Both the position numbers and the translations under genes were made by a program. Shown piece by piece: positions 1 through 64,000 of a stretch of 64,000 nt of DNA. The first letter of the stretch is position 1; each line of letters opens with the position of its first letter. The stretch covers positions 124,001-188,000 of the forward strand of contig JAQCEA010000003.1 in NCBI GenBank assembly GCA_027620495.1, read 5' to 3'. This stretch comes from Pseudomonadota bacterium (lineage in GTDB: Bacteria; Pseudomonadota; Alphaproteobacteria; Puniceispirillales; Puniceispirillaceae). The notes beneath the pieces are model-generated. The model saw only the letters and a program-made list of their open reading frames with translations, made no database searches and had not been told where the DNA came from.

Positions 1-1
1 G

Positions 2-322
2 CGCCGACATCTTGCCGAACGGCGGCGGGTGTTACAAAAGGCGATGGATAGCGAACCATTATTGTCTCAAACAGCGTCGCATTTTGGTGGCACCAGTTTT
101 TGGGTGCATGGGCCAGAATGGCTGGATTCACGGCGACTGGCAGAACGCGCCATGGCCGAAGGTGTGTTAATTGAACCGGGCGATGTGTTTTTCCGTTCCG
201 AAGCGGCACCGTTGAATTATTTCAGATTATCCTATTCGGCAATTTCCGCCGATCATATTGCCGAGGGATTCAAGCGGCTCGCAAGCACGCTCAACGCCTT
301 AGCAACAAAGACACAAGAATAG
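2..322 (+). CDS. C-terminal part of a PLP-dependent aminotransferase-type protein (MocR/GntR-like), truncated by the window edge
   Basis: The reading frame is open from base 2 and ends at a TAG, so the protein begins upstream of the window. The visible part starts with an arginine-rich helix (RRHLAERRR) of the kind that follows the PLP-binding core in MocR/GntR-aminotransferase fusions. It then shows EPGDVFF and NYFRLSYS, which resemble the small-domain C-terminal signature of fold-type I aminotransferases. The PLP lysine and any N-terminal winged-helix domain lie outside the window, so a plain class I/II aminotransferase cannot be excluded. It is on the opposite strand to the oxygenase operon and ends about 20 bases from that operon's last gene. 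Confidence 0.6.
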   Translation, partial: RRHLAERRRVLQKAMDSEPLLSQTASHFGGTSFWVHGPEWLDSRRLAERAMAEGVLIEPGDVFFRSEAAPLNYFRLSYSAISADHIAEGFKRLASTLNALATKTQE

Positions 323-340
323 AAATGTTCAGCACTAGCT

Positions 341-1216
341 TTAGCTTTGAACATTTTTAACCAACGCCAAAGTCAGTTTGCATAGTTCATTCAAGAGTTC
401 ATCGTCAGACACATTGTTTTCAATAACCTTTACCAGCGGCTGGATGCTCTCTGGACGGTAATCAAGCCCACGGTTTTTTGGCCTAAAGTTTTGATTGATG
501 TCTTTGATGAAGTAGAAAGGTTCTGGCCGCAAATGATCGCCAGCACTAAAACCCACTATTATTTTTTGCCCAGTCGTTTCAGAGGAAAAAGCCGTATATT
601 CAAGGGTAAAAGTTTCTGGCTCGAGCGCTATTTTATTTGGCTGATGCAAGAGAGACTTAATTGGTGCCAACAATGATGGAATACGGTGAAACAAGCGCAC
701 ACTTTTCAACAAAGAAACATGAAGAGCCTCAAGTTCATTGTTGTAAAGGGAAGCGTTATGATCTTGCGTATCACCCATCAGCATAAACGGGGAGTCAAAA
801 GGTAAGGCTGTGGAAAACTTTGATTGGTCTAAATCTCTGTGAAGCAGTTCTACCAAATACCAAGCCTCGGCAAAGGCTGGTGTTCTATCATCAAAACAAA
901 AACTATGCGGAACCTTTACGCCATTTTCACAAAAATATATTTCCAGTTCACGAATATTTAGACCAATTTGAAACTGTTTTTCGAAATAGCGAGTTCGGAA
1001 GTCTTGGGAATCGCCAACCCACAAGAGACTTAGATGCTGGTTTTGTGGCATATCCTCAAGGAAGCTGTTAGCTCCTCTGGCTACCCAAAATAAGGCATTA
1101 TGTGCCTCGACACATGCGTCTCGAAACTGCTTGGTATTAAAGATTTTTGAATCGGGCCAGAATGCTGATTGGCTCAAAGGTATCTCACTTCCAATATAAC
1201 TCTGCAGTCTTACCAC
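341..1216 (-). CDS. Unknown protein, last gene of the oxygenase operon
   Basis: This is a 291-residue protein that I do not recognise. It has no signal peptide, no obvious membrane segment, and no CxxC or clear metal-binding motif. It is rich in aromatic and charged residues, as in a soluble globular protein. The start is a GTG whose codon overlaps the TAA stop of the Rieske ferredoxin gene upstream, so the two are probably translationally coupled. Its position as the last gene of a ferredoxin / beta subunit / oxygenase-reductase operon suggests an accessory, assembly or regulatory role for the oxygenase. That is inference from position alone. Confidence 0.75.
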   Translation of the reverse strand: MVRLQSYIGSEIPLSQSAFWPDSKIFNTKQFRDACVEAHNALFWVARGANSFLEDMPQNQHLSLLWVGDSQDFRTRYFEKQFQIGLNIRELEIYFCENGVKVPHSFCFDDRTPAFAEAWYLVELLHRDLDQSKFSTALPFDSPFMLMGDTQDHNASLYNNELEALHVSLLKSVRLFHRIPSLLAPIKSLLHQPNKIALEPETFTLEYTAFSSETTGQKIIVGFSAGDHLRPEPFYFIKDINQNFRPKNRGLDYRPESIQPLVKVIENNVSDDELLNELCKLTLALVKNVQS

Positions 1217-1608
1217 TCATCGTCGTCATCATCTTCAAAAAAAGTTGATTCATCAATATCGTCGTCTTCATCAAACGCATATTCAAGCTGTTCTGTTACG
1301 TAAACCATGATGTTGTCATCTTCGACTTTGACGTCATAGGTTTTAAGCGGTAGCTCGGCTTCATCTTGAAGCTCTAGAGTCTCTAGGTTCCAGGACCATA
1401 GATGTTTTGTGCAAGTTAGCTTGCATCCGATGACCAACCCGGATTCGTCCAGAGGTTCTTCCAAATGAGGGCAAACCGGGGGAATGGCAACATAGCCATT
1501 TTTGTGGTGCGCAACTGCGATTGGAATGCCCCCGCCTATTCGGGCCCAAACCTTTTTAATTGAACCCACTGGAATTTCGCTCTTTTCACAAACCTTTGTC
1601 CAAGCCAT
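1210..1608 (-). CDS. Rieske-type [2Fe-2S] ferredoxin with a strongly acidic C-terminal tail (MsmC-like)
   Basis: The 132-residue protein has one Rieske cluster motif: CPH in VCPHLEEPL, and CTKH in LTCTKHLWSW, giving the two Cys and two His ligands. A domain of this size and simplicity is typical of the ferredoxins that carry electrons from a reductase to a Rieske oxygenase. Methanesulfonate monooxygenase includes such a component (MsmC). The last ~24 residues are unusual: long runs of Asp and Glu (DEDDDID and EDDDDDEW) form an acidic tail that could dock on a basic patch of the oxygenase or reductase. It lies between the beta-like subunit gene and the unknown 3' gene, which overlaps its stop codon. 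The cluster assignment is firm; the partner assignment is inferred from the operon. Confidence 0.85.
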   Translation of the reverse strand: MAWTKVCEKSEIPVGSIKKVWARIGGGIPIAVAHHKNGYVAIPPVCPHLEEPLDESGLVIGCKLTCTKHLWSWNLETLELQDEAELPLKTYDVKVEDDNIMVYVTEQLEYAFDEDDDIDESTFFEDDDDDEW

Positions 1609-1671
1609 TGCCTACTCTCTTTGACTTCTTTGTTGGTTGAATGTCCAAGGTGCAAGCACCGCCATACCTAT

Positions 1672-2172
1672 TTAAAGGGGCCAATGCGAACCTTTATCAA
1701 GACGTCTGTTGTCAAGCTTTGTCTCACGATTAGTGAATCTAGGAACACCATTAACGATAGAAAATTCGTCAACATATTTTCCGATCACGAAAAGACGGCT
1801 CTCGCCGGAGTCGAGGTGCGAGTTAATACCATCAAGCATATTCTGATATATTGTGACCGAACTAACCGCGGTCGCAGATTTGCCGTCATCTGAAATATCG
1901 ATCGAATAAACCGAGGTGTGTCGATGTAACGGTGAGTGATCAGTATTGTGCTTTGGAAGCATATCCATCAGCCCAATCAACTCTTTTTTATCACCACTAA
2001 AATAAGTCATCTTTTTATTAATTTCTGGGCTGAAAGAGGTGATCGCATATGTAAAGGTCTCGTCACAAAGCTCAAACCACGCCGACCAATTATTTTCGTC
2101 TAACGCGAGAGTTGCTTTATAGATTGTTTTTTCAATTTTTCTTTCCAAATCGAGCATAGAATTATCTTTCAT
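1672..2172 (-). CDS. Aromatic-ring-hydroxylating-dioxygenase-type beta subunit (SnoaL-like fold, MsmB-like)
   Basis: From the preferred ATG the product is 166 residues. That start has a GGAAG about eight bases upstream; the frame is open further, to 2235. Small proteins of this length beginning with a helix (LERKIEKTIYKATLALDENNWSAWFELCDE) followed by strand-rich sequence are typical of the cone-shaped beta subunits of Rieske oxygenases. NRETKL and RLDKGSHWPL near the end fit a strand-rich C-terminus. Beta subunits hold the alpha trimer together and have no redox centre, and none is visible here. The gene ends 64 bases before the ferredoxin gene and follows the fusion gene closely, so it is probably co-transcribed with both. 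Family assignment is by size, composition and context. Confidence 0.7.
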   Translation of the reverse strand: MKDNSMLDLERKIEKTIYKATLALDENNWSAWFELCDETFTYAITSFSPEINKKMTYFSGDKKELIGLMDMLPKHNTDHSPLHRHTSVYSIDISDDGKSATAVSSVTIYQNMLDGINSHLDSGESRLFVIGKYVDEFSIVNGVPRFTNRETKLDNRRLDKGSHWPL

Positions 2173-2247
2173 TGTTTTCTTCCAGTTTGTGTAAGTCTCT
2201 GTTTTTCTGTTAACTAGTGATCGCTCTCTACACACCGAGGAGCAATA

Positions 2248-4620
2248 TCAGGACCGTCCTCCACCACTATCGACAGGTGAATAAGATGGTTTGCTTATTT
2301 GTTTAGGATCAGGAAACCGTTTCGTATCGAGACACTGTCTGGCTTCCATGTACGTTGCCGGGTCATTGACCACTTCGACTGCCACCAGTTCGTCTCCACG
2401 GTAGCTCCAAAATGATACAGCACCGTCACGCTTTCCGGGCCTCTCAACTTGATAGACGCTATCGTCTTGAACAGGCACGATTCCAACAGACTGAAGCTTT
2501 GCATCATATTGATCTGACCAAAACCAGGGGGTTTGTATATTTGGGCTATCTGCGCCTGTGATCGCGGCAGCGGCTATGGCTGCCGTTTCTTGGGCATTGT
2601 GGACTGACTCAACTGCAATATTTTGCTCGCGTCGGAGTGCAACATCCCCAATGGCAAAGATATCTTCATTGCTGGTTTGCATTTCATTGTTAACCAAGAT
2701 AGCCCCGCCATTGCTAAATTGTGTTTCTAAGCCGGCATCTGAGGCAAGCTGGCTATCTGGATAAACGCCGATACCCGTTATCAACATTTCTCCCTCTATA
2801 ACTCTGCCGTCAGATAAGGTCACACTGTGAAAAATTCCGTCTTCTTGGTTAACGCTTTCAACGCCAACGCCGGTAATGACAGTGACACCATTATCCACAT
2901 GTAATTTGTGAAGATGTTCAGCGAGCGGTTTGCTTGCAACTCTGGCAAGAATTCTCTCACCAGCCTCGATCACTGTTATTTCCATTCCTTTTTTGCGAAG
3001 TGACGATGCAACCTCTAGGCCGATATATCCGCCTCCAATAATCACAACCGAGTCTGAATTATTTGCGGTTTGACGGATTGCGTTTGCATCAGCTGGTTGG
3101 CGCAAAACAAAGGCGTTACCTATGCCTTTTGAACTTGGCAATTCCTTTGGAACCGCACCACTTGCGATAACCAACTTGTCATATTTTATAACGTCGCCAT
3201 TGTTGACCGTGATTGTTTTTTCGTCTTTGTCAATTTTGTGAACTGTGCTTTGCGTTTTTAGTCTGACTTTATTGGCTTTGTACCATTTTTTTTGTCTAAG
3301 TAATGACTTTGACTCTACCGATTCGCCGCCACCGAGCAGGAAGCCTTTAGATAATGGTGGACGCTCCATTGGTCCACCGACTTGCTTGTCGAATATTGAA
3401 ATATTGCCAACAAAACCATGCTTGCGAAGCCGGTCGGCCAATGATATGCCCGCGTGACTGGCTCCGATCACCACAACATGTGGTCCAGTGATTGATTCGT
3501 TAGCTTCAAGGCTACTATCTTTGTCCGCACTGTCTTTTTCAGTTATGCGCTGAAGCCCCTCTGGGTGGGTACCCATCCACATTGACCACTCATCCAAATA
3601 ATGTTCTGAAAGAAAATTATTTTCTGAGTTTTCTTGCAAGCCGGTGGCTGGAATCCGAAAGGGGCCATGATTTAGGTTATAATATTTCGCCCGCACATCT
3701 CGATCTGTTTTGCTTTCTCCCTGCGGTGCCAGACCGCGGTGTTCTATCATTATGCGGTTTGTATCTACAGGCGTCACTACCGTTACGTTAAGTACTGGAC
3801 CACTTAAATCAAAAACATAACCGGGAAAAAGATGAACTTTTGTTGTCGCTTTGGAGTCTGGGCTGGGAAAGTCTGTTGACACATTCTGTTTTTTAACGTC
3901 AGCCTCATTTCTGGTGATCGTGCAATGTCCGTAATCGAATACAGCCCCATCTTTTTCGGCGTTCAAAAATTGCAGAGCTTCCGCCTTGTAACCATGTTCA
4001 ACATATTCTTTATGATAGTGAACCACCTCAAGGGGCACAGAATTAAGTTGTTCTTCGATAGCACTAAGCGCAGGTCCGGCCCATTCTTCGAGCATTGAAA
4101 CCGGTTGGTCATTCATATTGACCCAGACGAAACCACCATAATTCACAATACAACGGAGACGCCGAAGCCCCGCGTCATCCTTTGAAAACCTCTCTTGATA
4201 ACCCTCTTTCTCGCGGGCGACATATACACAATTGCCACGCATATCAAATTGCCAAGCATGGAACATGCAGGTAATTCTTTTGGGATTCCCAGATGCCTGA
4301 CCCTCTAGGAAACTACCCTGCGGGCGCCTTTCGATTAACATCCCGCGGTGGGGGCAAACATTTAGAAGTGCGTTGATTTTCCCATCTGGGGCTCTGCATA
4401 TGATTATATTTTCATTGCCAATACTCGCAGTTCTAAAGTCATAGGGCTCTGGCAATTCTGACTCATGGCAGACTGGTACCCAAGCGTTTCTAAATATTTT
4501 GGCCTGCTCCTCGATAAAATCCCGGTCGAGGGGGTTGACCGCTATTTTTTTTGACATGCCTGCCGTGCATTGATCCTGTACGGTCGCATCCGCTTTCGAT
4601 TCAAAGTCCATTAGTTTCAC
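2248..4620 (-). CDS. Fusion of an MsmA-type Rieske domain, lacking the catalytic iron site, to an FAD/NAD ferredoxin reductase
   Basis: The 790-residue protein has an N-terminal Rieske domain with C89, H91, C118 and H121. The 26 residues between H91 and C118 match the unusually long spacing described for methanesulfonate monooxygenase MsmA. The alpha-subunit fold continues to about residue 360, but the mononuclear iron site is gone. Where the partner at 15741 has NSEFYHDFMH, this protein has ALQFLNAEKDG, and the NLHEDLIGV block with the third ligand is also absent. From about 380 onward it is a glutathione-reductase-fold oxidoreductase with an FAD-binding GASHAG, an NAD-binding GGGYIG near 530 and a second FAD motif (IFAIGDVA). 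I infer that NAD(P)H electrons enter the FAD, pass to a Rieske centre and are delivered to the iron of the partner. The start is GTG at 4620 or ATG at 4611. Confidence 0.85.
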   Translation of the reverse strand: MKLMDFESKADATVQDQCTAGMSKKIAVNPLDRDFIEEQAKIFRNAWVPVCHESELPEPYDFRTASIGNENIIICRAPDGKINALLNVCPHRGMLIERRPQGSFLEGQASGNPKRITCMFHAWQFDMRGNCVYVAREKEGYQERFSKDDAGLRRLRCIVNYGGFVWVNMNDQPVSMLEEWAGPALSAIEEQLNSVPLEVVHYHKEYVEHGYKAEALQFLNAEKDGAVFDYGHCTITRNEADVKKQNVSTDFPSPDSKATTKVHLFPGYVFDLSGPVLNVTVVTPVDTNRIMIEHRGLAPQGESKTDRDVRAKYYNLNHGPFRIPATGLQENSENNFLSEHYLDEWSMWMGTHPEGLQRITEKDSADKDSSLEANESITGPHVVVIGASHAGISLADRLRKHGFVGNISIFDKQVGGPMERPPLSKGFLLGGGESVESKSLLRQKKWYKANKVRLKTQSTVHKIDKDEKTITVNNGDVIKYDKLVIASGAVPKELPSSKGIGNAFVLRQPADANAIRQTANNSDSVVIIGGGYIGLEVASSLRKKGMEITVIEAGERILARVASKPLAEHLHKLHVDNGVTVITGVGVESVNQEDGIFHSVTLSDGRVIEGEMLITGIGVYPDSQLASDAGLETQFSNGGAILVNNEMQTSNEDIFAIGDVALRREQNIAVESVHNAQETAAIAAAAITGADSPNIQTPWFWSDQYDAKLQSVGIVPVQDDSVYQVERPGKRDGAVSFWSYRGDELVAVEVVNDPATYMEARQCLDTKRFPDPKQISKPSYSPVDSGGGRS

Positions 4621-4696
4621 CCATTTTTCAGAAAACGCCTCTTATTCTTATTCGGCTAGGATCAGTTGACAACAATCGAAGCAATCGCATCTTGCT

Positions 4697-4735
4697 ATCA
4701 CTTGATTGGTTCAATGAATAAGCAAATCACTTGAT
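4697..4735. promoter_or_regulatory. Direct repeat ATCACTTGAT x2 in the divergent oxygenase/importer promoter region
   Basis: The 10-mer ATCACTTGAT occurs exactly twice, at 4697-4706 and 4726-4735. The copies are 29 bases apart start to start, close to three helical turns. A partial inverted repeat (TTGA/TCAA at 4702-4714) overlaps the first copy. The repeats lie between the divergent oxygenase operon and the importer operon, where a shared activator or repressor would bind. The LysR-type gene at 16913-17851 is the only transcription factor gene seen in this island and is the natural candidate. That link is inference. Confidence 0.5.
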
Positions 4736-4922
4736 AGTCTGTGCAAATCAAAACTAGGATTTTTATAGCAGGACGCAACAAGCTTGCATTTAGACTGACG
4801 CGACTAAGCGTCGTTTGGGTTTGGTAGTACAAGAGCTTCTCGTTGTGGGTTGGTACCACGCCGCTCGGAACCGAGAAAGTTTCAACTCAAACTATGTTAA
4901 ACAAACCGATCGGGAGGATCAT

Positions 4923-6029
4923 ATGAAAAACTTTATAACAACTGCCCTTAAAGTGACCGCATCAGCAGCTGTCATCATGGGTGCTACAGCGGCAAACGCG
5001 ACTGTAGATTTTGGTAAGCCAGGTGAAAAGGTAGACCTTGTCATTGGCTATCAGCCCTACTACACAGAGTCATGGACTGGTGTCGTCAACAATGGCAAGG
5101 CCTTTTGGAAAAAGCATCTGCCTGCAGGGTCAACTGCCGAGTTTCAGGTGGGGCTTCAAGGGTCTGTTATTGTGAATGCGATGGCAGGCGAAAAACAGCA
5201 TATTGGTTATATGGGTGATATGCCAGCTATCGCCTCGACATTTAAATATCTGCCAGAGCGCGGTGGCACAGACATTAGGATTGTAGCGGCTCTTGGCACT
5301 TCCAAGCAGCAGTGCAACATATTTCTTGTGCGGAATGACGCGCCTCAGTTCGCCAACGGTGTAGATGCGGTTAAGTGGATGGACGGCAAAGTGACATCCG
5401 CTCCGCATGGCGCATGCACCGACCGGTTTGCGCAGCTTGCGTTTAAATCTGCTGGTATCAAGCCAGCAAAATATCTCAACCAAAACATCGAGGTGATCAC
5501 CACAAACTTCCGTGCCGGAAAGCTAGATGCTGCTGCTATCTGGGAACCTACTGCAACAAAGATGGTGAAATCTGGTATTGCACGCAGAGCCGCCTCTGGT
5601 GAAGATTTTGGCGCGCAAGATGGTGCATTCATGGTGATGTTGAATGACTTAATCCAGCAGCGTCCAGACGTGGTAGAGGCATGGCTGGAAGCCGAATTGG
5701 ATGCCCAGGAGTTTGTTGCAAACCCTGCCAACGCTGATGCGGTTGCCGCTATGGCTGAGGCGCAGACTGAGCAAATTGACCGGGCGACTCTAAAGGCAAG
5801 CCTGTACGATTCACCAATTGCTGGTAGCACTAAGCTCCAGTTGGATTTTGTGATCAGTGATGATGCGAAGTCACTTCTTCGGGACGCCACTGCGTTTTTG
5901 TACAGCCTTGAGAAAAAGCCTGCAGCTGCTCCGCAGATCAGGCCTGAGGGTGTGATGCCAGAGTTCGCTGAACGTGTGCTGGCACGTCGTGGTCTAAAGA
6001 CCCCAGTTGGTCGCGTGGTTGCGCCATAA
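4923..6029 (+). CDS. Periplasmic substrate-binding protein of a sulfonate/nitrate-type ABC importer (MsmE/TauA-like)
   Basis: The 368-residue protein has a clear signal peptide (basic start, hydrophobic stretch, cleavage near ATAANA/TVDF). The ATG at 4923 is chosen because a strong GGGAGG sits six bases before it; the frame is open upstream to 4815 without a better start. The body resembles the NMT1/SsuA/TauA/NrtA binding proteins, for example in KLDAAAIWEPTATKM and VVEAWLEAELDAQEF. It would capture the substrate for the two permeases and two ATPases downstream. The oxygenase operon is divergent, so a small sulfonate such as methanesulfonate is the leading guess. A stable stem-loop follows the stop. 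Confidence 0.85.
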   Translation: MKNFITTALKVTASAAVIMGATAANATVDFGKPGEKVDLVIGYQPYYTESWTGVVNNGKAFWKKHLPAGSTAEFQVGLQGSVIVNAMAGEKQHIGYMGDMPAIASTFKYLPERGGTDIRIVAALGTSKQQCNIFLVRNDAPQFANGVDAVKWMDGKVTSAPHGACTDRFAQLAFKSAGIKPAKYLNQNIEVITTNFRAGKLDAAAIWEPTATKMVKSGIARRAASGEDFGAQDGAFMVMLNDLIQQRPDVVEAWLEAELDAQEFVANPANADAVAAMAEAQTEQIDRATLKASLYDSPIAGSTKLQLDFVISDDAKSLLRDATAFLYSLEKKPAAAPQIRPEGVMPEFAERVLARRGLKTPVGRVVAP

Positions 6030-6042
6030 ATCCTCCAAGAAA

Positions 6043-6073
6043 GTGGGCAGGGCGTCTGATACGTCCTGCCCAC
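6043..6073 (+). promoter_or_regulatory. Intercistronic stem-loop after the binding-protein gene
   Basis: A 12-base-pair stem (GTGGGCAGGGCG pairing with CGTCCTGCCCAC through one G-U) closes a 7-base loop. No T-tract follows. It sits between the binding-protein gene and the first permease. At this position such hairpins commonly block 3' decay or partly terminate, so that the binding protein is made in excess over the membrane parts. Confidence 0.6.
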
Positions 6074-6128
6074 CTCATCAAACACATCAAAATAATACTT
6101 AATTTCACATCGAATTCGGAGACGCGCA

Positions 6129-7010
6129 ATGGGTCAAGTTTCAGCAGCTCGAGAACAATCACACAATAAGCCAGAAGGCATTGAGTTGTTTTTGCTGCGA
6201 TTGAAGAAAAAGGTGTGTAGCGTCGACCCCTATTTAACATTCGCAGGCATCGGATTGTGGCTGTTTGTGTATTGGGTGCTTTGCGAGGGGCTCGAAATAT
6301 GGCGCTTCAACAAGCTGCCAGGCCCGGTTGCGATCTCGAAAGATTGGTTTTCTACGACCCCTTTTCAGGGTATTTCGATATTCACCGAAACTTACTATGA
6401 TCATATTAGGGTGAGTTGCCAGAGAATTCTCATTGCATTTGGGTTAGCCACGGGTCTTGGCGTTCCTCTCGGGCTTTTCATGGGGTGGTCAAGGCCAATC
6501 CGCGACTACATATTTCCAATCATTGAAACACTACGCCCAATCCCTATTTTGGCATGGGTTCCACTCTCAATCCTGTTGCTCCCCGGTTTCGAAGGACCGG
6601 TTATCTTCCTTGCAACATTGGCATCATTTTTTGTCACCACACTTAATGCGATGCTCGGGGTAGATTCAATCGATGAAGAGTATTTTCGAGCAGCGGGCTG
6701 TCTCGGCTCGTCTCGGTGGGATGTGTTTAGGCATGTTGTAGTCCCAGGTGCGTTGCCATTTATCTTTACTGGCCTCCAAATTTCAATTGGCGTGGCGTGG
6801 TTTTCACTGGTGGCAGCTGAAATGGTTTCGGGTGATTTAGGACTTGGTTACTTGATCGTTGACGCTTACATGAACAACGTCACGGTTCCAATGGTTATCG
6901 CGATGATTACTCTTGGATTTATTGGGTATTTTAGCTCTGCCTGCGTGCGCGCGTTAGGTAACAAATTGATGGCGTGGCATGTCAAAGAGTTAGCTCAGCA
7001 AGGCCGTTAA
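6129..7010 (+). CDS. ABC importer permease 1 (SsuC/TauC/NrtB type)
   Basis: The 293-residue integral membrane protein has about six hydrophobic segments. The cytoplasmic coupling (EAA) loop is clear: EEYFRAAGCLGSSRWDVFRHV followed by VVPGALPFIFTG. The N-terminus is longer and more polar (about 35 residues) than in typical SsuC proteins. A second, dissimilar permease lies at 7952, so I expect a permease heterodimer rather than two separate transporters. The gene begins just after the intercistronic stem-loop and precedes the first ATPase gene by about 40 bases. Confidence 0.85.
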   Translation: MGQVSAAREQSHNKPEGIELFLLRLKKKVCSVDPYLTFAGIGLWLFVYWVLCEGLEIWRFNKLPGPVAISKDWFSTTPFQGISIFTETYYDHIRVSCQRILIAFGLATGLGVPLGLFMGWSRPIRDYIFPIIETLRPIPILAWVPLSILLLPGFEGPVIFLATLASFFVTTLNAMLGVDSIDEEYFRAAGCLGSSRWDVFRHVVVPGALPFIFTGLQISIGVAWFSLVAAEMVSGDLGLGYLIVDAYMNNVTVPMVIAMITLGFIGYFSSACVRALGNKLMAWHVKELAQQGR

Positions 7011-7052
7011 TCTTCAAACCCACTTAAATTAAGGTTTTTAGGAAAAAGGATA

Positions 7053-7901
7053 ATGGTAAAAAAATCCCAGAAAAAAGAAAAAACAGGCGCTCTAAGCATC
7101 AAAAATGTCACCAAAATTTATGACCCGTCTGGTGTCAATGTGAAAGCAGTTGATGACTGCTCTATGGAGATAGCTGGCGGTGAGGTGTGTATGATCGTTG
7201 GCCCCTCTGGTTGTGGTAAAACTACCCTGCTGAACGCCATTGCTGGTTTCCATTCGATTACCGAAGGGAGCATCCATCTCGATGGTGAGTTATTGTGTGG
7301 TCCAGGAAAGCCCAAGGCTGAACAAAGTGCTGAGAGAATGGTGGTTTTCCAGCATGGGGCATTGTTTCCGTGGAAAACACTTCAAGAGAATGTGGCCTAT
7401 GGACCTACAGTACAGCGTGCTATGTCGTCTGCTGAAGCTTTAGACAAAGCGGGTCAAATGCTTGCTGAGGCAGGCCTTGGGCAGTTCATAAAGAAATACC
7501 CTGGTGAGGTTTCATCAGGCATGGCACGACGTGCAGAGATTGTTCGGGCACTCATAAACGATCCAAAGGTGTTGCTGCTAGATGAGCCTTATCGGGCGAT
7601 GGACGCCTTGACCAAGCAAATAATGCATGAATCCTTACTTGAGACATATGACCGAACTGGTGTGACGATTTTCTTCATTACACATGATTTGGAGGAGGCA
7701 ATTTTTCTTGGCGATAAAGTTCACGTTGTGACAACACGACCCTGTCAATTGAAAAAGACAGTTGAAGTGAACATCCCGAGGCCGCGCTCATTTGAAACGC
7801 AATCATCAGAGGAATTCAGGCGATTACTTGAGGAAGTCAATGAGGCTGTTCACGAAGAAGCGGTCAAGGCGTTTCAGGCTGGTGAAAGGGAAATGGCATA
7901 A
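7053..7901 (+). CDS. ABC importer ATPase 1, with a degenerate signature motif
   Basis: The 282-residue nucleotide-binding protein is of the nitrate/sulfonate type. Walker A is GPSGCGKTT (about residues 50-58), the Q-loop is VFQHGALFPW, Walker B is VLLLDEP with E178, and the switch histidine is H211 in ITHDLEEA. The ABC signature, normally LSGGQ or LSGGM, reads VSSGM at 153-157, with the first glycine replaced by serine. The partner ATPase at 8817 keeps LSGGM but has lost its switch histidine. Together they would form one full and one degenerate ATP site. The start ATG has AAGGA nearby. Confidence 0.87.
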   Translation: MVKKSQKKEKTGALSIKNVTKIYDPSGVNVKAVDDCSMEIAGGEVCMIVGPSGCGKTTLLNAIAGFHSITEGSIHLDGELLCGPGKPKAEQSAERMVVFQHGALFPWKTLQENVAYGPTVQRAMSSAEALDKAGQMLAEAGLGQFIKKYPGEVSSGMARRAEIVRALINDPKVLLLDEPYRAMDALTKQIMHESLLETYDRTGVTIFFITHDLEEAIFLGDKVHVVTTRPCQLKKTVEVNIPRPRSFETQSSEEFRRLLEEVNEAVHEEAVKAFQAGEREMA

Positions 7902-7951
7902 TTTTTACGGGTGTAAATTAAACATCTCGTCAATAAGGGTAGAAAAACAAA

Positions 7952-8761
7952 ATGAGCACCATTAGCAATTTGTTCGGTAACACAACAGCCCGTCGCGGCA
8001 TTGGATCCTTGATCGGCTTTGTCATAATTTGGCACATAGGCGCGATGATTGATGACTGGACGGGGTATGACCTATTAGGAATTGGGTTAGTGCCCCCACC
8101 GGGCGATGTATTCGCCGCATTTCTGGGTGTGATACCAAAAGCTGGTTATTGGATGAGTTGGGTATCAAGCTTCAGTCGTGTTGTCACGGGGTTCTTAGTT
8201 GCGATGATAATTGGTATTCCATTTGGGTTGATGCTTGCTGTGAACCGATATTTTCGCGGCATATTCTTTCCGCCTTTCGAAATACTTCGCCCAATCCCGC
8301 CTCTTGCGTGGGTTCCAGCGTCTTTGATTTTCTGGCCAACAAACGAAATGTCGATCGCTTTTGTAACCTTTCTGGGTGCATTTTTCACAATTGTGATCAA
8401 TGTGTTGGGTGGCGCGCGTAGTATAGACATCAGCTACTTGCGAGCAGCCCAATCGATGGGGGCAACACAATTTGATTTGTTTTGGAAAATCGTTTTGCCG
8501 GGCACGTTACCCTCAATTTTCACCGGCGCAGCTGTCGGTATGGGTATCACATGGGAAGTTGTTCTCGCGGCTGAGATGATTTCCGGCGGCGGAACCCAAG
8601 GTGGTGGCGGTTTGGGCTTCTTTATATGGAACTCATATATGGGGGGCTCTTTGGAGCAAATTGTTGTTGGCATGATTTCTATTGGTATTGCCGGCTACCT
8701 ATGTTCAAGCGCAATCCGTAAAATTGGATATTATTTTATGCCATGGCGTCGTCTTTTCTGA
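7952..8761 (+). CDS. ABC importer permease 2
   Basis: This 269-residue membrane protein is of the same family as permease 1, with about six transmembrane segments and an EAA loop reading ISYLRAAQSMGATQFDLFWKI followed by VLPGTLPSIFTG. A glycine-rich stretch (GGGTQGGGGLGFF) follows the loop and may contact the partner subunit. It lies between the two ATPase genes. The permease-ATPase-permease-ATPase order after a single binding-protein gene supports one five-component importer. Confidence 0.85.
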   Translation: MSTISNLFGNTTARRGIGSLIGFVIIWHIGAMIDDWTGYDLLGIGLVPPPGDVFAAFLGVIPKAGYWMSWVSSFSRVVTGFLVAMIIGIPFGLMLAVNRYFRGIFFPPFEILRPIPPLAWVPASLIFWPTNEMSIAFVTFLGAFFTIVINVLGGARSIDISYLRAAQSMGATQFDLFWKIVLPGTLPSIFTGAAVGMGITWEVVLAAEMISGGGTQGGGGLGFFIWNSYMGGSLEQIVVGMISIGIAGYLCSSAIRKIGYYFMPWRRLF

Positions 8762-8816
8762 TGGAGTGCGTCGGAAAAAATGAGTGCAACCATAAATCTT
8801 ATTGGTGAGGTTTAAG

Positions 8817-9662
8817 ATGAACCCGAACAAAACAGCGACTAAAACTAGTGAAAGCAAAAATGCCAAGAAGCTGGAGAGTGCTCGTGTGGAAATGAAGGGC
8901 GTCTCAAAGTCATATGGCGAAGATTGGGACGCTGAGGAAGTAATTAAAAACATATCTGTTGATTTTCCAGCAGGGGAACTCACTGTTATTGTTGGTCCTT
9001 CCGGTTGTGGAAAGTCGACACTCGTTAACCTTTTGGCTGGGTTCGAAAAGCCTGATACCGGTCAAGTGACCATTGATGGTGAGATAGTCACAGGACCTGC
9101 AAAGGACCGCATGGTAGTGTTTCAAGAAACGGCATTGATTCCGTGGCAAACCACCCTTGAGAATGTGACTTTTGGACCAAAAATGCGCGGTGACAAACAA
9201 GGCGCATCACTAAACAAAGAAGCTGAGGAACTATTAATTAAAGTGGGCCTTGGTGAGTTTATGCATAAGTACCCCATTCAGCTATCGGGCGGCATGCAGA
9301 GGCGAGCTGAATTGGCAAGAGCGCTTATAAATGAGCCGACTGTTATGATTATGGACGAGCCTTTCCGTGGACTTGACGCGATGTCACGAAGTCTCATGCA
9401 GGAGTTTTTTCTGCAACTTTTTGAGGAAAACCAGAAAACGAATATATTTGTTACCTCAGAAATTGATGAGGCGATTTTTTTGGCTGATAATCTTGTCATA
9501 CTGTCAAATAAACCAACCACTGTTCAAACTGTTATAAAAATTGATCTGCCTCGACCGAGGAACTATAAGATGCTCACTTCGGCCAAGGCATTCAAATACA
9601 GAAAACAAGCGATGGAATTGCTTCATGGTGAGGCAATGAAGAGCTTTGCTGTTTCGAAATAG
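8817..9662 (+). CDS. ABC importer ATPase 2, lacking the switch histidine
   Basis: The 281-residue ATPase starts at the ATG at 8817, preceded by GAGG. Walker A is GPSGCGKST (about 60-68), the signature is a proper LSGGM at 156-160, Walker B is VMIMDEP with E181, and the D-loop is RGLDAM. The H-loop reads FVTSEIDEA, so serine 214 replaces the histidine that polarises the attacking water, and the next residue is Glu rather than Asp. The composite site built from its own Walker motifs and the VSSGM of ATPase 1 should hydrolyse poorly. Its LSGGM completes a full site on ATPase 1. The C-terminal ~25 residues are basic. Confidence 0.87.
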   Translation: MNPNKTATKTSESKNAKKLESARVEMKGVSKSYGEDWDAEEVIKNISVDFPAGELTVIVGPSGCGKSTLVNLLAGFEKPDTGQVTIDGEIVTGPAKDRMVVFQETALIPWQTTLENVTFGPKMRGDKQGASLNKEAEELLIKVGLGEFMHKYPIQLSGGMQRRAELARALINEPTVMIMDEPFRGLDAMSRSLMQEFFLQLFEENQKTNIFVTSEIDEAIFLADNLVILSNKPTTVQTVIKIDLPRPRNYKMLTSAKAFKYRKQAMELLHGEAMKSFAVSK

Positions 9663-9716
9663 AAAATTGCATGTTTCTGCGGTTTTGCTTGTGCTGTTTT
9701 ACATGGACGATGGCCC

Positions 9717-9968
9717 TTGATTGAGCTTCTTCATTTGACAACATCAAAACCCGTAGTGGTATCACTTGCCATTGTTGGTGCCATCTTGGCCACATTCGCA
9801 CCGGGTATTGGCCGTATCCTTGTCATTTTTCTCACAGCAGAAAACACGCCAAAGCGTGTGTCAATATTGAACAGAAATACAAAAATCTTTTTATGGTTTG
9901 GCTATATGATCATGTTTTTAAGCATTTTCCTGTTCATTGTGTCTGGGTTTATTGTTGATTTGTCTTAA
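9717..9968 (+). CDS. Small two-helix membrane protein, unknown function
   Basis: This is an 83-residue protein with two hydrophobic segments (about residues 12-35 and 58-80) separated by a short basic linker (NTPKRVSILNRNTK). The only suitable start is TTG, with no strong ribosome-binding site, so the N-terminus is uncertain. It lies between the importer ATPase 2 gene and the Gld-type ATPase gene on the same strand. It may be a small subunit of either transporter. I do not recognise the family. Confidence 0.5.
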   Translation: MIELLHLTTSKPVVVSLAIVGAILATFAPGIGRILVIFLTAENTPKRVSILNRNTKIFLWFGYMIMFLSIFLFIVSGFIVDLS

Positions 9969-9993
9969 CATTTAAATTGCAGTGGCTTAGTTG

Positions 9994-10704
9994 ATGATCA
10001 AATTAAATGTTTTTGGCCTATCAAAATTCTATGGAGATAAGCTGGCGCTGGACGATGTAGCTTTTAGTGCAGATGCTGGTGATTTTATTGGATTGCTCGG
10101 CGCAAATGGTGCTGGTAAGTCAACATTAATTAAGTGTTTGTCAGGTGTGCTTACCCCTAGCGGCGGTGATGCAAGGCTAAATGGGCATTCCATTGTGACA
10201 AGCAGAAAGTGGTGCCAACATCAGATTGGCTATTTACCTGAGTCGCCATCTGGTTTTGAAGATTTGACTGTCGCTGAATTTCTCAAATTTTCAGCCACTT
10301 CGCATGGCCTTTCTGGCCGCATTCGCAATCAGTCAGTTTCAAAGGTTTGTGAGGAATTGCAGCTTGATTCAATATTTGGATCGCGGCTGGCTGATTTATC
10401 TAAAGGGTTGAGGCAAAGAGTTTGGCTCGCGCAAGCTCTGGTGCATAATCCACCTATCTTGTTTCTTGATGAACCGACAGACGGTTTGGATCCAGTCCAA
10501 AAAGTTGCGTTGAGGCGTCACATACTCTCAATCGCCAAAAATAAAATTGTTTTGATGTCTACCCACATTCTTGAAGAGGCGGAAGCTATGTGCGGGCGGT
10601 TGTTGATTATGAATGCAGGTCGTATTGTAACGGATGGAGCCATTCAAACCTTTTTGGATCCAGCAGGGCAGCTTGAAAGTTCTGTAATAAATTACGCGAG
10701 TTAG
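9994..10704 (+). CDS. ATPase of a Gld-type ABC-2 transporter (GldA-like)
   Basis: The 236-residue ATPase has Walker A GANGAGKST, signature LSKGLRQRV, Walker B ILFLDEP and switch histidine in STHILEEA. This is the pattern of ABC-2 exporter ATPases such as GldA/CcmA/NatA. The frame opens at a TTG one codon earlier; ATG 9994 is preferred. The next gene encodes a fused GldF-GldG-type membrane protein, so the two form one system. Its role among sulfonate genes is not obvious. Gld-type transporters are widespread outside gliding bacteria, and their substrates are mostly unknown. Confidence 0.85.
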   Translation: MIKLNVFGLSKFYGDKLALDDVAFSADAGDFIGLLGANGAGKSTLIKCLSGVLTPSGGDARLNGHSIVTSRKWCQHQIGYLPESPSGFEDLTVAEFLKFSATSHGLSGRIRNQSVSKVCEELQLDSIFGSRLADLSKGLRQRVWLAQALVHNPPILFLDEPTDGLDPVQKVALRRHILSIAKNKIVLMSTHILEEAEAMCGRLLIMNAGRIVTDGAIQTFLDPAGQLESSVINYAS

Positions 10705-10742
10705 GGTGGCATTGAACTAAAATATCAGAAATGGTCTGACAC

Positions 10743-13301
10743 GTGAGTCCAAGAAATATTCAGATAATTCTTTTTTATGAACTCAATTTGAGAAGTTATT
10801 CTACTTCGACAGCTATATTCATATCTGGTTTTTTAACGCTCTTGACTGTTTGCATCTTTTTTGTCGGGCATTTTCTGGACTCTAATCTTGCGACTTTATC
10901 CCTCCAGTGGACTTTTCTACCGTGGCTGTCGGTTTTTTTTCTTCCAGCACTAGGGATGAGAGCCTTTGGGAGCAAAAAAGTAGCAAGTGATATGAACTTG
11001 CTGTTGTCTTACCCATTTTCACCATTGGAGATTGTTTTAGGAAAGTGGTTATCTGGCTTGATTGTTCTTGGCTTGATGCTGGCTTTCACTTTTCCATTGG
11101 TTATAACAATTGGTTTCTTGGGTGATCCAGATTGGGGCGCCGTATTATCAGGCTATATTGGATCGTTTTTCACGCTTGCCTTGATGTATGCCGTCGCCAT
11201 TTTGTCCAGTGCAATTTCTAAAGACGAAGTTAGTTCCTTTTTACTAGGATCTTGCTCATTGTTTATTCTTGTCATTTTAGATTTTAATTCTCTGCAATTT
11301 ACTTCATTGCCTGAGTTCTTGGAGCAAATAAGTCGCTACACATTCCTTGCGAGCCCGGTGCATTGGCTAGACGAGTGTGCGACAGGAAAATTAAGTCTCT
11401 CATCACTTTTTTATTTTATAGGTCTAACGAGCCTTTGCATTTGCCTTGCTTGTCTGCAACTCAACGGGTATCGGCAAACAACAAAACTAACGTCTTTTTA
11501 TCCTATTGGTGGTGTGATCGGTTTATTTGTTTGTGCTGGGTTGACTGGACTAATAGCCAATTCACTAGACAATTTTGGCTTAAAATTAGATTTAACAGAT
11601 ACTCAGGAATACACGTTTAGTCCTAAGACTCTGGAGCTTGCTCATAACTCCTCACATGGAACAAACATTGAGCTATATATTAGCGCTGATAAAAGTCAGA
11701 TTCCCCTCAAAATTATTAAGCACATGGACCGTGTGGAACGTGCCATAAAAGCGCTTGAGGTGGCCAGCAAAGGAAAAATTTTTGCGTCAGTTAAGAGACT
11801 TCAAGTTGACAGTCGGCAGGCCGATGAAGCGGAAAGCAGGGGCATCATCCGGGTGCCTTTGTCATCTGGAGATGAATTTTACTTTGGCGCAGTTTTCAGC
11901 AATAAAGACCGTTCATTAACATCTGGGTATATAGATTCTGCGCATGCGGCATCGTTGGAATATGACCTTGCCCTCCAGCTCAGCAACCTACAGCGCGCTC
12001 AACCACCAAAGGTGGCTTTACTGTCATCTGTCTTAAAGCCTTCAAATGTAAATTTGCCGCATCCCGGGCTTTCAGTGATAGAAGACCTAAAGCGCCAATA
12101 TGACCTGTCCATCCTTCCTTATTTTGCCGAAGGTTTTGAGGAGGAATATGATGTATTGATTATCTTAGACGCGCCAATCATTCGACAAGCGATGATCAAA
12201 GCCATAGATAAGCATATCCAGTTGGGCAAAAGCGCCATAATAATGCTTGATCCCTTTCAGCGGATGAATGAGGCAAATGCTAGGTTAGACCTTGAAAGCT
12301 CAAAGAACGGAGAAATTAATTCGATTGTCGATCTTTTGAATTTCTATGGAATAGAATTTTCAAAAGATACTGTTATCGGTGACTTTGAAAATGCTACCAG
12401 TGTAGAGACAGGAAATGGCAGAAATTTCACTTATCCATATTGGTTACGATTGCTCAAAACAAACATGGCGAAAGATGAACCTGTTTCGGCAAATCTAAAT
12501 GAACTTTTGTTTGCTGAGGCGGGTTTCTTTGGTGTAGGGAACACGTCACTAAATCTAAAGCCAATCGTCACAACAAGCAGGCAAATCTCAACGACAAATC
12601 GTCGGTTGTTTGGCGCAAAGAGTACACAAGAGCTTGCGATGCAGTTTGCTGGCCAAGAGCAAGAGCCAAAAATTATTGTTGGTAGAGTTAATGATGGATT
12701 GCCTTCGCCATTCGCTGATCAAAATTTTGCCCATCTTGATCTACAGACTTCGTTGGTGCTGGTTGCAGACACTGATTGGCTATATGATGGTTTCAGCAAA
12801 ATTGCTGGAGGCCCAGAGGTTTCGGCAACCTCGAGACCGATAAATGACAACCATGATTTTTTCTTAAATTTGGTCGAACTATCTGTAGGCTCCCAAAGCT
12901 TGACAGAAATTAGATCGAGAAAAAGCCCGGTGAGAGCTTTTACAAAGATTGAAGACATGTTGTTTGAAAGCCGTGAAAAACATCAAGCAAAAGAGGTGGA
13001 ATTTGCCTCAAACATAAATTCGGCCGAAGAGAACATTCGGAAATTTTTCGAATTGGCCAATGTAAGATCGGTAAATGATTTACCTGAAGAGGTCAAAGCT
13101 CAGGTCCTCAAAATTCGAGAAATGATTTATCCACTGAAAAATGAACTCAGAAAAATAAGGCTGCAGATTAGGCAAGAGGTTCATGAACTGTTTCAGATCA
13201 TAACTCTGTTGAATCTCCTCGCTGGACCAGTGTTCTCCTTCATCGCTCTTGTGATCATGCGAATTTCTAGAAGACGCACCCTGCGGCCCCAAATCGGCTA
13301 A
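10743..13301 (+). CDS. Fused ABC-2 permease and GldG-type auxiliary protein
   Basis: The 852-residue protein begins with an ABC-2-type membrane domain of about six segments (residues ~20-270), including the ALGMRAFGSKK and LLLSYPFSPLEIVLGKW coupling region. A large extracytoplasmic-type domain of the GldG/ABC_transp_aux kind follows (~290-800), with a LILDAPIIRQAMIKAIDKHI-like GATase-related segment. A last transmembrane helix (~825-845) and a basic tail end the protein. It is effectively GldF and GldG in one chain. The start is GTG. The stop overlaps the ATG of the GcvT-like gene (TAATG), implying translational coupling. Codon use is AT-rich like its neighbours. Confidence 0.75.
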   Translation: MSPRNIQIILFYELNLRSYSTSTAIFISGFLTLLTVCIFFVGHFLDSNLATLSLQWTFLPWLSVFFLPALGMRAFGSKKVASDMNLLLSYPFSPLEIVLGKWLSGLIVLGLMLAFTFPLVITIGFLGDPDWGAVLSGYIGSFFTLALMYAVAILSSAISKDEVSSFLLGSCSLFILVILDFNSLQFTSLPEFLEQISRYTFLASPVHWLDECATGKLSLSSLFYFIGLTSLCICLACLQLNGYRQTTKLTSFYPIGGVIGLFVCAGLTGLIANSLDNFGLKLDLTDTQEYTFSPKTLELAHNSSHGTNIELYISADKSQIPLKIIKHMDRVERAIKALEVASKGKIFASVKRLQVDSRQADEAESRGIIRVPLSSGDEFYFGAVFSNKDRSLTSGYIDSAHAASLEYDLALQLSNLQRAQPPKVALLSSVLKPSNVNLPHPGLSVIEDLKRQYDLSILPYFAEGFEEEYDVLIILDAPIIRQAMIKAIDKHIQLGKSAIIMLDPFQRMNEANARLDLESSKNGEINSIVDLLNFYGIEFSKDTVIGDFENATSVETGNGRNFTYPYWLRLLKTNMAKDEPVSANLNELLFAEAGFFGVGNTSLNLKPIVTTSRQISTTNRRLFGAKSTQELAMQFAGQEQEPKIIVGRVNDGLPSPFADQNFAHLDLQTSLVLVADTDWLYDGFSKIAGGPEVSATSRPINDNHDFFLNLVELSVGSQSLTEIRSRKSPVRAFTKIEDMLFESREKHQAKEVEFASNINSAEENIRKFFELANVRSVNDLPEEVKAQVLKIREMIYPLKNELRKIRLQIRQEVHELFQIITLLNLLAGPVFSFIALVIMRISRRRTLRPQIG

Positions 13302-14419
13302 TGGGGATTAAGTTTGCTAATCCACGATCTAGTCCGATCGTCTCAATTCACCAGGAATTGGGGGCTGAGTTTTTTGTCTGGAACCAAATGCTGGTTCCAA
13401 AAAAATACAGCCATGATGTGACGGGTGAACACTTGGCTGTCCGGACATCATCCGGCCTCACTGACATGTCAGGCATAAAAAAATTCTGGATCAAAGGAGC
13501 AGATGCTTCCCAAGTTTTGGATTTTTTAATCACCAGAGATTGCAGTCAAATAAAACCGGGGGCCGCTGTTTATTCAGCCCTATTGAATAATAATGGATAC
13601 CTCATCGAAGATGCGATCGTTTTTCGGCTCTCACCCAAAGAGAGTGAACACTACGATGCCTCCTGGCTTATCTGCTTTGGCGACGGCTTTGGCGCGGACC
13701 ATTTTGAGAAATCCTTGCTGGGTATGGACGTGAGGGTGCGGGTTGATGACGTCACAGCTTGTCTAATGTTACAAGGGCCAAATGCAGAAGTGGTTTTAAC
13801 CGAGGCAATTTCATCTGTGACTGTTGCCCAACTTGGTCGCTTCGAACATGCGTTATTTTCTGTTCAAGGCTCTGACGTAATGATAGCCAGGACCAGCTAT
13901 TCAGGTGAAGATGGGTTTGAGATTTTTGCTGGACCTACAGAAGCAAAAAACATTTGGACACAATTTGTTTCCTTGGGGGCTAGGCCAGTTGGATTTGACG
14001 CGCTCGATATTGCCAGAATCGAGGCTGGACTTTTGTTTTTTGGTCGCGATATGACAGGGGCTGAAACACCAACCGAACTTGGACTTGATTTTATCGTTGA
14101 CCTCTCAAAAAGAGACTTTCGTGGTAAAGCCGAACTGCTTAGAAAGAGACAAGCGCCGAGGTTTAGGACTGTCGGTGTGGCTCTTGATGGGTTTGATCCG
14201 CTCTGTGGAAGAGCCTCTGTCTGGATGGGTGGCGTCTTGGTTGGCCGTGTCTCTAGTTATGCTGTGAGTGAATGGCTTGGCAAGACAGTTGCGATAGCCC
14301 AAATTAAATCAGAATTAGCTGTAAATGGGCAAGAAATTAACGTTTTTGATGAAGGTTGTTTTTCGGCTGAAGGCCGTACCGGAGTAGTTTGTCCTCGCCA
14401 TTTTTATAGAAATTTCTAA
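13301..14419 (+). CDS. GcvT-family tetrahydrofolate-dependent aminomethyltransferase/demethylase-like protein
   Basis: The 372-residue protein has the GcvT fold signatures: ARTSYSGEDGFEIF, DALDIARIEAGLLFFGRDM, TELGLDFIVDL and DFRGKAELL. The conserved Asp that acts at the folate in GcvT is matched by D104 in GYLIEDAIVF. The family moves C1 units from methylamino, methyl-sulfonium or methoxy donors onto tetrahydrofolate (GcvT, DmdA, vanillate and dimethylglycine demethylases). Its exact substrate cannot be read from the sequence. Beside a putative C1-sulfonate oxygenase and a folate gene set, a role in loading the released C1 unit onto folate is plausible. It overlaps the stop of the Gld-type gene. 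Confidence 0.8.
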   Translation: MGIKFANPRSSPIVSIHQELGAEFFVWNQMLVPKKYSHDVTGEHLAVRTSSGLTDMSGIKKFWIKGADASQVLDFLITRDCSQIKPGAAVYSALLNNNGYLIEDAIVFRLSPKESEHYDASWLICFGDGFGADHFEKSLLGMDVRVRVDDVTACLMLQGPNAEVVLTEAISSVTVAQLGRFEHALFSVQGSDVMIARTSYSGEDGFEIFAGPTEAKNIWTQFVSLGARPVGFDALDIARIEAGLLFFGRDMTGAETPTELGLDFIVDLSKRDFRGKAELLRKRQAPRFRTVGVALDGFDPLCGRASVWMGGVLVGRVSSYAVSEWLGKTVAIAQIKSELAVNGQEINVFDEGCFSAEGRTGVVCPRHFYRNF

Positions 14420-14481
14420 ACATCGAAGGTGGTGGGCGTTTCAATTTATGAATCGCGAATTTAAAATTTCAAATAAAGTAC

Positions 14482-15423
14482 TTAGGACAATGCCGCGAGT
14501 GCGACGGCAGCAAGTCTTGCTTCAGGTGGGTCGGAACGACTGGTTAACACGATTGGCACAGCTCCTCCTATAACCAAACCTGCAGCCAAACCTCCAGCGC
14601 ACCAAACAAGAGATTTGAATAGAATATTTCCTGAGACGATGTCTGGAACAACAAGAGCGTCAGCCTTGCCAGCAACTGGATTTGTCACACCTTTCTCGGC
14701 GGTTGCTTTGGGTGATATTGCAAGATCGAAAGACAGCGGGCCAAAAAAATCTGCGTTGTTGTCCTTCTGACCTGCCAAACTCGCAATTTTGACTGCCTCT
14801 GCACTCGATGGCATGGTGGGCAATATGCTTTCAGTAGCCGATAAAATTGCTATTTTAGGCCGTTCAACACCAAGTTTTCGGCACATTTGAGCCATCGACA
14901 AGGCTGCCTCGACGCGTGTATCAATGTCTGGTGCAATATTTATAGCCGCATCACTTATTAATAATGGCCGTCCCCCTTTTGGCGGGATCATTACAAAAAC
15001 ATGAACAAGCCTTCGACCAACTCGTATTCCTGACTCTTTTTTTACAAGGCCGCCCATAAACACGTCAGTATGCAAATGGCCCTTTAGCAACCCAGCAACA
15101 CCACCCAGCTTAAATCGGTTGACTGAGGCTGTAATCGCCTCCTCCTCTCCACTGGTATCGATAATCTCAATATTTTTGAGGGACCAGTTTATCTGTTTGG
15201 CGTCGCGCTCAATCAACTCCTTTTCACCAACCAAAATCGGGTTGATTAGGCGATAGGCATGGGCCTTTTGCGCAGTTTCAAGGACGGTTGATCCTGTCGC
15301 ACGTACAATTATAAAATCTTTTGGATTGGAAGTCCTTGCTTGTTTAATAAGAGCTTCTGGATGGTTCACTGGCCCATTGTGTAGGAAACCACTTCCTAGT
15401 TCTGTGTTTGCTTCTTTTGGCAT
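14482..15423 (-). CDS. Phosphate acyltransferase (Pta/Ptb family)
   Basis: The 313-residue protein matches the phosphate acetyl/butyryltransferase fold: IIVRATGSTVLETAQKA near the start, HTDVFMGGLVKKESGIRVGRR in the middle, and a glycine-rich core (GPLSFDLAIS, VADKADALVVPDIVSGN-like) toward the end. These enzymes interconvert acyl phosphates and acyl-CoA. Family members occur in taurine/sulfoacetaldehyde pathways, where they act on acetyl phosphate from Xsc, but no xsc gene is visible here. It lies alone on the minus strand, convergent with the GcvT-like gene and divergent from the catalytic alpha subunit. Its contribution is unclear. Confidence 0.8.
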   Translation of the reverse strand: MPKEANTELGSGFLHNGPVNHPEALIKQARTSNPKDFIIVRATGSTVLETAQKAHAYRLINPILVGEKELIERDAKQINWSLKNIEIIDTSGEEEAITASVNRFKLGGVAGLLKGHLHTDVFMGGLVKKESGIRVGRRLVHVFVMIPPKGGRPLLISDAAINIAPDIDTRVEAALSMAQMCRKLGVERPKIAILSATESILPTMPSSAEAVKIASLAGQKDNNADFFGPLSFDLAISPKATAEKGVTNPVAGKADALVVPDIVSGNILFKSLVWCAGGLAAGLVIGGAVPIVLTSRSDPPEARLAAVALAALS

Positions 15424-15644
15424 GGGATTGTTCCGTTAATCCGTTTGAATCTATGTTTGGTGGACTCTTTTCGCTTTTTTATTTTTTTGCTGTGTCGTTC
15501 TGCAGCTCTTTAAATGCTCTGGAAAGTGCGTAAATATTCTGCTTAGTGAACTGAATTTTAGCGATCTGAATGAAAAAATTTGTGCAGATAAAATTAGACC
15601 CTAGCTATTAGCCCATTTATGCTCATTGGAGCAACCATGATTGA

Positions 15645-15671
15645 CAAATATCGAAATGGTCACAATATTTG
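15645..15671. promoter_or_regulatory. Inverted repeat CAAATAT-N13-ATATTTG upstream of the catalytic oxygenase subunit
   Basis: Two perfect 7-base arms flank 13 bases, about 70 bases before the ATG at 15741. This is a reasonable place for an activator site. LysR-type regulators bind interrupted dyads of similar size, and a LysR-type gene lies just downstream at 16913-17851. The rest of the intergenic stretch (15424-15740) is AT-rich and shows no gene. Confidence 0.45.
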
Positions 15672-15740
15672 TAATGTAAATGATAATTGCCGGAAAGTTG
15701 AGTCATCAGGCAAGTGTCATATATTGTTTAGGAGTTGGAA

Positions 15741-16829
15741 ATGGCGCCAAGAAATCACAAAAACTGGCTGAGCACACCTAAAGTCGAATTCATCTCAAGC
15801 GAATGCTACAACAACCACAGCATTTACCAGCAAGAGATTGAACAAATTTTTTCCAAGGTATGGGTTCCAGTTTGCCACAAGAGCGAAATGGCAAATAAGG
15901 GCGATTTTCGGTCTGCTCAGATTGCCCATCAAAACGTGGTTGCGGTGAACAGAGGCGATTTGGTTGAAGCGTTTTTGTGTCCCTCGATCGACCGTCCCTC
16001 AGGTAACGGTATTGACACTGACGGTCTGCAGAAGCTGCACAGCGAAGTCAAGCATGGTGGGATGATCTGGATCACACTGGATCCTAACCCAACGCAGAGC
16101 GTAGAAGAATGGACCTGCGGCGCGTTTGATTGCATCGCAGATGCCATCGATGCTGAAGAGCTAGAGGTGTTTCACTATCACAAAGCAATAATCGACACGA
16201 ATTACAAGCTTTGGCACGACACCAATAGTGAATTTTACCACGATTTTATGCATTATTTTAACCGGGTGTCTGGTTTTAATGATGAATATTTTGCTCGGAA
16301 AAACATCCCATTTGACAATGGCCACGTGAATGTCAGTAGCTTTACTGTAAACTATGAGGAATATGATGGTTTTGAGGATAGGGGCGAATTGTCTTTCCCT
16401 AATCTTCCGCCAAATCAATGGTACATGGTTGATCTGTTCCCTGGCTTTAACTTTAACCTTAGAGGCAGCGCTTATAGAAGTGACAGTGTAACACCTCTTG
16501 GTCCAAACAAAGTGCTTATTGAATTTAGAGGTTATGGCTTAAAGAGTGACTCGGCCAAGGATCGTGCGACTCGAATTAAGCACCATAATTCGATTTGGGG
16601 GCCATTCGGTCGGAATCTGCACGAGGATTTGATTGGTGTTGCTGGCCAAGGCACAACCATGCGAGAGGGTACTGAGGCGCGCAACATATTACATGGGCGC
16701 CACGAGAACTCTACAATCCACGATGAAGTTGGCATGCGTCACTACTACGAGGCATGGGGTAATTTCATGGGAGTGTCACCGGCTAACCCACTTGGCTTGG
16801 CAAGTGAAAGTGTAATGGCTGCTGAATAG
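15741..16829 (+). CDS. Rieske-oxygenase-like catalytic alpha subunit with the mononuclear iron site but no Rieske cluster
   Basis: The 362-residue protein begins at ATG 15741 after GGAG. It aligns by eye with the alpha part of the 2248-4620 fusion: VWVPVCHKSE, HGGMIWITLDPNP, EEWTCGAFD, EVFHYHKA, LFPGFNFNLRG and HHNSIWGPFG all have counterparts. It lacks the block with the four Rieske ligands; only FLCPS remains where the fusion has NVCPH, and the second Cys/His pair is absent. It keeps a mononuclear iron motif NSEFYHDFMH (E164, H167, H171; the H-x3-H spacing is one residue shorter than usual) and a candidate third ligand, D296 in LHEDLIGV. It cannot receive electrons through a Rieske centre of its own. 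I infer it is the catalytic partner of the fusion. Confidence 0.85.
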   Translation: MAPRNHKNWLSTPKVEFISSECYNNHSIYQQEIEQIFSKVWVPVCHKSEMANKGDFRSAQIAHQNVVAVNRGDLVEAFLCPSIDRPSGNGIDTDGLQKLHSEVKHGGMIWITLDPNPTQSVEEWTCGAFDCIADAIDAEELEVFHYHKAIIDTNYKLWHDTNSEFYHDFMHYFNRVSGFNDEYFARKNIPFDNGHVNVSSFTVNYEEYDGFEDRGELSFPNLPPNQWYMVDLFPGFNFNLRGSAYRSDSVTPLGPNKVLIEFRGYGLKSDSAKDRATRIKHHNSIWGPFGRNLHEDLIGVAGQGTTMREGTEARNILHGRHENSTIHDEVGMRHYYEAWGNFMGVSPANPLGLASESVMAAE

Positions 16830-16853
16830 TAAATCATTCGCGGAAGATTAATA

Positions 16854-16883
16854 ACGGGGCGCCCTTGGCGTCCCGTTTTTTTG
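16854..16883 (+). terminator. Rho-independent terminator after the catalytic subunit gene
   Basis: A 10-base-pair GC-rich stem (ACGGGGCGCC with GGCGTCCCGT, one G-U pair) has a 3-base loop and is followed by seven T residues. It ends the plus-strand transcript before the convergent LysR gene. Confidence 0.85.
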
Positions 16884-16912
16884 ACTGCTACCTAAATTGA
16901 CAGGTTTTTACT

Positions 16913-17851
16913 TCACTTCTTATCTGTGTCGCGATACAGGAAGTTTTGTAATTCACCGTTTTCGGCCAGATATCGTCCAACTTCTTCAGCAATTTTTGTG
17001 ATTGGAATTTCTGTCTCGGTTTTCAACCAAAATAAGCCAATACCTTTTTTAATAATAGGGTCTTTCAACAATAATGCTTTTGTTCCTGGGTGAAGACCTG
17101 GCATTCTTGTGTAGTGAGACGGTATGACAGTGCAAAGCTCTGTAAATTGTGTTTGAAACATTAGGTGAAGTATTGATTCAGACTCAATTTTTGGGATGAC
17201 TTTTTTGCCAGCGCCTAAAAATGTTTCTTCTGCAATGGCGCGTTCATACATTGTCGGCCTTAGCAATGCTAGCGGCAGATCCCCAGCTTGTTCCCAAGTT
17301 ATTTGTTCCATCTCCTCAAACTCAAATGAGTCTGGAACCAGTAAGCTCCATGTTTCTTCAAAAATTGGAAGCGACTCACACCAGGGCATCTCAACTGCTT
17401 GATCCATGTATGTTATACCGCAATCGATTGAGAAATTATCCAGCCCAGTTCTTAATTCCTCATTGCCAACAAATCTGACATCTACGGAAACTAATGGATA
17501 TGCTCGCCTTATTCTTTGCAGAATAATCGGCAAGACAGGAGACATTGAGGTTATTGCGCCTAGCCGAATAGTGCCGCTTAGGTTGTTTTGCATTTCAGAG
17601 ATGGTGTTGCGCATAGACGTGCAATTCGCGAGTATTATGCGCGCCCATTCAGACACCCGTTTACCCTCTTCGGTAACCCCGTATAGACGTTGTCCCCGCC
17701 CTCGTTTGAACAGGGTAACACCAAGTTCTAATTCAAGTTGTTTTATGCCATTTGAGAGGCTTGGTTGCTTGACATTGCAACGCGTTGCGGCGCGCCCAAA
17801 ATGATCTTCTTCAATAACGGCAATCAAATATTCGAGTTGTTTCAGAAACAT
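16913..17851 (-). CDS. LysR-family transcriptional regulator
   Basis: From the ATG at 17851 the product is 312 residues; the frame is open to a TTG at 17866. The N-terminus carries a LysR helix-turn-helix: FLKQLEYLIAVIEEDHFGRAA, then KQPSLSNGIKQLELELGVTLF. The rest is a periplasmic-binding-protein-like effector domain. It is convergent with the catalytic alpha subunit gene and divergent from a TauE-type exporter. It is the only regulator seen in the island and probably responds to the substrate, a pathway intermediate or sulfur status. Candidate sites are the repeats at 4697 and 15645. Confidence 0.9.
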   Translation of the reverse strand: MFLKQLEYLIAVIEEDHFGRAATRCNVKQPSLSNGIKQLELELGVTLFKRGRGQRLYGVTEEGKRVSEWARIILANCTSMRNTISEMQNNLSGTIRLGAITSMSPVLPIILQRIRRAYPLVSVDVRFVGNEELRTGLDNFSIDCGITYMDQAVEMPWCESLPIFEETWSLLVPDSFEFEEMEQITWEQAGDLPLALLRPTMYERAIAEETFLGAGKKVIPKIESESILHLMFQTQFTELCTVIPSHYTRMPGLHPGTKALLLKDPIIKKGIGLFWLKTETEIPITKIAEEVGRYLAENGELQNFLYRDTDKK

Positions 17852-18002
17852 GAATGGATCTTTCAAAATGTGTGGACAAAAGTGTTCTGAAAAATTTCAA
17901 CCTTAAATATCTAATCGATAAACTCACGCTTATGTACCACTAGTCAATATGATATCATGGCGCGGACGAAACTCCTAATTCTGTTTGTATCGCGAGTTTT
18001 TC

Positions 18003-18746
18003 ATGCTTCTTTTTGTCGCTTGTTTATTTGGTTTTTTGGCTGGCCTGTTGATTGGTGTTGCTGGTATTGGCGGCGTGATTCTGGTTCCACTTTTGGTGTA
18101 TTTCGCCGGCATTGACATTCACGCTAGCATCGCAGCTTCTGTTGCGTCATTTTTTGTCTCAGGCTTCGTCGGTACTTTTGTTTATTCCCAGAGAGGCGTC
18201 ATTAAATGGGCTGATTTCTTATTAATCAGCATTGGCGCAGTCCCGGGTGCTTTTTTGGGGGCTTGTGCGTTGCCCGCAATCAATGCTGATTTGCTCACGT
18301 TTTTTATAGCGCTTGCTCTTATAATTTCGGCTGCTAGGCAAATAAAAAGTAACAAAAATCTGGAGGCTCAGCTTGTTAGCAAAATTTCAAATCACCGAAT
18401 GGTCTTGATCGGGCTAGTCACGGGGTTTTTGTCTGTCTTGAGTGGTACAGGCGGGCCACTCGTTTTATTGCCGTTATTGACCTGGTTATCAATGCCTTTG
18501 GTAACCGCTATTGGTCTTGCACAGGCTATCCAACTACCGATTGCTGCTTTTGCTACAGTTGGGAATGAACTCAACTCGCTCGTAGATTGGCAGCTAGTGT
18601 TATCTCTGGCTACTGGGCTGGCATTTGGGTCGTTAATCGGCGCAAAAACATCTAAGCACCTGCCAGTAGATCATATTAGGGTTTTGGTTTCCTTTTTGCT
18701 ATTTGGATCAGGGGTTTACATGGTGATTGCTCTGCTTTGGGTTTGA
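18003..18746 (+). CDS. TauE/SafE-family membrane exporter, probably for sulfite
   Basis: The 247-residue protein has about eight hydrophobic segments and the glycine-rich repeats of the TauE/SafE family: GLLIGVAGIGGVILVPLL near the N-terminus and GFLSVLSGTGGPLVLLPLL in the second half. ATG 18003 is preferred; the open frame could start at a TTG at 17985. Family members export sulfite or sulfoacetate during sulfonate degradation, and many have other anion substrates. It is divergent from the LysR gene, with a short palindrome (ATGATATCAT) at 17949-17958 between them. The position supports sulfite export from sulfonate cleavage. Confidence 0.8.
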   Translation: MLLFVACLFGFLAGLLIGVAGIGGVILVPLLVYFAGIDIHASIAASVASFFVSGFVGTFVYSQRGVIKWADFLLISIGAVPGAFLGACALPAINADLLTFFIALALIISAARQIKSNKNLEAQLVSKISNHRMVLIGLVTGFLSVLSGTGGPLVLLPLLTWLSMPLVTAIGLAQAIQLPIAAFATVGNELNSLVDWQLVLSLATGLAFGSLIGAKTSKHLPVDHIRVLVSFLLFGSGVYMVIALLWV

Positions 18747-18917
18747 ACCCTGATTGAACTTCTAATTGATTATAGCCGTGATGATAAAGCTAATAGCAAT
18801 TAAAGATTTTATTTCAGCAAGAAATTGATACCTAATCGAATGTCCAAGCTAGACAAACACTTGGGTGTAAATTTATTTGGCTATGAGACCGCAACAAACT
18901 AACGGGGGAGGACTGGT

Positions 18918-19805
18918 ATGAGTGATACCAAACCAAGACGCAAAGTCACGATTAAAACTTTACAGAAGAAAATGGAAGCCGGAGAGCCAATTACTCAATT
19001 GGCCGCTTATGATTATCGTACAGCTGTTGTAGCTGATCGTCTTGGCATGGATATTTTGTGCGTATCAGATACCGGTGGGATGATTCTTTTCGGCCATCAA
19101 AGTACGACAACGGTTAGCTTTGATGAAGTTATGATGATGTCCAAAGCAATTGACCGCGGCTCGCAATATGGGTTGAGAATGGTTGATATGCCATATTGGA
19201 GTTTCCATGTCTCAAAAGAACAAGCAGTCGAGAATGCTGGCAGGTTCGTACATGAGGCCAATGCAGAAGTTATGAAGTGTGAAGGTAACCGTCACCACGT
19301 GCCAGCGATTGAAGCAATCGTAAATGCCGGTATTCCTGTTCAGGGACATATAGGTATCACACCGATGCGTATGCCGCAGTTAGGGGGGTTTGTCGCGCAA
19401 GGTAAAACGGCTGAACGTGCGAAAGAGCTGATCGACGATGCCAAGGCCATGTATGATGCGGGCTGTTTCTCTATTTTGTGTGAGGTCACTACTTCTGAAG
19501 TCGCGGAGTATCTTGCAGAAATTCTTCCAGTTCCTGTTATCAGTTTGGGTGCCGGAAACTGTGCAGATGGTGTCCACATTATTTCCTCCGATTTATTCCA
19601 TCTCTGGGAAGAGCATGTGCCGAAGCACTCAAGAATTTACACAGACCTTATCCCGATCATGGAAGATGTAATCACTCGGTATATGGACGATGTAAAGACC
19701 AGAAACTACCCTGGGCCTGAAAACACCATTAAAATGCCTGAGGACGAACTTCGTAAGTTTGCCAAAGACATGAAATGGGAAAGAAAATTGGACGAGCTTG
19801 GCTAG
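18918..19805 (+). CDS. PanB-family ketopantoate-hydroxymethyltransferase-like protein in a C1 gene cluster
   Basis: The 295-residue protein has all the expected PanB active-site residues: D51 in VSDTGGM, D90 in VDMPY, K120 and E122 in MKCEGN, and E189 in LCEVT. The later segments GHIGITP and ISLGAGNCADG also match. PanB transfers a hydroxymethyl group from 5,10-methylene-tetrahydrofolate to a 2-oxo acid. A panB used for pantothenate normally sits with panC; this one sits between a sulfite exporter and fhs-folD-folD. It may be a paralogue that uses or releases the C1 unit of methylene-folate. The ATG has GGGGGAGG upstream. Confidence 0.8.
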   Translation: MSDTKPRRKVTIKTLQKKMEAGEPITQLAAYDYRTAVVADRLGMDILCVSDTGGMILFGHQSTTTVSFDEVMMMSKAIDRGSQYGLRMVDMPYWSFHVSKEQAVENAGRFVHEANAEVMKCEGNRHHVPAIEAIVNAGIPVQGHIGITPMRMPQLGGFVAQGKTAERAKELIDDAKAMYDAGCFSILCEVTTSEVAEYLAEILPVPVISLGAGNCADGVHIISSDLFHLWEEHVPKHSRIYTDLIPIMEDVITRYMDDVKTRNYPGPENTIKMPEDELRKFAKDMKWERKLDELG

Positions 19806-19830
19806 TCTTCTTCAATAAAAATCAATTGAT

Positions 19831-19866
19831 ACCCATCAACGCATAAAATTATGAGTGTTGATGGGT
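19831..19866 (+). terminator. Long stem-loop after the PanB-like gene
   Basis: Perfect 10-base arms ACCCATCAAC and GTTGATGGGT enclose a smaller inner pairing (CATAA/TTATG). No clear T-tract follows, so this may be a transcript-stabilising hairpin rather than a strong terminator. Confidence 0.5.
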
Positions 19867-19988
19867 CTTAACTAATATTGCACTAAGGTGGCCAATATAG
19901 TTGGACGCCACATTTGTTGTCTCACATGTGAATCTCTGTGAGTTGGTTTATCCGATAGAAACTTAGACATTTTTTGGGGAGCGTTACG

Positions 19989-21656
19989 GTGAGTGACATA
20001 GAAATTGCACGTGCGGCGAAGAAGAAGCCGATTTTTGAGATTGGTGAGTCTTTGAAGATACCGGCGGCGGATTTATTGCCATTTGGGCATGACAAGGCGA
20101 AGGTTAGCCAGGCGTTTATCAATTCGGTACAAGACCGTCCGAATGGCAAATTGATTTTGGTGACGGCGATCAACCCGACACCGGCTGGCGAGGGCAAGAC
20201 GACCACGACGGTTGGTCTTGGTGATGGTCTGAACCGGATTGGCAAGAAAGCGATGATTTGCATTCGCGAGGCGTCTTTGGGGCCGAATTTTGGCATGAAG
20301 GGCGGCGCCGCTGGTGGTGGCTATGCACAGATTGTACCGATGGAAGATATGAATTTGCACTTTACTGGTGATTTTCATGCGATCACATCGGCGCATTCAT
20401 TGCTCTCGGCGATGATTGACAATCATATTTACTGGGGCAATGAACAAGATATTGATTTGCGCCGGGTTGTTTGGCGTCGGGTTGTTGATATGAATGACCG
20501 GGCGCTACGCCAGATCACCGCCTCGCTTGGTGGGGTGGCCAACGGCTTTCCGCGCGAAGCTGGATTTGACATCACCGTGGCATCTGAGGTGATGGCGATT
20601 TTATGTTTGGCCAAGGATTTGGCAGATCTGCAAAAGCGTCTTGGTGATATGATTGTGGCCTATCGGCGTGATCGCTCGCCAGTATTTTGCCGGGATATCA
20701 AGGCCGATGGGGCGATGACTGTGTTGCTGAAAGACGCCATGCAGCCGAATCTTGTACAGACATTGGAAAATAATCCGGCATTTGTACATGGCGGCCCATT
20801 TGCCAATATTGCACATGGGTGTAATTCGGTGATTGCCACGACGACGGCGTTAAAGCTGGCTGATTATGTTGTGACTGAAGCTGGGTTTGGGGCGGATCTT
20901 GGTGCTGAGAAATTCATGAATATCAAATGTCGCAAGGCGGGTCTGGCGCCATCTGCGGTGGTGCTTGTGGCCACGGTACGGGCGATGAAGATGAATGGCG
21001 GCGTGGCGAAAAATGATTTGAATGAAGAAAATGTGGCGGCGGTAAAGGCTGGGTGTCCGAACCTTGGTCGTCACATTGAAAACCTGAAATCATTTGGGGT
21101 GCCGGTGGTGGTTGCGATCAACCATTTTGTCAAAGACACCGATGCCGAGGTAAAGGCCGTTCAGGATTATTGTGCGGAGATGGGCACCGAAGCCATTGTA
21201 TCAAAACATTGGGCGGATGGGTCTGCTGGATCGGAAAATCTGGCCAAGCGGGTGGCAGAGATTGCCGATGCTGAACTGGCTGATTTTTCACCGATCTATC
21301 CAGATGAGATGCCATTGGCTGACAAGGTGCAAACCATCTGCAAACAGATTTACCGGGCGGATGAAGCGGTGATGGATAAGAAAATCCTTGACCAGCTCAA
21401 AGACTGGGAATCACAAGGCTATGGGCATTTGCCTGTCTGTATGGCAAAAACCCAATATAGTTTCTCGACCGACCCGAATTTGCGCGGTGCGCCAACCGGC
21501 CATGTGGTGCCGGTGCGTGAAGTGCGGATCAGTGCCGGGGCTGGCTTTATCGTGGTGGTATGCGGCGAAATCATGACCATGCCCGGCCTGCCAAGAACAC
21601 CAGCCGCAGAAACCATCCGGATCAATGATAAGGGCAAAATCGAAGGCCTGTTCTAA
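19989..21656 (+). CDS. fhs: Formate-tetrahydrofolate ligase
   Basis: The protein is 555 residues from the GTG at 19989, which has GGGGAG at ideal spacing. It shows the ATP-binding loop [14 protein letters not shown], the [22 protein letters not shown] segment and the [12 protein letters not shown] and [14 protein letters not shown] blocks of formyl-THF synthetase. It reversibly joins formate and tetrahydrofolate with ATP. In C1 oxidation it can run toward formate and ATP; in assimilation it runs toward formyl-THF. It leads the set with folD and its paralogue. Codon use here is visibly more GC-rich than in the oxygenase genes. Confidence 0.95.
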
Positions 21657-21676
21657 TTTGCTAAGATCATGGCGTG

Positions 21677-21709
21677 ACTGGCCCCTGTTGTTCTGCGACA
21701 GTGGCCAGT
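21677..21709 (+). promoter_or_regulatory. Intercistronic stem-loop between fhs and folD
   Basis: A 12-base-pair stem with one mismatch (ACTGGCCCCTGT and ACAGTGGCCAGT) closes a 9-base loop in the 90-base gap between fhs and folD. No T-tract follows. It may protect or attenuate the transcript. Confidence 0.45.
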
Positions 21710-21746
21710 TCTAATTACAGTAAACACAATAAAGAAAGCCTATAGT

Positions 21747-22640
21747 ATGTCAGCACAAATTATCGATGGAAAAGCTTTTGCCGCCACTGTCAGACAAAAG
21801 GTCGCCGCAAAAGTGAGCGAACTGAAGACCGCGCATGGCATCACCCCGGGACTGGCCGTGGTTTTGGTCGGCACTGATCCAGCCTCGCAGGTCTATGTAA
21901 GATCAAAAGGCAAGCAGACTGTCCAAGTTGGCATGAATTCTTTTGAACATAAACTTGATGCTGACACATCAGAAGATGTTTTGCTGGACTTAATTGACAG
22001 TTTAAATGCGGATCCAGCGGTGCATGGCATTCTTGTGCAACTGCCACTGCCCGGCCATCTTGATGAAACATTGGTAATTAACCGCATTGCCCCAGAAAAG
22101 GATGTTGACGGTTTTCACATTGCCAATGTTGGGCTTTTGGGAACGGGCCAAAAATCCATGGTGCCTTGTACACCGCTTGGCTGTTTGTTGATGCTGCGCG
22201 ATTATCATGGGTCATTGTCAGGCAAAAACGCGGTTGTGATTGGCCGGTCAAATATTGTTGGCAAGCCCATGGCACAATTGCTGTTGAACGACAGTTGCAC
22301 TGTCACCATCGCCCATTCACGCACCGCCGATTTGCCGGATGTTGTCCGCCGTGCCGATATTGTTGTCGCGGCTGTTGGTCGGCCAGAAATGGTGCCGGGC
22401 GATTGGATTAAGCCGGGGGCCACGGTCATTGATGTTGGCATTAACCGCATTGATATAGAAGATGGCAAAACCAAACTTGTTGGTGATGTGGCGTATGAAA
22501 GCTGTGCGGCCGTTGCTGGGGCCATCACTCCGGTGCCGGGCGGCGTTGGCCCGATGACCATTGCCTGTTTGCTTGCCAATACAGTGACAGCTTGTTGCCG
22601 GATTAACAATCTAACCGATGGTGAAGATTTCTTGTCGTGA
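21747..22640 (+). CDS. folD: Bifunctional methylene-THF dehydrogenase / methenyl-THF cyclohydrolase
   Basis: The 297-residue protein has the canonical FolD active site at E. coli-like positions: Y50 and K54 in VYVRSK, Q98 in VQLPLP and D121 in KDVDGFH. NADP-binding GRSNIVGKP and the C-terminal [11 protein letters not shown] are intact. It interconverts methylene-, methenyl- and formyl-THF, linking any C1 unit from sulfonate or amine demethylation to formate. Its stop overlaps the GTG start of the divergent paralogue (GTGA). Confidence 0.95.
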
Positions 22641-23521
22641 CCAAACAGACCGCCGATCATCGACATTTGTTGGGCGCCCCCATCAGGGACCGTATTCTTG
22701 ATGAGGTACGCACCTATGTAGATGCCGCCGGACAGATGGGGAAAATCGTCTCAATTGCCATTGATGGCACCGCCGAGGTAGAGGTTTACATCCGCAATCA
22801 GGCCCGTATCGCCGCCAAGGTCGGGCTTGATTTTGATCAGCAAATCTGGCCGCGCGATATCACACAAAATGTATGCAAAACGCGGATCCAGCAGATGAAT
22901 GATGACCCGTCGGTTTTGGGCATCATCATTCAGCGGCCATTGCCATCACATATCAATATCAGATCATTGCAATCGGCTGTCCATCCGCTCAAAGATATCG
23001 AGGGCATGAACCCCGCCTCTATCGGCAATATTGTCTATTCAGATATTGCGCTTGTGCCCTGTACGGCGGCGGCCTCGGTTGAAATGATCAAGGCCACTGG
23101 CCTGACGTTAGCGGGGCTAGAGGTCGTGATGATTGGCCATTCGGAAATTGTTGGCCGCCCGGCAGCGATGATGCTGATGGCCGAGGGCGCCACCGTCACA
23201 ATATGCCATCATATGACCCGATCGGTTGCCATGCATTCTAGGCGGGCTGACGTTGTTCTGGTGGCTGTTGGATCGCCGCATTTCATCGGACCTGACATGA
23301 TCAAACCCGGTGCCGCGGTGATTGATATTGGCATTAACCAAATCACCACTGACGATGGCACCAGCCGTATTGTTGGTGACGTCGATACCGCAGCAGTGAC
23401 TGAGGTTGCTGGCTGGATCACCCCAGTGCCAGGCGGTGTCGGCCCAGTGACCGTGGCGGTGCTGATGCGCAATGCCGTCATCGCCCATCAACGTCAACGG
23501 CAAAGTGGCTGGAGAACATAA
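22637..23521 (+). CDS. FolD paralogue with altered catalytic residues
   Basis: The 294-residue protein keeps the FolD fold: NAD(P)-binding [21 protein letters not shown] and [11 protein letters not shown]. The key lysine is replaced by glutamine (YIRNQ, Q55, where FolD has YVRSK), and the folate-binding aspartate by glutamate (KDIEGMN, E122, where FolD has KDVDGFH). The glutamine of IQRPLP remains. In characterised FolD-type enzymes, changing this lysine to Gln abolishes cyclohydrolase activity while leaving some dehydrogenase activity. It may therefore be a dehydrogenase only, a heteromer partner of the folD product, or act on another pterin. The start is GTG, coupled to folD. Confidence 0.85.
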
Positions 23522-23523
23522 TT

Positions 23524-24528
23524 ATGCACCTGCTCAAGCGCATGCCGGAACTTCAAATTTTATTGGTTTGCACGATCGGCTGTTACTTATTTCTTGAGAC
23601 ATTTGTTGTATCAAATCCGTTAGATAGCTTGTTTGGGCTGACAGGCGTAGATTTAATATTCATTAGTTTTTTTCTGAGTTTCGTGGTGGCAGTTATTTCA
23701 GTTATTGCCGGTGTTGGTGGTGGGGTCATATTTACACCCATAATGCTCGCTTTTACTTCAGTCGACACACTAATTATTCGTTCTACGGGTTTGGTGGTCG
23801 CAATGTTTAGCGGGTTAGTCGCGTCTGGGCCTTTCATGCGCAAAGGCTTGGCTGATATTAAATTGGTTTTTTTAGGCGCTCTACCAATTCTTTTGGGCGG
23901 CTTTTTAGGTTCGGTAGCCGCAATCACTTTGTTTGATTATTTTGGCGCTACGGGAGACGCGCTGGTTCGTTTGGCGCTGGGATTTATACTTGGCTTAATT
24001 GCTCTAACCTTCATTGTCAGTGGAGCGTCAACCGAATACCCCGAGCATTCTGAGAAAAGTCGGCTGGCTACAAGGCTCAAGCTGCGGCATATGTATTGGG
24101 AAGATACACTAAAAAAGCCAGTCCGATATGATGTCCACAACGTGAAGACCGCTGTTTTCTTGCTGCTATGTGTTGGTTTTACGGGCGGGTTCTTTGGTTT
24201 GGGAGGGGGTTGGGCAGTCGTTCCGGTACTCAACCTCGTCATGTCTGTGCCGTTAAAGGTATCTGCTGCTACGAGTGGTGTTTTGCTTGCTATGGGAAAT
24301 TCTGCGGCGATATGGCCTTATATAAACGCCGGAGCATTGATTGGCGTTGTGGCAGCGCCATGGATGCTTGGGCAAATAATTGGTGGCATTGTTGGTGCCC
24401 ATGCTTTGGCTGGTATAAAAGCTGCTTTCGTAAGGAAAGTACTGATAGTTATGCTGTTTCTGACCAGCCTTAAACTTTGTTCCCGCGGTATTGAGGGTAT
24501 TTTTAACTTCAACATTCCAATATTGTGA
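23524..24528 (+). CDS. Second TauE/SafE-family exporter
   Basis: The 334-residue protein has about eight membrane segments and two TauE repeats: VIAGVGGGVIFTPIML and GGFFGLGGGWAVVPVLNLV. It is longer than the exporter at 18003, with a polar loop (STEYPEHSEKSRLATRL) between the halves. It begins two bases after the FolD paralogue ends, yet its base composition is more AT-rich than the folate genes before it and the Soe genes after it. Probable sulfite or related anion export. The next gene encodes a small membrane protein that may be its partner. Confidence 0.8.
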   Translation: MHLLKRMPELQILLVCTIGCYLFLETFVVSNPLDSLFGLTGVDLIFISFFLSFVVAVISVIAGVGGGVIFTPIMLAFTSVDTLIIRSTGLVVAMFSGLVASGPFMRKGLADIKLVFLGALPILLGGFLGSVAAITLFDYFGATGDALVRLALGFILGLIALTFIVSGASTEYPEHSEKSRLATRLKLRHMYWEDTLKKPVRYDVHNVKTAVFLLLCVGFTGGFFGLGGGWAVVPVLNLVMSVPLKVSAATSGVLLAMGNSAAIWPYINAGALIGVVAAPWMLGQIIGGIVGAHALAGIKAAFVRKVLIVMLFLTSLKLCSRGIEGIFNFNIPIL

Positions 24529-24537
24529 GATGCCCAA

Positions 24538-24963
24538 ATGATAAAAAGAAAACCTCCCGTTCCAATATCAGGCGTGGTGTATGGTGAAATCATATACTGG
24601 TGTACCTGTTTGTCTGCTTTATTGGTGGTCGGTGGAACAATCACAAGCTTTCTTGAGACTGAGTCAATGATGCCTGCTGGATATTTAATCAACACAGTAT
24701 TTGAGGGTCAGTCAGTCGAAGAAATTTGGGCGGCGTCAGCACTTAAAAGACCTCCAGATGCGCTGACCTATCTTGCATTGCTTGGCCATGGCGAGGCCTT
24801 GACAGTAGCTGGAATAGCATTTGGCGTTCTGAGTGTGGCCCCAGCAGTTTTTTTCTCTGCAGCTTACCTGTGGCGGTCAAAAAATGAGTTTCTTGCAGTA
24901 ACAGCGATGATCTCGGGCGCTTTTGCGATCATCACACCATTTACATATTTTTTATTTCGATAA
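24538..24963 (+). CDS. Small membrane protein (about three helices), possible TauE partner
   Basis: The 141-residue protein has hydrophobic segments at about residues 15-38, 83-108 and 117-140, with a polar loop (FEGQSVEEIWAASALKRPPD) between the first two. It follows the TauE-type gene by nine bases. DUF1634-type small proteins often sit beside TauE genes and have similar topology, but I cannot confirm the family by eye. After it comes a 334-base gap without a gene, which contains the operator-like palindrome before soeA. Confidence 0.65.
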   Translation: MIKRKPPVPISGVVYGEIIYWCTCLSALLVVGGTITSFLETESMMPAGYLINTVFEGQSVEEIWAASALKRPPDALTYLALLGHGEALTVAGIAFGVLSVAPAVFFSAAYLWRSKNEFLAVTAMISGAFAIITPFTYFLFR

Positions 24964-25245
24964 AAACTCGAGATTGTGACCCAGTTTCAACTGGTCTGCT
25001 AGAGCGGCATCGTTGGTGTGGGCGTGTTCCTTCGGATATTGGTTTGTCCTATGTGTCACGCTTGTTTAGTTCTCTGAATGCCTTTCGTTTGATGTTCTAA
25101 TTACGCCCCCGAGAGCCAACATAACATTGTTAATAGCCTGAAGAAATCGGCTGATAAGTGATTTTCATTCGATGGACATTTCTAAGTTGTTTGCAAAAAC
25201 ATGGTGTGGTTTGTTTGAGGCTGGCATAAACGCATATTTTTAACA

Positions 25246-25266
25246 TATGTTGCGCAACGCAACATA
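25246..25266. promoter_or_regulatory. Perfect 9-base inverted repeat upstream of soeA (operator candidate)
   Basis: Arms TATGTTGCG and CGCAACATA flank a CAA centre, and the core TTGCGCAA is itself a palindrome. The repeat ends about 30 bases before the soeA start, where a repressor would block transcription. The rest of the gap 24964-25297 shows no gene. Confidence 0.6.
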
Positions 25267-25297
25267 GCTGTATCGAAAAGTTCTATTGGGAGAGTGA

Positions 25298-28183
25298 ATG
25301 ATGAGTGCAGAACCGCGGGTTGAACGGTCTCCTAAAGTAAGCGATGAGGTTAAAAAAACCACCTGCTATATGTGCGCGTGCAGATGCGGCATCAATGTGC
25401 ATCTGCGCGATGGCAAGGTGCGCTATATCGAGGGCAACCGTGACCATCCGGTGAACCAAGGGGTGCTGTGCGCCAAGGGGTCTGCTGGCATCATGCAGCA
25501 TTATTCACCAGCCAGATTGCGCAGCCCATTGCGCCGTGTCGGGCCGCGGGGCAGCGGCCAGTTCGAAGCCATCAGCTGGGAAGAAGCCTTGCAAACAGCA
25601 ACCGATTGGCTGGGACCTATCCGCCAATCAGATCCAAAAAAGCTGGCATTTTTTACTGGGCGCGATCAATCACAGGCACTGACAGGCTGGTGGGCGCAGC
25701 AATTTGGTACGCCAAATTTTGCTGCCCATGGCGGTTTTTGTTCGGTCAATATGGCGGCTGGCGGCATTTACACCATTGGCGGCGCGTTTTGGGAATTTGG
25801 GTCACCAGATTGGGATTTGACTGAAATTTTCGTGCTTTTTGGTGTCGCCGAAGACCATGATTCAAACCCGATCAAAATGGGGCTTGGCAAATTGAAATCA
25901 CGCGGCAAGCGTGTGGTTTCGGTAAACCCGGTACAAACCGGTTATGCGGCGATTTCGGATGATTGGTATGGCATCACGCCGGGGACCGATGGGTTGTTTA
26001 TTCTGTCGTTGATCCGCGAATTAATGCTGTCTGGCAATATTGATGTTGATTATCTCAGCCGATATACAAACGCGCCATGGCTGGTGATCCGTAATCCGGG
26101 CCAGTCGAATGATGGGCTGTTTTTGCGTGACGCCGATGGCAAGCCGCAAATTCTTGATCGCAAAACCGGCAAAGCGGTTGCCCATGATATGGCTGGTGCG
26201 CGCTGTCATTTGCAAGGCGAAGTCAAACTGCCCGAAGGCGGTGTCGCTGTTCCAGCTTTTGTGTTGATGGCCGAAACCTATCTTGATGATGCCTATGCAC
26301 CAGAAACTGTGGCTGATAAAATTGGCATTCCGGCACCACGGGTCAAACAGCTGGCGGCTGATCTTGCCGAGGCTGCCTTTGCCAAACAAATCACCATCAA
26401 ACAGCCATGGACAGACTGGAAGGGCGAGCGTCATGAAGAAATGATTGGGCGGCCGGTGTCGATGCATGCGATGCGTGGTATTTCGGCACATTCAAATGGG
26501 TTTCAAACTTGCCGGGCCCTGCATGTGCTGCAACTTATTTTGGGATCGGTTGAGGTGCCGGGTGGCTTTCGGTTCAAGCCGCCTTACCCAAAGCCGGCCC
26601 ATGTCCATCCAAAGCCAGCTGGCCGACCTGATCAGGTGGCACCGGGCCAGCCAATGGCCGGGGCCCCGCTAGGCTATGTGTTGGGGCCGGAAGATTTGAT
26701 CATTGACAAGGATGGGACACCGCAACGTATCGACAAAGCCTATAGCTGGGACGCACCAATGTCAGCCCATGGGCTGATGCATATGGTGATTTCCAATGCG
26801 GTTGCTGGCGACCCCTATCCGGTTGAGGTGCTGTTTATGTATATGGCCAATATGGCGTGGAATTCATCCATGAATACGCGCGGTGTGATGGATATGTTGA
26901 CTGCGACAGACCCGGAAACCGGTGCCTATAAAATCCCGAAAATCATTTATTCAGATGCCTATCAATCTGAAATGGTGGCTTATGCCGATTTGATTTTGCC
27001 TGATACCACCTATCTGGAACGTCATGATGCCATTTCGCTTCTTGATCGTCCGATTTGCGAGGCTGATGGGGTTGCTGATGCAATCCGCTGGCCGGTGCTG
27101 GCACCTGACCGCGATGTGCGTGGGTTTCAGTCTGTACTGCTTGACCTTGGGGCGCGGCTTGGCTTGCCAGGCATGGTCAATGATGATGGCAGTGCCAAAT
27201 ATGCTGATTATGGTGACTATATCATCAACCACGAACGCAAGCCGGGGATTGGCCCGCTTGCTGGATTTCGCGGAGAGACCGGTGAATCTGATGGGCGCGG
27301 TGCGCCGAATAAAGGCCAGCTTGATGCCTATATTGAAAATGGTGGCTTTTGGCATAAGGATATTCCGCCAGCGGCAAAATATTACAAGATGGCGAACATG
27401 GAATATCAGCAATTTGCCGTCGATATGGGATTTTACGATAGCCCGCAACCCTATGCGTTTCAGATTTATTCAGAAACCTTGCAAAAATTCCGTTTGGCAG
27501 CCGCGGGCCATGGCGCGGTGCAACCGCCCGAACATATGCGGGAGCGGGTCAAGCAATGTTTCACCCCGTTGCCAAGCTGGTATCCGCCCTTTGAAGGCAG
27601 CGCGATTGACGAAGATAGCTATCCGATCCATGCGCTGACCCAGCGGCCAATGGCGATGTATCATTCATGGGGATCGCAAAATCCGTGGTTGCGGCAAATC
27701 CATGGCTATAACCCGATGTTTATCTCGCAAAAACTGGCCGATAAAATTGGCGTTGTTGAAGGGGACTGGATTTGGGTGACTTCGCATCATGGGAAAATTC
27801 GCGTGCCGGTGGCCGTTATGGAAGGTGTGAATGAACATACCATCTGGACTTGGAACGCGATTGGCAAACGCAAAGGTGCGTGGCAGCTCAGCCCGGATGC
27901 CCCGGAAACCAAAAAAGGCTTTTTGCTGAACCATCTGATCCACGAATTATTGCCGCCAAAGGGCGATGGATTGCGCTGGGCAAATTCTGATCCGATCACC
28001 GGTCAGGCGGCATGGTTTGATTTGCGTGTTCATGTTGAACGTGCGGAAGCAGATGAACCGGCAGAAGTAGCCCCACAATTTGATGTGCTTGCATCGCCGC
28101 CTGATATGCCGGCACCGCCAAAGACATTGCGCTATGGCTTGGAATGGACAAGCGCTGACAAAACCACAACTGGAGGCCAGTAA
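25298..28183 (+). CDS. soeA: Sulfite dehydrogenase (quinone) molybdoenzyme subunit
   Basis: The 961-residue protein is a DMSO-reductase-family molybdopterin enzyme. The N-terminal [4Fe-4S] site has C23, C26, C30 and C58 (CYMCACRCG, then VLCAKG). C148 in GGFCSVN is the likely molybdenum ligand. There is no twin-arginine signal, so it acts in the cytoplasm, as SoeA does. The size and the 4Fe-4S, GRDQSQ and AEDHDSNPIKMG segments resemble SoeA as I remember it. SoeABC oxidises sulfite to sulfate and feeds the quinone pool, which suits a sulfonate cluster. A cytoplasmic formate or polysulfide enzyme of the same family is the main alternative. A good GGGAGAG precedes the tandem ATG start. Confidence 0.8.
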   Translation: MMSAEPRVERSPKVSDEVKKTTCYMCACRCGINVHLRDGKVRYIEGNRDHPVNQGVLCAKGSAGIMQHYSPARLRSPLRRVGPRGSGQFEAISWEEALQTATDWLGPIRQSDPKKLAFFTGRDQSQALTGWWAQQFGTPNFAAHGGFCSVNMAAGGIYTIGGAFWEFGSPDWDLTEIFVLFGVAEDHDSNPIKMGLGKLKSRGKRVVSVNPVQTGYAAISDDWYGITPGTDGLFILSLIRELMLSGNIDVDYLSRYTNAPWLVIRNPGQSNDGLFLRDADGKPQILDRKTGKAVAHDMAGARCHLQGEVKLPEGGVAVPAFVLMAETYLDDAYAPETVADKIGIPAPRVKQLAADLAEAAFAKQITIKQPWTDWKGERHEEMIGRPVSMHAMRGISAHSNGFQTCRALHVLQLILGSVEVPGGFRFKPPYPKPAHVHPKPAGRPDQVAPGQPMAGAPLGYVLGPEDLIIDKDGTPQRIDKAYSWDAPMSAHGLMHMVISNAVAGDPYPVEVLFMYMANMAWNSSMNTRGVMDMLTATDPETGAYKIPKIIYSDAYQSEMVAYADLILPDTTYLERHDAISLLDRPICEADGVADAIRWPVLAPDRDVRGFQSVLLDLGARLGLPGMVNDDGSAKYADYGDYIINHERKPGIGPLAGFRGETGESDGRGAPNKGQLDAYIENGGFWHKDIPPAAKYYKMANMEYQQFAVDMGFYDSPQPYAFQIYSETLQKFRLAAAGHGAVQPPEHMRERVKQCFTPLPSWYPPFEGSAIDEDSYPIHALTQRPMAMYHSWGSQNPWLRQIHGYNPMFISQKLADKIGVVEGDWIWVTSHHGKIRVPVAVMEGVNEHTIWTWNAIGKRKGAWQLSPDAPETKKGFLLNHLIHELLPPKGDGLRWANSDPITGQAAWFDLRVHVERAEADEPAEVAPQFDVLASPPDMPAPPKTLRYGLEWTSADKTTTGGQ

Positions 28184-28184
28184 C

Positions 28185-28928
28185 ATGACAATGCTTCCCG
28201 AAGCTTCGGCCATTAAGCTTGGCCTTGTGATTGATCTTGATATTTGCGTTGGCTGTCAGGCCTGTGTTGTCAATTGTAAAGAATGGAACACCTCTGGCTA
28301 TGGCGCGCCCTTGTCGGATGATGATGCCTATGGGGCGGCGCCGAATGGGGCGTGGCTGAACCGGGTGCATGCCTATGAGGCGGGTACCGGTGCCGATGCC
28401 CGCACGGTGCATTTTCCAAAATCCTGTTTGCATTGTGAAGACGCGCCTTGTGTTACGGTTTGCCCGACCGGGGCGTCGTTCAAGCGGGCCGAAGACGGCA
28501 TTGTTCTGGTCAATGAAGATTGGTGCATTGGCTGTGGTTTATGTGCGTGGTCTTGCCCCTATGGTGCCCGCGAGATGGACCCTGCCGAAGGCGTGATGAA
28601 GAAATGCACCTTGTGTGTTGACCGGATTTATAACGACAATCTGCCAGCCGAAGATCAGGTGCCGGCCTGTGTGCGAACCTGTCCGACAAATGCCCGGCAT
28701 TTTGGTGATCTTGGAGACCCTGAATCAGATGTCAGCCAGATGGTGGCGGCACGTGGGGGGTTTGATCTGATGCCGGAACAAAACACCAAACCGGTGAATA
28801 AATATTTGCCACCGCGGCCGCGGCGGGCGGCTGATGATACGCCTGTCTCATTGCTGGCGATGGCCCAAGATGCAACCCCATCTGGGTTTTGGAAATGGGT
28901 CGATTCAACTTTGGAAAAGCTAGGGTGA
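28185..28928 (+). CDS. soeB: Iron-sulfur electron-transfer subunit of the sulfite dehydrogenase
   Basis: The 247-residue ferredoxin-type protein has cysteine clusters for four [4Fe-4S] centres: CVGCQACVVNC, CLHCEDAPCVTVCP, CIGCGLCAWSCP and CTLCVD with CVRTCP. It would carry electrons from SoeA to the membrane subunit. The ATG at 28185 has GGAGG at good spacing and lies one base after the soeA stop; the frame is open further upstream inside soeA. The C-terminus is proline- and arginine-rich (PPRPRRA). Confidence 0.85.
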   Translation: MTMLPEASAIKLGLVIDLDICVGCQACVVNCKEWNTSGYGAPLSDDDAYGAAPNGAWLNRVHAYEAGTGADARTVHFPKSCLHCEDAPCVTVCPTGASFKRAEDGIVLVNEDWCIGCGLCAWSCPYGAREMDPAEGVMKKCTLCVDRIYNDNLPAEDQVPACVRTCPTNARHFGDLGDPESDVSQMVAARGGFDLMPEQNTKPVNKYLPPRPRRAADDTPVSLLAMAQDATPSGFWKWVDSTLEKLG

Positions 28929-28934
28929 TTTAAC

Positions 28935-29849
28935 ATGCGTCCAGCCTGGTCAATTATATTTTTTACATCAATTTCCGGTCTAGGGTTTGGTTTGGCGGCG
29001 TGGCTCGTTCTGGGGTTTGTCGATTTAGCCAATCCGCAACATTTGCTCATCACTGGGATCGCCACCATGGCGTTAATTGTGGCTGGCTTGCTCAGTTCAA
29101 CATTTCATCTTGGTCATCCAGAACGGGCATGGCGAGCATTGACACAATGGCGGTCAAGCTGGTTATCGCGCGAAGGGGTGCTGGCGGTGCTGGCGCTGAT
29201 CGCAATGGCCGTCTGGGGGCTGTATTACACCCGGCATGGCGCGCCGCCAGTTTGGGCCAATGGGTTGATTGCGGCGCTGATGGCACTCACGGTTTATGCC
29301 ACCTCGATGATCTATGCGTCATTGCGCACGGTGGCACGTTGGCATCATCCATTAACGCCGGTTTGTTATTTAATGTTTGCCGCATCAAGTGGCTTGGTGG
29401 CGGTATTATTGGTGCTGGCGGTTTTAGGCCAGCAGATCAGCCCGCCCTTGTTGCTGTCGGCGATGCTGGCGGTGGCATCTGCATGGGGGATTAAAATCAT
29501 CTGGTGGCAGCTTGCCGGGGCAGGTGGGTCTGGCAGCAGTCTGGCCACCGCCACTGGTCTTGGCAGCCTTGGCACGGTGCGTAGCATTATGCCGCCGCAT
29601 ACATCAGAAAATTATCTGCAACATGAAATGGGATTTGTTGTGGCGCGCAAACATGCAGCACAATTGCGGGTGATGGCCTTGCTTGTTGGCGGCGTTTTGC
29701 CGATGGCATTGCTGTTTTTATTGGCACCAGTGCCGCTGGTTCTGGGCGTGGCTGTGATCTCGCATATGGCTGGGATTTTTGTTGAACGCTGGCTGTTCTT
29801 TGCCGAAGCGAAACATAGCGTAACGCTTTATTATGGTGATACGCACTAG
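28935..29849 (+). CDS. soeC: Membrane anchor subunit of the sulfite dehydrogenase (DmsC/NrfD-like)
   Basis: The 304-residue membrane protein has about eight transmembrane segments, with SSTFHLGHPERAWRAL, a conserved DmsC-type segment, after the second. It anchors SoeAB and passes electrons to quinone. The gene begins seven bases after soeB. There is no haem-binding CxxCH, as expected for DmsC-type anchors. Confidence 0.82.
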   Translation: MRPAWSIIFFTSISGLGFGLAAWLVLGFVDLANPQHLLITGIATMALIVAGLLSSTFHLGHPERAWRALTQWRSSWLSREGVLAVLALIAMAVWGLYYTRHGAPPVWANGLIAALMALTVYATSMIYASLRTVARWHHPLTPVCYLMFAASSGLVAVLLVLAVLGQQISPPLLLSAMLAVASAWGIKIIWWQLAGAGGSGSSLATATGLGSLGTVRSIMPPHTSENYLQHEMGFVVARKHAAQLRVMALLVGGVLPMALLFLLAPVPLVLGVAVISHMAGIFVERWLFFAEAKHSVTLYYGDTH

Positions 29850-30125
29850 GCGTTTGGGTAGGCCGTTTGGAACTAGGCAGCCCGCGCGTTGTGACGTTGG
29901 CGATGGTTTTTTGTGGTGGTGCTTTACCGTGTAGCGGAATGACAACGGCAAAAAACATCAAAGGCACAGCGGCAAATCTTTGCTGGGGTACGACATCTCT
30001 TTGGCCGCTGATTACAATGTGGATCAGTTGGTTTTGCGGTCGTCATTGGTCTTAAACAATAAAAGACCAAACGCAATCAGCGATCTAAACCTAATAGAAA
30101 ACCGACACAGGATGGCAGTTGCCCC

Positions 30126-30145
30126 ATGAGTATTATAATACTCAT
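30126..30145. repeat. Perfect 20-base palindrome between soeC and hppA
   Basis: ATGAGTATTATAATACTCAT reads the same on both strands. The flanking genes converge on this gap (29850-30322), so it is not in an obvious promoter. It may be a protein-binding site or mark an unannotated small transcript. I see no convincing gene in the gap. Confidence 0.6.
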
Positions 30146-30168
30146 ATGATGTGTGGGCGGTGTTTAAG

Positions 30169-30234
30169 TGGCGTCTTGGCAGTGTTTTGCCAGCATCTTG
30201 CCGGCGTCTTGGCAGCGTCTTGGCAGTGTCTGGG
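30169..30234 (+). repeat. Six imperfect 11-base tandem repeats
   Basis: Consecutive units are TGGCGTCTTGG, CAGTGTTTTGC, CAGCATCTTGC, CGGCGTCTTGG, CAGCGTCTTGG and CAGTGTCTGGG, about CAGYRTCTTGS. The 11-base period is close to one turn of DNA. The array lies in the convergent gap between soeC and hppA, 24 bases after the palindrome. There are no spacers, so it is not a CRISPR array. Confidence 0.7.
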
Positions 30235-30276
30235 TGGTGGGCGCGTGGTCAGTAACGCCCCAATCGCGCCATAAAA

Positions 30277-30302
30277 AAAGCCGGCCTATTTAGGCCGGCT
30301 TT
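30277..30302 (-). terminator. Rho-independent terminator of hppA
   Basis: The 10-base arms AAAGCCGGCC and GGCCGGCTTT enclose a 6-base loop. On the minus strand, the direction of hppA, the hairpin is followed by a run of T residues, and it lies just after the hppA stop. Confidence 0.9.
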
Positions 30303-30322
30303 CTTATTATTTGATAGATCTG

Positions 30323-32332
30323 TTAGACCAGCAGTTCGGCAATCACCAAGCTGACAATCGCCATCACATTGATCAGGATGTTCATTGACGGGCCAGAGGT
30401 GTCTTTCAGCGGATCACCCACAGTATCGCCAACAACAGCGGCTTTATGCACATCTGAACCTTTACCACCAAGATTGCCTTTTTCGACATATTTCTTGGCA
30501 TTGTCCCATGCGCCACCGGCGTTTGACATCATCAGCGCCATCATCACACAACAGATCAATGCGCCGCCTAGCATACCGCCAAGTGCCTTTGGCCCAAGTC
30601 CGAACCCGACCACAACCGGTGCCAGCACGGCCAGCGCGCCCGGTGCAACCATTTTGCGCAAGGCTGCACGTGTTGCAATATCAACGCAACGGGCTGTGTC
30701 TGGTTTGGCTTTGCCTTCAAGAAGACCCGGGATTTCGCGGAACTGACGGCGAATTTCCTGAATCATCTCAAATGCTGCATCGCCCACCGCTGTCATTGTC
30801 ATTGAACTGACAATGAACGGGAAGATGCCGCCAATGAACATGCCGCACAATACCAGCGGATCATTGATCGCCAGAATAAAGTTTGGATCATGCAGGGCCA
30901 CTTTTTCGATATAGGCACTGATCAGCGCCAACGCGGCCAGCGCGGCGGCGCTGATGGCAAAGCCTTTACCAATCGCGGCAGTGGTGTTGCCAACTTCATC
31001 AAGCCCATCGGTAATCGCACGGGTTTCTTTACCCATTTCAGCCATTTCGGCAATACCGCCAGCGTTATCCGCCACCGGGCCATAGGCGTCAATCGCCATG
31101 GTGATGCCAACGGTGCTGAGCATGCCAACAGCCGCCAAACCAACGCCGTAAAGGCCAGCTGACATATTGGCGAGGAAAATAATCGCCGCGATTGTCAGCA
31201 CTGGAATAGCCACAGATTGCATGCCAACGGCCAGACCAGAAATCATAATGGTGGCCGGACCGGTTTCACCATCTTTGGCAATTTTGCGAACTGGGGCACC
31301 GCCAGTGTAATATTCAGTCACCAGACCAACGATAATACCGCCGATCGCGCCGACCAGAACGGCAAACCAAACACCCGATGCGGTGCCGCTCATTGTCACC
31401 ACAAAATAGGCCGCGGCAATGAACAGAACAGACGATCCAATGGTGCCCATTCTAAGGGCCACATCAGGGCTTTTGTTGGAGAATAATTTCACCGCCAGAA
31501 TGCCAATCAATGAACAAATCAGGCCGGTTGATGCGAGGGCTAGCGGCATAAATTGCAGCGTTTCGCGGTTGCCGCCAAGCCCATTTACGGCCACCATGCT
31601 CATCGAGGCAGCAAGGGCCATAGATGCGATCATAGACCCGCAGTATGATTCAAAAATATCTGAACCCATACCAGCAACGTCACCCACGTTATCGCCCACA
31701 TTATCGGCGATCACACCCGGGTTGCGTGGATCATCTTCGGGGATGCCAGCCTCAACCTTACCAACAAGGTCAGCCCCCACATCGGCGCTTTTGGTAAAGA
31801 TGCCGCCACCAACGCGGCTGAACAGCGCCACTGATGACCCGCCCATAGCAAAGCCCTCAATCGCATGCATGGTTTCGATAGAGCCACCAAAATAATGATA
31901 CAGCCCGCCGATACCGATCAACCCCATAGAGGCCACGGTCAAACCCATGATTGAGCCGCCTGAAAATGCGATATTCAAAGCCTCGGCAGACCCTTTGGTG
32001 TTTGCGGCAACAGCTGTGCGCACATTGGCATGGGTCGCGGTGTACATGCCGATATAACCAGCAATACCAGAACAACCCGCACCAACCATAAAGGCCACAG
32101 CGGTTTGCCACCCAAGACCAAAATAAAGGGCGACGATACAGATCAGACAGAAAATAGCCAGACGTTTATATTCGCTGGCCATAAACACCATGGCACCGAG
32201 ATGAATCTCGTCGGCGATTTCTTTGACCCTGCCCTCTCCAGAGGGAGTCTGCAGAATTCTGGCATAGACCAGAAACGCAGCGATCATGCCAAGAATACCC
32301 AGGCTGATCGGCAAAATTGCGGTTGAAAGCAT
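30323..32332 (-). CDS. hppA: Membrane-bound ion-translocating pyrophosphatase, K+-dependent type
   Basis: The 669-residue protein has about 16 membrane segments and the pyrophosphate-binding signatures [42 protein letters not shown] and [16 protein letters not shown]. It couples pyrophosphate hydrolysis to proton or sodium export. The segment [10 protein letters not shown] has Ala and Gly where K+-independent enzymes have Lys and Thr, so it should be the K+-dependent type. Whether it pumps H+ or Na+ cannot be read with confidence. GAGAGGAT precedes the ATG, and a strong terminator follows the gene. The 373-base gap upstream (32333-32705) shows no gene; it carries the promoters of hppA and the divergent ligase. 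Confidence 0.95.
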
Positions 32333-32705
32333 GAAATGATCCTCTCAAATTTTTGCATGCACTAAACGAACAGTGCGTAAATATAAATGCTGAAGCAAAG
32401 CCCCAAATCCGCGCGGTTATAGACCGATTAGAGGGGATTGTAAAGTAAGCACCGTCATTGGTTTTTGGCCGAAAAATCATACATAAACTGATGAAAATAC
32501 TGCGGCCTAGTAAATTAGCAATAAATGCTGATTTACTCATTCCGCAGAAACAGGATAAACTGCCTGCAACTACGAACAGAGCGCTGTTTTACGGCTGATG
32601 ATTCGACGCCGGTTTTCCGCCATACGGGCGATCAGAGCCGCATATTTTTTCGTATCGCCTCTTGTCTCATCTGTTTGAAAGTATCGCGTATCTAACAGGG
32701 AATTG

Positions 32706-34064
32706 ATGATGAACCAGAGCAATCTATTAACGTGGTTTTCCGAAAGGCCACACATCGAATATGTGCTGCCATTCGTGGCTGATATCAATGGCGTTTTCCG
32801 CGGCAAGCGTGTGCCAGCATCACAAGTCAAAAAATTAATTAAAAATGGCCTTCGGATGCCCTTATCCTCGGTAAATGTAGATATCTGGGGTCGTGATATA
32901 GAAGACAGCCCGCTTGTATTTGAAAGCGGAGATTCGGATGGGAAATGCTTTTGGACTGGTCGTACCCCGATTGTTATGACCTGGGATGAGTCGAAAAGCG
33001 CCCTTTTGCCAATGAGCTTTTTCACTGAAAACGGCAAGGCATTTGCGGGCGACCCCCGCAATGCGTTAAAACATCTTGTCAGCGAATTTGACGGCTTGAA
33101 ATTAAGACCAGTGATTGCCTTTGAATTGGAATTTTATCTGGCCGACCCAAAGGCGCAGGATGGCAGTCTGGTGAACCCGCTTTCCGGTGCGGTCAAAGTG
33201 CATGACGGAGTGCTTTCAATTGATGAAATCAATGATTTTTCTGATTTTTTGAATGAGATTTATGATTGCTGCAAATTAAATGATGTCAGCGTTGATGCCG
33301 TGATCAGTGAGAGTGGCTTTTGTCAATTCGAAGTCAATATGAAACATTCAGATGATGTACTGAAGGCGGCTGATGACGCCGTGTTTTTCAAAACCATTGT
33401 CAAATCAATTGCCCGCAGGCGCGGTATTGCCGCAACTTTTATGGCCAAGCCATTTGCCGACCGGCCGGGAAATGGCATGCATGCGCATTTCAGCATCCTC
33501 GACGAGCATTCGCAAAATATCTTCAATGATGGTTCCGAAACTGGCACCGCCATAATGCGTCATTGTGTTGGTGGTATTATGGCCAATATGAAACAATCAA
33601 TGCTATTTTTTGCACCACATCTAAATTCTTACCGCCGCATGGCGCCTGGCCAACACGCGCCAACATCCATTTTATGGGGATATGAAAACCGGACAGCCTC
33701 GGTCAGAATTCCGGGCGGCGCGGCGGCAGATCGCAGAATTGAGCATCGGGTGGCAGGTGCCGACACTAACCCCTATCTCGTCACGATGGCTATTTTGGGT
33801 GCCGCCTTGCATGGTATCAAAGATGCCATTGAACCAGACGATCCGGTTGATGGGAATTGTTATGCCATGACAGTTGACGCAGACCGGACTTTGCCAACGA
33901 CATGGGAAGATGCGATTAGGCTTTTTGAAGAAGGCGACCGTATCGCAGGTTGCTTTTCCAAAGCCATGCATGACATGATCATGCGTACCAAGAAACAAGA
34001 GTCGACCATGTTTGCAAAAAAGATAACCCCATTTGAATATCAAAGCTATCTAGAGCAGGTGTGA
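32706..34064 (+). CDS. Glutamine-synthetase-like gamma-glutamyl-amine ligase 1 (PuuA-like)
   Basis: The 452-residue protein is a GlnA-fold ATP-dependent ligase. Visible elements are EFYLADP (metal/glutamate region), FCQFEVNMKHSDD, GIAATFMAKPFADRPGNGMHAH (nucleotide/metal region), NSYRRMAPGQHAPTSILWG and AAADRRIEHRVAGADTNPYL. These fit gamma-glutamylputrescine-synthetase-type enzymes better than housekeeping GlnA. It would glutamylate an amine to protect it during oxidation. The frame opens at a TTG at 32703; ATG 32706, after AGGGA, is preferred. It begins the amine cluster and is followed by a class III aminotransferase. Confidence 0.82.
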   Translation: MMNQSNLLTWFSERPHIEYVLPFVADINGVFRGKRVPASQVKKLIKNGLRMPLSSVNVDIWGRDIEDSPLVFESGDSDGKCFWTGRTPIVMTWDESKSALLPMSFFTENGKAFAGDPRNALKHLVSEFDGLKLRPVIAFELEFYLADPKAQDGSLVNPLSGAVKVHDGVLSIDEINDFSDFLNEIYDCCKLNDVSVDAVISESGFCQFEVNMKHSDDVLKAADDAVFFKTIVKSIARRRGIAATFMAKPFADRPGNGMHAHFSILDEHSQNIFNDGSETGTAIMRHCVGGIMANMKQSMLFFAPHLNSYRRMAPGQHAPTSILWGYENRTASVRIPGGAAADRRIEHRVAGADTNPYLVTMAILGAALHGIKDAIEPDDPVDGNCYAMTVDADRTLPTTWEDAIRLFEEGDRIAGCFSKAMHDMIMRTKKQESTMFAKKITPFEYQSYLEQV

Positions 34065-34079
34065 CCACAACGAACGGAA

Positions 34080-35474
34080 ATGATGGAGATAATGTTGGTT
34101 CATAATGAATTTAAAAATCATGAAGATATCAGTGTGCTAGATGCGCAAAACCATATTCACCCCTGGCATTCGATGGGCGTTGACGATCCAAACTATATGG
34201 TTGCGCGGCGCGCTAACGGCATATTCATCTATGATGATGCTGGTAACAAATTTATTGATGGCCCGGGCGGTATGTGGAGTACACAAATTGGCTATGGTCG
34301 ACAAGAAATGGCAGATGCCATATCAAAACAAGTCTTGAATCTGCCGTTTAATAACCCTTGGTCTTCGACCTCAAAGCCATCAGCATTGCTGGCGGCAAAA
34401 TTATCTGCAGAAGCCCCCGGTGATCTAAATAACGTGTTTTTCACAACCGGAGGTTCAACCGCGGTTGATACGGCAATAAGATTTGCCTGGTTCTATAATA
34501 ATGTGATGGGACGCCCAGAAAAAAAGGCCATCATTGCGCGGCATAAGGGCTATCACGGGTCAACTTTCTTATCATCCAGTGTTTCGGGAAAAGAGCGCGA
34601 CAAGAGCTTTATGGATCTTGGAAACGGATGGGTGCATTTTCTTAGCAATGTGAACTCGTTTTTGCGTCCAGATGGTATGGATGTTGCCACCTGGTGTGAC
34701 CAGCGAATTGAAGAATTTGAATTGATGGTTCTGGATGTGGGACCAGATCGCGTTGCCATATTTATTGCCGAACCAGTGCTCGCTTCGGGCGGCGTGATTA
34801 TCCCGCCTGAAGGCTATCATGCCCGCTGTCTCGAAATTTGCAAAAAATACGATATTATCTATATCTCAGATGAGGTGGTAACAGGCTTTGGCCGATTGGG
34901 CGAATTCTTTGCCTCTAAATCTGTTTTTGGGATCGAGCCTGATATCATCACCGTCGCCAAGGGCATTACCTCTGGCTATGTGCCATTGGGCGGTGTGTTG
35001 ATATCTGACAGGCTTATGAATGACATTCGGTCTGAAGATAACAAGAACATCATGTTTTCTAATGGGTTTACCTATTCAGCGCACCCGGTATCCTGTGCGG
35101 CGGCGTTAAAAAATATCGAAATTATGGAGCGTGAAGACCTCTTTGCGCATGTAAAAGAGATCAGCCCATATTTTCAGAAACGTCTGCAGGATTTGCGGCG
35201 CTCTAAAATTGTTGGCGATGTGCGCGGCATTGGCCTATTAGGATGTATCGAAGGCATTGTATCATCTGAAATAAATGAACAAAAACAACTTCGTATTGAC
35301 CGCGAATTTGGTATGCGGATTGACGAGAAATGTGAAAATAAAGGCCTTATCGTCCGGCCATTAATCAATATGTGCGTGCTGTCGCCGCCTTTGATTATCC
35401 AGCGCGATGAAATTGATCAAATGTTTGATATTCTAGAATCGTCGCTAGATGAAGTGGCCGCTGAAATGTTGTAG
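34080..35474 (+). CDS. Class III PLP-dependent aminotransferase 1
   Basis: The 464-residue protein has the omega-aminotransferase pattern: GPGGMWSTQIGYGR, TTGGSTAVDTAIRF, KGYHGSTFLSS, ISDEVVTGFGRLGEFF and the PLP lysine in VAKGITSGYVPLGG. Such enzymes transaminate terminal amines of putrescine, GABA, beta-alanine or taurine, with pyruvate or 2-oxoglutarate. It follows ligase 1 by 15 bases, which favours an amine or polyamine substrate. Alternative starts lie at 34083 and 34092. Confidence 0.85.
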   Translation: MMEIMLVHNEFKNHEDISVLDAQNHIHPWHSMGVDDPNYMVARRANGIFIYDDAGNKFIDGPGGMWSTQIGYGRQEMADAISKQVLNLPFNNPWSSTSKPSALLAAKLSAEAPGDLNNVFFTTGGSTAVDTAIRFAWFYNNVMGRPEKKAIIARHKGYHGSTFLSSSVSGKERDKSFMDLGNGWVHFLSNVNSFLRPDGMDVATWCDQRIEEFELMVLDVGPDRVAIFIAEPVLASGGVIIPPEGYHARCLEICKKYDIIYISDEVVTGFGRLGEFFASKSVFGIEPDIITVAKGITSGYVPLGGVLISDRLMNDIRSEDNKNIMFSNGFTYSAHPVSCAAALKNIEIMEREDLFAHVKEISPYFQKRLQDLRRSKIVGDVRGIGLLGCIEGIVSSEINEQKQLRIDREFGMRIDEKCENKGLIVRPLINMCVLSPPLIIQRDEIDQMFDILESSLDEVAAEML

Positions 35475-35601
35475 GCCGATCAAATTGATTGAAAAATAGT
35501 ATTCATCGCATGACACTTGTGCAATCATTAACGGTGATGGATAACAAAGCTAACGACAGCAATTCATTGTGAATAAATGCGACGTTATGGGAGAAAACGT
35601 A

Positions 35602-36657
35602 ATGAAATACAGTAAGTTTTTTGGTGCATTGACTGGTGCGATGCTGCTCTCATCCACTGCCGTGCAAGCAGGGGATAAGGATTTGGTTATTTTTGACTGG
35701 GCTGGATATGAGGATCAAAACTTCTTCCTCAGCTATCTTGAAAAACATGGTGACTCGCCAACCTATTCGTTTTTTAGTGACGAAGAAGAAGCGTTTAACA
35801 AAATCCGCGCCGGCTTCAAAGCCGACATGGCGCACCCTTGTTCGCAATCAGTCATTAAATGGCGCGAAGCCGGGATTATTGAGCCATTTGACACGTCAAG
35901 AATGCCAAATTGGAAAGATATTGAGTTTGGGGATACCGAAGGCTTTACCGTAAATGGCGAGGTCTATGTTGTGCCAATTGACTGGGGTTCAACAGGTCTG
36001 ACTTATCGTACTGATCTGGTGAGTGAAGCTGATGCTGCAACGCTACAGTCTTTTGCAAACCCGAAATTCCAAGGCCGCATTTCCTTGCCGGACAATGTTG
36101 ACGATGCCTATGCCCTTGGCTATCTGGCTATCGGGGTAACCGACTGGAACAAAGGGACCGAGGCTGATTTTGAAGCGGCTTCGGCATTTTTGCGTAAAGT
36201 GCACGCCAATGTGCGCACCTATTGGGCCGATGGTGCCGAGCTTAGCCAGTTGATGTCATCAGGCGAGGTTTTAATCTCTTGGGCTTGGAGTGAAACCCCA
36301 GTAACGATGCAAGCTGAAGGTCATCCAGTGAAGATGAACCTGAAGACCAAAGAAGGGTCGTCAACTTGGGTGTGTGGTTATGTTAATCTTGTCGATGGCC
36401 CAGGGTCTGAAGACAAGATGTACGACTTTATCAATGCCTGGCTAGAGCCACGGTCTGCAGAATATATCGTGACTGAATGGGGCTATGGCCATGCCAACCT
36501 CAAAGCCATGGCGGCACTTGGACAGGAAACGTTGGACGGGGTTGGGTTCTCGAATTTTGACACCTACACCGACGGTACATTGCAGCAGGCACCGTTACCG
36601 TTTGAACTCCGCGAAAGAATGATTGCCGAGTTTGAAAAAATTAAAGCCGGTTTCTAA
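35602..36657 (+). CDS. Periplasmic polyamine-type substrate-binding protein (PotD-like)
   Basis: The 351-residue protein starts at ATG 35602, with GGGAG eight bases before it. It has a signal peptide ending near AVQA/GDKD. The body resembles PotD/PotF binding proteins: VIFDWAGYED near the start, PIDWGSTGLTYRTDLV and LISWAWSETPVTM. The permeases and ATPase it would serve are encoded on the minus strand at 37.3-40.1 kb. Ligand likely a polyamine, betaine or similar cation. Confidence 0.85.
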   Translation: MKYSKFFGALTGAMLLSSTAVQAGDKDLVIFDWAGYEDQNFFLSYLEKHGDSPTYSFFSDEEEAFNKIRAGFKADMAHPCSQSVIKWREAGIIEPFDTSRMPNWKDIEFGDTEGFTVNGEVYVVPIDWGSTGLTYRTDLVSEADAATLQSFANPKFQGRISLPDNVDDAYALGYLAIGVTDWNKGTEADFEAASAFLRKVHANVRTYWADGAELSQLMSSGEVLISWAWSETPVTMQAEGHPVKMNLKTKEGSSTWVCGYVNLVDGPGSEDKMYDFINAWLEPRSAEYIVTEWGYGHANLKAMAALGQETLDGVGFSNFDTYTDGTLQQAPLPFELRERMIAEFEKIKAGF

Positions 36658-36692
36658 ACCAGCGATCCGGTAATAGGTAAACCAACAACAGC

Positions 36693-36727
36693 AAAACCGT
36701 CACCTTGTGTAAAGGTGGCGGTTTTTC
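36693..36727 (+). terminator. Rho-independent terminator after the PotD-like gene
   Basis: A 14-base stem (AAAACCGTCACCTT with AAGGTGGCGGTTTT, one G-U pair) closes a 5-base loop and runs into T residues. It separates the plus-strand transcript from the convergent cupin gene. Confidence 0.85.
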
Positions 36728-36825
36728 TTTGTTGCGATCATGCCGCCGCTATGTTGTGTTAGGTCTGCTCTGGGTTCGCGGCCGCGAAACCTGCCAAAGC
36801 GTCGCGTGTCTGACCGCTAGCGGTC

Positions 36826-37182
36826 TTAATCGGATAATGGCGGCGTTTCGCCTTTTTCTGAAAATACGACAATCGTGCAACCGGTTTTTGTGGTTGATGA
36901 ATGTTCGGTACCGGCATCTAGCCAAACCAAATCGCCAGCGCGATATTCGGTGCCATCATTATCAACGAGATCCCCGGAGATGATGTAAAATTCTTCAGCG
37001 CCAATATGATGATGCGGGGTTGATGTTGCGCCGGGTTCCATTTTGTAAACATAGAACCCGATACCACGCTTCACATTGGGGTTGAGCTGTAACAGCCCGG
37101 TGCCAACCCCATTTTCGAAGGGTTCAAAAACCGCATCATTCAGATTAACAACGCGCCTTTTTATACCTTGGATTGGTTTCAT
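36826..37182 (-). CDS. Single-domain cupin protein
   Basis: The 118-residue protein has both cupin motifs: PHHHIGAEEFYIISG (His ligands and Glu) and GDLVWLDAGTEHSS (the last His ligand). It is probably a small metal-binding enzyme or sensor. It stands between the binding-protein gene and the ABC ATPase gene of the amine importer. Cupins in such clusters may be isomerases, dioxygenases or ligand sensors; the sequence does not decide. Confidence 0.85.
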   Translation of the reverse strand: MKPIQGIKRRVVNLNDAVFEPFENGVGTGLLQLNPNVKRGIGFYVYKMEPGATSTPHHHIGAEEFYIISGDLVDNDGTEYRAGDLVWLDAGTEHSSTTKTGCTIVVFSEKGETPPLSD

Positions 37183-37289
37183 ATCATGGTCTCCGTTCCA
37201 TATGGAGATATATATCCGCGTTATTTAACCAATGCTTATCTATTCAGGATATGCCTGTGTTCGGGATATGTCTGACTTTCAGCCACCAC

Positions 37290-38390
37290 CTAGACATTCG
37301 CGATGATGGTAAATGAATCAGGCCTCCATGAAACCCGAGTTTTGGCACCGGGTGCTAGAACCGGCCGACCTGCGGTATTGCGCATCGATATGGTGGCGTG
37401 GATATTTGTGTCATTAATCCTGACATCATAATAGGTCATATCACCATAATATGACCGTGCATTAACCGTAGCGGCAAAGCTGTCTTTGTCATCAGCAGTC
37501 TCGCTGTAAAGAATGGTCAGCATTTCTGGCCTGATACCAACGGTTATATCAGCCCCCGCGGCATATTGTTCATCTGCATCCAAGGTGGCTTTGCCAATTG
37601 CGGTGATATCAATCACCAGTGATTTGCTGTTGCTTGAAACAACCTTTGCCGGGATGAAATTCATCACACCAATGAAAGACGCAACCCGACGATTGGCGGG
37701 TCGGCGATATAGTTTTTCTGGTGTATCTAATTGCGAAACCTTGCCATCAAACATCACCGCAATTCGGTCCGACATAATCAGAGCTTCTTCTTGGTCATGT
37801 GTAACCAGAACGAAGGTAATGCCAACAGTTTGCTGAAGGCGGCGCAGTTCAATTTGCATGGCATCCCGGAGTTTTTTATCCAGAGCGGACAAAGGTTCGT
37901 CCAAGAGCAATACTTTGGGTTGCATAATCAGCGCCCGTGCCAAAGCAACGCGTTGCCGCTGACCACCTGAAAGCGCATGCGATTCGCGCGGGCCAAAGCC
38001 CTTCAAATCGACCAGCGCCAGCGCCTCATTCACACGTCGTTCAAGCTCGGCCTTTGGCAACTTTAACTTTTTCAAACCATAGCCGACATTTTCGGCGACA
38101 TTAAGGTGCGGAAAAATGGCATATGACTGAAACACCATATTGGTTGGGCGCAAATTAGGCGGTACCTCTGCCATGTCTTCGCCGCCGATATAGAGGCTGC
38201 CGGATGTCGGAAAATCAAACCCTGAAATGATTCGCAAAAGCGTTGTCTTGCCACATCCAGACGGGCCAAGCAGTGAAAAAAACTCGCCCTCTTTGATGTC
38301 GAGTGTAACGCCGTCAAGCGCGGTGACTGACCCGAAACGCTTTTCAACATTTTTGATTTCAATAATAGGTTTTGCAGAATTTGAAATCAT
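37290..38390 (-). CDS. Polyamine/spermidine-type ABC importer ATPase (PotA-like)
   Basis: The 366-residue ATPase has Walker A GPSGCGKTT, Q-loop VFQSYAIFPHL, signature LSGGQRQRV, Walker B VLLLDEPLSALD and switch histidine in LVTHDQEEAL. A C-terminal TOBE-type domain follows (VGIRPEML and WRPDSF). This length and domain order is typical of PotA/FbpC-class importers. ATG 38390 shares a base with the stop of the upstream permease gene (TGATG), so translation is coupled. All ATPase motifs are intact. Confidence 0.9.
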   Translation of the reverse strand: MISNSAKPIIEIKNVEKRFGSVTALDGVTLDIKEGEFFSLLGPSGCGKTTLLRIISGFDFPTSGSLYIGGEDMAEVPPNLRPTNMVFQSYAIFPHLNVAENVGYGLKKLKLPKAELERRVNEALALVDLKGFGPRESHALSGGQRQRVALARALIMQPKVLLLDEPLSALDKKLRDAMQIELRRLQQTVGITFVLVTHDQEEALIMSDRIAVMFDGKVSQLDTPEKLYRRPANRRVASFIGVMNFIPAKVVSSNSKSLVIDITAIGKATLDADEQYAAGADITVGIRPEMLTILYSETADDKDSFAATVNARSYYGDMTYYDVRINDTNIHATISMRNTAGRPVLAPGAKTRVSWRPDSFTIIANV

Positions 38391-39208
38391 CAAAGAATAC
38401 TCTCATTAGACGCTGAACTATTTGCACTGAACTGGGTAGACCGCCGCCGGAAATATTCGGCGACAAGCAACAACAGCAAAGACAAAAGAACCATTAAAAA
38501 ACCAAGCGCCATGATACTTGGCAGACGAGCCGGGAACCGTAACTGGCCCCAGATATAAACAGGAAGCGTGGCATCGGTTCCGGTCAAAAAGAACGCGATG
38601 ATGAATTCATCTAAGGAAATCGTAAACGCTATCAGAAAGCTGGAAATAATACCGGGCGCAACCATTGGCAATATGACCCTGAAAAATGTGCCGATCTTAT
38701 TGACGCCAAGATCCAGAGATGCTTCTTCAAGGCTGATATCAAAACTATTGAAGGCTGATGACAGAATGGCAATGGCAAAAGGCGTGCAAACCAGCACATG
38801 GCCGATCACCACAGTCCATGCAGATAGGGACAAACCAAGCTGGATCATCACAACAAGCAAAGCCACCCCGACAATGATTTCAGGCAGAACCAGCGGTAGC
38901 ATCAAAAAACCAACGATGCCGCGCTTGCCGGGAAATTCAAACCGTGATGTAGCGCGGGCAGCAAAAATCCCCAGGGTGGTGCTCAAACTGGCCGAAATCA
39001 ACGCAATCATCATTGAATTATAAAATGCTTCATGCAGCGCTTTGGTCTGCCACAGCATCAAAAACCAGTCAAATGTAAAGCCAGACAGGGGAAGTGAAAT
39101 AATTGCACTGTCATTGAATGCGAAGATCGGCAGCAGAAATACCGGCGCATATAAGAAGGTCAGATAGACCAGAACATAAGTCAGTAAACTGCGTGACGAT
39201 TTTTCCAT
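38390..39208 (-). CDS. Polyamine-type ABC permease (PotC-like)
   Basis: The 272-residue membrane protein has about six segments and the EAA loop ISLEEASLDLGVNKIGTFFRV followed by ILPMVAPGIISS. It pairs with the PotB-like permease whose gene ends 11 bases upstream. The FAFNDS segment after the first helix is typical of PotC/PotI permeases. Confidence 0.88.
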   Translation of the reverse strand: MEKSSRSLLTYVLVYLTFLYAPVFLLPIFAFNDSAIISLPLSGFTFDWFLMLWQTKALHEAFYNSMMIALISASLSTTLGIFAARATSRFEFPGKRGIVGFLMLPLVLPEIIVGVALLVVMIQLGLSLSAWTVVIGHVLVCTPFAIAILSSAFNSFDISLEEASLDLGVNKIGTFFRVILPMVAPGIISSFLIAFTISLDEFIIAFFLTGTDATLPVYIWGQLRFPARLPSIMALGFLMVLLSLLLLLVAEYFRRRSTQFSANSSASNESIL

Positions 39209-39219
39209 TATGTACCCAG

Positions 39220-40143
39220 CTAGCCCTTAGTTTTTAAAAAGCGCCGTGTCAGCAGAACAAAGCTGATAGAGATGGCTGCGACAATGAACATGGCTACAAC
39301 GGCAAGGGCTGATCCTAGGGGGGCATTATTGGCCTTTCCAAATTGAATTTGGATCATATTGGCAATCATCAGCCCGTCGGTCCCGCCAAGTAATTTAGGC
39401 GTCACATAATCGCCAACCGTGGGTATGAATACAATCAGGCACGCCGCCACAACGCCCGGCATCGATAGCGGCAATGTCACGCGGAAAAATCGTTGAAATG
39501 CGTTGTCGCTAAGGTCGCGGGCAGCCTCTAGCAAGCTTTTATCGATGCGGGACAAAGACACATAAATGGGCAAAATGGCAAAAGGTGCCCATGCATGGGC
39601 CAGTGTCAGAACAACGGCATTCGCGTTATACAGGATAAATGTGAGCGGCTCTTCAATCAGGCCAAGGCCCATAAGGCTGCCATTGATGACACCATTATAG
39701 CCAAGGATCACCTTCCATAGAAAAATCCGAATAAGATAGCTTGTCCAGAAAGGGATGGTGATCAGCAACAGCCACATTGATTTACGTTTGCCGCCAAACA
39801 TCGCCACATAATAGGCAATCGGATAGGCCAAAATGACGGTGGCCAGCGTTACCATGCCGGATATCATCAGCGAACGGGAAATTAATAAACCATATAAAGG
39901 TTCGGTTACTGCCTCGACATAGTTTTTAAGTGTGATCGTGCGGTCGAGTTCGAGGTAATTCTGCGTCCAGAGGCTGAGCAATACCACCAGAACAAGAGGT
40001 GCCGCCAACATAACCAGCGAATACAGCAATGGTGGACTGATCAAAAAATACCCACGCGCGCTGTCCTGATACGCCTTTGGTATCGACCAGAATGTTCTTT
40101 TGGCGGGCTGTTGCAGGTAACTAATTTCGCTCGAATTTGCCAT
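39220..40143 (-). CDS. Polyamine-type ABC permease (PotB-like)
   Basis: The 307-residue membrane protein has a cytoplasmic N-terminus of about 30 residues, six segments and the EAA loop DKSLLEAARDLSDNAFQRFFRV followed by TLPLSMPGVVAA. FIPTVGDYVTPKLLGG is typical of PotB/PotH. It heads the permease-permease-ATPase run and follows the Rieske oxygenase gene by 29 bases, so the oxygenase and importer may share a transcript. Confidence 0.88.
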   Translation of the reverse strand: MANSSEISYLQQPAKRTFWSIPKAYQDSARGYFLISPPLLYSLVMLAAPLVLVVLLSLWTQNYLELDRTITLKNYVEAVTEPLYGLLISRSLMISGMVTLATVILAYPIAYYVAMFGGKRKSMWLLLITIPFWTSYLIRIFLWKVILGYNGVINGSLMGLGLIEEPLTFILYNANAVVLTLAHAWAPFAILPIYVSLSRIDKSLLEAARDLSDNAFQRFFRVTLPLSMPGVVAACLIVFIPTVGDYVTPKLLGGTDGLMIANMIQIQFGKANNAPLGSALAVVAMFIVAAISISFVLLTRRFLKTKG

Positions 40144-40172
40144 TGACTAGTTATGTTTCACTATCGACTGAT

Positions 40173-41339
40173 TTATTTTATAGCCTGAGGATCAGGCTCG
40201 GTTTCTTCATTCACGATTGGCAAGATCGTCCGCAGGTGATTATGAAAGGTAGCGACGCCATATTCAAGATCAGACAGCAAAATACGATCAAAACCACTCG
40301 ATAGTGGCGCTTCATCCGTCCATTTTGTCAATTGCAAATCTTCTCCAGCTGTCAGTCCGTCGATGCGCCCAGAAAGATAGCGCGCAGCACGCATTAGTCG
40401 GGTTTCATTTGGGTAACGGTATACGGCGCCGCGTTGTATCGTTTGTTTCGGGCCAATCGGAATATCCTGATAGAAAATAACAGAATCTGGATATAATCCA
40501 AGAACCGTATTTGGGAACATGGCGACATAAAGCCATGAGGCATTTTGCGGTTCTGGCAAATGGTCGAGTTGTGAAACAAAATTCCGGTAACGGCGCACGC
40601 TCCATTGCTTGGAGGGTGATTCATTAAATTGTCCAAGACTGCGTGATGTACCATTTATAAAGGGTTCATCAACGTAATTTTTACCATAAAGGTCCTGTAA
40701 ACTGGGATGCGCTGTGGCGACATGATAGCCCTCATTATCGACGTCGCGCATCGATTTCCAGTTGGCTTCAGCCTCTGCAAAGACAAAATCACCGCCAATA
40801 CTGATCAATCTATCAAGTTCATATGGGGCCAGTTCTTCGTCAAACCTTTGCATCAGTGATTTGACACTGCCTTGTTTTCCCTTTTTGAACCTAATGAACA
40901 CAAAACCTTGCCAGATTTCTGTCTCAACAGGTTTGAGCCCCCATTTTACCGGATCTAGCTTGGGAAGCGTGCTGGCTCGACTGGCCCCGAGTAAGGTGCC
41001 GTCAAGATTATATGACCAGCCATGAAATGGACAGGTGAGGACATTTTTACATACCCCGCTGGAGTCACCGACAACGCGGCTGCCACGGTGTCGGCACAGA
41101 TTATGGAATGCGCGCACAACATGATCTTTGCCCCTGACAACAATAGCGCGCTCGTTGCCAATATCAAAGGTTACATATGCCCCTGGTTCTGATAGATCGC
41201 TGGAATGACACACCAGCTGCCAGTGTGTCGAAAAGACCTTTTTCATTTCCATTTTGAATAAATGTTTGTTGCTGTATGTCCAGCCGGGCAGTCCCTTTCG
41301 GTTCCAGTCATGGGGAGGTGATGCAATGCTAATACTCAT
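40173..41339 (-). CDS. Rieske non-haem iron oxygenase alpha subunit (quaternary-amine demethylase type)
   Basis: The 388-residue protein is a complete alpha subunit. The Rieske ligands are C82, H84, C103 and H106 (CRHRG and CPFHGWSY, 18 residues apart). The catalytic iron motif is DNEGYHVATAH with H206 and H211; the bridging residue is a glutamate, E203. GEDLQLTKW carries the third ligand. A bridging Glu and this overall pattern occur in carnitine, choline and glycine-betaine oxygenases (CntA, GbcA). No reductase gene lies nearby. Co-location with a Pot-type importer suggests N-demethylation or C-N cleavage of a methylated amine. Unlike the pair at 2248 and 15741, it has both metal centres. 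Confidence 0.88.
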   Translation of the reverse strand: MSISIASPPHDWNRKGLPGWTYSNKHLFKMEMKKVFSTHWQLVCHSSDLSEPGAYVTFDIGNERAIVVRGKDHVVRAFHNLCRHRGSRVVGDSSGVCKNVLTCPFHGWSYNLDGTLLGASRASTLPKLDPVKWGLKPVETEIWQGFVFIRFKKGKQGSVKSLMQRFDEELAPYELDRLISIGGDFVFAEAEANWKSMRDVDNEGYHVATAHPSLQDLYGKNYVDEPFINGTSRSLGQFNESPSKQWSVRRYRNFVSQLDHLPEPQNASWLYVAMFPNTVLGLYPDSVIFYQDIPIGPKQTIQRGAVYRYPNETRLMRAARYLSGRIDGLTAGEDLQLTKWTDEAPLSSGFDRILLSDLEYGVATFHNHLRTILPIVNEETEPDPQAIK

Positions 41340-41470
41340 GTCTTTCCCCTAAATAAAAGTGCAACCCACAATCTGTTAAATGTCCCCTGATCTTTGCCGG
41401 AGTTCAAGTAAAAAAACAAAAAACTGGTAACAGCTCTTTGTAAGCTAAACGCAAAATTTGATTGGATTTA

Positions 41471-42700
41471 TCATTGTGTCCGCCCATGTCTTAGCCAAAA
41501 AATGGCTAGATAAAGCACACCAAGCAAAACCACGAAAACCGAGAAACCATAGGTCAGGTTCACATCAACCATCCAGCCCGCCGCGGTCGGGCCAACCAGA
41601 TTGGATATTTCGAAAACTATCACGAACCCGGCATTAGCGGCCACCAAATCGCCGGCACTCACGCGCTGGCTCAGCATGGTAAGGCCAAGTGTATAAAGAC
41701 CATAGATCAACCCGGCACCCACAAAAGCCATTAGATTTGCCACAATCAGTGACCCCATAAAAAATGGCAGGGTGCTGGCAAACATTATACCAATTGCCGC
41801 TATAAAGGCGCTGAGTGCCGCGGGATTGTGACGGTCGGCGAGTTTGGCAATTGGATATTGGAAAAAAATGGTGCCAAGCGCCATCGCTGGAACCAGAGTC
41901 ATGATCAGCCCGGTATCAGCCCCGGGTGTGCGAACGACCATAGCTGGTAGCAGGCTGAGCATCGCGAGATCGATGCCACCGGCCACAATACAGGCGGCCA
42001 TTATGGTTGGAAATTTGGCAATCAGCCTTATCGGAGATTTGCTGACATTCAATGTCAGGTCAGGTTCATATTTTCTGATCCAGAAAAATGGTAACGCGCC
42101 AATGATAAGCACGATTGCGATAACAGCAAATGGCTCAATTGACCTATATCCAAATACCCAGATAATGGCTGGCCCGACGGCAAACCCAAGCGACATGGCG
42201 GTTGCATAAAGTGCGATGGCGTGCGCCCGAAATTGCGGCTTGGCAATCTTGATCAGCCAAGCTTCGGACAAAACCCAATGTACGCCAAGCCCCAGACCGC
42301 TTAAAAACCTGATGATGATCCAGAGATACATTTGCTCGGTCAAGCGAAACAGCAACGCCATAACACTTGCCATCATTAGCCCCAAAATGATGAGTTTTGT
42401 TACACCGATTTTGTGTGCAAGGCGTGGCACAAAATAGGCGCTAGTGATAATGCCAAGGCCGATCACCCCATTTGTGATGCCGATGTCGTTAAATGATCGC
42501 CCCAACACTTCTAGCCAGAGCGATAGCAGAGGAATATAGCCACCAAAAGCCGCCCCAAGCGCAAATGAAGAGAAAATGATGCTCGGCAGGCCAGCGGTAG
42601 TGGCAAATTGTGATGGTGACTTTATCGAAAATTTTTGCAAACTACGACTCACAGAAAAAACTGCCCAGCGGCATGACAGGCGCTTTGTTGGAAATGACAC
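41471..42700 (-). CDS. MFS-family transporter
   Basis: The protein is about 409 residues from the GTG at 42700; the true start may be internal, because the first ~35 residues are polar and the first helix begins near LPSIIFSSFALG. It has about twelve membrane segments, with VPRLAHKIGVTKL and PIAKLADRHNPAAL as the loops after helices 2 and 8. This is a drug/sugar-type major facilitator (YcaD-like). It may export amines or pathway products. Confidence 0.78.
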   Translation of the reverse strand: MSFPTKRLSCRWAVFSVSRSLQKFSIKSPSQFATTAGLPSIIFSSFALGAAFGGYIPLLSLWLEVLGRSFNDIGITNGVIGLGIITSAYFVPRLAHKIGVTKLIILGLMMASVMALLFRLTEQMYLWIIIRFLSGLGLGVHWVLSEAWLIKIAKPQFRAHAIALYATAMSLGFAVGPAIIWVFGYRSIEPFAVIAIVLIIGALPFFWIRKYEPDLTLNVSKSPIRLIAKFPTIMAACIVAGGIDLAMLSLLPAMVVRTPGADTGLIMTLVPAMALGTIFFQYPIAKLADRHNPAALSAFIAAIGIMFASTLPFFMGSLIVANLMAFVGAGLIYGLYTLGLTMLSQRVSAGDLVAANAGFVIVFEISNLVGPTAAGWMVDVNLTYGFSVFVVLLGVLYLAIFWLRHGRTQ

Positions 42701-42797
42701 TTACACCTATCGTCATATCTGTCCCACATGACCAGTGTGCCAATCACAGCGACGGTCAGGGTGGTTTGGATGGAGACGATAATGCGGGAGAGGTACA

Positions 42798-43769
42798 TTG
42801 ACAAATCAAAAAGGTGATCAGGCATTTCTGGTGGGTGACAATCAACAAACATGGCATGAAATGACCTATGGTGGCGCGCTCAGCTTTGCCCGCCGCCGCT
42901 ATAGCCGGGTACTGGACAATGTTGATGTTGTGGTAAGCGGTATCCCCTATGATGGTGCGGTTACCTACAGGTCTGGCTGTCGGCTGGGGCCGCGGGCCAT
43001 TCGGGCCGGGTCAACACAGCTTGCCGAGCTTAAACATTTTCCTTTTGGATTTAATCCATTCGATCACTTGTCTGTCATTGATTATGGTGATTGCTATCTT
43101 GACCCGCATCACCCACAAAGCGTGTTCACCGCGATCGAGCGCCATGCTGACTTGATTGTGGGGTCTGGTGCAAAAATGCTCAGCTTTGGTGGCGACCATT
43201 CGGTCAGCTATCCGTTGTTGAAGGCGCATGCAAAAAAATATGGGCCGGTGGCGCTGGTTCAATTTGATGCGCATTGTGATACATGGCCGGATGATGGCAC
43301 AAGGCTTGACCATGGGACCATGTTTGCACGGGCCGCAACCGAGGGTATTATTGATGTTGCGGCATCAACGCAAATCGGCCTGCGCACTTATAATGACAGT
43401 GACCATGGGTTTGAAATTCTGACCAGCCCGTGGGTATACCGAAATGGTATTGATGCGGCCATTGATATTGTCTGTCAGCGGGCGGCGGGCAAAGCTGTAT
43501 ATTTGTCATTTGATATTGATGGGCTGGACCCGGCCTTTGCCCCCGGCACTGGCACGCCTGTTGCTGGTGGTTTGGCCAGCTGGCAAGGGCTTGAATTTGT
43601 CCGCGGTCTTGAACCGTTGCAGTTGATTGGTATGGATGTTGTCGAAGTGGCACCAGCTTATGACCATGCCGAAATCACCGCCATAGCCGCGGCATCTGTT
43701 GCTTATGACTGGCTGGCGGTTCTGGCCAAACAAAAAGGCGCGCCATCCGCACCCGTTGGTCGACTCTAG
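42798..43769 (+). CDS. speB: Agmatinase/ureohydrolase-family protein
   Basis: The 323-residue protein has the binuclear manganese motifs of the arginase/agmatinase family: FGGDHSVSYP, QFDAHCDTW and SFDIDGLDPAFAPGTGTPVAGG. It would hydrolyse agmatine, or a guanidino compound of similar size, to the amine and urea. No urease is visible. The start is TTG at 42798, supported by GGGAGAGG five bases upstream. Putrescine formed here could feed the PuuA/PuuB-like enzymes next to it. The family is certain, the substrate less so. Confidence 0.82.
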   Translation: MTNQKGDQAFLVGDNQQTWHEMTYGGALSFARRRYSRVLDNVDVVVSGIPYDGAVTYRSGCRLGPRAIRAGSTQLAELKHFPFGFNPFDHLSVIDYGDCYLDPHHPQSVFTAIERHADLIVGSGAKMLSFGGDHSVSYPLLKAHAKKYGPVALVQFDAHCDTWPDDGTRLDHGTMFARAATEGIIDVAASTQIGLRTYNDSDHGFEILTSPWVYRNGIDAAIDIVCQRAAGKAVYLSFDIDGLDPAFAPGTGTPVAGGLASWQGLEFVRGLEPLQLIGMDVVEVAPAYDHAEITAIAAASVAYDWLAVLAKQKGAPSAPVGRL

Positions 43770-43775
43770 CACCAG

Positions 43776-45047
43776 TTATAATTTAAGCCGGTCTCGTAAT
43801 TTATACCAGGCCATGCCGATTGCCAGCGCGGGTGTACGCAAGATGCCGCCGGGAAATGGCATATGCCGCAATGATTGCATCACGTCAAATTGTTCGGCGT
43901 CACCCATAATGGCGTCTGCCAACATGGTGCCTGCCAGCCCGGTGAGGGCGACACCGTGACCAGAAAATCCCTGCACAAAATAGATATCATCATCGGTCCG
44001 CCCAAAATGCGGGATCCGGTTGACGGTAATGCCAATACGACCAGACCAGACACGATCAGTTTCGGCATCAGCTAAAACTGGAAATACCGCAGCCATGCGG
44101 CGGCGCAAATCTGCTTCAACATTTCCAAGATTGACATTGGTATAGCTAGCACGGCCACCAAAAATCATCCGGTTATCGGCATCAATACGATAGTAATTCA
44201 GCGCTGTGTTGCAATCTGCTACGGTGGCGCGGCTTGGCAAAATATGCTGGATCATATTATCGGATAGGGGGATCGTGGCCAGAACCGATGAGGTGACTTG
44301 TGCCAACCGGCGGGACATGGTCGGCAGGCCGATATCGGTTAGATAGGCATTGCCGCATAACAGTACCCGGTTGGCTGTCAACTGTGGGGCATTATAAAGG
44401 TGAAGCGTCTTCTTGGCACCGCGGTCAATTTTTATCACCCGGCTATGTTCTAAAATATGAACACCGGCGGTGCGGGCGGCCAGTGCCAGTCCCATCAAAT
44501 ATTTTAGTGGCTGTATTTGCCCAGACCCGCTGTCATACAATCCGCCACAATAAGACTGGCTGTTGATATGCGGGGCTAGTGACGCATGGTCGGTCAGTGC
44601 GGTTAATTGGTTGTAACCACGGCGTGACCATTCATCCTGCATTTCTAGCAATTCGGTCATATGACGCTGATGCAGGGCGGCGTGCAGATAGCCAAATTGT
44701 AAATCACATGCAATATTATGTTTGCTGATGCGGGATACCACCATATCAACCGCGGCCATACCAGCTTGCCATGCAAGATCGGCGTCATGCGCGTTTAGTT
44801 GATTGCTGATATGATGAAAATCATTTGGCCAGCCTTGGCATAAATGCCCGCCATTGCGCCCCGAACCACCACTGCCAATGGTTTCAGCCTCGAGTAAAAC
44901 AACTTCATATCCATGTTCGGCTAGATGCAGTGCCGCGGTGACCCCGGTCAGGCCACCACCGATTATGGCAACATCACAATGGTCTGGCCGGTCTCGCTGT
45001 GACGGCGGCAAGGCATCAACATAATCGGCGTAGATTGAGGGAAGCAT
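43776..45047 (-). CDS. FAD-dependent amine oxidase of the DAO family (PuuB-like)
   Basis: The 423-residue protein has a Rossmann FAD motif at the N-terminus (VAIIGGGLTGVTAALHLAEHG), GGSGRNGGHLCQGW after it, and a C-terminal FVQGFSGHGVALTG. This is the pattern of gamma-glutamylputrescine oxidase PuuB. PuuB oxidises the glutamylated amine made by PuuA to an aldehyde. The PuuC dehydrogenase and PuuD hydrolase partners are not in the window. It is convergent with the agmatinase gene and divergent from aminotransferase 2. Confidence 0.85.
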   Translation of the reverse strand: MLPSIYADYVDALPPSQRDRPDHCDVAIIGGGLTGVTAALHLAEHGYEVVLLEAETIGSGGSGRNGGHLCQGWPNDFHHISNQLNAHDADLAWQAGMAAVDMVVSRISKHNIACDLQFGYLHAALHQRHMTELLEMQDEWSRRGYNQLTALTDHASLAPHINSQSYCGGLYDSGSGQIQPLKYLMGLALAARTAGVHILEHSRVIKIDRGAKKTLHLYNAPQLTANRVLLCGNAYLTDIGLPTMSRRLAQVTSSVLATIPLSDNMIQHILPSRATVADCNTALNYYRIDADNRMIFGGRASYTNVNLGNVEADLRRRMAAVFPVLADAETDRVWSGRIGITVNRIPHFGRTDDDIYFVQGFSGHGVALTGLAGTMLADAIMGDAEQFDVMQSLRHMPFPGGILRTPALAIGMAWYKLRDRLKL

Positions 45048-45273
45048 TGGTCCTGTTTTGCTGTTTTATGACATAACCGCGCGAGGGCGATCGCGGGGGT
45101 TTCTGGGTGATTGTTTTTATGTGTCTAGCTATGCGGCGACCCATAATAATTTTAGAAGCTTGTTCTCTTTGTCTATGGTATATGAGAATTAAATTCAAAT
45201 GGCGATGATTTGCCCGCGCCCGATGTCGTTTTTTTGACACGATCAGGGGCCAGCAAAACTATGGAAAATTAAG

Positions 45274-46638
45274 ATGACATCAATAGCTCGTAACCAAGAA
45301 TGGCAACAGATAGATGCCCGTCATCATCTGGCACCATTTACCGATTATGCCGCCTTGCGCAAAAGCGGCGCGCGGGTGATCACCCACGCTGACGGCCATT
45401 ATATCACCGATAGTGATGGTCACCAAATTCTGGATGCGATGGCTGGCTTATGGTGTGTGAATGTCGGCTATGGACGCCAACAGCTTGTTGATGCCGCCAG
45501 CCAGCAAATGGCAGTTTTGCCCTATTATAATAATTTTTTTAAAACCACAAATCAGCCTGTTGCCGCCTTGTCAGAACGTTTGGCAAACCTCACCCCTGAT
45601 GGGCTAAACAACGTGTTTTACGCAAATTCCGGCTCTGAGGCGAACGACACCATCATCCGGATGGTGCGGCATTTCTGGGCCTTGCACGGCCAGCCGGAAA
45701 AGCGTGTGATTATCGGGCGTGAATATGGCTATCATGGCAGCACCATTTTATCGGCCAGCATGGGCGGTATGGTGGGGATGCACCAACAGGCCGCGAATGA
45801 GCCCGGGTTTGTGCATATCAAACCGCCTTATGGGTTTTTATATCAAGGCAATATGTCAGAAGATGATTTTGCCACCACCGCCGCAAGCTGGCTTGAAGAT
45901 AAGATCATTGAAATTGGCGCTGATAAAGTGGCGGCATTTATTGCCGAACCGATTCAAGGGGCAGGCGGCGTGATCATCCCGCCGGCTGGTTATTTAAACA
46001 AGGTGGAAGCCATTTGCCGGGCGCATGATATTTTGTTCATTGTTGACGAGGTGATCACCGGCTTTGGCCGAACAGGCCATTGGTTTGCCAGTGATTATTT
46101 TGGGTTAAAACCAGATATGATGACGCTTGCCAAAGGGCTGACATCTGGCTACGTGCCAATGTCGGCTGTGATGGTGGGTGACCGTGTCGCAAACAAACTC
46201 ATTGCTGATGGCGGTGAATTTTATCACGGCTTTACTTATTCTGGTCATCCGGTGGCGGCGGCTGTCGCACTGGCGAATTTGCAGATTATTGAAGATGAAA
46301 AACTGATCGAAAAAGTACGCGATGATACTGGCCCATATTTGGCTCAGTCGCTGGCACCGCTGGCTGACCATCCGCTTGTTGGCGAGGTGCGAAGCTTTGG
46401 TATGCTGGCGGCGATCGAGCTTGTTAAAGACAAGGCTGGGCCAATTCTGTTTGATCCTGTTGGTGACGTCGGGGTCATATGCCGCGATCACGCCATTGCC
46501 GGGGGGATGATGATGCGGGCGGTTCGTGACGGCATGATTATGTCACCGCCGCTGACATTTGGTCGTGATGATATTGATAAGGCGGTCGGCATTGCCAAGA
46601 TGGCACTTGATAAGACCGTGGCAGACCTCGGCATTTAA
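45274..46638 (+). CDS. Class III aminotransferase 2 (putrescine-pyruvate type, SpuC-like)
   Basis: The 454-residue protein has GLWCVNVGYGRQQL, YANSGSEANDTIIRM, YGYHGSTILSA, IVDEVITGFGRTGHWF and the PLP lysine in LAKGLTSGYVPMS. The opening HHLAPFTDYAAL and this motif set match putrescine/omega-amino-acid:pyruvate aminotransferases such as SpuC. A short stem-loop (46656-46673) and the PuuA-like gene follow, so the two genes mirror the ligase 1 / aminotransferase 1 pair at 32.7-35.5 kb. Confidence 0.88.
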   Translation: MTSIARNQEWQQIDARHHLAPFTDYAALRKSGARVITHADGHYITDSDGHQILDAMAGLWCVNVGYGRQQLVDAASQQMAVLPYYNNFFKTTNQPVAALSERLANLTPDGLNNVFYANSGSEANDTIIRMVRHFWALHGQPEKRVIIGREYGYHGSTILSASMGGMVGMHQQAANEPGFVHIKPPYGFLYQGNMSEDDFATTAASWLEDKIIEIGADKVAAFIAEPIQGAGGVIIPPAGYLNKVEAICRAHDILFIVDEVITGFGRTGHWFASDYFGLKPDMMTLAKGLTSGYVPMSAVMVGDRVANKLIADGGEFYHGFTYSGHPVAAAVALANLQIIEDEKLIEKVRDDTGPYLAQSLAPLADHPLVGEVRSFGMLAAIELVKDKAGPILFDPVGDVGVICRDHAIAGGMMMRAVRDGMIMSPPLTFGRDDIDKAVGIAKMALDKTVADLGI

Positions 46639-46685
46639 CAACCACATAAGGGGAGTTCCGGGTCGGCCCGGAAATAAGGTAAAAT

Positions 46686-48026
46686 ATGACTTTCGATATG
46701 CAAAAATGGCTGAGTGATCAAGCCATCACCGAAGTCGAATGTTTGGTTAGTGATATTTCCGGCATACCGCGCGGCAAAATCCTGCCGGTGAACAAATTTG
46801 TATCAGCACAGGATACGGGCGGCTTGCGGCTTCCGGAATATGTGTTTGGTCAGGCCGTGACCGGTGAATATTACGATAGTGATGTTTTGAATGAAATTGG
46901 CAGTGATGTGGTTTTGATCCCTGATCCAAATACCTGCCGTTTGGTGCCATGGTATGATGAACCAACCGCACAGATTATTCATGATGCGGTGACCCAAGAT
47001 GGACGTTTGGTGCCATTTGCGGCGCGTGCCGTTTTAAAACGTGTTTTGTCGTTATTTGAAAAAGCCGGTCTAGAACCGGTGATTGCGCCAGAATTGGAAT
47101 TTTTTCTGGTCAAACAAAGCAATGATGCCAACAGCCCATTGATCACCCCAACTGGACGATCGGGCCGGGCGGAAAAGGCCAAACAGGCCTATGGCATTGA
47201 TGCGGTCAATGAATTTGATCCGCTATTTGAAGAAATCTATGACCATTGTGATGTCCAAGATCTTGATATAGACACGCTCAGCCATGAAGCGGGTGCCGCG
47301 CAAATGGAAATTAATTTTAATCATGGCAATGCGCTGGAACTGGCTGATCAGGCATTTCTATTTAAACGCACGGTGCGGCAAACCGCCATCAACCATGGGT
47401 TGCATGCCACATTTATGGCCAAGCCAATGCAAGAACAGCCCGGCAGCGCGATGCATATTCATATATCTGTCATGTCAAAAAAGACGGGAAAGAATATCTT
47501 TGCCAATACAGATGGTTCAGAAAGTGATGATTTCTATCATTCGATTGCCGGTATGCAACGGTATTTGAGTGGCGCGATGGCGTTGATGGCGCCTTATGTG
47601 AATAGTTACCGCCGCCGCACGGGTACTGAAGATTCTCCGGCGAATCTGGCGTGGGGCATGGATAACCGCACTGTTGGCCTGCGGGTACCGATTAGCGGGG
47701 CGGAAAGCCGCCGGATAGAAAACCGTATCCCGGGGGCAGACGCCAACCCGTATTTGGCTATCGCTGCAACGCTGTCGTCGGTATGGTTGGGATTACAAGA
47801 AAAACGGCGCCCAACGCGGCCACGCAAGGTGAGCGCTGAAGATTTGGAGACCTTGCCAAGAAATCTTGACGCGGCGCTTGACTCGCTGGAACGTGTCAAA
47901 GCCCTGCACCCGGTTCTTGGTGAAGATTTCGTCAAATTATTTGTCGAGGTCAAACGGGCCGAAGCCGAAGCCTTTTTAGAAGTGATCAGCCCGTGGGAGC
48001 GGGAATATCTGTTGCTGAATGTCTAG
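46686..48026 (+). CDS. Glutamine-synthetase-like gamma-glutamyl-amine ligase 2 (PuuA-like)
   Basis: The 446-residue GlnA-fold ligase has APELEFFLVK, AGAAQMEINFNHG, HATFMAKPMQEQPGSAMHIH, NSYRRRTGTEDSPANLAWG and ESRRIENRIPGADANPYLA. This resembles gamma-glutamylputrescine synthetase. It differs from ligase 1 in sequence and may take a different amine. Its gene follows aminotransferase 2 after a hairpin of seven paired bases (TTCCGGG/CCCGGAA), and its end overlaps the 3' end of the convergent zur gene by four bases. Confidence 0.88.
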   Translation: MTFDMQKWLSDQAITEVECLVSDISGIPRGKILPVNKFVSAQDTGGLRLPEYVFGQAVTGEYYDSDVLNEIGSDVVLIPDPNTCRLVPWYDEPTAQIIHDAVTQDGRLVPFAARAVLKRVLSLFEKAGLEPVIAPELEFFLVKQSNDANSPLITPTGRSGRAEKAKQAYGIDAVNEFDPLFEEIYDHCDVQDLDIDTLSHEAGAAQMEINFNHGNALELADQAFLFKRTVRQTAINHGLHATFMAKPMQEQPGSAMHIHISVMSKKTGKNIFANTDGSESDDFYHSIAGMQRYLSGAMALMAPYVNSYRRRTGTEDSPANLAWGMDNRTVGLRVPISGAESRRIENRIPGADANPYLAIAATLSSVWLGLQEKRRPTRPRKVSAEDLETLPRNLDAALDSLERVKALHPVLGEDFVKLFVEVKRAEAEAFLEVISPWEREYLLLNV

Positions 48027-48403
48027 CTGTCGCGGCACGATGCGCACAGCCCGGTCATTTCAATCACTTTATGATCGGCGGCAAATAGGCGTGCATTTGC
48101 CAGCGCATCAATTTTCTGATCAATCGCCGGGTCGGTGAACTCGGCCGCCCGTTCGCATTTTGTACAGAGCATGAAAATGCTGACAGCGCGCTCGCCGCAA
48201 TTGGTCAGGCTGCATGCCACAAAGCCATTGATGCTCTCTATGCGATGCACGGCACCGCGTTCAATCAGTTTATTTAACGCACGATAGACCTGTAGCGGCG
48301 CGCGTACGCCCTGGTCACGCAATGCATCTAGAATGCTATACGCGCTAAGCGGCGTATCGGTCTGCCGCAACAGATTATAAACCAGAGTTTCATTTGGTGT
48401 CAT
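48023..48403 (-). CDS. zur: Fur-family zinc uptake regulator
   Basis: The 126-residue protein has a winged-helix N-terminus (SAYSILDALRDQG, LQVYRALNKLIERG) and two CxxC pairs (LCTKCE, LCASCR) for the structural zinc of Fur-family repressors. Its ATG overlaps the stop of znuB, so it is the last gene of a znuC-znuB-zur operon. It should repress this operon when zinc is sufficient, through the box at 50067-50081. Confidence 0.9.
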   Translation of the reverse strand: MTPNETLVYNLLRQTDTPLSAYSILDALRDQGVRAPLQVYRALNKLIERGAVHRIESINGFVACSLTNCGERAVSIFMLCTKCERAAEFTDPAIDQKIDALANARLFAADHKVIEMTGLCASCRDS

Positions 48404-49218
48404 TTGGCGCCTCGTCGAATCATCAGCTTAAAGACCGGGCGTGGCAAGATCATCACTATGACTAAAATAAGCGCGCTCGCCAGAATGATCGAGGGGCCGG
48501 ACGGTGTGTCAAAATAGGCCGATCCATATAACCCACCAACGCTGCCAATCACGCCGAATACCGACGCCATTGCCGCCATTAATTCTGGACTGCCACCAAA
48601 CCGTCTGGCCGCCGCCGCCGGTATAATCATCAATGCGGTGACCAATAAGACCCCGACAAGCTTTAGTGAAATAGATACTACAAAGGCGATTAAAATCATA
48701 AATAGCCATTCGGCGCGTTGCGGTGATAACCCCTCGGCTTCGGCAATTTCTGGGCTTACAATGGCCGCCAAAAGCCGTCGCCATTGCCAGAAAATAATAC
48801 CCATGATCAGCGCACCTCCCCCATAAATAACCATGAGATCGGTTTTGCTGACAGCCAAAATATCGCCGAACAACAGCCCATTTACATTTACCGCGCGACT
48901 GCCGCTTATAGTGATCAGGATCAGCCCACAGGCCAATGTCGAATGGGCAAGAATCGCAAGAATTGTGTCAGATGACAGACGTTGGGAATTTTTCGCCACA
49001 AGAAGCGCAACACAGCTGGCCACAGTGACCACCGGCACGCCGATCATCGGCGATAGATCTGCCATGACCGCCAGTGCAATACCAAGCAATGCCGCATGCG
49101 CCAGCGTGTCGCCAAAAAACGCCATTTGACGCCAGATGATCAAACAACCAAGCGGCCCAACAATAACCGCCAGTCCAACACCGGCAAGCAATGCGCGGGT
49201 GAAAAAATCATCAAGCAT
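48400..49218 (-). CDS. znuB: Zinc ABC importer permease
   Basis: From the ATG at 49218 the protein is 272 residues; the frame is open further but runs through znuC. It has about eight hydrophobic segments typical of ABC-3 metal permeases, with GCLIIWRQMAFFGDTLAHAALLG near the N-terminus. The start overlaps the end of znuC by eight bases, and its end overlaps the zur start. No ZnuA binding-protein gene is in the window. Confidence 0.9.
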   Translation of the reverse strand: MLDDFFTRALLAGVGLAVIVGPLGCLIIWRQMAFFGDTLAHAALLGIALAVMADLSPMIGVPVVTVASCVALLVAKNSQRLSSDTILAILAHSTLACGLILITISGSRAVNVNGLLFGDILAVSKTDLMVIYGGGALIMGIIFWQWRRLLAAIVSPEIAEAEGLSPQRAEWLFMILIAFVVSISLKLVGVLLVTALMIIPAAAARRFGGSPELMAAMASVFGVIGSVGGLYGSAYFDTPSGPSIILASALILVIVMILPRPVFKLMIRRGAK

Positions 49219-50002
49219 GTGGGGTCTCGCTGGCGGGGTGGCAATGATCTGAAATGCTGCCATCGGCATGTTGAACGGTACCATCAGGAAGATGAATATG
49301 ATCATGATCATGCTGGTATACGGCCAACTGACCAGCTGAATGACCGCCAAATAATCTCATATATTCTGGATTGGTGACAACTGTGTCCGGGCTGCCACTA
49401 CAGCAAATATGCCCATTTAGACATAGCACCGTATCTGTGTCTGCCATCACAATATGCAGATCATGGGAAATCATCAAAACGCCGCAACCGCTGGTGTCGC
49501 GGATGGTTTTGATTAAATCATACAACATCACTTCGCTGGCAAAATCGACACCCTGAACAGGTTCGTCAAGCACCAGCAAGTCAGGCTTGCGCAAGATCGC
49601 CCGGGCGAGCAGTGCCCGTTGAAACTCGCCGCCTGACAAATCCTGCACATAGGCACTGGCCAGATGTTCAATGCCAACTGCATCCAACGCCCGTGCACAG
49701 GCGGCATGATCAACCGTGGTTGTCAATTGCATCAATCGGCTGACCTGTAATGGCAGGGCCGGGTCAATAAATAATTTTTGCGGCACATAGCCAACCCGCA
49801 GGCCATTATGCCGGACAACCGCGCCTTCATCCGGGGTGATGGCACCGATTGCCAGCTTGGCGGTGGTGCTTTTACCAGCCCCGTTTGGTCCAACAATGGT
49901 GACAATTTCACCGCGCTCAATGGTGAAGTTAAGGCCGCGCACCGCCCAGCGGTGATCGCGTTTGACACCGGCCTGTTGCATCGAAATCAATGGGTGTCCC
50001 AT
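49211..50002 (-). CDS. znuC: Zinc ABC importer ATPase with a His-rich tail
   Basis: From the ATG at 50002 the protein is 263 residues (a TTG at 50029 is also possible). Walker A is GPNGAGKST, the signature is LSGGEFQRA, Walker B is LLVLDEP and the switch histidine is in MISHDLH. The last ~35 residues contain many His and Asp (YQHDHDHIHL and SDHCHP), a metal-binding tail seen in several ZnuC proteins. It leads the operon. Confidence 0.9.
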   Translation of the reverse strand: MGHPLISMQQAGVKRDHRWAVRGLNFTIERGEIVTIVGPNGAGKSTTAKLAIGAITPDEGAVVRHNGLRVGYVPQKLFIDPALPLQVSRLMQLTTTVDHAACARALDAVGIEHLASAYVQDLSGGEFQRALLARAILRKPDLLVLDEPVQGVDFASEVMLYDLIKTIRDTSGCGVLMISHDLHIVMADTDTVLCLNGHICCSGSPDTVVTNPEYMRLFGGHSAGQLAVYQHDHDHIHLPDGTVQHADGSISDHCHPASETPHA

Positions 50003-50066
50003 AGGTGAACCATTTTCCGTGAAAATCAATAATGAACTGGCAAGTCTAGCGATTGTAACCCGCCAT

Positions 50067-50081
50067 TGTTATTTTATAACA
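50067..50081. promoter_or_regulatory. Zur box between znuC and pyrC
   Basis: TGTTATTTTATAACA is a 6+3+6 inverted repeat that agrees at 14 of 15 positions with the alphaproteobacterial Zur consensus TGTTATANTATAACA as I recall it. It lies about 65 bases before the znuC ATG and in the intergenic region shared with divergent pyrC. Confidence 0.8.
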
Positions 50082-50235
50082 TAATCGGATATTTCAACGC
50101 AAACATACATGATCTATCTGGTCAATCCAGTTCACGTCATAGTAGACTTGGACCGCCCCACTGCCGCAACTAGGCCATGACGTTATGCAAGGGGGCGCAC
50201 CCGAGACGCGCGATACAGATTTGATGGAGCAAATT

Positions 50236-51300
50236 ATGACGGCGGCTGATACGATCACATCTTTGACCATCCGCCGGCCAGATGATTTGCATTTGCATCT
50301 GCGTGATGGGGCCATGCTTGCGGCTGTTGTTGCCGACACCGCTCGGCATTTTGGCCGTGCGATTGTGATGCCCAATTTGGTGCCGCCAGTGGTGACAGCG
50401 GCCGATGCCTGTGCTTACCGCGACCGGATTTTAGATCATTTGTCCGACCATAAGCATTTTCAGCCGCTAATGACGCTCTATCTAACCGAAACAACCGACG
50501 CTAGTGATGTTGTGGCAGCGGCGGAAGCTGGCATTATTCACGCGGTCAAATTATATCCGGCGGGAGCAACAACAAATTCAGCGTCGGGGGTTCGTGATTT
50601 TGATAAGGTGCGCTCGGTTCTAGAAGCCATGGCAGCGATTGGCCTGCCACTTTGCGTACATGGCGAGGTGACCGACCCATCGGTAGATATCTTTGACCGT
50701 GAAGCGGTATTTATCGACCGGGTGTTAACGCCGTTGCGCGCGGCAGTGCCGGGTTTAAAAGTGATCCTAGAGCATGTCACCACGGCTGATGGTGTTGATT
50801 TTGTGCGGGATGCTGGCGGCAACATGGCGGCCACCATCACCACGCATCATTTGTTTATCAACCGCAATCATATTTTGGCTGGTGGTATCAGGCCGCATTA
50901 TTACTGCCTGCCAGTTGCCAAACGTGAACGCCATCGTTTGGCGCTTGTGGCCGCGGCAACATCTGGTGCGCCGCAATTCTTCCTTGGCACCGATAGCGCG
51001 CCGCATCTTGATACCGACAAGCAATCGGCATGCGGCTGTGCAGGCATTTATACGGCGCCAAATACATTATCTTGTCTGGCCCATGTGTTTGAAGCCGAAT
51101 CAGCGCTTCATCTGCTTGAGGGATTTACCTCGGTACATGGTGCCGCGTTTTATGGTCTGCCGCCAGCACAAGATCGCATCACACTTGTGAAACGTGATGC
51201 GCCTGTGACCTTTCCTGCCAGCCGGACGACAGCACATGGCGAGGTCACAATTTTTGATTGCGGCGAAGAGCTATATTGGGAGGTTGAGGCCAGCCTATAG
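50236..51300 (+). CDS. pyrC: Dihydroorotase, class II
   Basis: The 354-residue protein has the binuclear zinc residues of PyrC: HLHLRDG, the carboxylated lysine in [27 protein letters not shown] and GTDSAPH. It cyclises carbamoyl-aspartate in pyrimidine synthesis. ATG 50236, with GGAG six bases before it, is preferred over upstream starts at 50185 and 50224. It is divergent from znuC and separated from it by a Zur box, so it may be the zinc-responsive copy. Zinc-regulated pyrC paralogues are known in other bacteria. Confidence 0.93.
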
Positions 51301-51317
51301 GGCGGCTGTTTATCACT

Positions 51318-52232
51318 TTACAACCTTGGTTCGCGCGGACCTGCCGTCGGCCGCAGGGACTGGCGCGCGGCGGCTTCACGGCGGGTGATATAGACGGTTG
51401 ACGCAAAAATAACCGCCCCGCCCACAAAGGTCGAAAGGCCGGGCCATTCGGCAAAAATGATCCAGGCTAAAATCACCGCAAATGGCAGTTTGATAAATTC
51501 CAGCGGTTGCAGCGCGGTGATGTCAACAAGGCTAAAGGCACGGGTGAAACAAAGATGGGCTATCGTGCCGGATAATGCCATGCCCCATAAAAACCCCCAT
51601 GTCAAAAGATCTGGCCATTGCAAGACCCACAGTGACGGGATCAGTGCCAAGGGCGCTTGCATCACCACCATCCATGTCACAATCGCATGCTGGCTTTCGC
51701 TACGGGTCAGGGTTTTAACAATCAGTGACGCCATGGCAATGGTAAGTGCGCTGATCAGCGCCAAAAGCGCGCCAAATGTGACATCAACAACACCCGGCTG
51801 CAAGATAATCAGCGTGCCTAAAAATCCAACAGAAATCGCCGCAATCCGGCGGGCCCGAATAACCTCGCCAAGAAATAGCACCGCGCCGATGGTCACAAAT
51901 AATGGGGTGGTAAAGCTAAGCGCCGTCATTTGTGCCAACGGGATCAATGTCAGGGCGGTAAAGCCGCAAAACATGCCAACCGCATTGATTGCCGCGCGCA
52001 AGAAAAATAATTTTGGCCGCTGCATGCGCAATGTGCCAAACCCAACGCGCGCAACCAGCGGCAGTAAGATCAGCACTGCCAAAAAATTGCGGAAAAACAC
52101 CACTTCAATCACTGGCAAATGCGCGGCAGATAGCCGAATACAAATGCCCATCACGGTAAACATGAACAGCGCCACAATCATCAGATAAGTGGCGCGGGTT
52201 TGTGCTGGCAAGTTAGTGAAAATAGATATCAT
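51318..52232 (-). CDS. DMT-superfamily permease (EamA type)
   Basis: The 304-residue protein has about ten membrane segments in two EamA repeats. The first half contains RNFLAVLILLPLVARV and FTTPLFVTIGAVLFLGE, the second ALQPLEFIKLPFAVILAW. Such proteins export amino acids or metabolites, or are of unknown substrate. It is convergent with pyrC. Confidence 0.85.
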   Translation of the reverse strand: MISIFTNLPAQTRATYLMIVALFMFTVMGICIRLSAAHLPVIEVVFFRNFLAVLILLPLVARVGFGTLRMQRPKLFFLRAAINAVGMFCGFTALTLIPLAQMTALSFTTPLFVTIGAVLFLGEVIRARRIAAISVGFLGTLIILQPGVVDVTFGALLALISALTIAMASLIVKTLTRSESQHAIVTWMVVMQAPLALIPSLWVLQWPDLLTWGFLWGMALSGTIAHLCFTRAFSLVDITALQPLEFIKLPFAVILAWIIFAEWPGLSTFVGGAVIFASTVYITRREAAARQSLRPTAGPREPRL

Positions 52233-52339
52233 CTGAATCAGTGACCAAACTGTGACACTGGCGTATCACCCTTATTGGCAATGATGCCATTAGGCACCAA
52301 CACGCCATGCTGGTCAATGAGATGTTATGTACCGCCCAG

Positions 52340-52987
52340 TCAAGGGTTCAGCTTGGCCGCGACCCAGCTGTCGAAAGCTTCATAATAGCCGTGCAGTTCT
52401 TCGGTGATCGAAGGATGATTTGCCAAGGCTGTTTCATAGGCGCGCAAGCTTTCATCCAGATGAATCGAAAACCCTAAAATCACTTGCAGCCTATTTAAAA
52501 TGGCAAAGCTTGGTACAAAACCACAATCAGCAAGGCTGAGTGAACTGCCACATAAAAAGGGGCGCGGGGTGACCATTTGGGCGAGCTGGTCAAATCGTTT
52601 TTGTAACAAGATGGCATTGTCTTTTATAAAAGCCGCGTCTCGGCTGGCTGGTGTCACCTGACCAAAATAGGCGCGCAACACCGGCTCTATTCGGCTGTCA
52701 TGAAATCTCGATAGTGATCTGGCCGTGGCACGGTCTTTGACATCAGCAGGCAGCATCGCTGGTGTTGGCGCGATCTCGTTGATATATTCTGCGATGGCTT
52801 CTGAATCACACAGCGTAAATCCATCATCATCAAGTGCCGGTATTGTGCCGGCAGGAATGATTTGACAATAGGCCGGACTGCCATAGCCATCAGGCGGTGA
52901 AACGCTCTGCCACTGCAGATTTTTATGCCGAAGTAAAATGCGCGTCTTGCAGCCATAACTGCTGATTGGCAAATCATACAAAATCAT
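52340..52987 (-). CDS. Glutathione S-transferase-like protein
   Basis: From the ATG at 52987 (MILYDLP) the protein is 215 residues. The thioredoxin-like half has PISSYGCKTRILLRHKNL and the cis-proline glutathione site in GTIPALDDDGFTLCDSEAIAEY. The helical half has SLADCGFVPSFAILNRL. It is of the zeta/beta-like bacterial GST type, with an unknown substrate. Confidence 0.85.
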   Translation of the reverse strand: MILYDLPISSYGCKTRILLRHKNLQWQSVSPPDGYGSPAYCQIIPAGTIPALDDDGFTLCDSEAIAEYINEIAPTPAMLPADVKDRATARSLSRFHDSRIEPVLRAYFGQVTPASRDAAFIKDNAILLQKRFDQLAQMVTPRPFLCGSSLSLADCGFVPSFAILNRLQVILGFSIHLDESLRAYETALANHPSITEELHGYYEAFDSWVAAKLNP

Positions 52988-53070
52988 CACGTTACGCCCC
53001 CAGCGCAATTTTCATTCTTCAATGTCTAATGTTTAATCTGGCGGATTTCATTATCATGCAGCCAACATGA

Positions 53071-53100
53071 AAAAAGGGAGATGGTATCATCTCCCTTTTT
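53071..53100 (-). terminator. Strong bidirectional terminator
   Basis: The 13-base perfect arms AAAAAGGGAGATG and CATCTCCCTTTTT enclose GTAT. It lies downstream of the binding-protein gene on the minus strand and upstream of the GST gene. Confidence 0.9.
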
Positions 53101-53131
53101 GGCTTTATGTTCATTTGATAGGCGCTTTATC

Positions 53132-53908
53132 TTAGTTAGATAATTGCCATTTGCGACCAAGTTCAGCAAAGAAGCCGCGTTCTGTTTTCAATGCAATCCA
53201 GGTGTTCACATAATTGATCCAGACCTGATCATCTTGTGGCAGCAACATGGCGATTGGTGTTGGGGCCTTTGGTTCTGATACCGGCACAATCATCATCTCT
53301 GGATATTTGGCAACCAGCTTATAAGCTTCAACATTCGAGGTGATATGCGCGTCAGCTCGGCCAGCTAGGACTTCCTGAAAATCGCGCGCTGGGGCTTCAA
53401 CAATCTTATATGTTGCATTCGGGAAAAATTCTTTGACCTGCTTTTCTTGGGTGGTGCCAAGGGTTGCTGCAACCGTAACCGAGGCTTTATCGAGATCGGC
53501 CCAGTCGGTGAATTTGTCGGCATTTTTCTTCAGCGTCAATGGCACGGTCGCCAATGAAAAATAGCTGTTTGAATAGCCTGCGGCCTTGGCACGGGCTGGC
53601 GAAATAGAGGCTGACCCAGTCATGTGATATTTGCCGGATGTGACGCCGCTTACCAGTGTTTTCCAGTCAGTTGGAACAAATTCCAGCTTTACATCGAGGT
53701 CTTTTGCCAATTCGGTCATCACATCAATGTCATAACCGGTATAGCTGTTAGTCGCCGTATCTTTCATTGTCATTGGGTTCCAGTCACCGGTCGTGCCCAC
53801 TTTTAGCACGCCATTTGACAAGATGTCTTGTAGGACGCTGTCGGCATGTGCGCTAGCTGTGGAAAACATGACCAAAAGGCATGTTGCGAGGGTTTTGATA
53901 AATTTCAT
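53132..53908 (-). CDS. Periplasmic binding protein of a polar-amino-acid-type ABC importer
   Basis: From the ATG at 53908 (GGAG upstream) the protein is 258 residues, with a signal peptide ending near AHA/DSVL. It shows the SBP_bac_3 pattern NGVLKVGTTGDWNPMTM, TNSYTGYDIDVMTELAKDL, PTDWKTLVSGVTSGKYHM and TLGTTQEKQVKEFFP. This is also the fold of cyclohexadienyl dehydratase-like proteins. Its ATPase and permease genes are divergent at 54121 and 54885. Confidence 0.88.
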   Translation of the reverse strand: MKFIKTLATCLLVMFSTASAHADSVLQDILSNGVLKVGTTGDWNPMTMKDTATNSYTGYDIDVMTELAKDLDVKLEFVPTDWKTLVSGVTSGKYHMTGSASISPARAKAAGYSNSYFSLATVPLTLKKNADKFTDWADLDKASVTVAATLGTTQEKQVKEFFPNATYKIVEAPARDFQEVLAGRADAHITSNVEAYKLVAKYPEMMIVPVSEPKAPTPIAMLLPQDDQVWINYVNTWIALKTERGFFAELGRKWQLSN

Positions 53909-54120
53909 TGAGTAATCTCCGGTTCGGTATCCAATAACAATCATGTTTGATCGATCTGGTGGAAGTAGGTGCTATGCCGGAAAATACAACCCAGACGACC
54001 AAATAATATTGCAGAAATCATCGAAAATTTCAGGGGTAGGCGCTTGCGCTGAAATCGGCTAGGACTGATAGGCAAGTGGCCTTTCGGCAAGAGACAAGAC
54101 AACATACAGGTAGGATATTA

Positions 54121-54873
54121 ATGACCCCCCAGCCACTGTCGGCATTTTTATCGGTGCAAAATGTATCTAAATATTTTGATAATTTCTGTGCGTTGGATGA
54201 TGTTTCGCTTGATGTTTCGCTTGGCCAAAAGCTGGTTATTTGTGGGCCGTCCGGTTCAGGCAAATCAACGCTGATACGCTGTGTGAAACAGCTTGAACGG
54301 CACCAATCTGGAAAAATATATATTGACGGTACCGAGGTGGGCGCTGGGGATGCTGGGCAGGCTGCAATCCGTGAAAATGTGGGTATGGTGTTTCAGCAAT
54401 TTAACTTGTTTCCGCATCTGACCATTATGGAAAATCTGACTTTGGGGCCGGTGCGCGCACGCGGTATGCCAGCCGCCGCCGCCGCCGAATTGGCAATGCA
54501 TTATTTGGAACGGGTGCGGATCCCAGAACAAAGTCATAAATACCCATCACAATTATCTGGCGGTCAACAGCAACGCGTGGCGATTGCGCGGGCTTTGTGC
54601 ATGAAGCCTAAATTAATGTTGTTTGACGAGCCAACCTCGGCGCTTGATCCGGAAATGATTGCCGAGGTTCTCGATGTGATTGGCGAGTTGGCTGACGCTG
54701 GCATGACAATGATTTGCGTGACCCATGAAATGGGCTTTGCCCGTCAGGTAGCCGATATGATGCTATTTATGGATCATGGTAAAATTGTGGAAATGGCACC
54801 GCCCCGCCGCTTTTTTAGCCAGCCTGAAAGCCCGCGCTGTAAATTATTCCTCAGCCAGATATTGCGGCATTAA
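54121..54873 (+). CDS. Amino-acid-type ABC importer ATPase (GlnQ/HisP-like)
   Basis: The 250-residue ATPase has Walker A GPSGSGKST, Q-loop VFQQFNLFPHL, signature LSGGQQQRV, Walker B LMLFDEPTSALD and switch histidine in VTHEMGFA. The MIAEVLDVIGELADAGMTM segment is typical of GlnQ-type ATPases. ATG 54121 is preferred over a longer upstream frame. The permease gene follows after 11 bases. Confidence 0.9.
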   Translation: MTPQPLSAFLSVQNVSKYFDNFCALDDVSLDVSLGQKLVICGPSGSGKSTLIRCVKQLERHQSGKIYIDGTEVGAGDAGQAAIRENVGMVFQQFNLFPHLTIMENLTLGPVRARGMPAAAAAELAMHYLERVRIPEQSHKYPSQLSGGQQQRVAIARALCMKPKLMLFDEPTSALDPEMIAEVLDVIGELADAGMTMICVTHEMGFARQVADMMLFMDHGKIVEMAPPRRFFSQPESPRCKLFLSQILRH

Positions 54874-54884
54874 GGCGGCGAGTC

Positions 54885-55661
54885 ATGCAGATTTTACAAC
54901 AAAAATTATGCAGGCTTTGGCGGCGATATTCACCGATGATGGTGGGGCTGTTCTTTTTGTTGCCACTTGGCGGCTGTAGCCAGAATTGGGGCTGGTATGT
55001 TGTCAATCCGGCAACCCCGGCTGGCCAACGCAATCTGAAATTTCTGATTGATGGACTGTATTACACCATTGCGCTGTCGCTGACCGCGATCACCATTTCG
55101 ATCATTGTCGGGCTGATGATCGCGTTGCCGGGATTATCGTCACGGCGGGTACCACGTGGTATCAACCGGGTCTATGTTGAAATGGTCCGCGCCATTCCGA
55201 TTTTGGTGCTGATTTTGTGGGTTTATTATGGGTTGCCACAGGTTGCCGGTATTTCGATTTCGGTTTTTTGGGCCGGGGTGTTGGCACTGGCGGTTTCAGA
55301 TAGCGCGTTTCAAGCTGAAATATTCCGTGCTGGCATTCAATCGATTAACCGGGGTCAATATGAAGCGGCGGCGTCGATTTCGCTGAATTACCGCGATACC
55401 ATGCGGTTTGTCATCTTGCCGCAAGCCATCAAACGTATTTTGCCCGCACTTGGCAACCAGCTTGTCTATATGTTGAAAATGTCGTCCTTGGTCTCGGTGA
55501 TTGGCATGCAAGAATTAACCCGGCGTGCCAATGAACTGGTGGTGACCGAATACCGGCCTCTGGAAATTTATACGGTTCTGGTGCTAGAATATCTTGTGGT
55601 TATTTTGATCGTGTCCGCTGGCGTACGCTGGCTAGAGCGTCGCTTGAACGCCGCCGACTGA
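54885..55661 (+). CDS. Amino-acid-type ABC importer permease (HisM/GlnP-like)
   Basis: The 258-residue membrane protein has a GLYYTIALSLTAITISIIVG first permease helix and the amino-acid-type coupling loop FRAGIQSINRGQYEAAASISLN with ILPQAIKRILPALGNQ. There is an extra N-terminal hydrophobic helix (MMVGLFFLLPLGG). One permease gene only, so a homodimer is likely. Confidence 0.9.
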   Translation: MQILQQKLCRLWRRYSPMMVGLFFLLPLGGCSQNWGWYVVNPATPAGQRNLKFLIDGLYYTIALSLTAITISIIVGLMIALPGLSSRRVPRGINRVYVEMVRAIPILVLILWVYYGLPQVAGISISVFWAGVLALAVSDSAFQAEIFRAGIQSINRGQYEAAASISLNYRDTMRFVILPQAIKRILPALGNQLVYMLKMSSLVSVIGMQELTRRANELVVTEYRPLEIYTVLVLEYLVVILIVSAGVRWLERRLNAAD

Positions 55662-55689
55662 AAAAAATCAGCGCAAAGAGGGCAGCGCC

Positions 55690-56493
55690 ATGCCGAATGT
55701 CACAGCAACAGTGCAATATATTCATGATGATGGCGATCATGCCGCTTATCATGCGTCCGAGGCTGGTGGTGCGGCGGCAACACATGATGGGCGTTTTGAT
55801 CCGCGCGAGGTGCAGATTCATGATGCCCGCCAGGCCGAAGCGGTGTTTGACCTAGACCATGAAGGGTTCCGGCTGGTGCCTCAGATATCGGCGGTCACTG
55901 ATTTTTACGATGATGCCCAGCTGGCGTCTGTCTATAACGCTGAAGTGATCGCGTTGATGAAACAAATCACTGGGGCTAGGTGGGTTGATGTGTTCGACCA
56001 CACAAGACGGGCGGCGACAGATCAGTTGCGGCGGACAGTGAAATCGCGTGAGCCATCTTCGGTGATCCATAATGACTATACCGAATGGTCTGCCGAACAG
56101 AGGCTGCGCACATTATTGCCTGATGAATCGGACAAGCTGTTAGAGAATCGATTTGCCATCATTAATCTATGGCGGTCAATTGCTGGCCCGGTTGAAACCA
56201 TGCCGCTGGCATTTTGCGACTCTTCGACAGTCAGCCCGGCAGATTTGGTGGCTGTCAAACGGGTGGCGAAAGACCGGGTGGGTGAGCTGCAAATGGCACG
56301 GTTCAATGCCGCCCATCGGTGGTTCTATTTCCCCGCTATGGCTAGTGATGAAGCGGTTTTAATCAAGACTTATGATTCGGCAATGGATGGTCGCAACCGA
56401 TTTACCATTCATACCGCGTTTGAAGATCCAAATTCAGCCGCCGATGCGGCGCCGCGCCAAAGTCTTGAGACCCGCTGTTTTGTGTTTTATTAA
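55690..56493 (+). CDS. CmcJ/NvfI-family protein, possible 2-oxoglutarate-dependent oxygenase
   Basis: The 267-residue protein matches the CmcJ/NvfI/AsaB pattern: REVQIHDAR, FDLDHEGFRLV, VHNDYT-like VIHNDYTEWS, GPVETMPLAFCDSSTV, NAAHRWFYFPAM, EAVLIKTYDS and RFTIHTAFEDP. HND and the later His could bind iron, but this is not proven for the family at large. It is downstream of an amino-acid-type importer on the same strand and before an FAH-family gene, so the three may process an imported compound. Confidence 0.82.
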   Translation: MPNVTATVQYIHDDGDHAAYHASEAGGAAATHDGRFDPREVQIHDARQAEAVFDLDHEGFRLVPQISAVTDFYDDAQLASVYNAEVIALMKQITGARWVDVFDHTRRAATDQLRRTVKSREPSSVIHNDYTEWSAEQRLRTLLPDESDKLLENRFAIINLWRSIAGPVETMPLAFCDSSTVSPADLVAVKRVAKDRVGELQMARFNAAHRWFYFPAMASDEAVLIKTYDSAMDGRNRFTIHTAFEDPNSAADAAPRQSLETRCFVFY

Positions 56494-56549
56494 GGTGATG
56501 ATCATCAGCTGTATCTGGCCATGATCTGGCCAGCTGCAAGGAGTTTGAA

Positions 56550-57398
56550 ATGCGATTAGTGCGTTGTGGACAGCCGGGTCAAGAAATGCCGGGATTAATT
56601 GATGCCAATGGTATCATGCGTGATTTATCGGGCCATGTTGACGATATTGATGGGCGCATTCTGGATGATGCCAGCCTTGCCAGATTGGCCAATTTAGACC
56701 CGACATCACTGCCAGAAATAGACCCGCAAACCCGCCTTGCGCCCTGCGTTGGGCATGTTGGTAAATTTTTGTGCATCGGATTAAATTTTCATGATCACGC
56801 CGCAGAAACCGGCTTGCCGATTCCGGGCCACCCGATCTTGTTTATGAAAGCCACATCGTCAATCAGCGGTCCGCATGATGATATCGTGCGGCCGCGCAAT
56901 GCCACACAGATTGATTGGGAAGTTGAACTAGGTGTGGTGATCGGCAAGCCCGCAAAATATGTCACCGAGGATGAAGCGCTGGATTATGTGGCGGGCTATT
57001 GTGTGGTGAATGACCTGTCTGAGAGATATTTTCAAATGCAGCTCACCGGTCAATGGACAAAGGGCAAATCATGTGACGGTTTTGGCCCGGTTGGCCCCTA
57101 TCTTTTGACCCGTGATGAAGTGCCTGATCCACAAAATCTGGATATGTCAGTCACCGTGAATGGCACGACAATGCAAAATGGCAACAGCCGCGATATGATT
57201 TTTTCAGTGCGGCAGATTATCGCCCATTTATCGGAATTGATGACGTTGCATCCGGGCGATATTATCGCCACCGGCACACCGGCCGGGGTCGGGATGGGGC
57301 AAAAACCAACCCCGGTCTATTTGCAAGATGGCGATGAAATCGTCACCACCATTGCCGGGCTAGGCAGCCAGCGCCAATTTGTGGTGGCCGAAAGCTAA
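56550..57398 (+). CDS. Fumarylacetoacetate-hydrolase-family protein
   Basis: The 282-residue protein has the FAH-fold core: CIGLNFHDHAAETG, GHPILFMKATSSISGP, DWEVELGVVIGK (metal-binding Glu), YCVVNDLSER, TKGKSCDGFGPVGPYL and IATGTPAGVGMG. Members hydrolyse C-C or C-N bonds in 2-oxo acids (acylpyruvase, ureidoglycolate lyase, 2-keto-3-deoxy-sugar dehydratase). The substrate is not clear; position after the CmcJ-like gene suggests the same catabolic route. Confidence 0.88.
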   Translation: MRLVRCGQPGQEMPGLIDANGIMRDLSGHVDDIDGRILDDASLARLANLDPTSLPEIDPQTRLAPCVGHVGKFLCIGLNFHDHAAETGLPIPGHPILFMKATSSISGPHDDIVRPRNATQIDWEVELGVVIGKPAKYVTEDEALDYVAGYCVVNDLSERYFQMQLTGQWTKGKSCDGFGPVGPYLLTRDEVPDPQNLDMSVTVNGTTMQNGNSRDMIFSVRQIIAHLSELMTLHPGDIIATGTPAGVGMGQKPTPVYLQDGDEIVTTIAGLGSQRQFVVAES

Positions 57399-57551
57399 TC
57401 TGTTCGCGACCTATTAAATAACTGCATAAATAGCCGCGCATTTTGGGCATTGCGATTTGTCTTTGACGGCAAAACCAGCTATAGTGCCGACCGGCGGGGA
57501 GCCATGCATATACCGCATAGCGGCATATGATCGCGTTTAGTGAGGTAATTG

Positions 57552-58988
57552 ATGGCGCGCCCGATTTCACTTCATTGGTTTCGGCAGGATTTACGACTTG
57601 CTGACAATCCGGCATTGACCGCCGCCGCGCGTGATGGCGCGGTGATCCCAGTATATATTCTTGATGATGACCATGCAGGTGACCATAAAATGGGCGGTGC
57701 CAGCCGCTGGTGGTTGCACCATGCCTTGCACGCGCTGAATGACTCGCTTGATGGCAAGCTGGTTGTTTTGCGGGGCGATCCGGCGACGCATCTTGCCGCA
57801 TTGGCGGCGGCCAGCGGGGCGGTTTCAGTGCATTGGAACCGCTGTTACGAACCATGGCGCATCACCCGTGACACCGCGATAAAGGCGGATCTTGCGGCGC
57901 GCGGGCTTGTCGTTGAAAGCCACAATGGCAGCTTGCTATGGGAACCATGGGAAGTGACCAAGGCCGATGGCACCCCATACCGGGTGTTTACCCCCTATTT
58001 TCGCCGTGGCTGTTTGTCGGCCCCGCCACCACGCCAGCCTTTGCCGGTGCCATCCCAGCTTGTGCTGGCGGCAAGCGATGATCAGGGGGCTGGCATTGAT
58101 GGGTTGCAATTATTGCCAAACACCGGCTGGGATCAAATGCTGATCCCCCATTGGCAGATTGGCGAGGCTGGCGCGATCGCGCGGCTGGCCGCCTTTATTG
58201 ATCAAGATTTGCTTGGTTATAAAGAGGGACGCAACTTTCCAGCCCGGCCAAATGTATCGCGGCTATCACCGCATTTGCACTGGGGCGAGGTGTCACCAAA
58301 CACGGTTTGGTATGCCGCCAAAGACCGGATGGATGCCGGTACAATCAACCAAGAAGATGGCGACCATTTCCTGTCAGAACTAGGCTGGCGTGAATTTTCG
58401 CATGCTTTGTTATATTATTTTCCCGATTTGCCGCGGCAGAATTTACAGCCACGATTTGACAAGTTTGCGTGGAAGGATGATGCCGATGCGTTGCATCGCT
58501 GGCAGCGCGGTCAAACCGGCTATCCGATCGTTGACGCGGCGATGCGCCAGCTGTGGCAAACCGGGTATATGCATAACCGTTTGCGGATGATTGTTGGTTC
58601 ATTTCTGGTGAAAAATCTGCGGCTTCACTGGCATCATGGCGAAGCATGGTTCTGGGATTGTTTGGTTGATGCCGATCTTGCAAATAACAGCGCCAGTTGG
58701 CAATGGATTGCCGGATGTGGCGCTGATGCGGCCCCGTATTTTCGCATTTTCAACCCGATCACACAGGGTTCAAAATTCGATCCAAACGGTGAATTTATCC
58801 GTCATTTTGTGCCAGAAATTGCCGGGCTGCCTGATGCTTATCTGTTCAGCCCGTGGGAAGCCCCGCGCCAGGTTCTGGACGCCGCCAATGTGGTTTTGGG
58901 GCAGACCTACCCGCATCCGATTGTTGATGTCAAAACATCACGGCTTGACGCGCTGGCGGCCTTTGCCGCCTTGAAAGGCCCAGCATGA
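57552..58988 (+). CDS. phrB: Class I CPD photolyase
   Basis: The 478-residue protein has an N-terminal photolyase domain (LHWFRQDLRLADNPAL) and the FAD-binding C-terminal domain with WREFSHALLYYFP, TGYPIVDAAMRQLW, TGYMHNRLRMIVGSFLVKNL and ADLANNSASWQWIAG. It repairs cyclobutane pyrimidine dimers using light. ATG 57552, with GAGG upstream, is preferred. The stop overlaps the ATG of the second photolyase (ATGA). Confidence 0.95.
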   Translation: MARPISLHWFRQDLRLADNPALTAAARDGAVIPVYILDDDHAGDHKMGGASRWWLHHALHALNDSLDGKLVVLRGDPATHLAALAAASGAVSVHWNRCYEPWRITRDTAIKADLAARGLVVESHNGSLLWEPWEVTKADGTPYRVFTPYFRRGCLSAPPPRQPLPVPSQLVLAASDDQGAGIDGLQLLPNTGWDQMLIPHWQIGEAGAIARLAAFIDQDLLGYKEGRNFPARPNVSRLSPHLHWGEVSPNTVWYAAKDRMDAGTINQEDGDHFLSELGWREFSHALLYYFPDLPRQNLQPRFDKFAWKDDADALHRWQRGQTGYPIVDAAMRQLWQTGYMHNRLRMIVGSFLVKNLRLHWHHGEAWFWDCLVDADLANNSASWQWIAGCGADAAPYFRIFNPITQGSKFDPNGEFIRHFVPEIAGLPDAYLFSPWEAPRQVLDAANVVLGQTYPHPIVDVKTSRLDALAAFAALKGPA

Positions 58989-60514
58989 CGGTGTTGCGCC
59001 TTATTCTTGGGGATCAGCTTAATCACCAGCTGGCGAGTCTGCGCGATATCAATATCGAAACAGATATCGTGCTGATGGCCGAGGTCGGCACCGAAGTGAC
59101 CTATGTCAAACATCACAAACGCAAAATTGCATTTTTGTTTGCGGCAATGCGGCATTTTGCCGAAGCATTGCGGGGTGATGGCATTTCGGTGATCTATCGC
59201 CGCCTTGATGACCCAGACAATGGGGGCAGTCTGGAAAGCGAGGTAAAACGGGCCATAGCCGCGCATAAGATTGCAAAATTAGTGGTCACAATGCCGGGTG
59301 AATACCGGCTTATGGAGATTATGAAGCGCTGGCAATCCAGCCTTGGTATCGCTGTTGAGTTGCGCGAGGATGACCGGTTTTTATGCAGGTTGGGTCGGTT
59401 TGCCAGCTGGGCCGATGGCCGCCGCCAGCTGCGTATGGATTTTTTCTATCGTGACATGCGGCGCGATCATAATATTTTGATGGATGGCGGTGAACCGATC
59501 GGTGGTAAATGGAATTTTGACAGTGACAACCGCGAGTCCCCAAAAGCGGGTATGGTGATCCCGCCACCATTGCAGTTTGCGCCTGATGACATAACCACAG
59601 AGGTGCTTGGGCTGGTTGCGACCAGATGTGCTGACCATTTTGGTGAACTTGATGATTTTGGATTTGCCGTCACGCGCCAACAAGCCTTGGCCGTTCTCGA
59701 TCATTTCATAGACCAGCGTCTGCCAGATTTCGGCAGATATCAGGATGCCATGCTATTGGATGAACCATGGGTCTATCACAGCCATATCGGATTTTACTTG
59801 AATGCCGGTCTGTTGTTGCCAGCCGAGGCGATTGCCGCCGCCGAAGCCGCCTATCATAGCGGCCATGCGCCGCTGAATTCAGCCGAGGGGTTTATCCGGC
59901 AAATTTTAGGCTGGCGCGAATTTGTGCGGGGTATTTATTGGCTGAAAATGCCCGGCTATGCTGATTTGAATTTCTTTGAGGCGGATCGTGATTTGCCAGA
60001 ATTTTTCTGGACGGGTAATACCAAAATGCTGTGTATGGCCCAGGCCGTTGACGCGACCCGCAAATATGCCTATGCGCACCATATCCAGCGGCTTATGGTG
60101 TTGGGGAATTTTGCGCTTTTGGCCGGGCTAGCACCAGCACAAGTGAATGCATGGTTTTTGATTGTCTATGCCGATGCCTATGAATGGGTAGAGCTGCCAA
60201 ACGTATCAGGTATGGTACTATTTGCCGATGGCGGCTATCTGGCCAGTAAACCCTATGCGGCTGGTGGTGCTTATATCAATCGTATGTCAAACTATTGCTG
60301 CGATTGTCATTACAAAGTCAGTCAGAAAAACGGCGCGGCGGCCTGTCCATTCAACTATCTGTATTGGGATTTTCTGATCCGGAACCGTGACAAGCTCAAG
60401 GATAATGCGCGCCTTGGCATGATGTATCGCAGTCTTGACCGCATGGATGAGACAAAAATTGCCGCCATTCGTGATGACGCAGACCAATTCCTAGCCAGCT
60501 TACCAGCGGTGTGA
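58985..60514 (+). CDS. Iron-sulfur bacterial photolyase/cryptochrome (FeS-BCP, (6-4)-type)
   Basis: The 509-residue protein belongs to the photolyase-related family that binds FAD, a ribolumazine antenna and a [4Fe-4S] cluster. RLILGDQLNHQ marks the N-terminus. The C-terminal cysteines in SNYCCDCHYKV and AACPFNY, with the cysteine in KMLCMAQ, fit the four cluster ligands. Members such as PhrB of Agrobacterium repair (6-4) photoproducts. It is translationally coupled to the CPD photolyase gene, so both lesion types are covered by one transcript. Confidence 0.9.
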   Translation: MTVLRLILGDQLNHQLASLRDINIETDIVLMAEVGTEVTYVKHHKRKIAFLFAAMRHFAEALRGDGISVIYRRLDDPDNGGSLESEVKRAIAAHKIAKLVVTMPGEYRLMEIMKRWQSSLGIAVELREDDRFLCRLGRFASWADGRRQLRMDFFYRDMRRDHNILMDGGEPIGGKWNFDSDNRESPKAGMVIPPPLQFAPDDITTEVLGLVATRCADHFGELDDFGFAVTRQQALAVLDHFIDQRLPDFGRYQDAMLLDEPWVYHSHIGFYLNAGLLLPAEAIAAAEAAYHSGHAPLNSAEGFIRQILGWREFVRGIYWLKMPGYADLNFFEADRDLPEFFWTGNTKMLCMAQAVDATRKYAYAHHIQRLMVLGNFALLAGLAPAQVNAWFLIVYADAYEWVELPNVSGMVLFADGGYLASKPYAAGGAYINRMSNYCCDCHYKVSQKNGAAACPFNYLYWDFLIRNRDKLKDNARLGMMYRSLDRMDETKIAAIRDDADQFLASLPAV

Positions 60515-60550
60515 TCGCCGGACAATCTGCCTTAGCCAAGGAGAAGAAAA

Positions 60551-61198
60551 ATGAGAAAAGAACGCAGACACAAACAAAGCTGGTTCGGCCGGTTACTGAT
60601 AAATTTTGTGATCTCAGCTGGTGTGCTGATGGCATTGTCACTGGGCATTGCCGCATGTGCGCGCAAGGATGTCAGCACATTGGCTAGCCACCAGCCGCGG
60701 CTTGTTTTGGAAGAATTTTTTGCTGGTCAATCTGTTGCTTATGGTATTTTTGAAGACCGTTTCGGCAATTTACGACGCCAGTTTCGGGTCAACCTGTCAG
60801 GGGAATTGGATGGCAGCAGGCTCGTTCTTGATGAAGAATTTTTATATGATGATGGTGAACGTGCCAGCCGTACATGGACGATTGATCGGCTTGGATCAGC
60901 CAGTGATGGCACCGTAAGCTATAGCGGACGCGCCACCGATGTGAGAGCCGCCGCGCATGGGGTGCAGGTTGGTAACGCGCTGAACTGGCAATATGATATC
61001 ACGCTAGAGATGTCTGGCATGAGCCTTGATGTGCATTTTGATGACTGGATTTACAAACAGGACGAAGATATCGCCATTAACCGTGCCTTTGTTACAAAGT
61101 TTGGGGTTGAAATTGGATCCGTGACGATCGTGTTTATTCGCGGGAAAACAGCGTCAAATCTATGGCCGTTATCCTTGGATGAATGGCCGCGTTCATAG
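60551..61198 (+). CDS. DUF3833-family lipoprotein
   Basis: The 215-residue protein has a signal peptide ending in a lipobox-like LGIAACA. The rest is a beta-rich domain (FEDRFGNLRRQFRVNLSGELDG, LNWQYDITLEM, VHFDDWIYKQDEDIAINRA) that resembles DUF3833. The function is unknown. It follows the photolyase pair by 36 bases and overlaps the upstream end of the next frame. Confidence 0.8.
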   Translation: MRKERRHKQSWFGRLLINFVISAGVLMALSLGIAACARKDVSTLASHQPRLVLEEFFAGQSVAYGIFEDRFGNLRRQFRVNLSGELDGSRLVLDEEFLYDDGERASRTWTIDRLGSASDGTVSYSGRATDVRAAAHGVQVGNALNWQYDITLEMSGMSLDVHFDDWIYKQDEDIAINRAFVTKFGVEIGSVTIVFIRGKTASNLWPLSLDEWPRS

Positions 61199-61239
61199 CT
61201 TTCGCGACAGCGGTCATTTTATGTAAAAAAGGGGGGTCT

Positions 61240-61782
61240 ATGCGCCGTACGGTTTTGATGGCTGGGGTTTTTTGGGCCAGCATGATGCTGTCGGTGATCG
61301 GCGGTGTGCAATCATCCTATGCACAACTGCCTAGCTGGCTTGAAACCTCGCCCCAGCTTGTGGGTGAGGCGCGGTTTCGCCTGTTTTTCTTTGACATTTA
61401 TCAGGCCGCGCTGTTGACACCAGATGGGCGTTATGATGGCGCGGCGCCCTATGCGCTGCGGCTATCTTTTATGCGCGATGTGTCCAGCCAGACAATTGTC
61501 GACACCAGCCTTGATGAAATGCGCCGACAAGCCAGTGGCAACGAGTCCAAACTGGAAGAATGGGCCGACTGGATGGGCCAGCATTTTCCAGATATGAAAA
61601 ATGGGGACGAGGCATTGATGGTTGCCCTCACCAATGGCGGTATGGCGCTTTATCATAATCAGGTGAAGCTTGGGCAGATGGATGATCCAGCATTTACCGA
61701 TGCGTTTTTTGCCATTTGGTTGTCAGATAACGCGCTGAAATCTGATCTTAGCCGCCAGCTTCGTGGTCTGCGGAAAGAATAA
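61240..61782 (+). CDS. Secreted chalcone-isomerase-like protein
   Basis: From the ATG at 61240 (GGGGGG upstream) the protein is 180 residues, with a signal peptide ending near SYAQ. VGEARFRLFFFDIYQAALLTPDGRY and MALYHNQVKLGQMDDPAFTDAFFAIWLSD match the chalcone-isomerase-like (CHI_3) family. In bacteria it is usually periplasmic with unknown substrate. It commonly accompanies DUF3833 and photolyase genes in marine bacteria, as here. Confidence 0.82.
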   Translation: MRRTVLMAGVFWASMMLSVIGGVQSSYAQLPSWLETSPQLVGEARFRLFFFDIYQAALLTPDGRYDGAAPYALRLSFMRDVSSQTIVDTSLDEMRRQASGNESKLEEWADWMGQHFPDMKNGDEALMVALTNGGMALYHNQVKLGQMDDPAFTDAFFAIWLSDNALKSDLSRQLRGLRKE

Positions 61783-61784
61783 CC

Positions 61785-62339
61785 ATGCGGCTTGGTGCGT
61801 TTTTCTTTGAAATCATGCCGTTGGCCGGGTTTTTCATTGGCTTTCATTATTATGGGCTATTTATCGCGGCTGTTATATCGGTGGGATTGGCCGGTATGGT
61901 CTTGGGGCTGGCGTGGTGGCGTGCCCGGTATGTTGCCCCATTTCCGCTGTTTTCACTGGTGTTATCAGCCGGGTTTACCGCGGCGGCGGTGTTATTTGAC
62001 GCGGCCATTTTCATAAAAATTCAACCTACAATTTTTAATGGCCTATTTGCCGCGGTGTTGCTTGGTGGTTTGGTGATGAAACGCGCCATGATGCAGGTAT
62101 TTTTTGCCAAGCAATTTTTTCTGACTGATGATACATGGTACCAGCTGAGCGCGCGGTGGGGATGGTTTTTTTTGTGTCTTGCCGTTGCCAATGAATTGGT
62201 CTGGCGTCATGCCAGCGATGCAGATTGGGTGATCTATAAAACCTTCATTGCCGCACCAGCTAGTATTTTATTTATGCTGGCACAATTGCCGTTAACATTG
62301 CGTGGACGCCGCCAATCGGGCAAAACCGATCAGGGCTAA
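61785..62339 (+). CDS. yciB: YciB/IspZ-family inner membrane protein
   Basis: The 184-residue membrane protein has about five helices. KIQPTIFNGLFAAVLLGG and ARWGWFFLCLAVANELVWR match YciB (septation protein A). It lies two bases after the chalcone-isomerase-like gene, so they are probably co-transcribed, and converges with the SDR gene. Confidence 0.88.
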   Translation: MRLGAFFFEIMPLAGFFIGFHYYGLFIAAVISVGLAGMVLGLAWWRARYVAPFPLFSLVLSAGFTAAAVLFDAAIFIKIQPTIFNGLFAAVLLGGLVMKRAMMQVFFAKQFFLTDDTWYQLSARWGWFFLCLAVANELVWRHASDADWVIYKTFIAAPASILFMLAQLPLTLRGRRQSGKTDQG

Positions 62340-63070
62340 AATGGAATAGAACGGCCATCATAGGCAAAAAACCCGCCCGTTTGTGCGGGACGTAAATGAT
62401 CCATAACATGCCATAATTGCGCGGCGCTATGATCGGCGCTGAATGGGGGTGTGTTTGCGTCTTTTTTTTGAAATGGCCGTGATAAATCTGTGTCGACAGT
62501 ACCGGGGTGCAAGGTGACCATGCAGCTTTCAGGGTTATAGCGTGCCAATTCAATAGCCGCCGTATGTGACAGTTGGTTGAGCGCGGCCTTGCTGGCCCGA
62601 TAGCCATACCAGCCTCCAAGACGGTTATCTGCAATTGACCCCACACGTGCTGACAAGCTGGCAACAACCAGAGGGTGCGGCTGGCGCAGCGCTGGCCATA
62701 ATGATTTAACCAACAAGATGGGGCCAATGGCATTGATCTGATAGCTGTGATGCAAGGCATTTGGGTCAATATCAGCCAGACGTTTTTCAGGCTGTGTAAC
62801 ATCATCCCGCAACACGCCAGCCACCATCACCAATCGGTCAATGCGTGGCATTTTGTTGATGATATCTGTTGCCGCCACGGTGATGCTGGGCGGGTCAAGA
62901 AAATCCATCTTGACCCAATGCACAAGGTCAGATGGGGGCAAATCACGAAAGGCAGCAGTGCGGGCCGGGTGCCGGGCGGTCAAGATCAGTTGTGTTGCCC
63001 CCGCGGCCATTGCCTGTTTGGCCATGGCATGGCCAATGCCGCGCCCTGCACCTTGAATGACAATTTGCAT
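62336..63070 (-). CDS. Short-chain dehydrogenase/reductase
   Basis: The 244-residue protein has a GAGRGIG nucleotide-binding loop, a catalytic serine region (VVASLSARVGS), YGYRASKAALNQ with the Tyr-x3-Lys pair, and LHPGTVDTDLSRPF. This is the C-factor-like SDR type. Related SDRs occur in light- and oxidative-stress gene sets with photolyases. Confidence 0.9.
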   Translation of the reverse strand: MQIVIQGAGRGIGHAMAKQAMAAGATQLILTARHPARTAAFRDLPPSDLVHWVKMDFLDPPSITVAATDIINKMPRIDRLVMVAGVLRDDVTQPEKRLADIDPNALHHSYQINAIGPILLVKSLWPALRQPHPLVVASLSARVGSIADNRLGGWYGYRASKAALNQLSHTAAIELARYNPESCMVTLHPGTVDTDLSRPFQKKDANTPPFSADHSAAQLWHVMDHLRPAQTGGFFAYDGRSIPF

Positions 63071-63179
63071 TTTGGTCTCCTTTTTGTGGCTGTTTGTCTA
63101 TTGAAAATGCCGCGAAACCCCCTATTTCAGAACTATGGCATAAGTTGTTTTTGAGGGCGAATTAAATAGGGGTTTTGGC

Positions 63180-63647
63180 ATGCGATACCGCACCATTCTG
63201 GGCGTTGTTCTGACGTTGTTATTTTTCAGCACTGCCGCCCGCGCGGCGGAAATGGTCTATCCAAACCCGGATATAGCCCCAGCAGAAGTGATCGCCATCC
63301 AGCTTAACGGGCTGCAATATAATGATACGCCCGACACCGATGCTGGTATTCGCCAGACATGGGCGTTTGCGCATCCGCGTAACCGGGCCATGACCGGCCC
63401 CTTGCCACGCTTTGCCACTATGTTAAAAGGCCCGGGCTATGACATGATGCTCAATCACGCATCGCATCAGATTGTGCCAGCAAATTCAGGTGATGGATGG
63501 CGGCAATTTGACGTGTTTATGGAAGCTGGCAACGGCAAGGTGTTGCAGTTTGCGTGGATTGTCGAAAAAGTAACCGAAGGGCGGTATAAGGATTGTTGGA
63601 TGACCGTGGCGGTATCTGCCCCGCGGCCTGCTGGCCAAGGCAGCTAG
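63180..63647 (+). CDS. DUF4864-family secreted protein
   Basis: The 155-residue protein has a signal peptide ending near ARA/AEM. The mature part (IQLNGLQYND, AFAHPRNRAMTGPLPRF, YDMMLNHASHQIV, WTVEK-like WIVEKVTEGRYKDCWMT) matches DUF4864. Function unknown. It overlaps the convergent transporter gene by four bases. Confidence 0.8.
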   Translation: MRYRTILGVVLTLLFFSTAARAAEMVYPNPDIAPAEVIAIQLNGLQYNDTPDTDAGIRQTWAFAHPRNRAMTGPLPRFATMLKGPGYDMMLNHASHQIVPANSGDGWRQFDVFMEAGNGKVLQFAWIVEKVTEGRYKDCWMTVAVSAPRPAGQGS

Positions 63648-64000
63648 CGGCCCGGCGGTGCTGACAATTTGGCGCGGCGCTCGCGGTTCAGAGCAAACAA
63701 CCCGGACCCAACAATCATCAGACTGCCGATAATCAATACACGGTCCAGCTGGTCGTCAAAAATTACAATGCCAATGGTCGAGGCAAACACCAGTTGAAGA
63801 TAGGCAAAGGGCTGAATTGTTGATGCGTGCGTTGTATCAAGCGCGCTGATCAAACAAAAATGCCCACTGGCCCCAGTGATGCATAACAAGGCCATCCACC
63901 ACCAGTCCGAACCTTGCGGCGGATGCCAAAAAAACGGGACAACCAATGTAATCGCCACGGCGCCTGCCACACCAGTCCAAAAGAAACTTGTCATGGCGTT
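63644..64000 (-). CDS. DMT-superfamily permease (EamA), C-terminal part, truncated by the window edge
   Basis: The frame runs past the end of the window, so the ATG at 63994 is internal. The visible 118 residues hold four to five membrane segments of the second EamA repeat: SALDTTHASTIQPFAYLQLVF and ASTIGIVIFDDQLDRVLIIGSLMIVGSGLF. It is similar in type to the permease at 51318. Confidence 0.8.
   Translation of the reverse strand, partial: NAMTSFFWTGVAGAVAITLVVPFFWHPPQGSDWWWMALLCITGASGHFCLISALDTTHASTIQPFAYLQLVFASTIGIVIFDDQLDRVLIIGSLMIVGSGLFALNRERRAKLSAPPGR

Follow-up and report, generated by a model that had tools for sequence, protein, structure and literature searches.

Five adjacent genes in the window, by which we mean the whole 64,000-nucleotide stretch analyzed, would encode a single asymmetric importer of methanesulfonate, driven by two ATPases with complementary defects. 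In an ABC transporter, one subunit brings the Walker motifs and switch histidine to each ATP site, and its partner brings the signature. In the arrangement we propose, the genes at 4815-9662 specify one complex in which a binding protein joins two unlike permeases and two unlike ATPases; the ATPases would stem from duplication of one ancestral ATPase of the nitrate/taurine/sulfonate (NitT/TauT) type and be able to work only as an obligate heterodimer. ATP would be hydrolysed at one site, to which ATPase 1 contributes its Walker motifs and His211 and ATPase 2 its LSGGM. The other, poor site would pair the Walker motifs and Ser219 from ATPase 2 with VSSGM from ATPase 1; it would bind ATP, hydrolyse it slowly or not at all, and serve mainly as a clamp or timer. 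We assign this reading as a whole a probability of about 0.78.

The loci nearest to the window are named SAR116 or Puniceispirillum, and its source organism is a SAR116-like alphaproteobacterium. The importer operon is transcribed divergently from the genes for MsmB- and MsmA-type proteins (Table 1), and its order of binding protein, permease, ATPase 1, permease and ATPase 2 recurs in nearly all loci of sufficient length, with permease 2 kept in between the two ATPases at syntenic loci. The best family matches are of the NitT/TauT type: TauB/NrtCD/SaoA-type ATPases, TauC/SsuC/NrtB-type permeases and an SsuA/NMT1-type binding protein. Both ATPases have PRK11248 TauB, SaoA and ntrCD as their top NCBIfam matches, all under the curated cut-offs, and in the NCBIfam profile search the binding protein falls far short of the SsuA and TauA model cut-offs. 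The latter protein is 54-96% identical among syntenic loci, and the real start of its gene probably lies downstream of the listed TTG. Solved relatives of permease 1 are CmpB and NrtB. The two genes downstream of ATPase 2 adjoin it in most syntenic loci, and this pair accompanies the importer from SAR116 to Hyphomicrobiales. The whole region is present twice in the source genome, on contigs C45 and C16; protein identity to the second copy (G000:C16:1-19000, L028) ranges from 68 to 96% depending on the gene. In one other locus (L002, 3-392), an MsmA-like fragment, in the same orientation as ATPase 1, lies immediately 5' of that gene and is probably a chimera of single-cell assembly.

Table 1. 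Positions of the importer genes, their diagnostic motifs and the neighbouring methanesulfonate monooxygenase genes in the window, with source-genome ATPase pairs listed by locus
Feature	Position or locus	Strand	Remarks
MsmC-like Rieske ferredoxin	1210..1608	-	PF00355; counterpart of 125 aa ORF in L011
MsmB-like beta subunit	1672..2235	-	conserved in most syntenic loci
R-type MsmA	2248..4620	-	Rieske CPH-X26-CMFH, iron site lost, fused FAD ferredoxin reductase
MsmE-like substrate-binding protein (SsuA/NMT1-like)	4815..6029	+	TIGR01728 and PF13379 matches
MsmF-like permease 1	6129..7010	+	PF00528; nearest models SaoP/TauC/NrtB
ATPase 1 (MsmG), 282 aa	7053..7901	+	His211 retained, signature VSSGM
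ATPase 1 degenerate signature V153-S-S-G-M157	7509..7523	+	VSSG invariant in 23 aligned sequences
ATPase 1 switch His211	7683..7685	+	kept in 26 of 26 sequences
MsmH-like permease 2	7952..8761	+	PF00528, TIGR01183
ATPase 2, 286 aa	8802..9662	+	LSGGM; Ser at switch; TTG start, alternative ATG 8817
ATPase 2 canonical signature L161-S-G-G-M165	9282..9296	+	invariant in 24 aligned sequences
ATPase 2 Ser219 codon TCA replacing switch His	9456..9458	+	25 Ser and 1 Thr of 26
ABC ATPase and ABC-2 membrane/ABC_transp_aux protein, two genes	9991..13301	+	PF00005, PF12679, PF09822
C-type MsmA	15735..16829	+	iron-site domain intact, Rieske motif deleted; PF00848 only
Source-genome Liv-type ATPase pairs, with recurring signature/switch-His losses	L101, L102, L113, L117, L118		

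Both ATPase reading frames and their motifs are as the original prediction had described them: motif loss is complementary, ATPase 1 combining a degenerate signature with the switch histidine and ATPase 2 an intact signature with a serine at the switch. This serine is residue 219 when counted from the TTG at 8802 and residue 214, the number first given, when counted from the ATG at 8817. The remaining motifs are present in both subunits: Walker A (GPSGCGKT in ATPase 1, GPSGCGKST in ATPase 2), the Q-loop glutamine and the Walker B aspartate and glutamate (177-178 and 185-186, respectively). Because Walker A, Walker B and the catalytic glutamate are intact, the poor site should still bind ATP, and the 'double-degenerate' site of the original prediction is best taken here to mean poor predicted hydrolysis, not lost ATP binding. 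A sequencing error as the source of the serine was ruled out by three observations: the second operon copy has identical motif residues, all relatives agree, and turning TCA into a histidine codon takes two or more changes.

Across homologues the two changes go together in every pair (26/26). In the alignment, all 26 ATPase 1 sequences begin the signature with V, have S as its third residue and retain H211; ATPase 2 has the LSGG signature and lacks the switch histidine, again in all 26 (25 Ser, 1 Thr). Comparison with the TauB/NrtD family, which had been suggested as a check, sets ATPases 1 and 2 apart: LSGG and histidine are found in 12 of 12 outgroup ATPases of the same family, CmpC, CmpD and NrtD have the canonical SGGM and histidine, and TauB is canonical too. 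The complementary pattern is far beyond chance. It extends to a genome of another class (G736), whose two ATPases, only 53% and 63% identical to those of the window, form the most divergent pair and carry VSSGL with histidine and LSGGM with threonine. Since threonine replaces serine in that genome, the conserved trait appears to be the loss of histidine and not one frozen residue. In a phylum-wide sample of 378 genomes, ATPase 1 and ATPase 2 occur in the same three. The nearest relatives within the class that fall outside the family are about 38-46% identical and have canonical motifs, and a plasmid collection contained only relatives below 60% identity (38-44% among the matches listed). The substitutions are thus conserved in close relatives, and homologues in which each ATPase forms a homodimer with its own permease were not seen. 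We regard the complementary defects as real, conserved and functionally plausible.

Conserved changes may nevertheless be mild in effect, and an unlikely, though not negligible, alternative is that they are neutral within the heterodimer: Ser219 and VSSGM would permit near-normal hydrolysis, and both sites would fire. Consistent with this, the catalytic glutamate, Walker A and the Q-loop glutamine are intact in both subunits, and a serine at the switch together with a degenerate signature need not abolish hydrolysis, LivF having a glutamine at the switch. Likewise, in the exporter MRP1 an H-loop mutation in one site is tolerated with little effect (PMC7756269). However, neutrality sits poorly with complementary changes fixed both in SAR116 and in another class, at positions that are invariant in the outgroups.

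The origin of the asymmetric pair can be traced in a maximum-likelihood tree, where ATPase 1 forms one clade (100/100), ATPase 2 another (100/99), and the two are sisters (99/94) with near-parallel branching. Both ATPases also have derived residues in common that are absent in the outgroups (R159/R167, E162/E170, I168/I176 and R181/R189). Because the sister clades branch in parallel, a single duplication of a NitT/TauT-type ATPase, followed by complementary loss, would be the simplest account of how the roles were split, with the caveat that long branches may affect the grouping. Separate recruitment of ATPase 1 and ATPase 2 is not favoured by the tree, under the same long-branch caveat.

The alternating order of two permeases and two ATPases might also suggest two importers at one locus, with permease 1 served by an ATPase 1 homodimer, permease 2 by an ATPase 2 homodimer, and a shared binding protein. 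Single-ATPase operons do occur in the family, as with E. coli TauB. We consider this division improbable: in all 26 pairs an ATPase 1 homodimer would have two bad signatures and an ATPase 2 homodimer would lack the switch histidine, a single binding protein accompanies the two permeases and two ATPases, and the ATPases always co-occur. As either homodimer would have two impaired sites, one asymmetric importer is favoured. The single importer with two permeases and two ATPases that the original prediction put forward is therefore supported by co-occurrence in every homologue, and from the motifs we infer that hydrolysis takes place at the good site alone. Assignment of ATPase 2 to the downstream ABC-2-type genes, which its position between msmH and those genes and the absence of an msm letter from its counterpart in Filomicrobium Y might suggest, is very improbable, as it is a NitT/TauT-type protein and sister to ATPase 1, the downstream pair carries its own ATPase, and G736 possesses ATPase 2 with the downstream genes unmatched within the stretch read.

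In gene content, order and divergence from the msm monooxygenase genes, the operon is the same as MsmEFGH of Methylosulfonomonas methylovora M2 and Filomicrobium Y (PMC4433239). There, the Filomicrobium Y order is given as msmE, msmF, msmG and msmH, then a 'nitrate/sulfonate/bicarbonate ABC transporter ATPase' that has no msm letter, and next two 'ABC transporter' genes (PMC4433239). The correspondence is gene by gene: the MsmE-like gene takes the position of msmE, a NitT/TauT ATPase directly follows msmH, as here, and both downstream 'ABC transporter' genes have counterparts in the window at 9991-13301. Judged by its sequence and arrangement, the operon corresponds to the known methanesulfonate importer msmEFGH together with one ATPase that has no msm letter. 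MsmG is the sole ATPase named in the published model, and complementary defects are not mentioned in the part of it available (PMC4433239); a literature search covering few subscription journals found no paper describing them in the Msm importer. The neighbouring monooxygenase gene is informative as to substrate: a 26-residue Rieske spacer is a marker of methanesulfonate monooxygenase (PMC5068391), and the adjacent MsmA-type protein has such a spacer, in the CPH-X26-CMFH motif at 4258-4356. Because of the msm gene order and this spacer, the importer is most likely one for methanesulfonate, a reading drawn from gene context and the literature on relatives.

Further along the window (17985-29849) lie genes that would handle what methanesulfonate oxidation yields. 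Among them, a formate-THF ligase and two FolD-like ORFs, recognised by inspection, are enzymes of tetrahydrofolate C1 metabolism, and a set with molybdopterin, 4Fe-4S and DmsC-like members could be the sulfite dehydrogenase SoeABC.

The original prediction took the arrangement to be unusual for importers, which proved wrong. In E. coli, LivG has LAYGD and histidine, and LivF has MSGGE and glutamine. In B. subtilis, RbsA and NupO are each reported to carry one degenerate site (PMC11466899). A census of the source genome found the switch histidine in 60 of 69 ATPase domains, and all nine domains without it belong to importers with two different ATPase domains: two are the ATPase 2 copies, five are Liv-type and two are CUT2-type fused second domains. 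These Liv-type and CUT2-type labels are ones we presume from motifs, adjacency and general family knowledge. Four of the five Liv-type pairs are complementary, with LSYGH, LAHGE, LSQGI and LSFGQ signatures in the histidine-keeping partners and LSGGE or LSGGQ in the histidine-less ones, and the fifth shows only the loss of one histidine; in the two CUT2-type fused ATPases, the second domain is degenerate. The complementary pattern is new only within the NitT/TauT importer family.

Several named systems help to place the Msm pair. The closest solved relatives are NrtBCD and CmpBCD, nitrate and bicarbonate importers of the same family (PDB 8wm7, 9u9z) that also use two different ATPases per complex. 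They differ from the Msm importer not only in their canonical motifs: they have one permease type and not two, and CmpC/NrtC are 665-690 aa long, whereas the window ATPases (282 and 286 aa) have no long C-terminal regulatory extension. LivGF offers the same pattern as found here, with two permeases (LivHM) and the catalytic glutamate kept. The window ATPases nevertheless share only 23-29% identity with E. coli LivF/LivG, compared with 34-39% for TauB, and do not belong to the Liv family. They would work like the LivGF pair without being members of it, and the two patterns likely arose independently. Heterodimeric type I exporters such as TM287/288, TAP and BmrCD likewise pair a complete composite site with a degenerate one; unlike them, Msm has an importer architecture with separate subunits. 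Moreover, asymmetric exporters have typically lost a catalytic glutamate (PMC7756269), whereas both are kept here. By this comparison the poor Msm site would be of the LivF kind and not of the exporter kind.

A second division of labour appears in the adjoining oxygenase, where the MsmA alpha subunit seems to be split into two complementary proteins (Table 1). Pfam domains in the R-type protein are limited to Rieske and reductase; the C-type has just the catalytic domain, and Filomicrobium MsmA has the Rieske and catalytic domains together. At the residue level, the iron-site segment, which reads WHDTNSEFYHDFMHYHN in full-length MsmA, is missing from the R-type and retained in the C-type, together with a later NLHEDL stretch. 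The two types co-occur in 14 of 14 genomes with an R-type; one genome that is 72% complete (G090) has a C-type without an R-type. Full-length MsmA is the sole MsmA-type match in three genomes (G128/G856, G552 and G736), from which the split pair is absent. R-type proteins with longer, decayed remnants of the iron site occur in G078 (L055, L136) and in a Magnetovibrio MAG (L018), and these probably represent intermediate stages in the evolution of the split. For the C-type protein, the AlphaFold model is poor (mean pLDDT 60.6). We infer a joint function for the pair. A precedent is the caffeine N7-demethylase NdmC/NdmD (PMC4408171), in which the Rieske domain has likewise moved to the reductase and left an oxygenase without a cluster; it differs in its substrate, in having an FMN reductase where the split MsmA has an FAD ferredoxin reductase, and in that the MsmC ferredoxin is retained here. 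It is reasonably likely that the SAR116 methanesulfonate module comprises two independently evolved pairs with complementary defects, an obligate asymmetric ATPase heterodimer and a split MsmA.

On our reading, ATPase 2 would supply the missing subunit of the methanesulfonate importer. The Msm pair would be a natural, conserved asymmetric importer in a family where the ATP motifs of the nearest solved relatives appear symmetric, and would allow one to ask what role the second, non-hydrolysing ATP site plays in importers. More generally, our comparisons suggest a tendency toward the complementary arrangement among importers whose two ATPase subunits differ (Liv, CUT2, Msm), with NrtCD and CmpCD as exceptions. 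If the split is as it appears, MsmA of SAR116 would be a convergent counterpart of NdmD/NdmC. This would matter to marker-gene studies based on msmA, because in SAR116 the gene's conserved Rieske stretch sits in a protein without the iron site. Methanesulfonate is an abundant sulfur compound of the oceans, and SAR116 is among the most abundant bacterial groups of the surface ocean.
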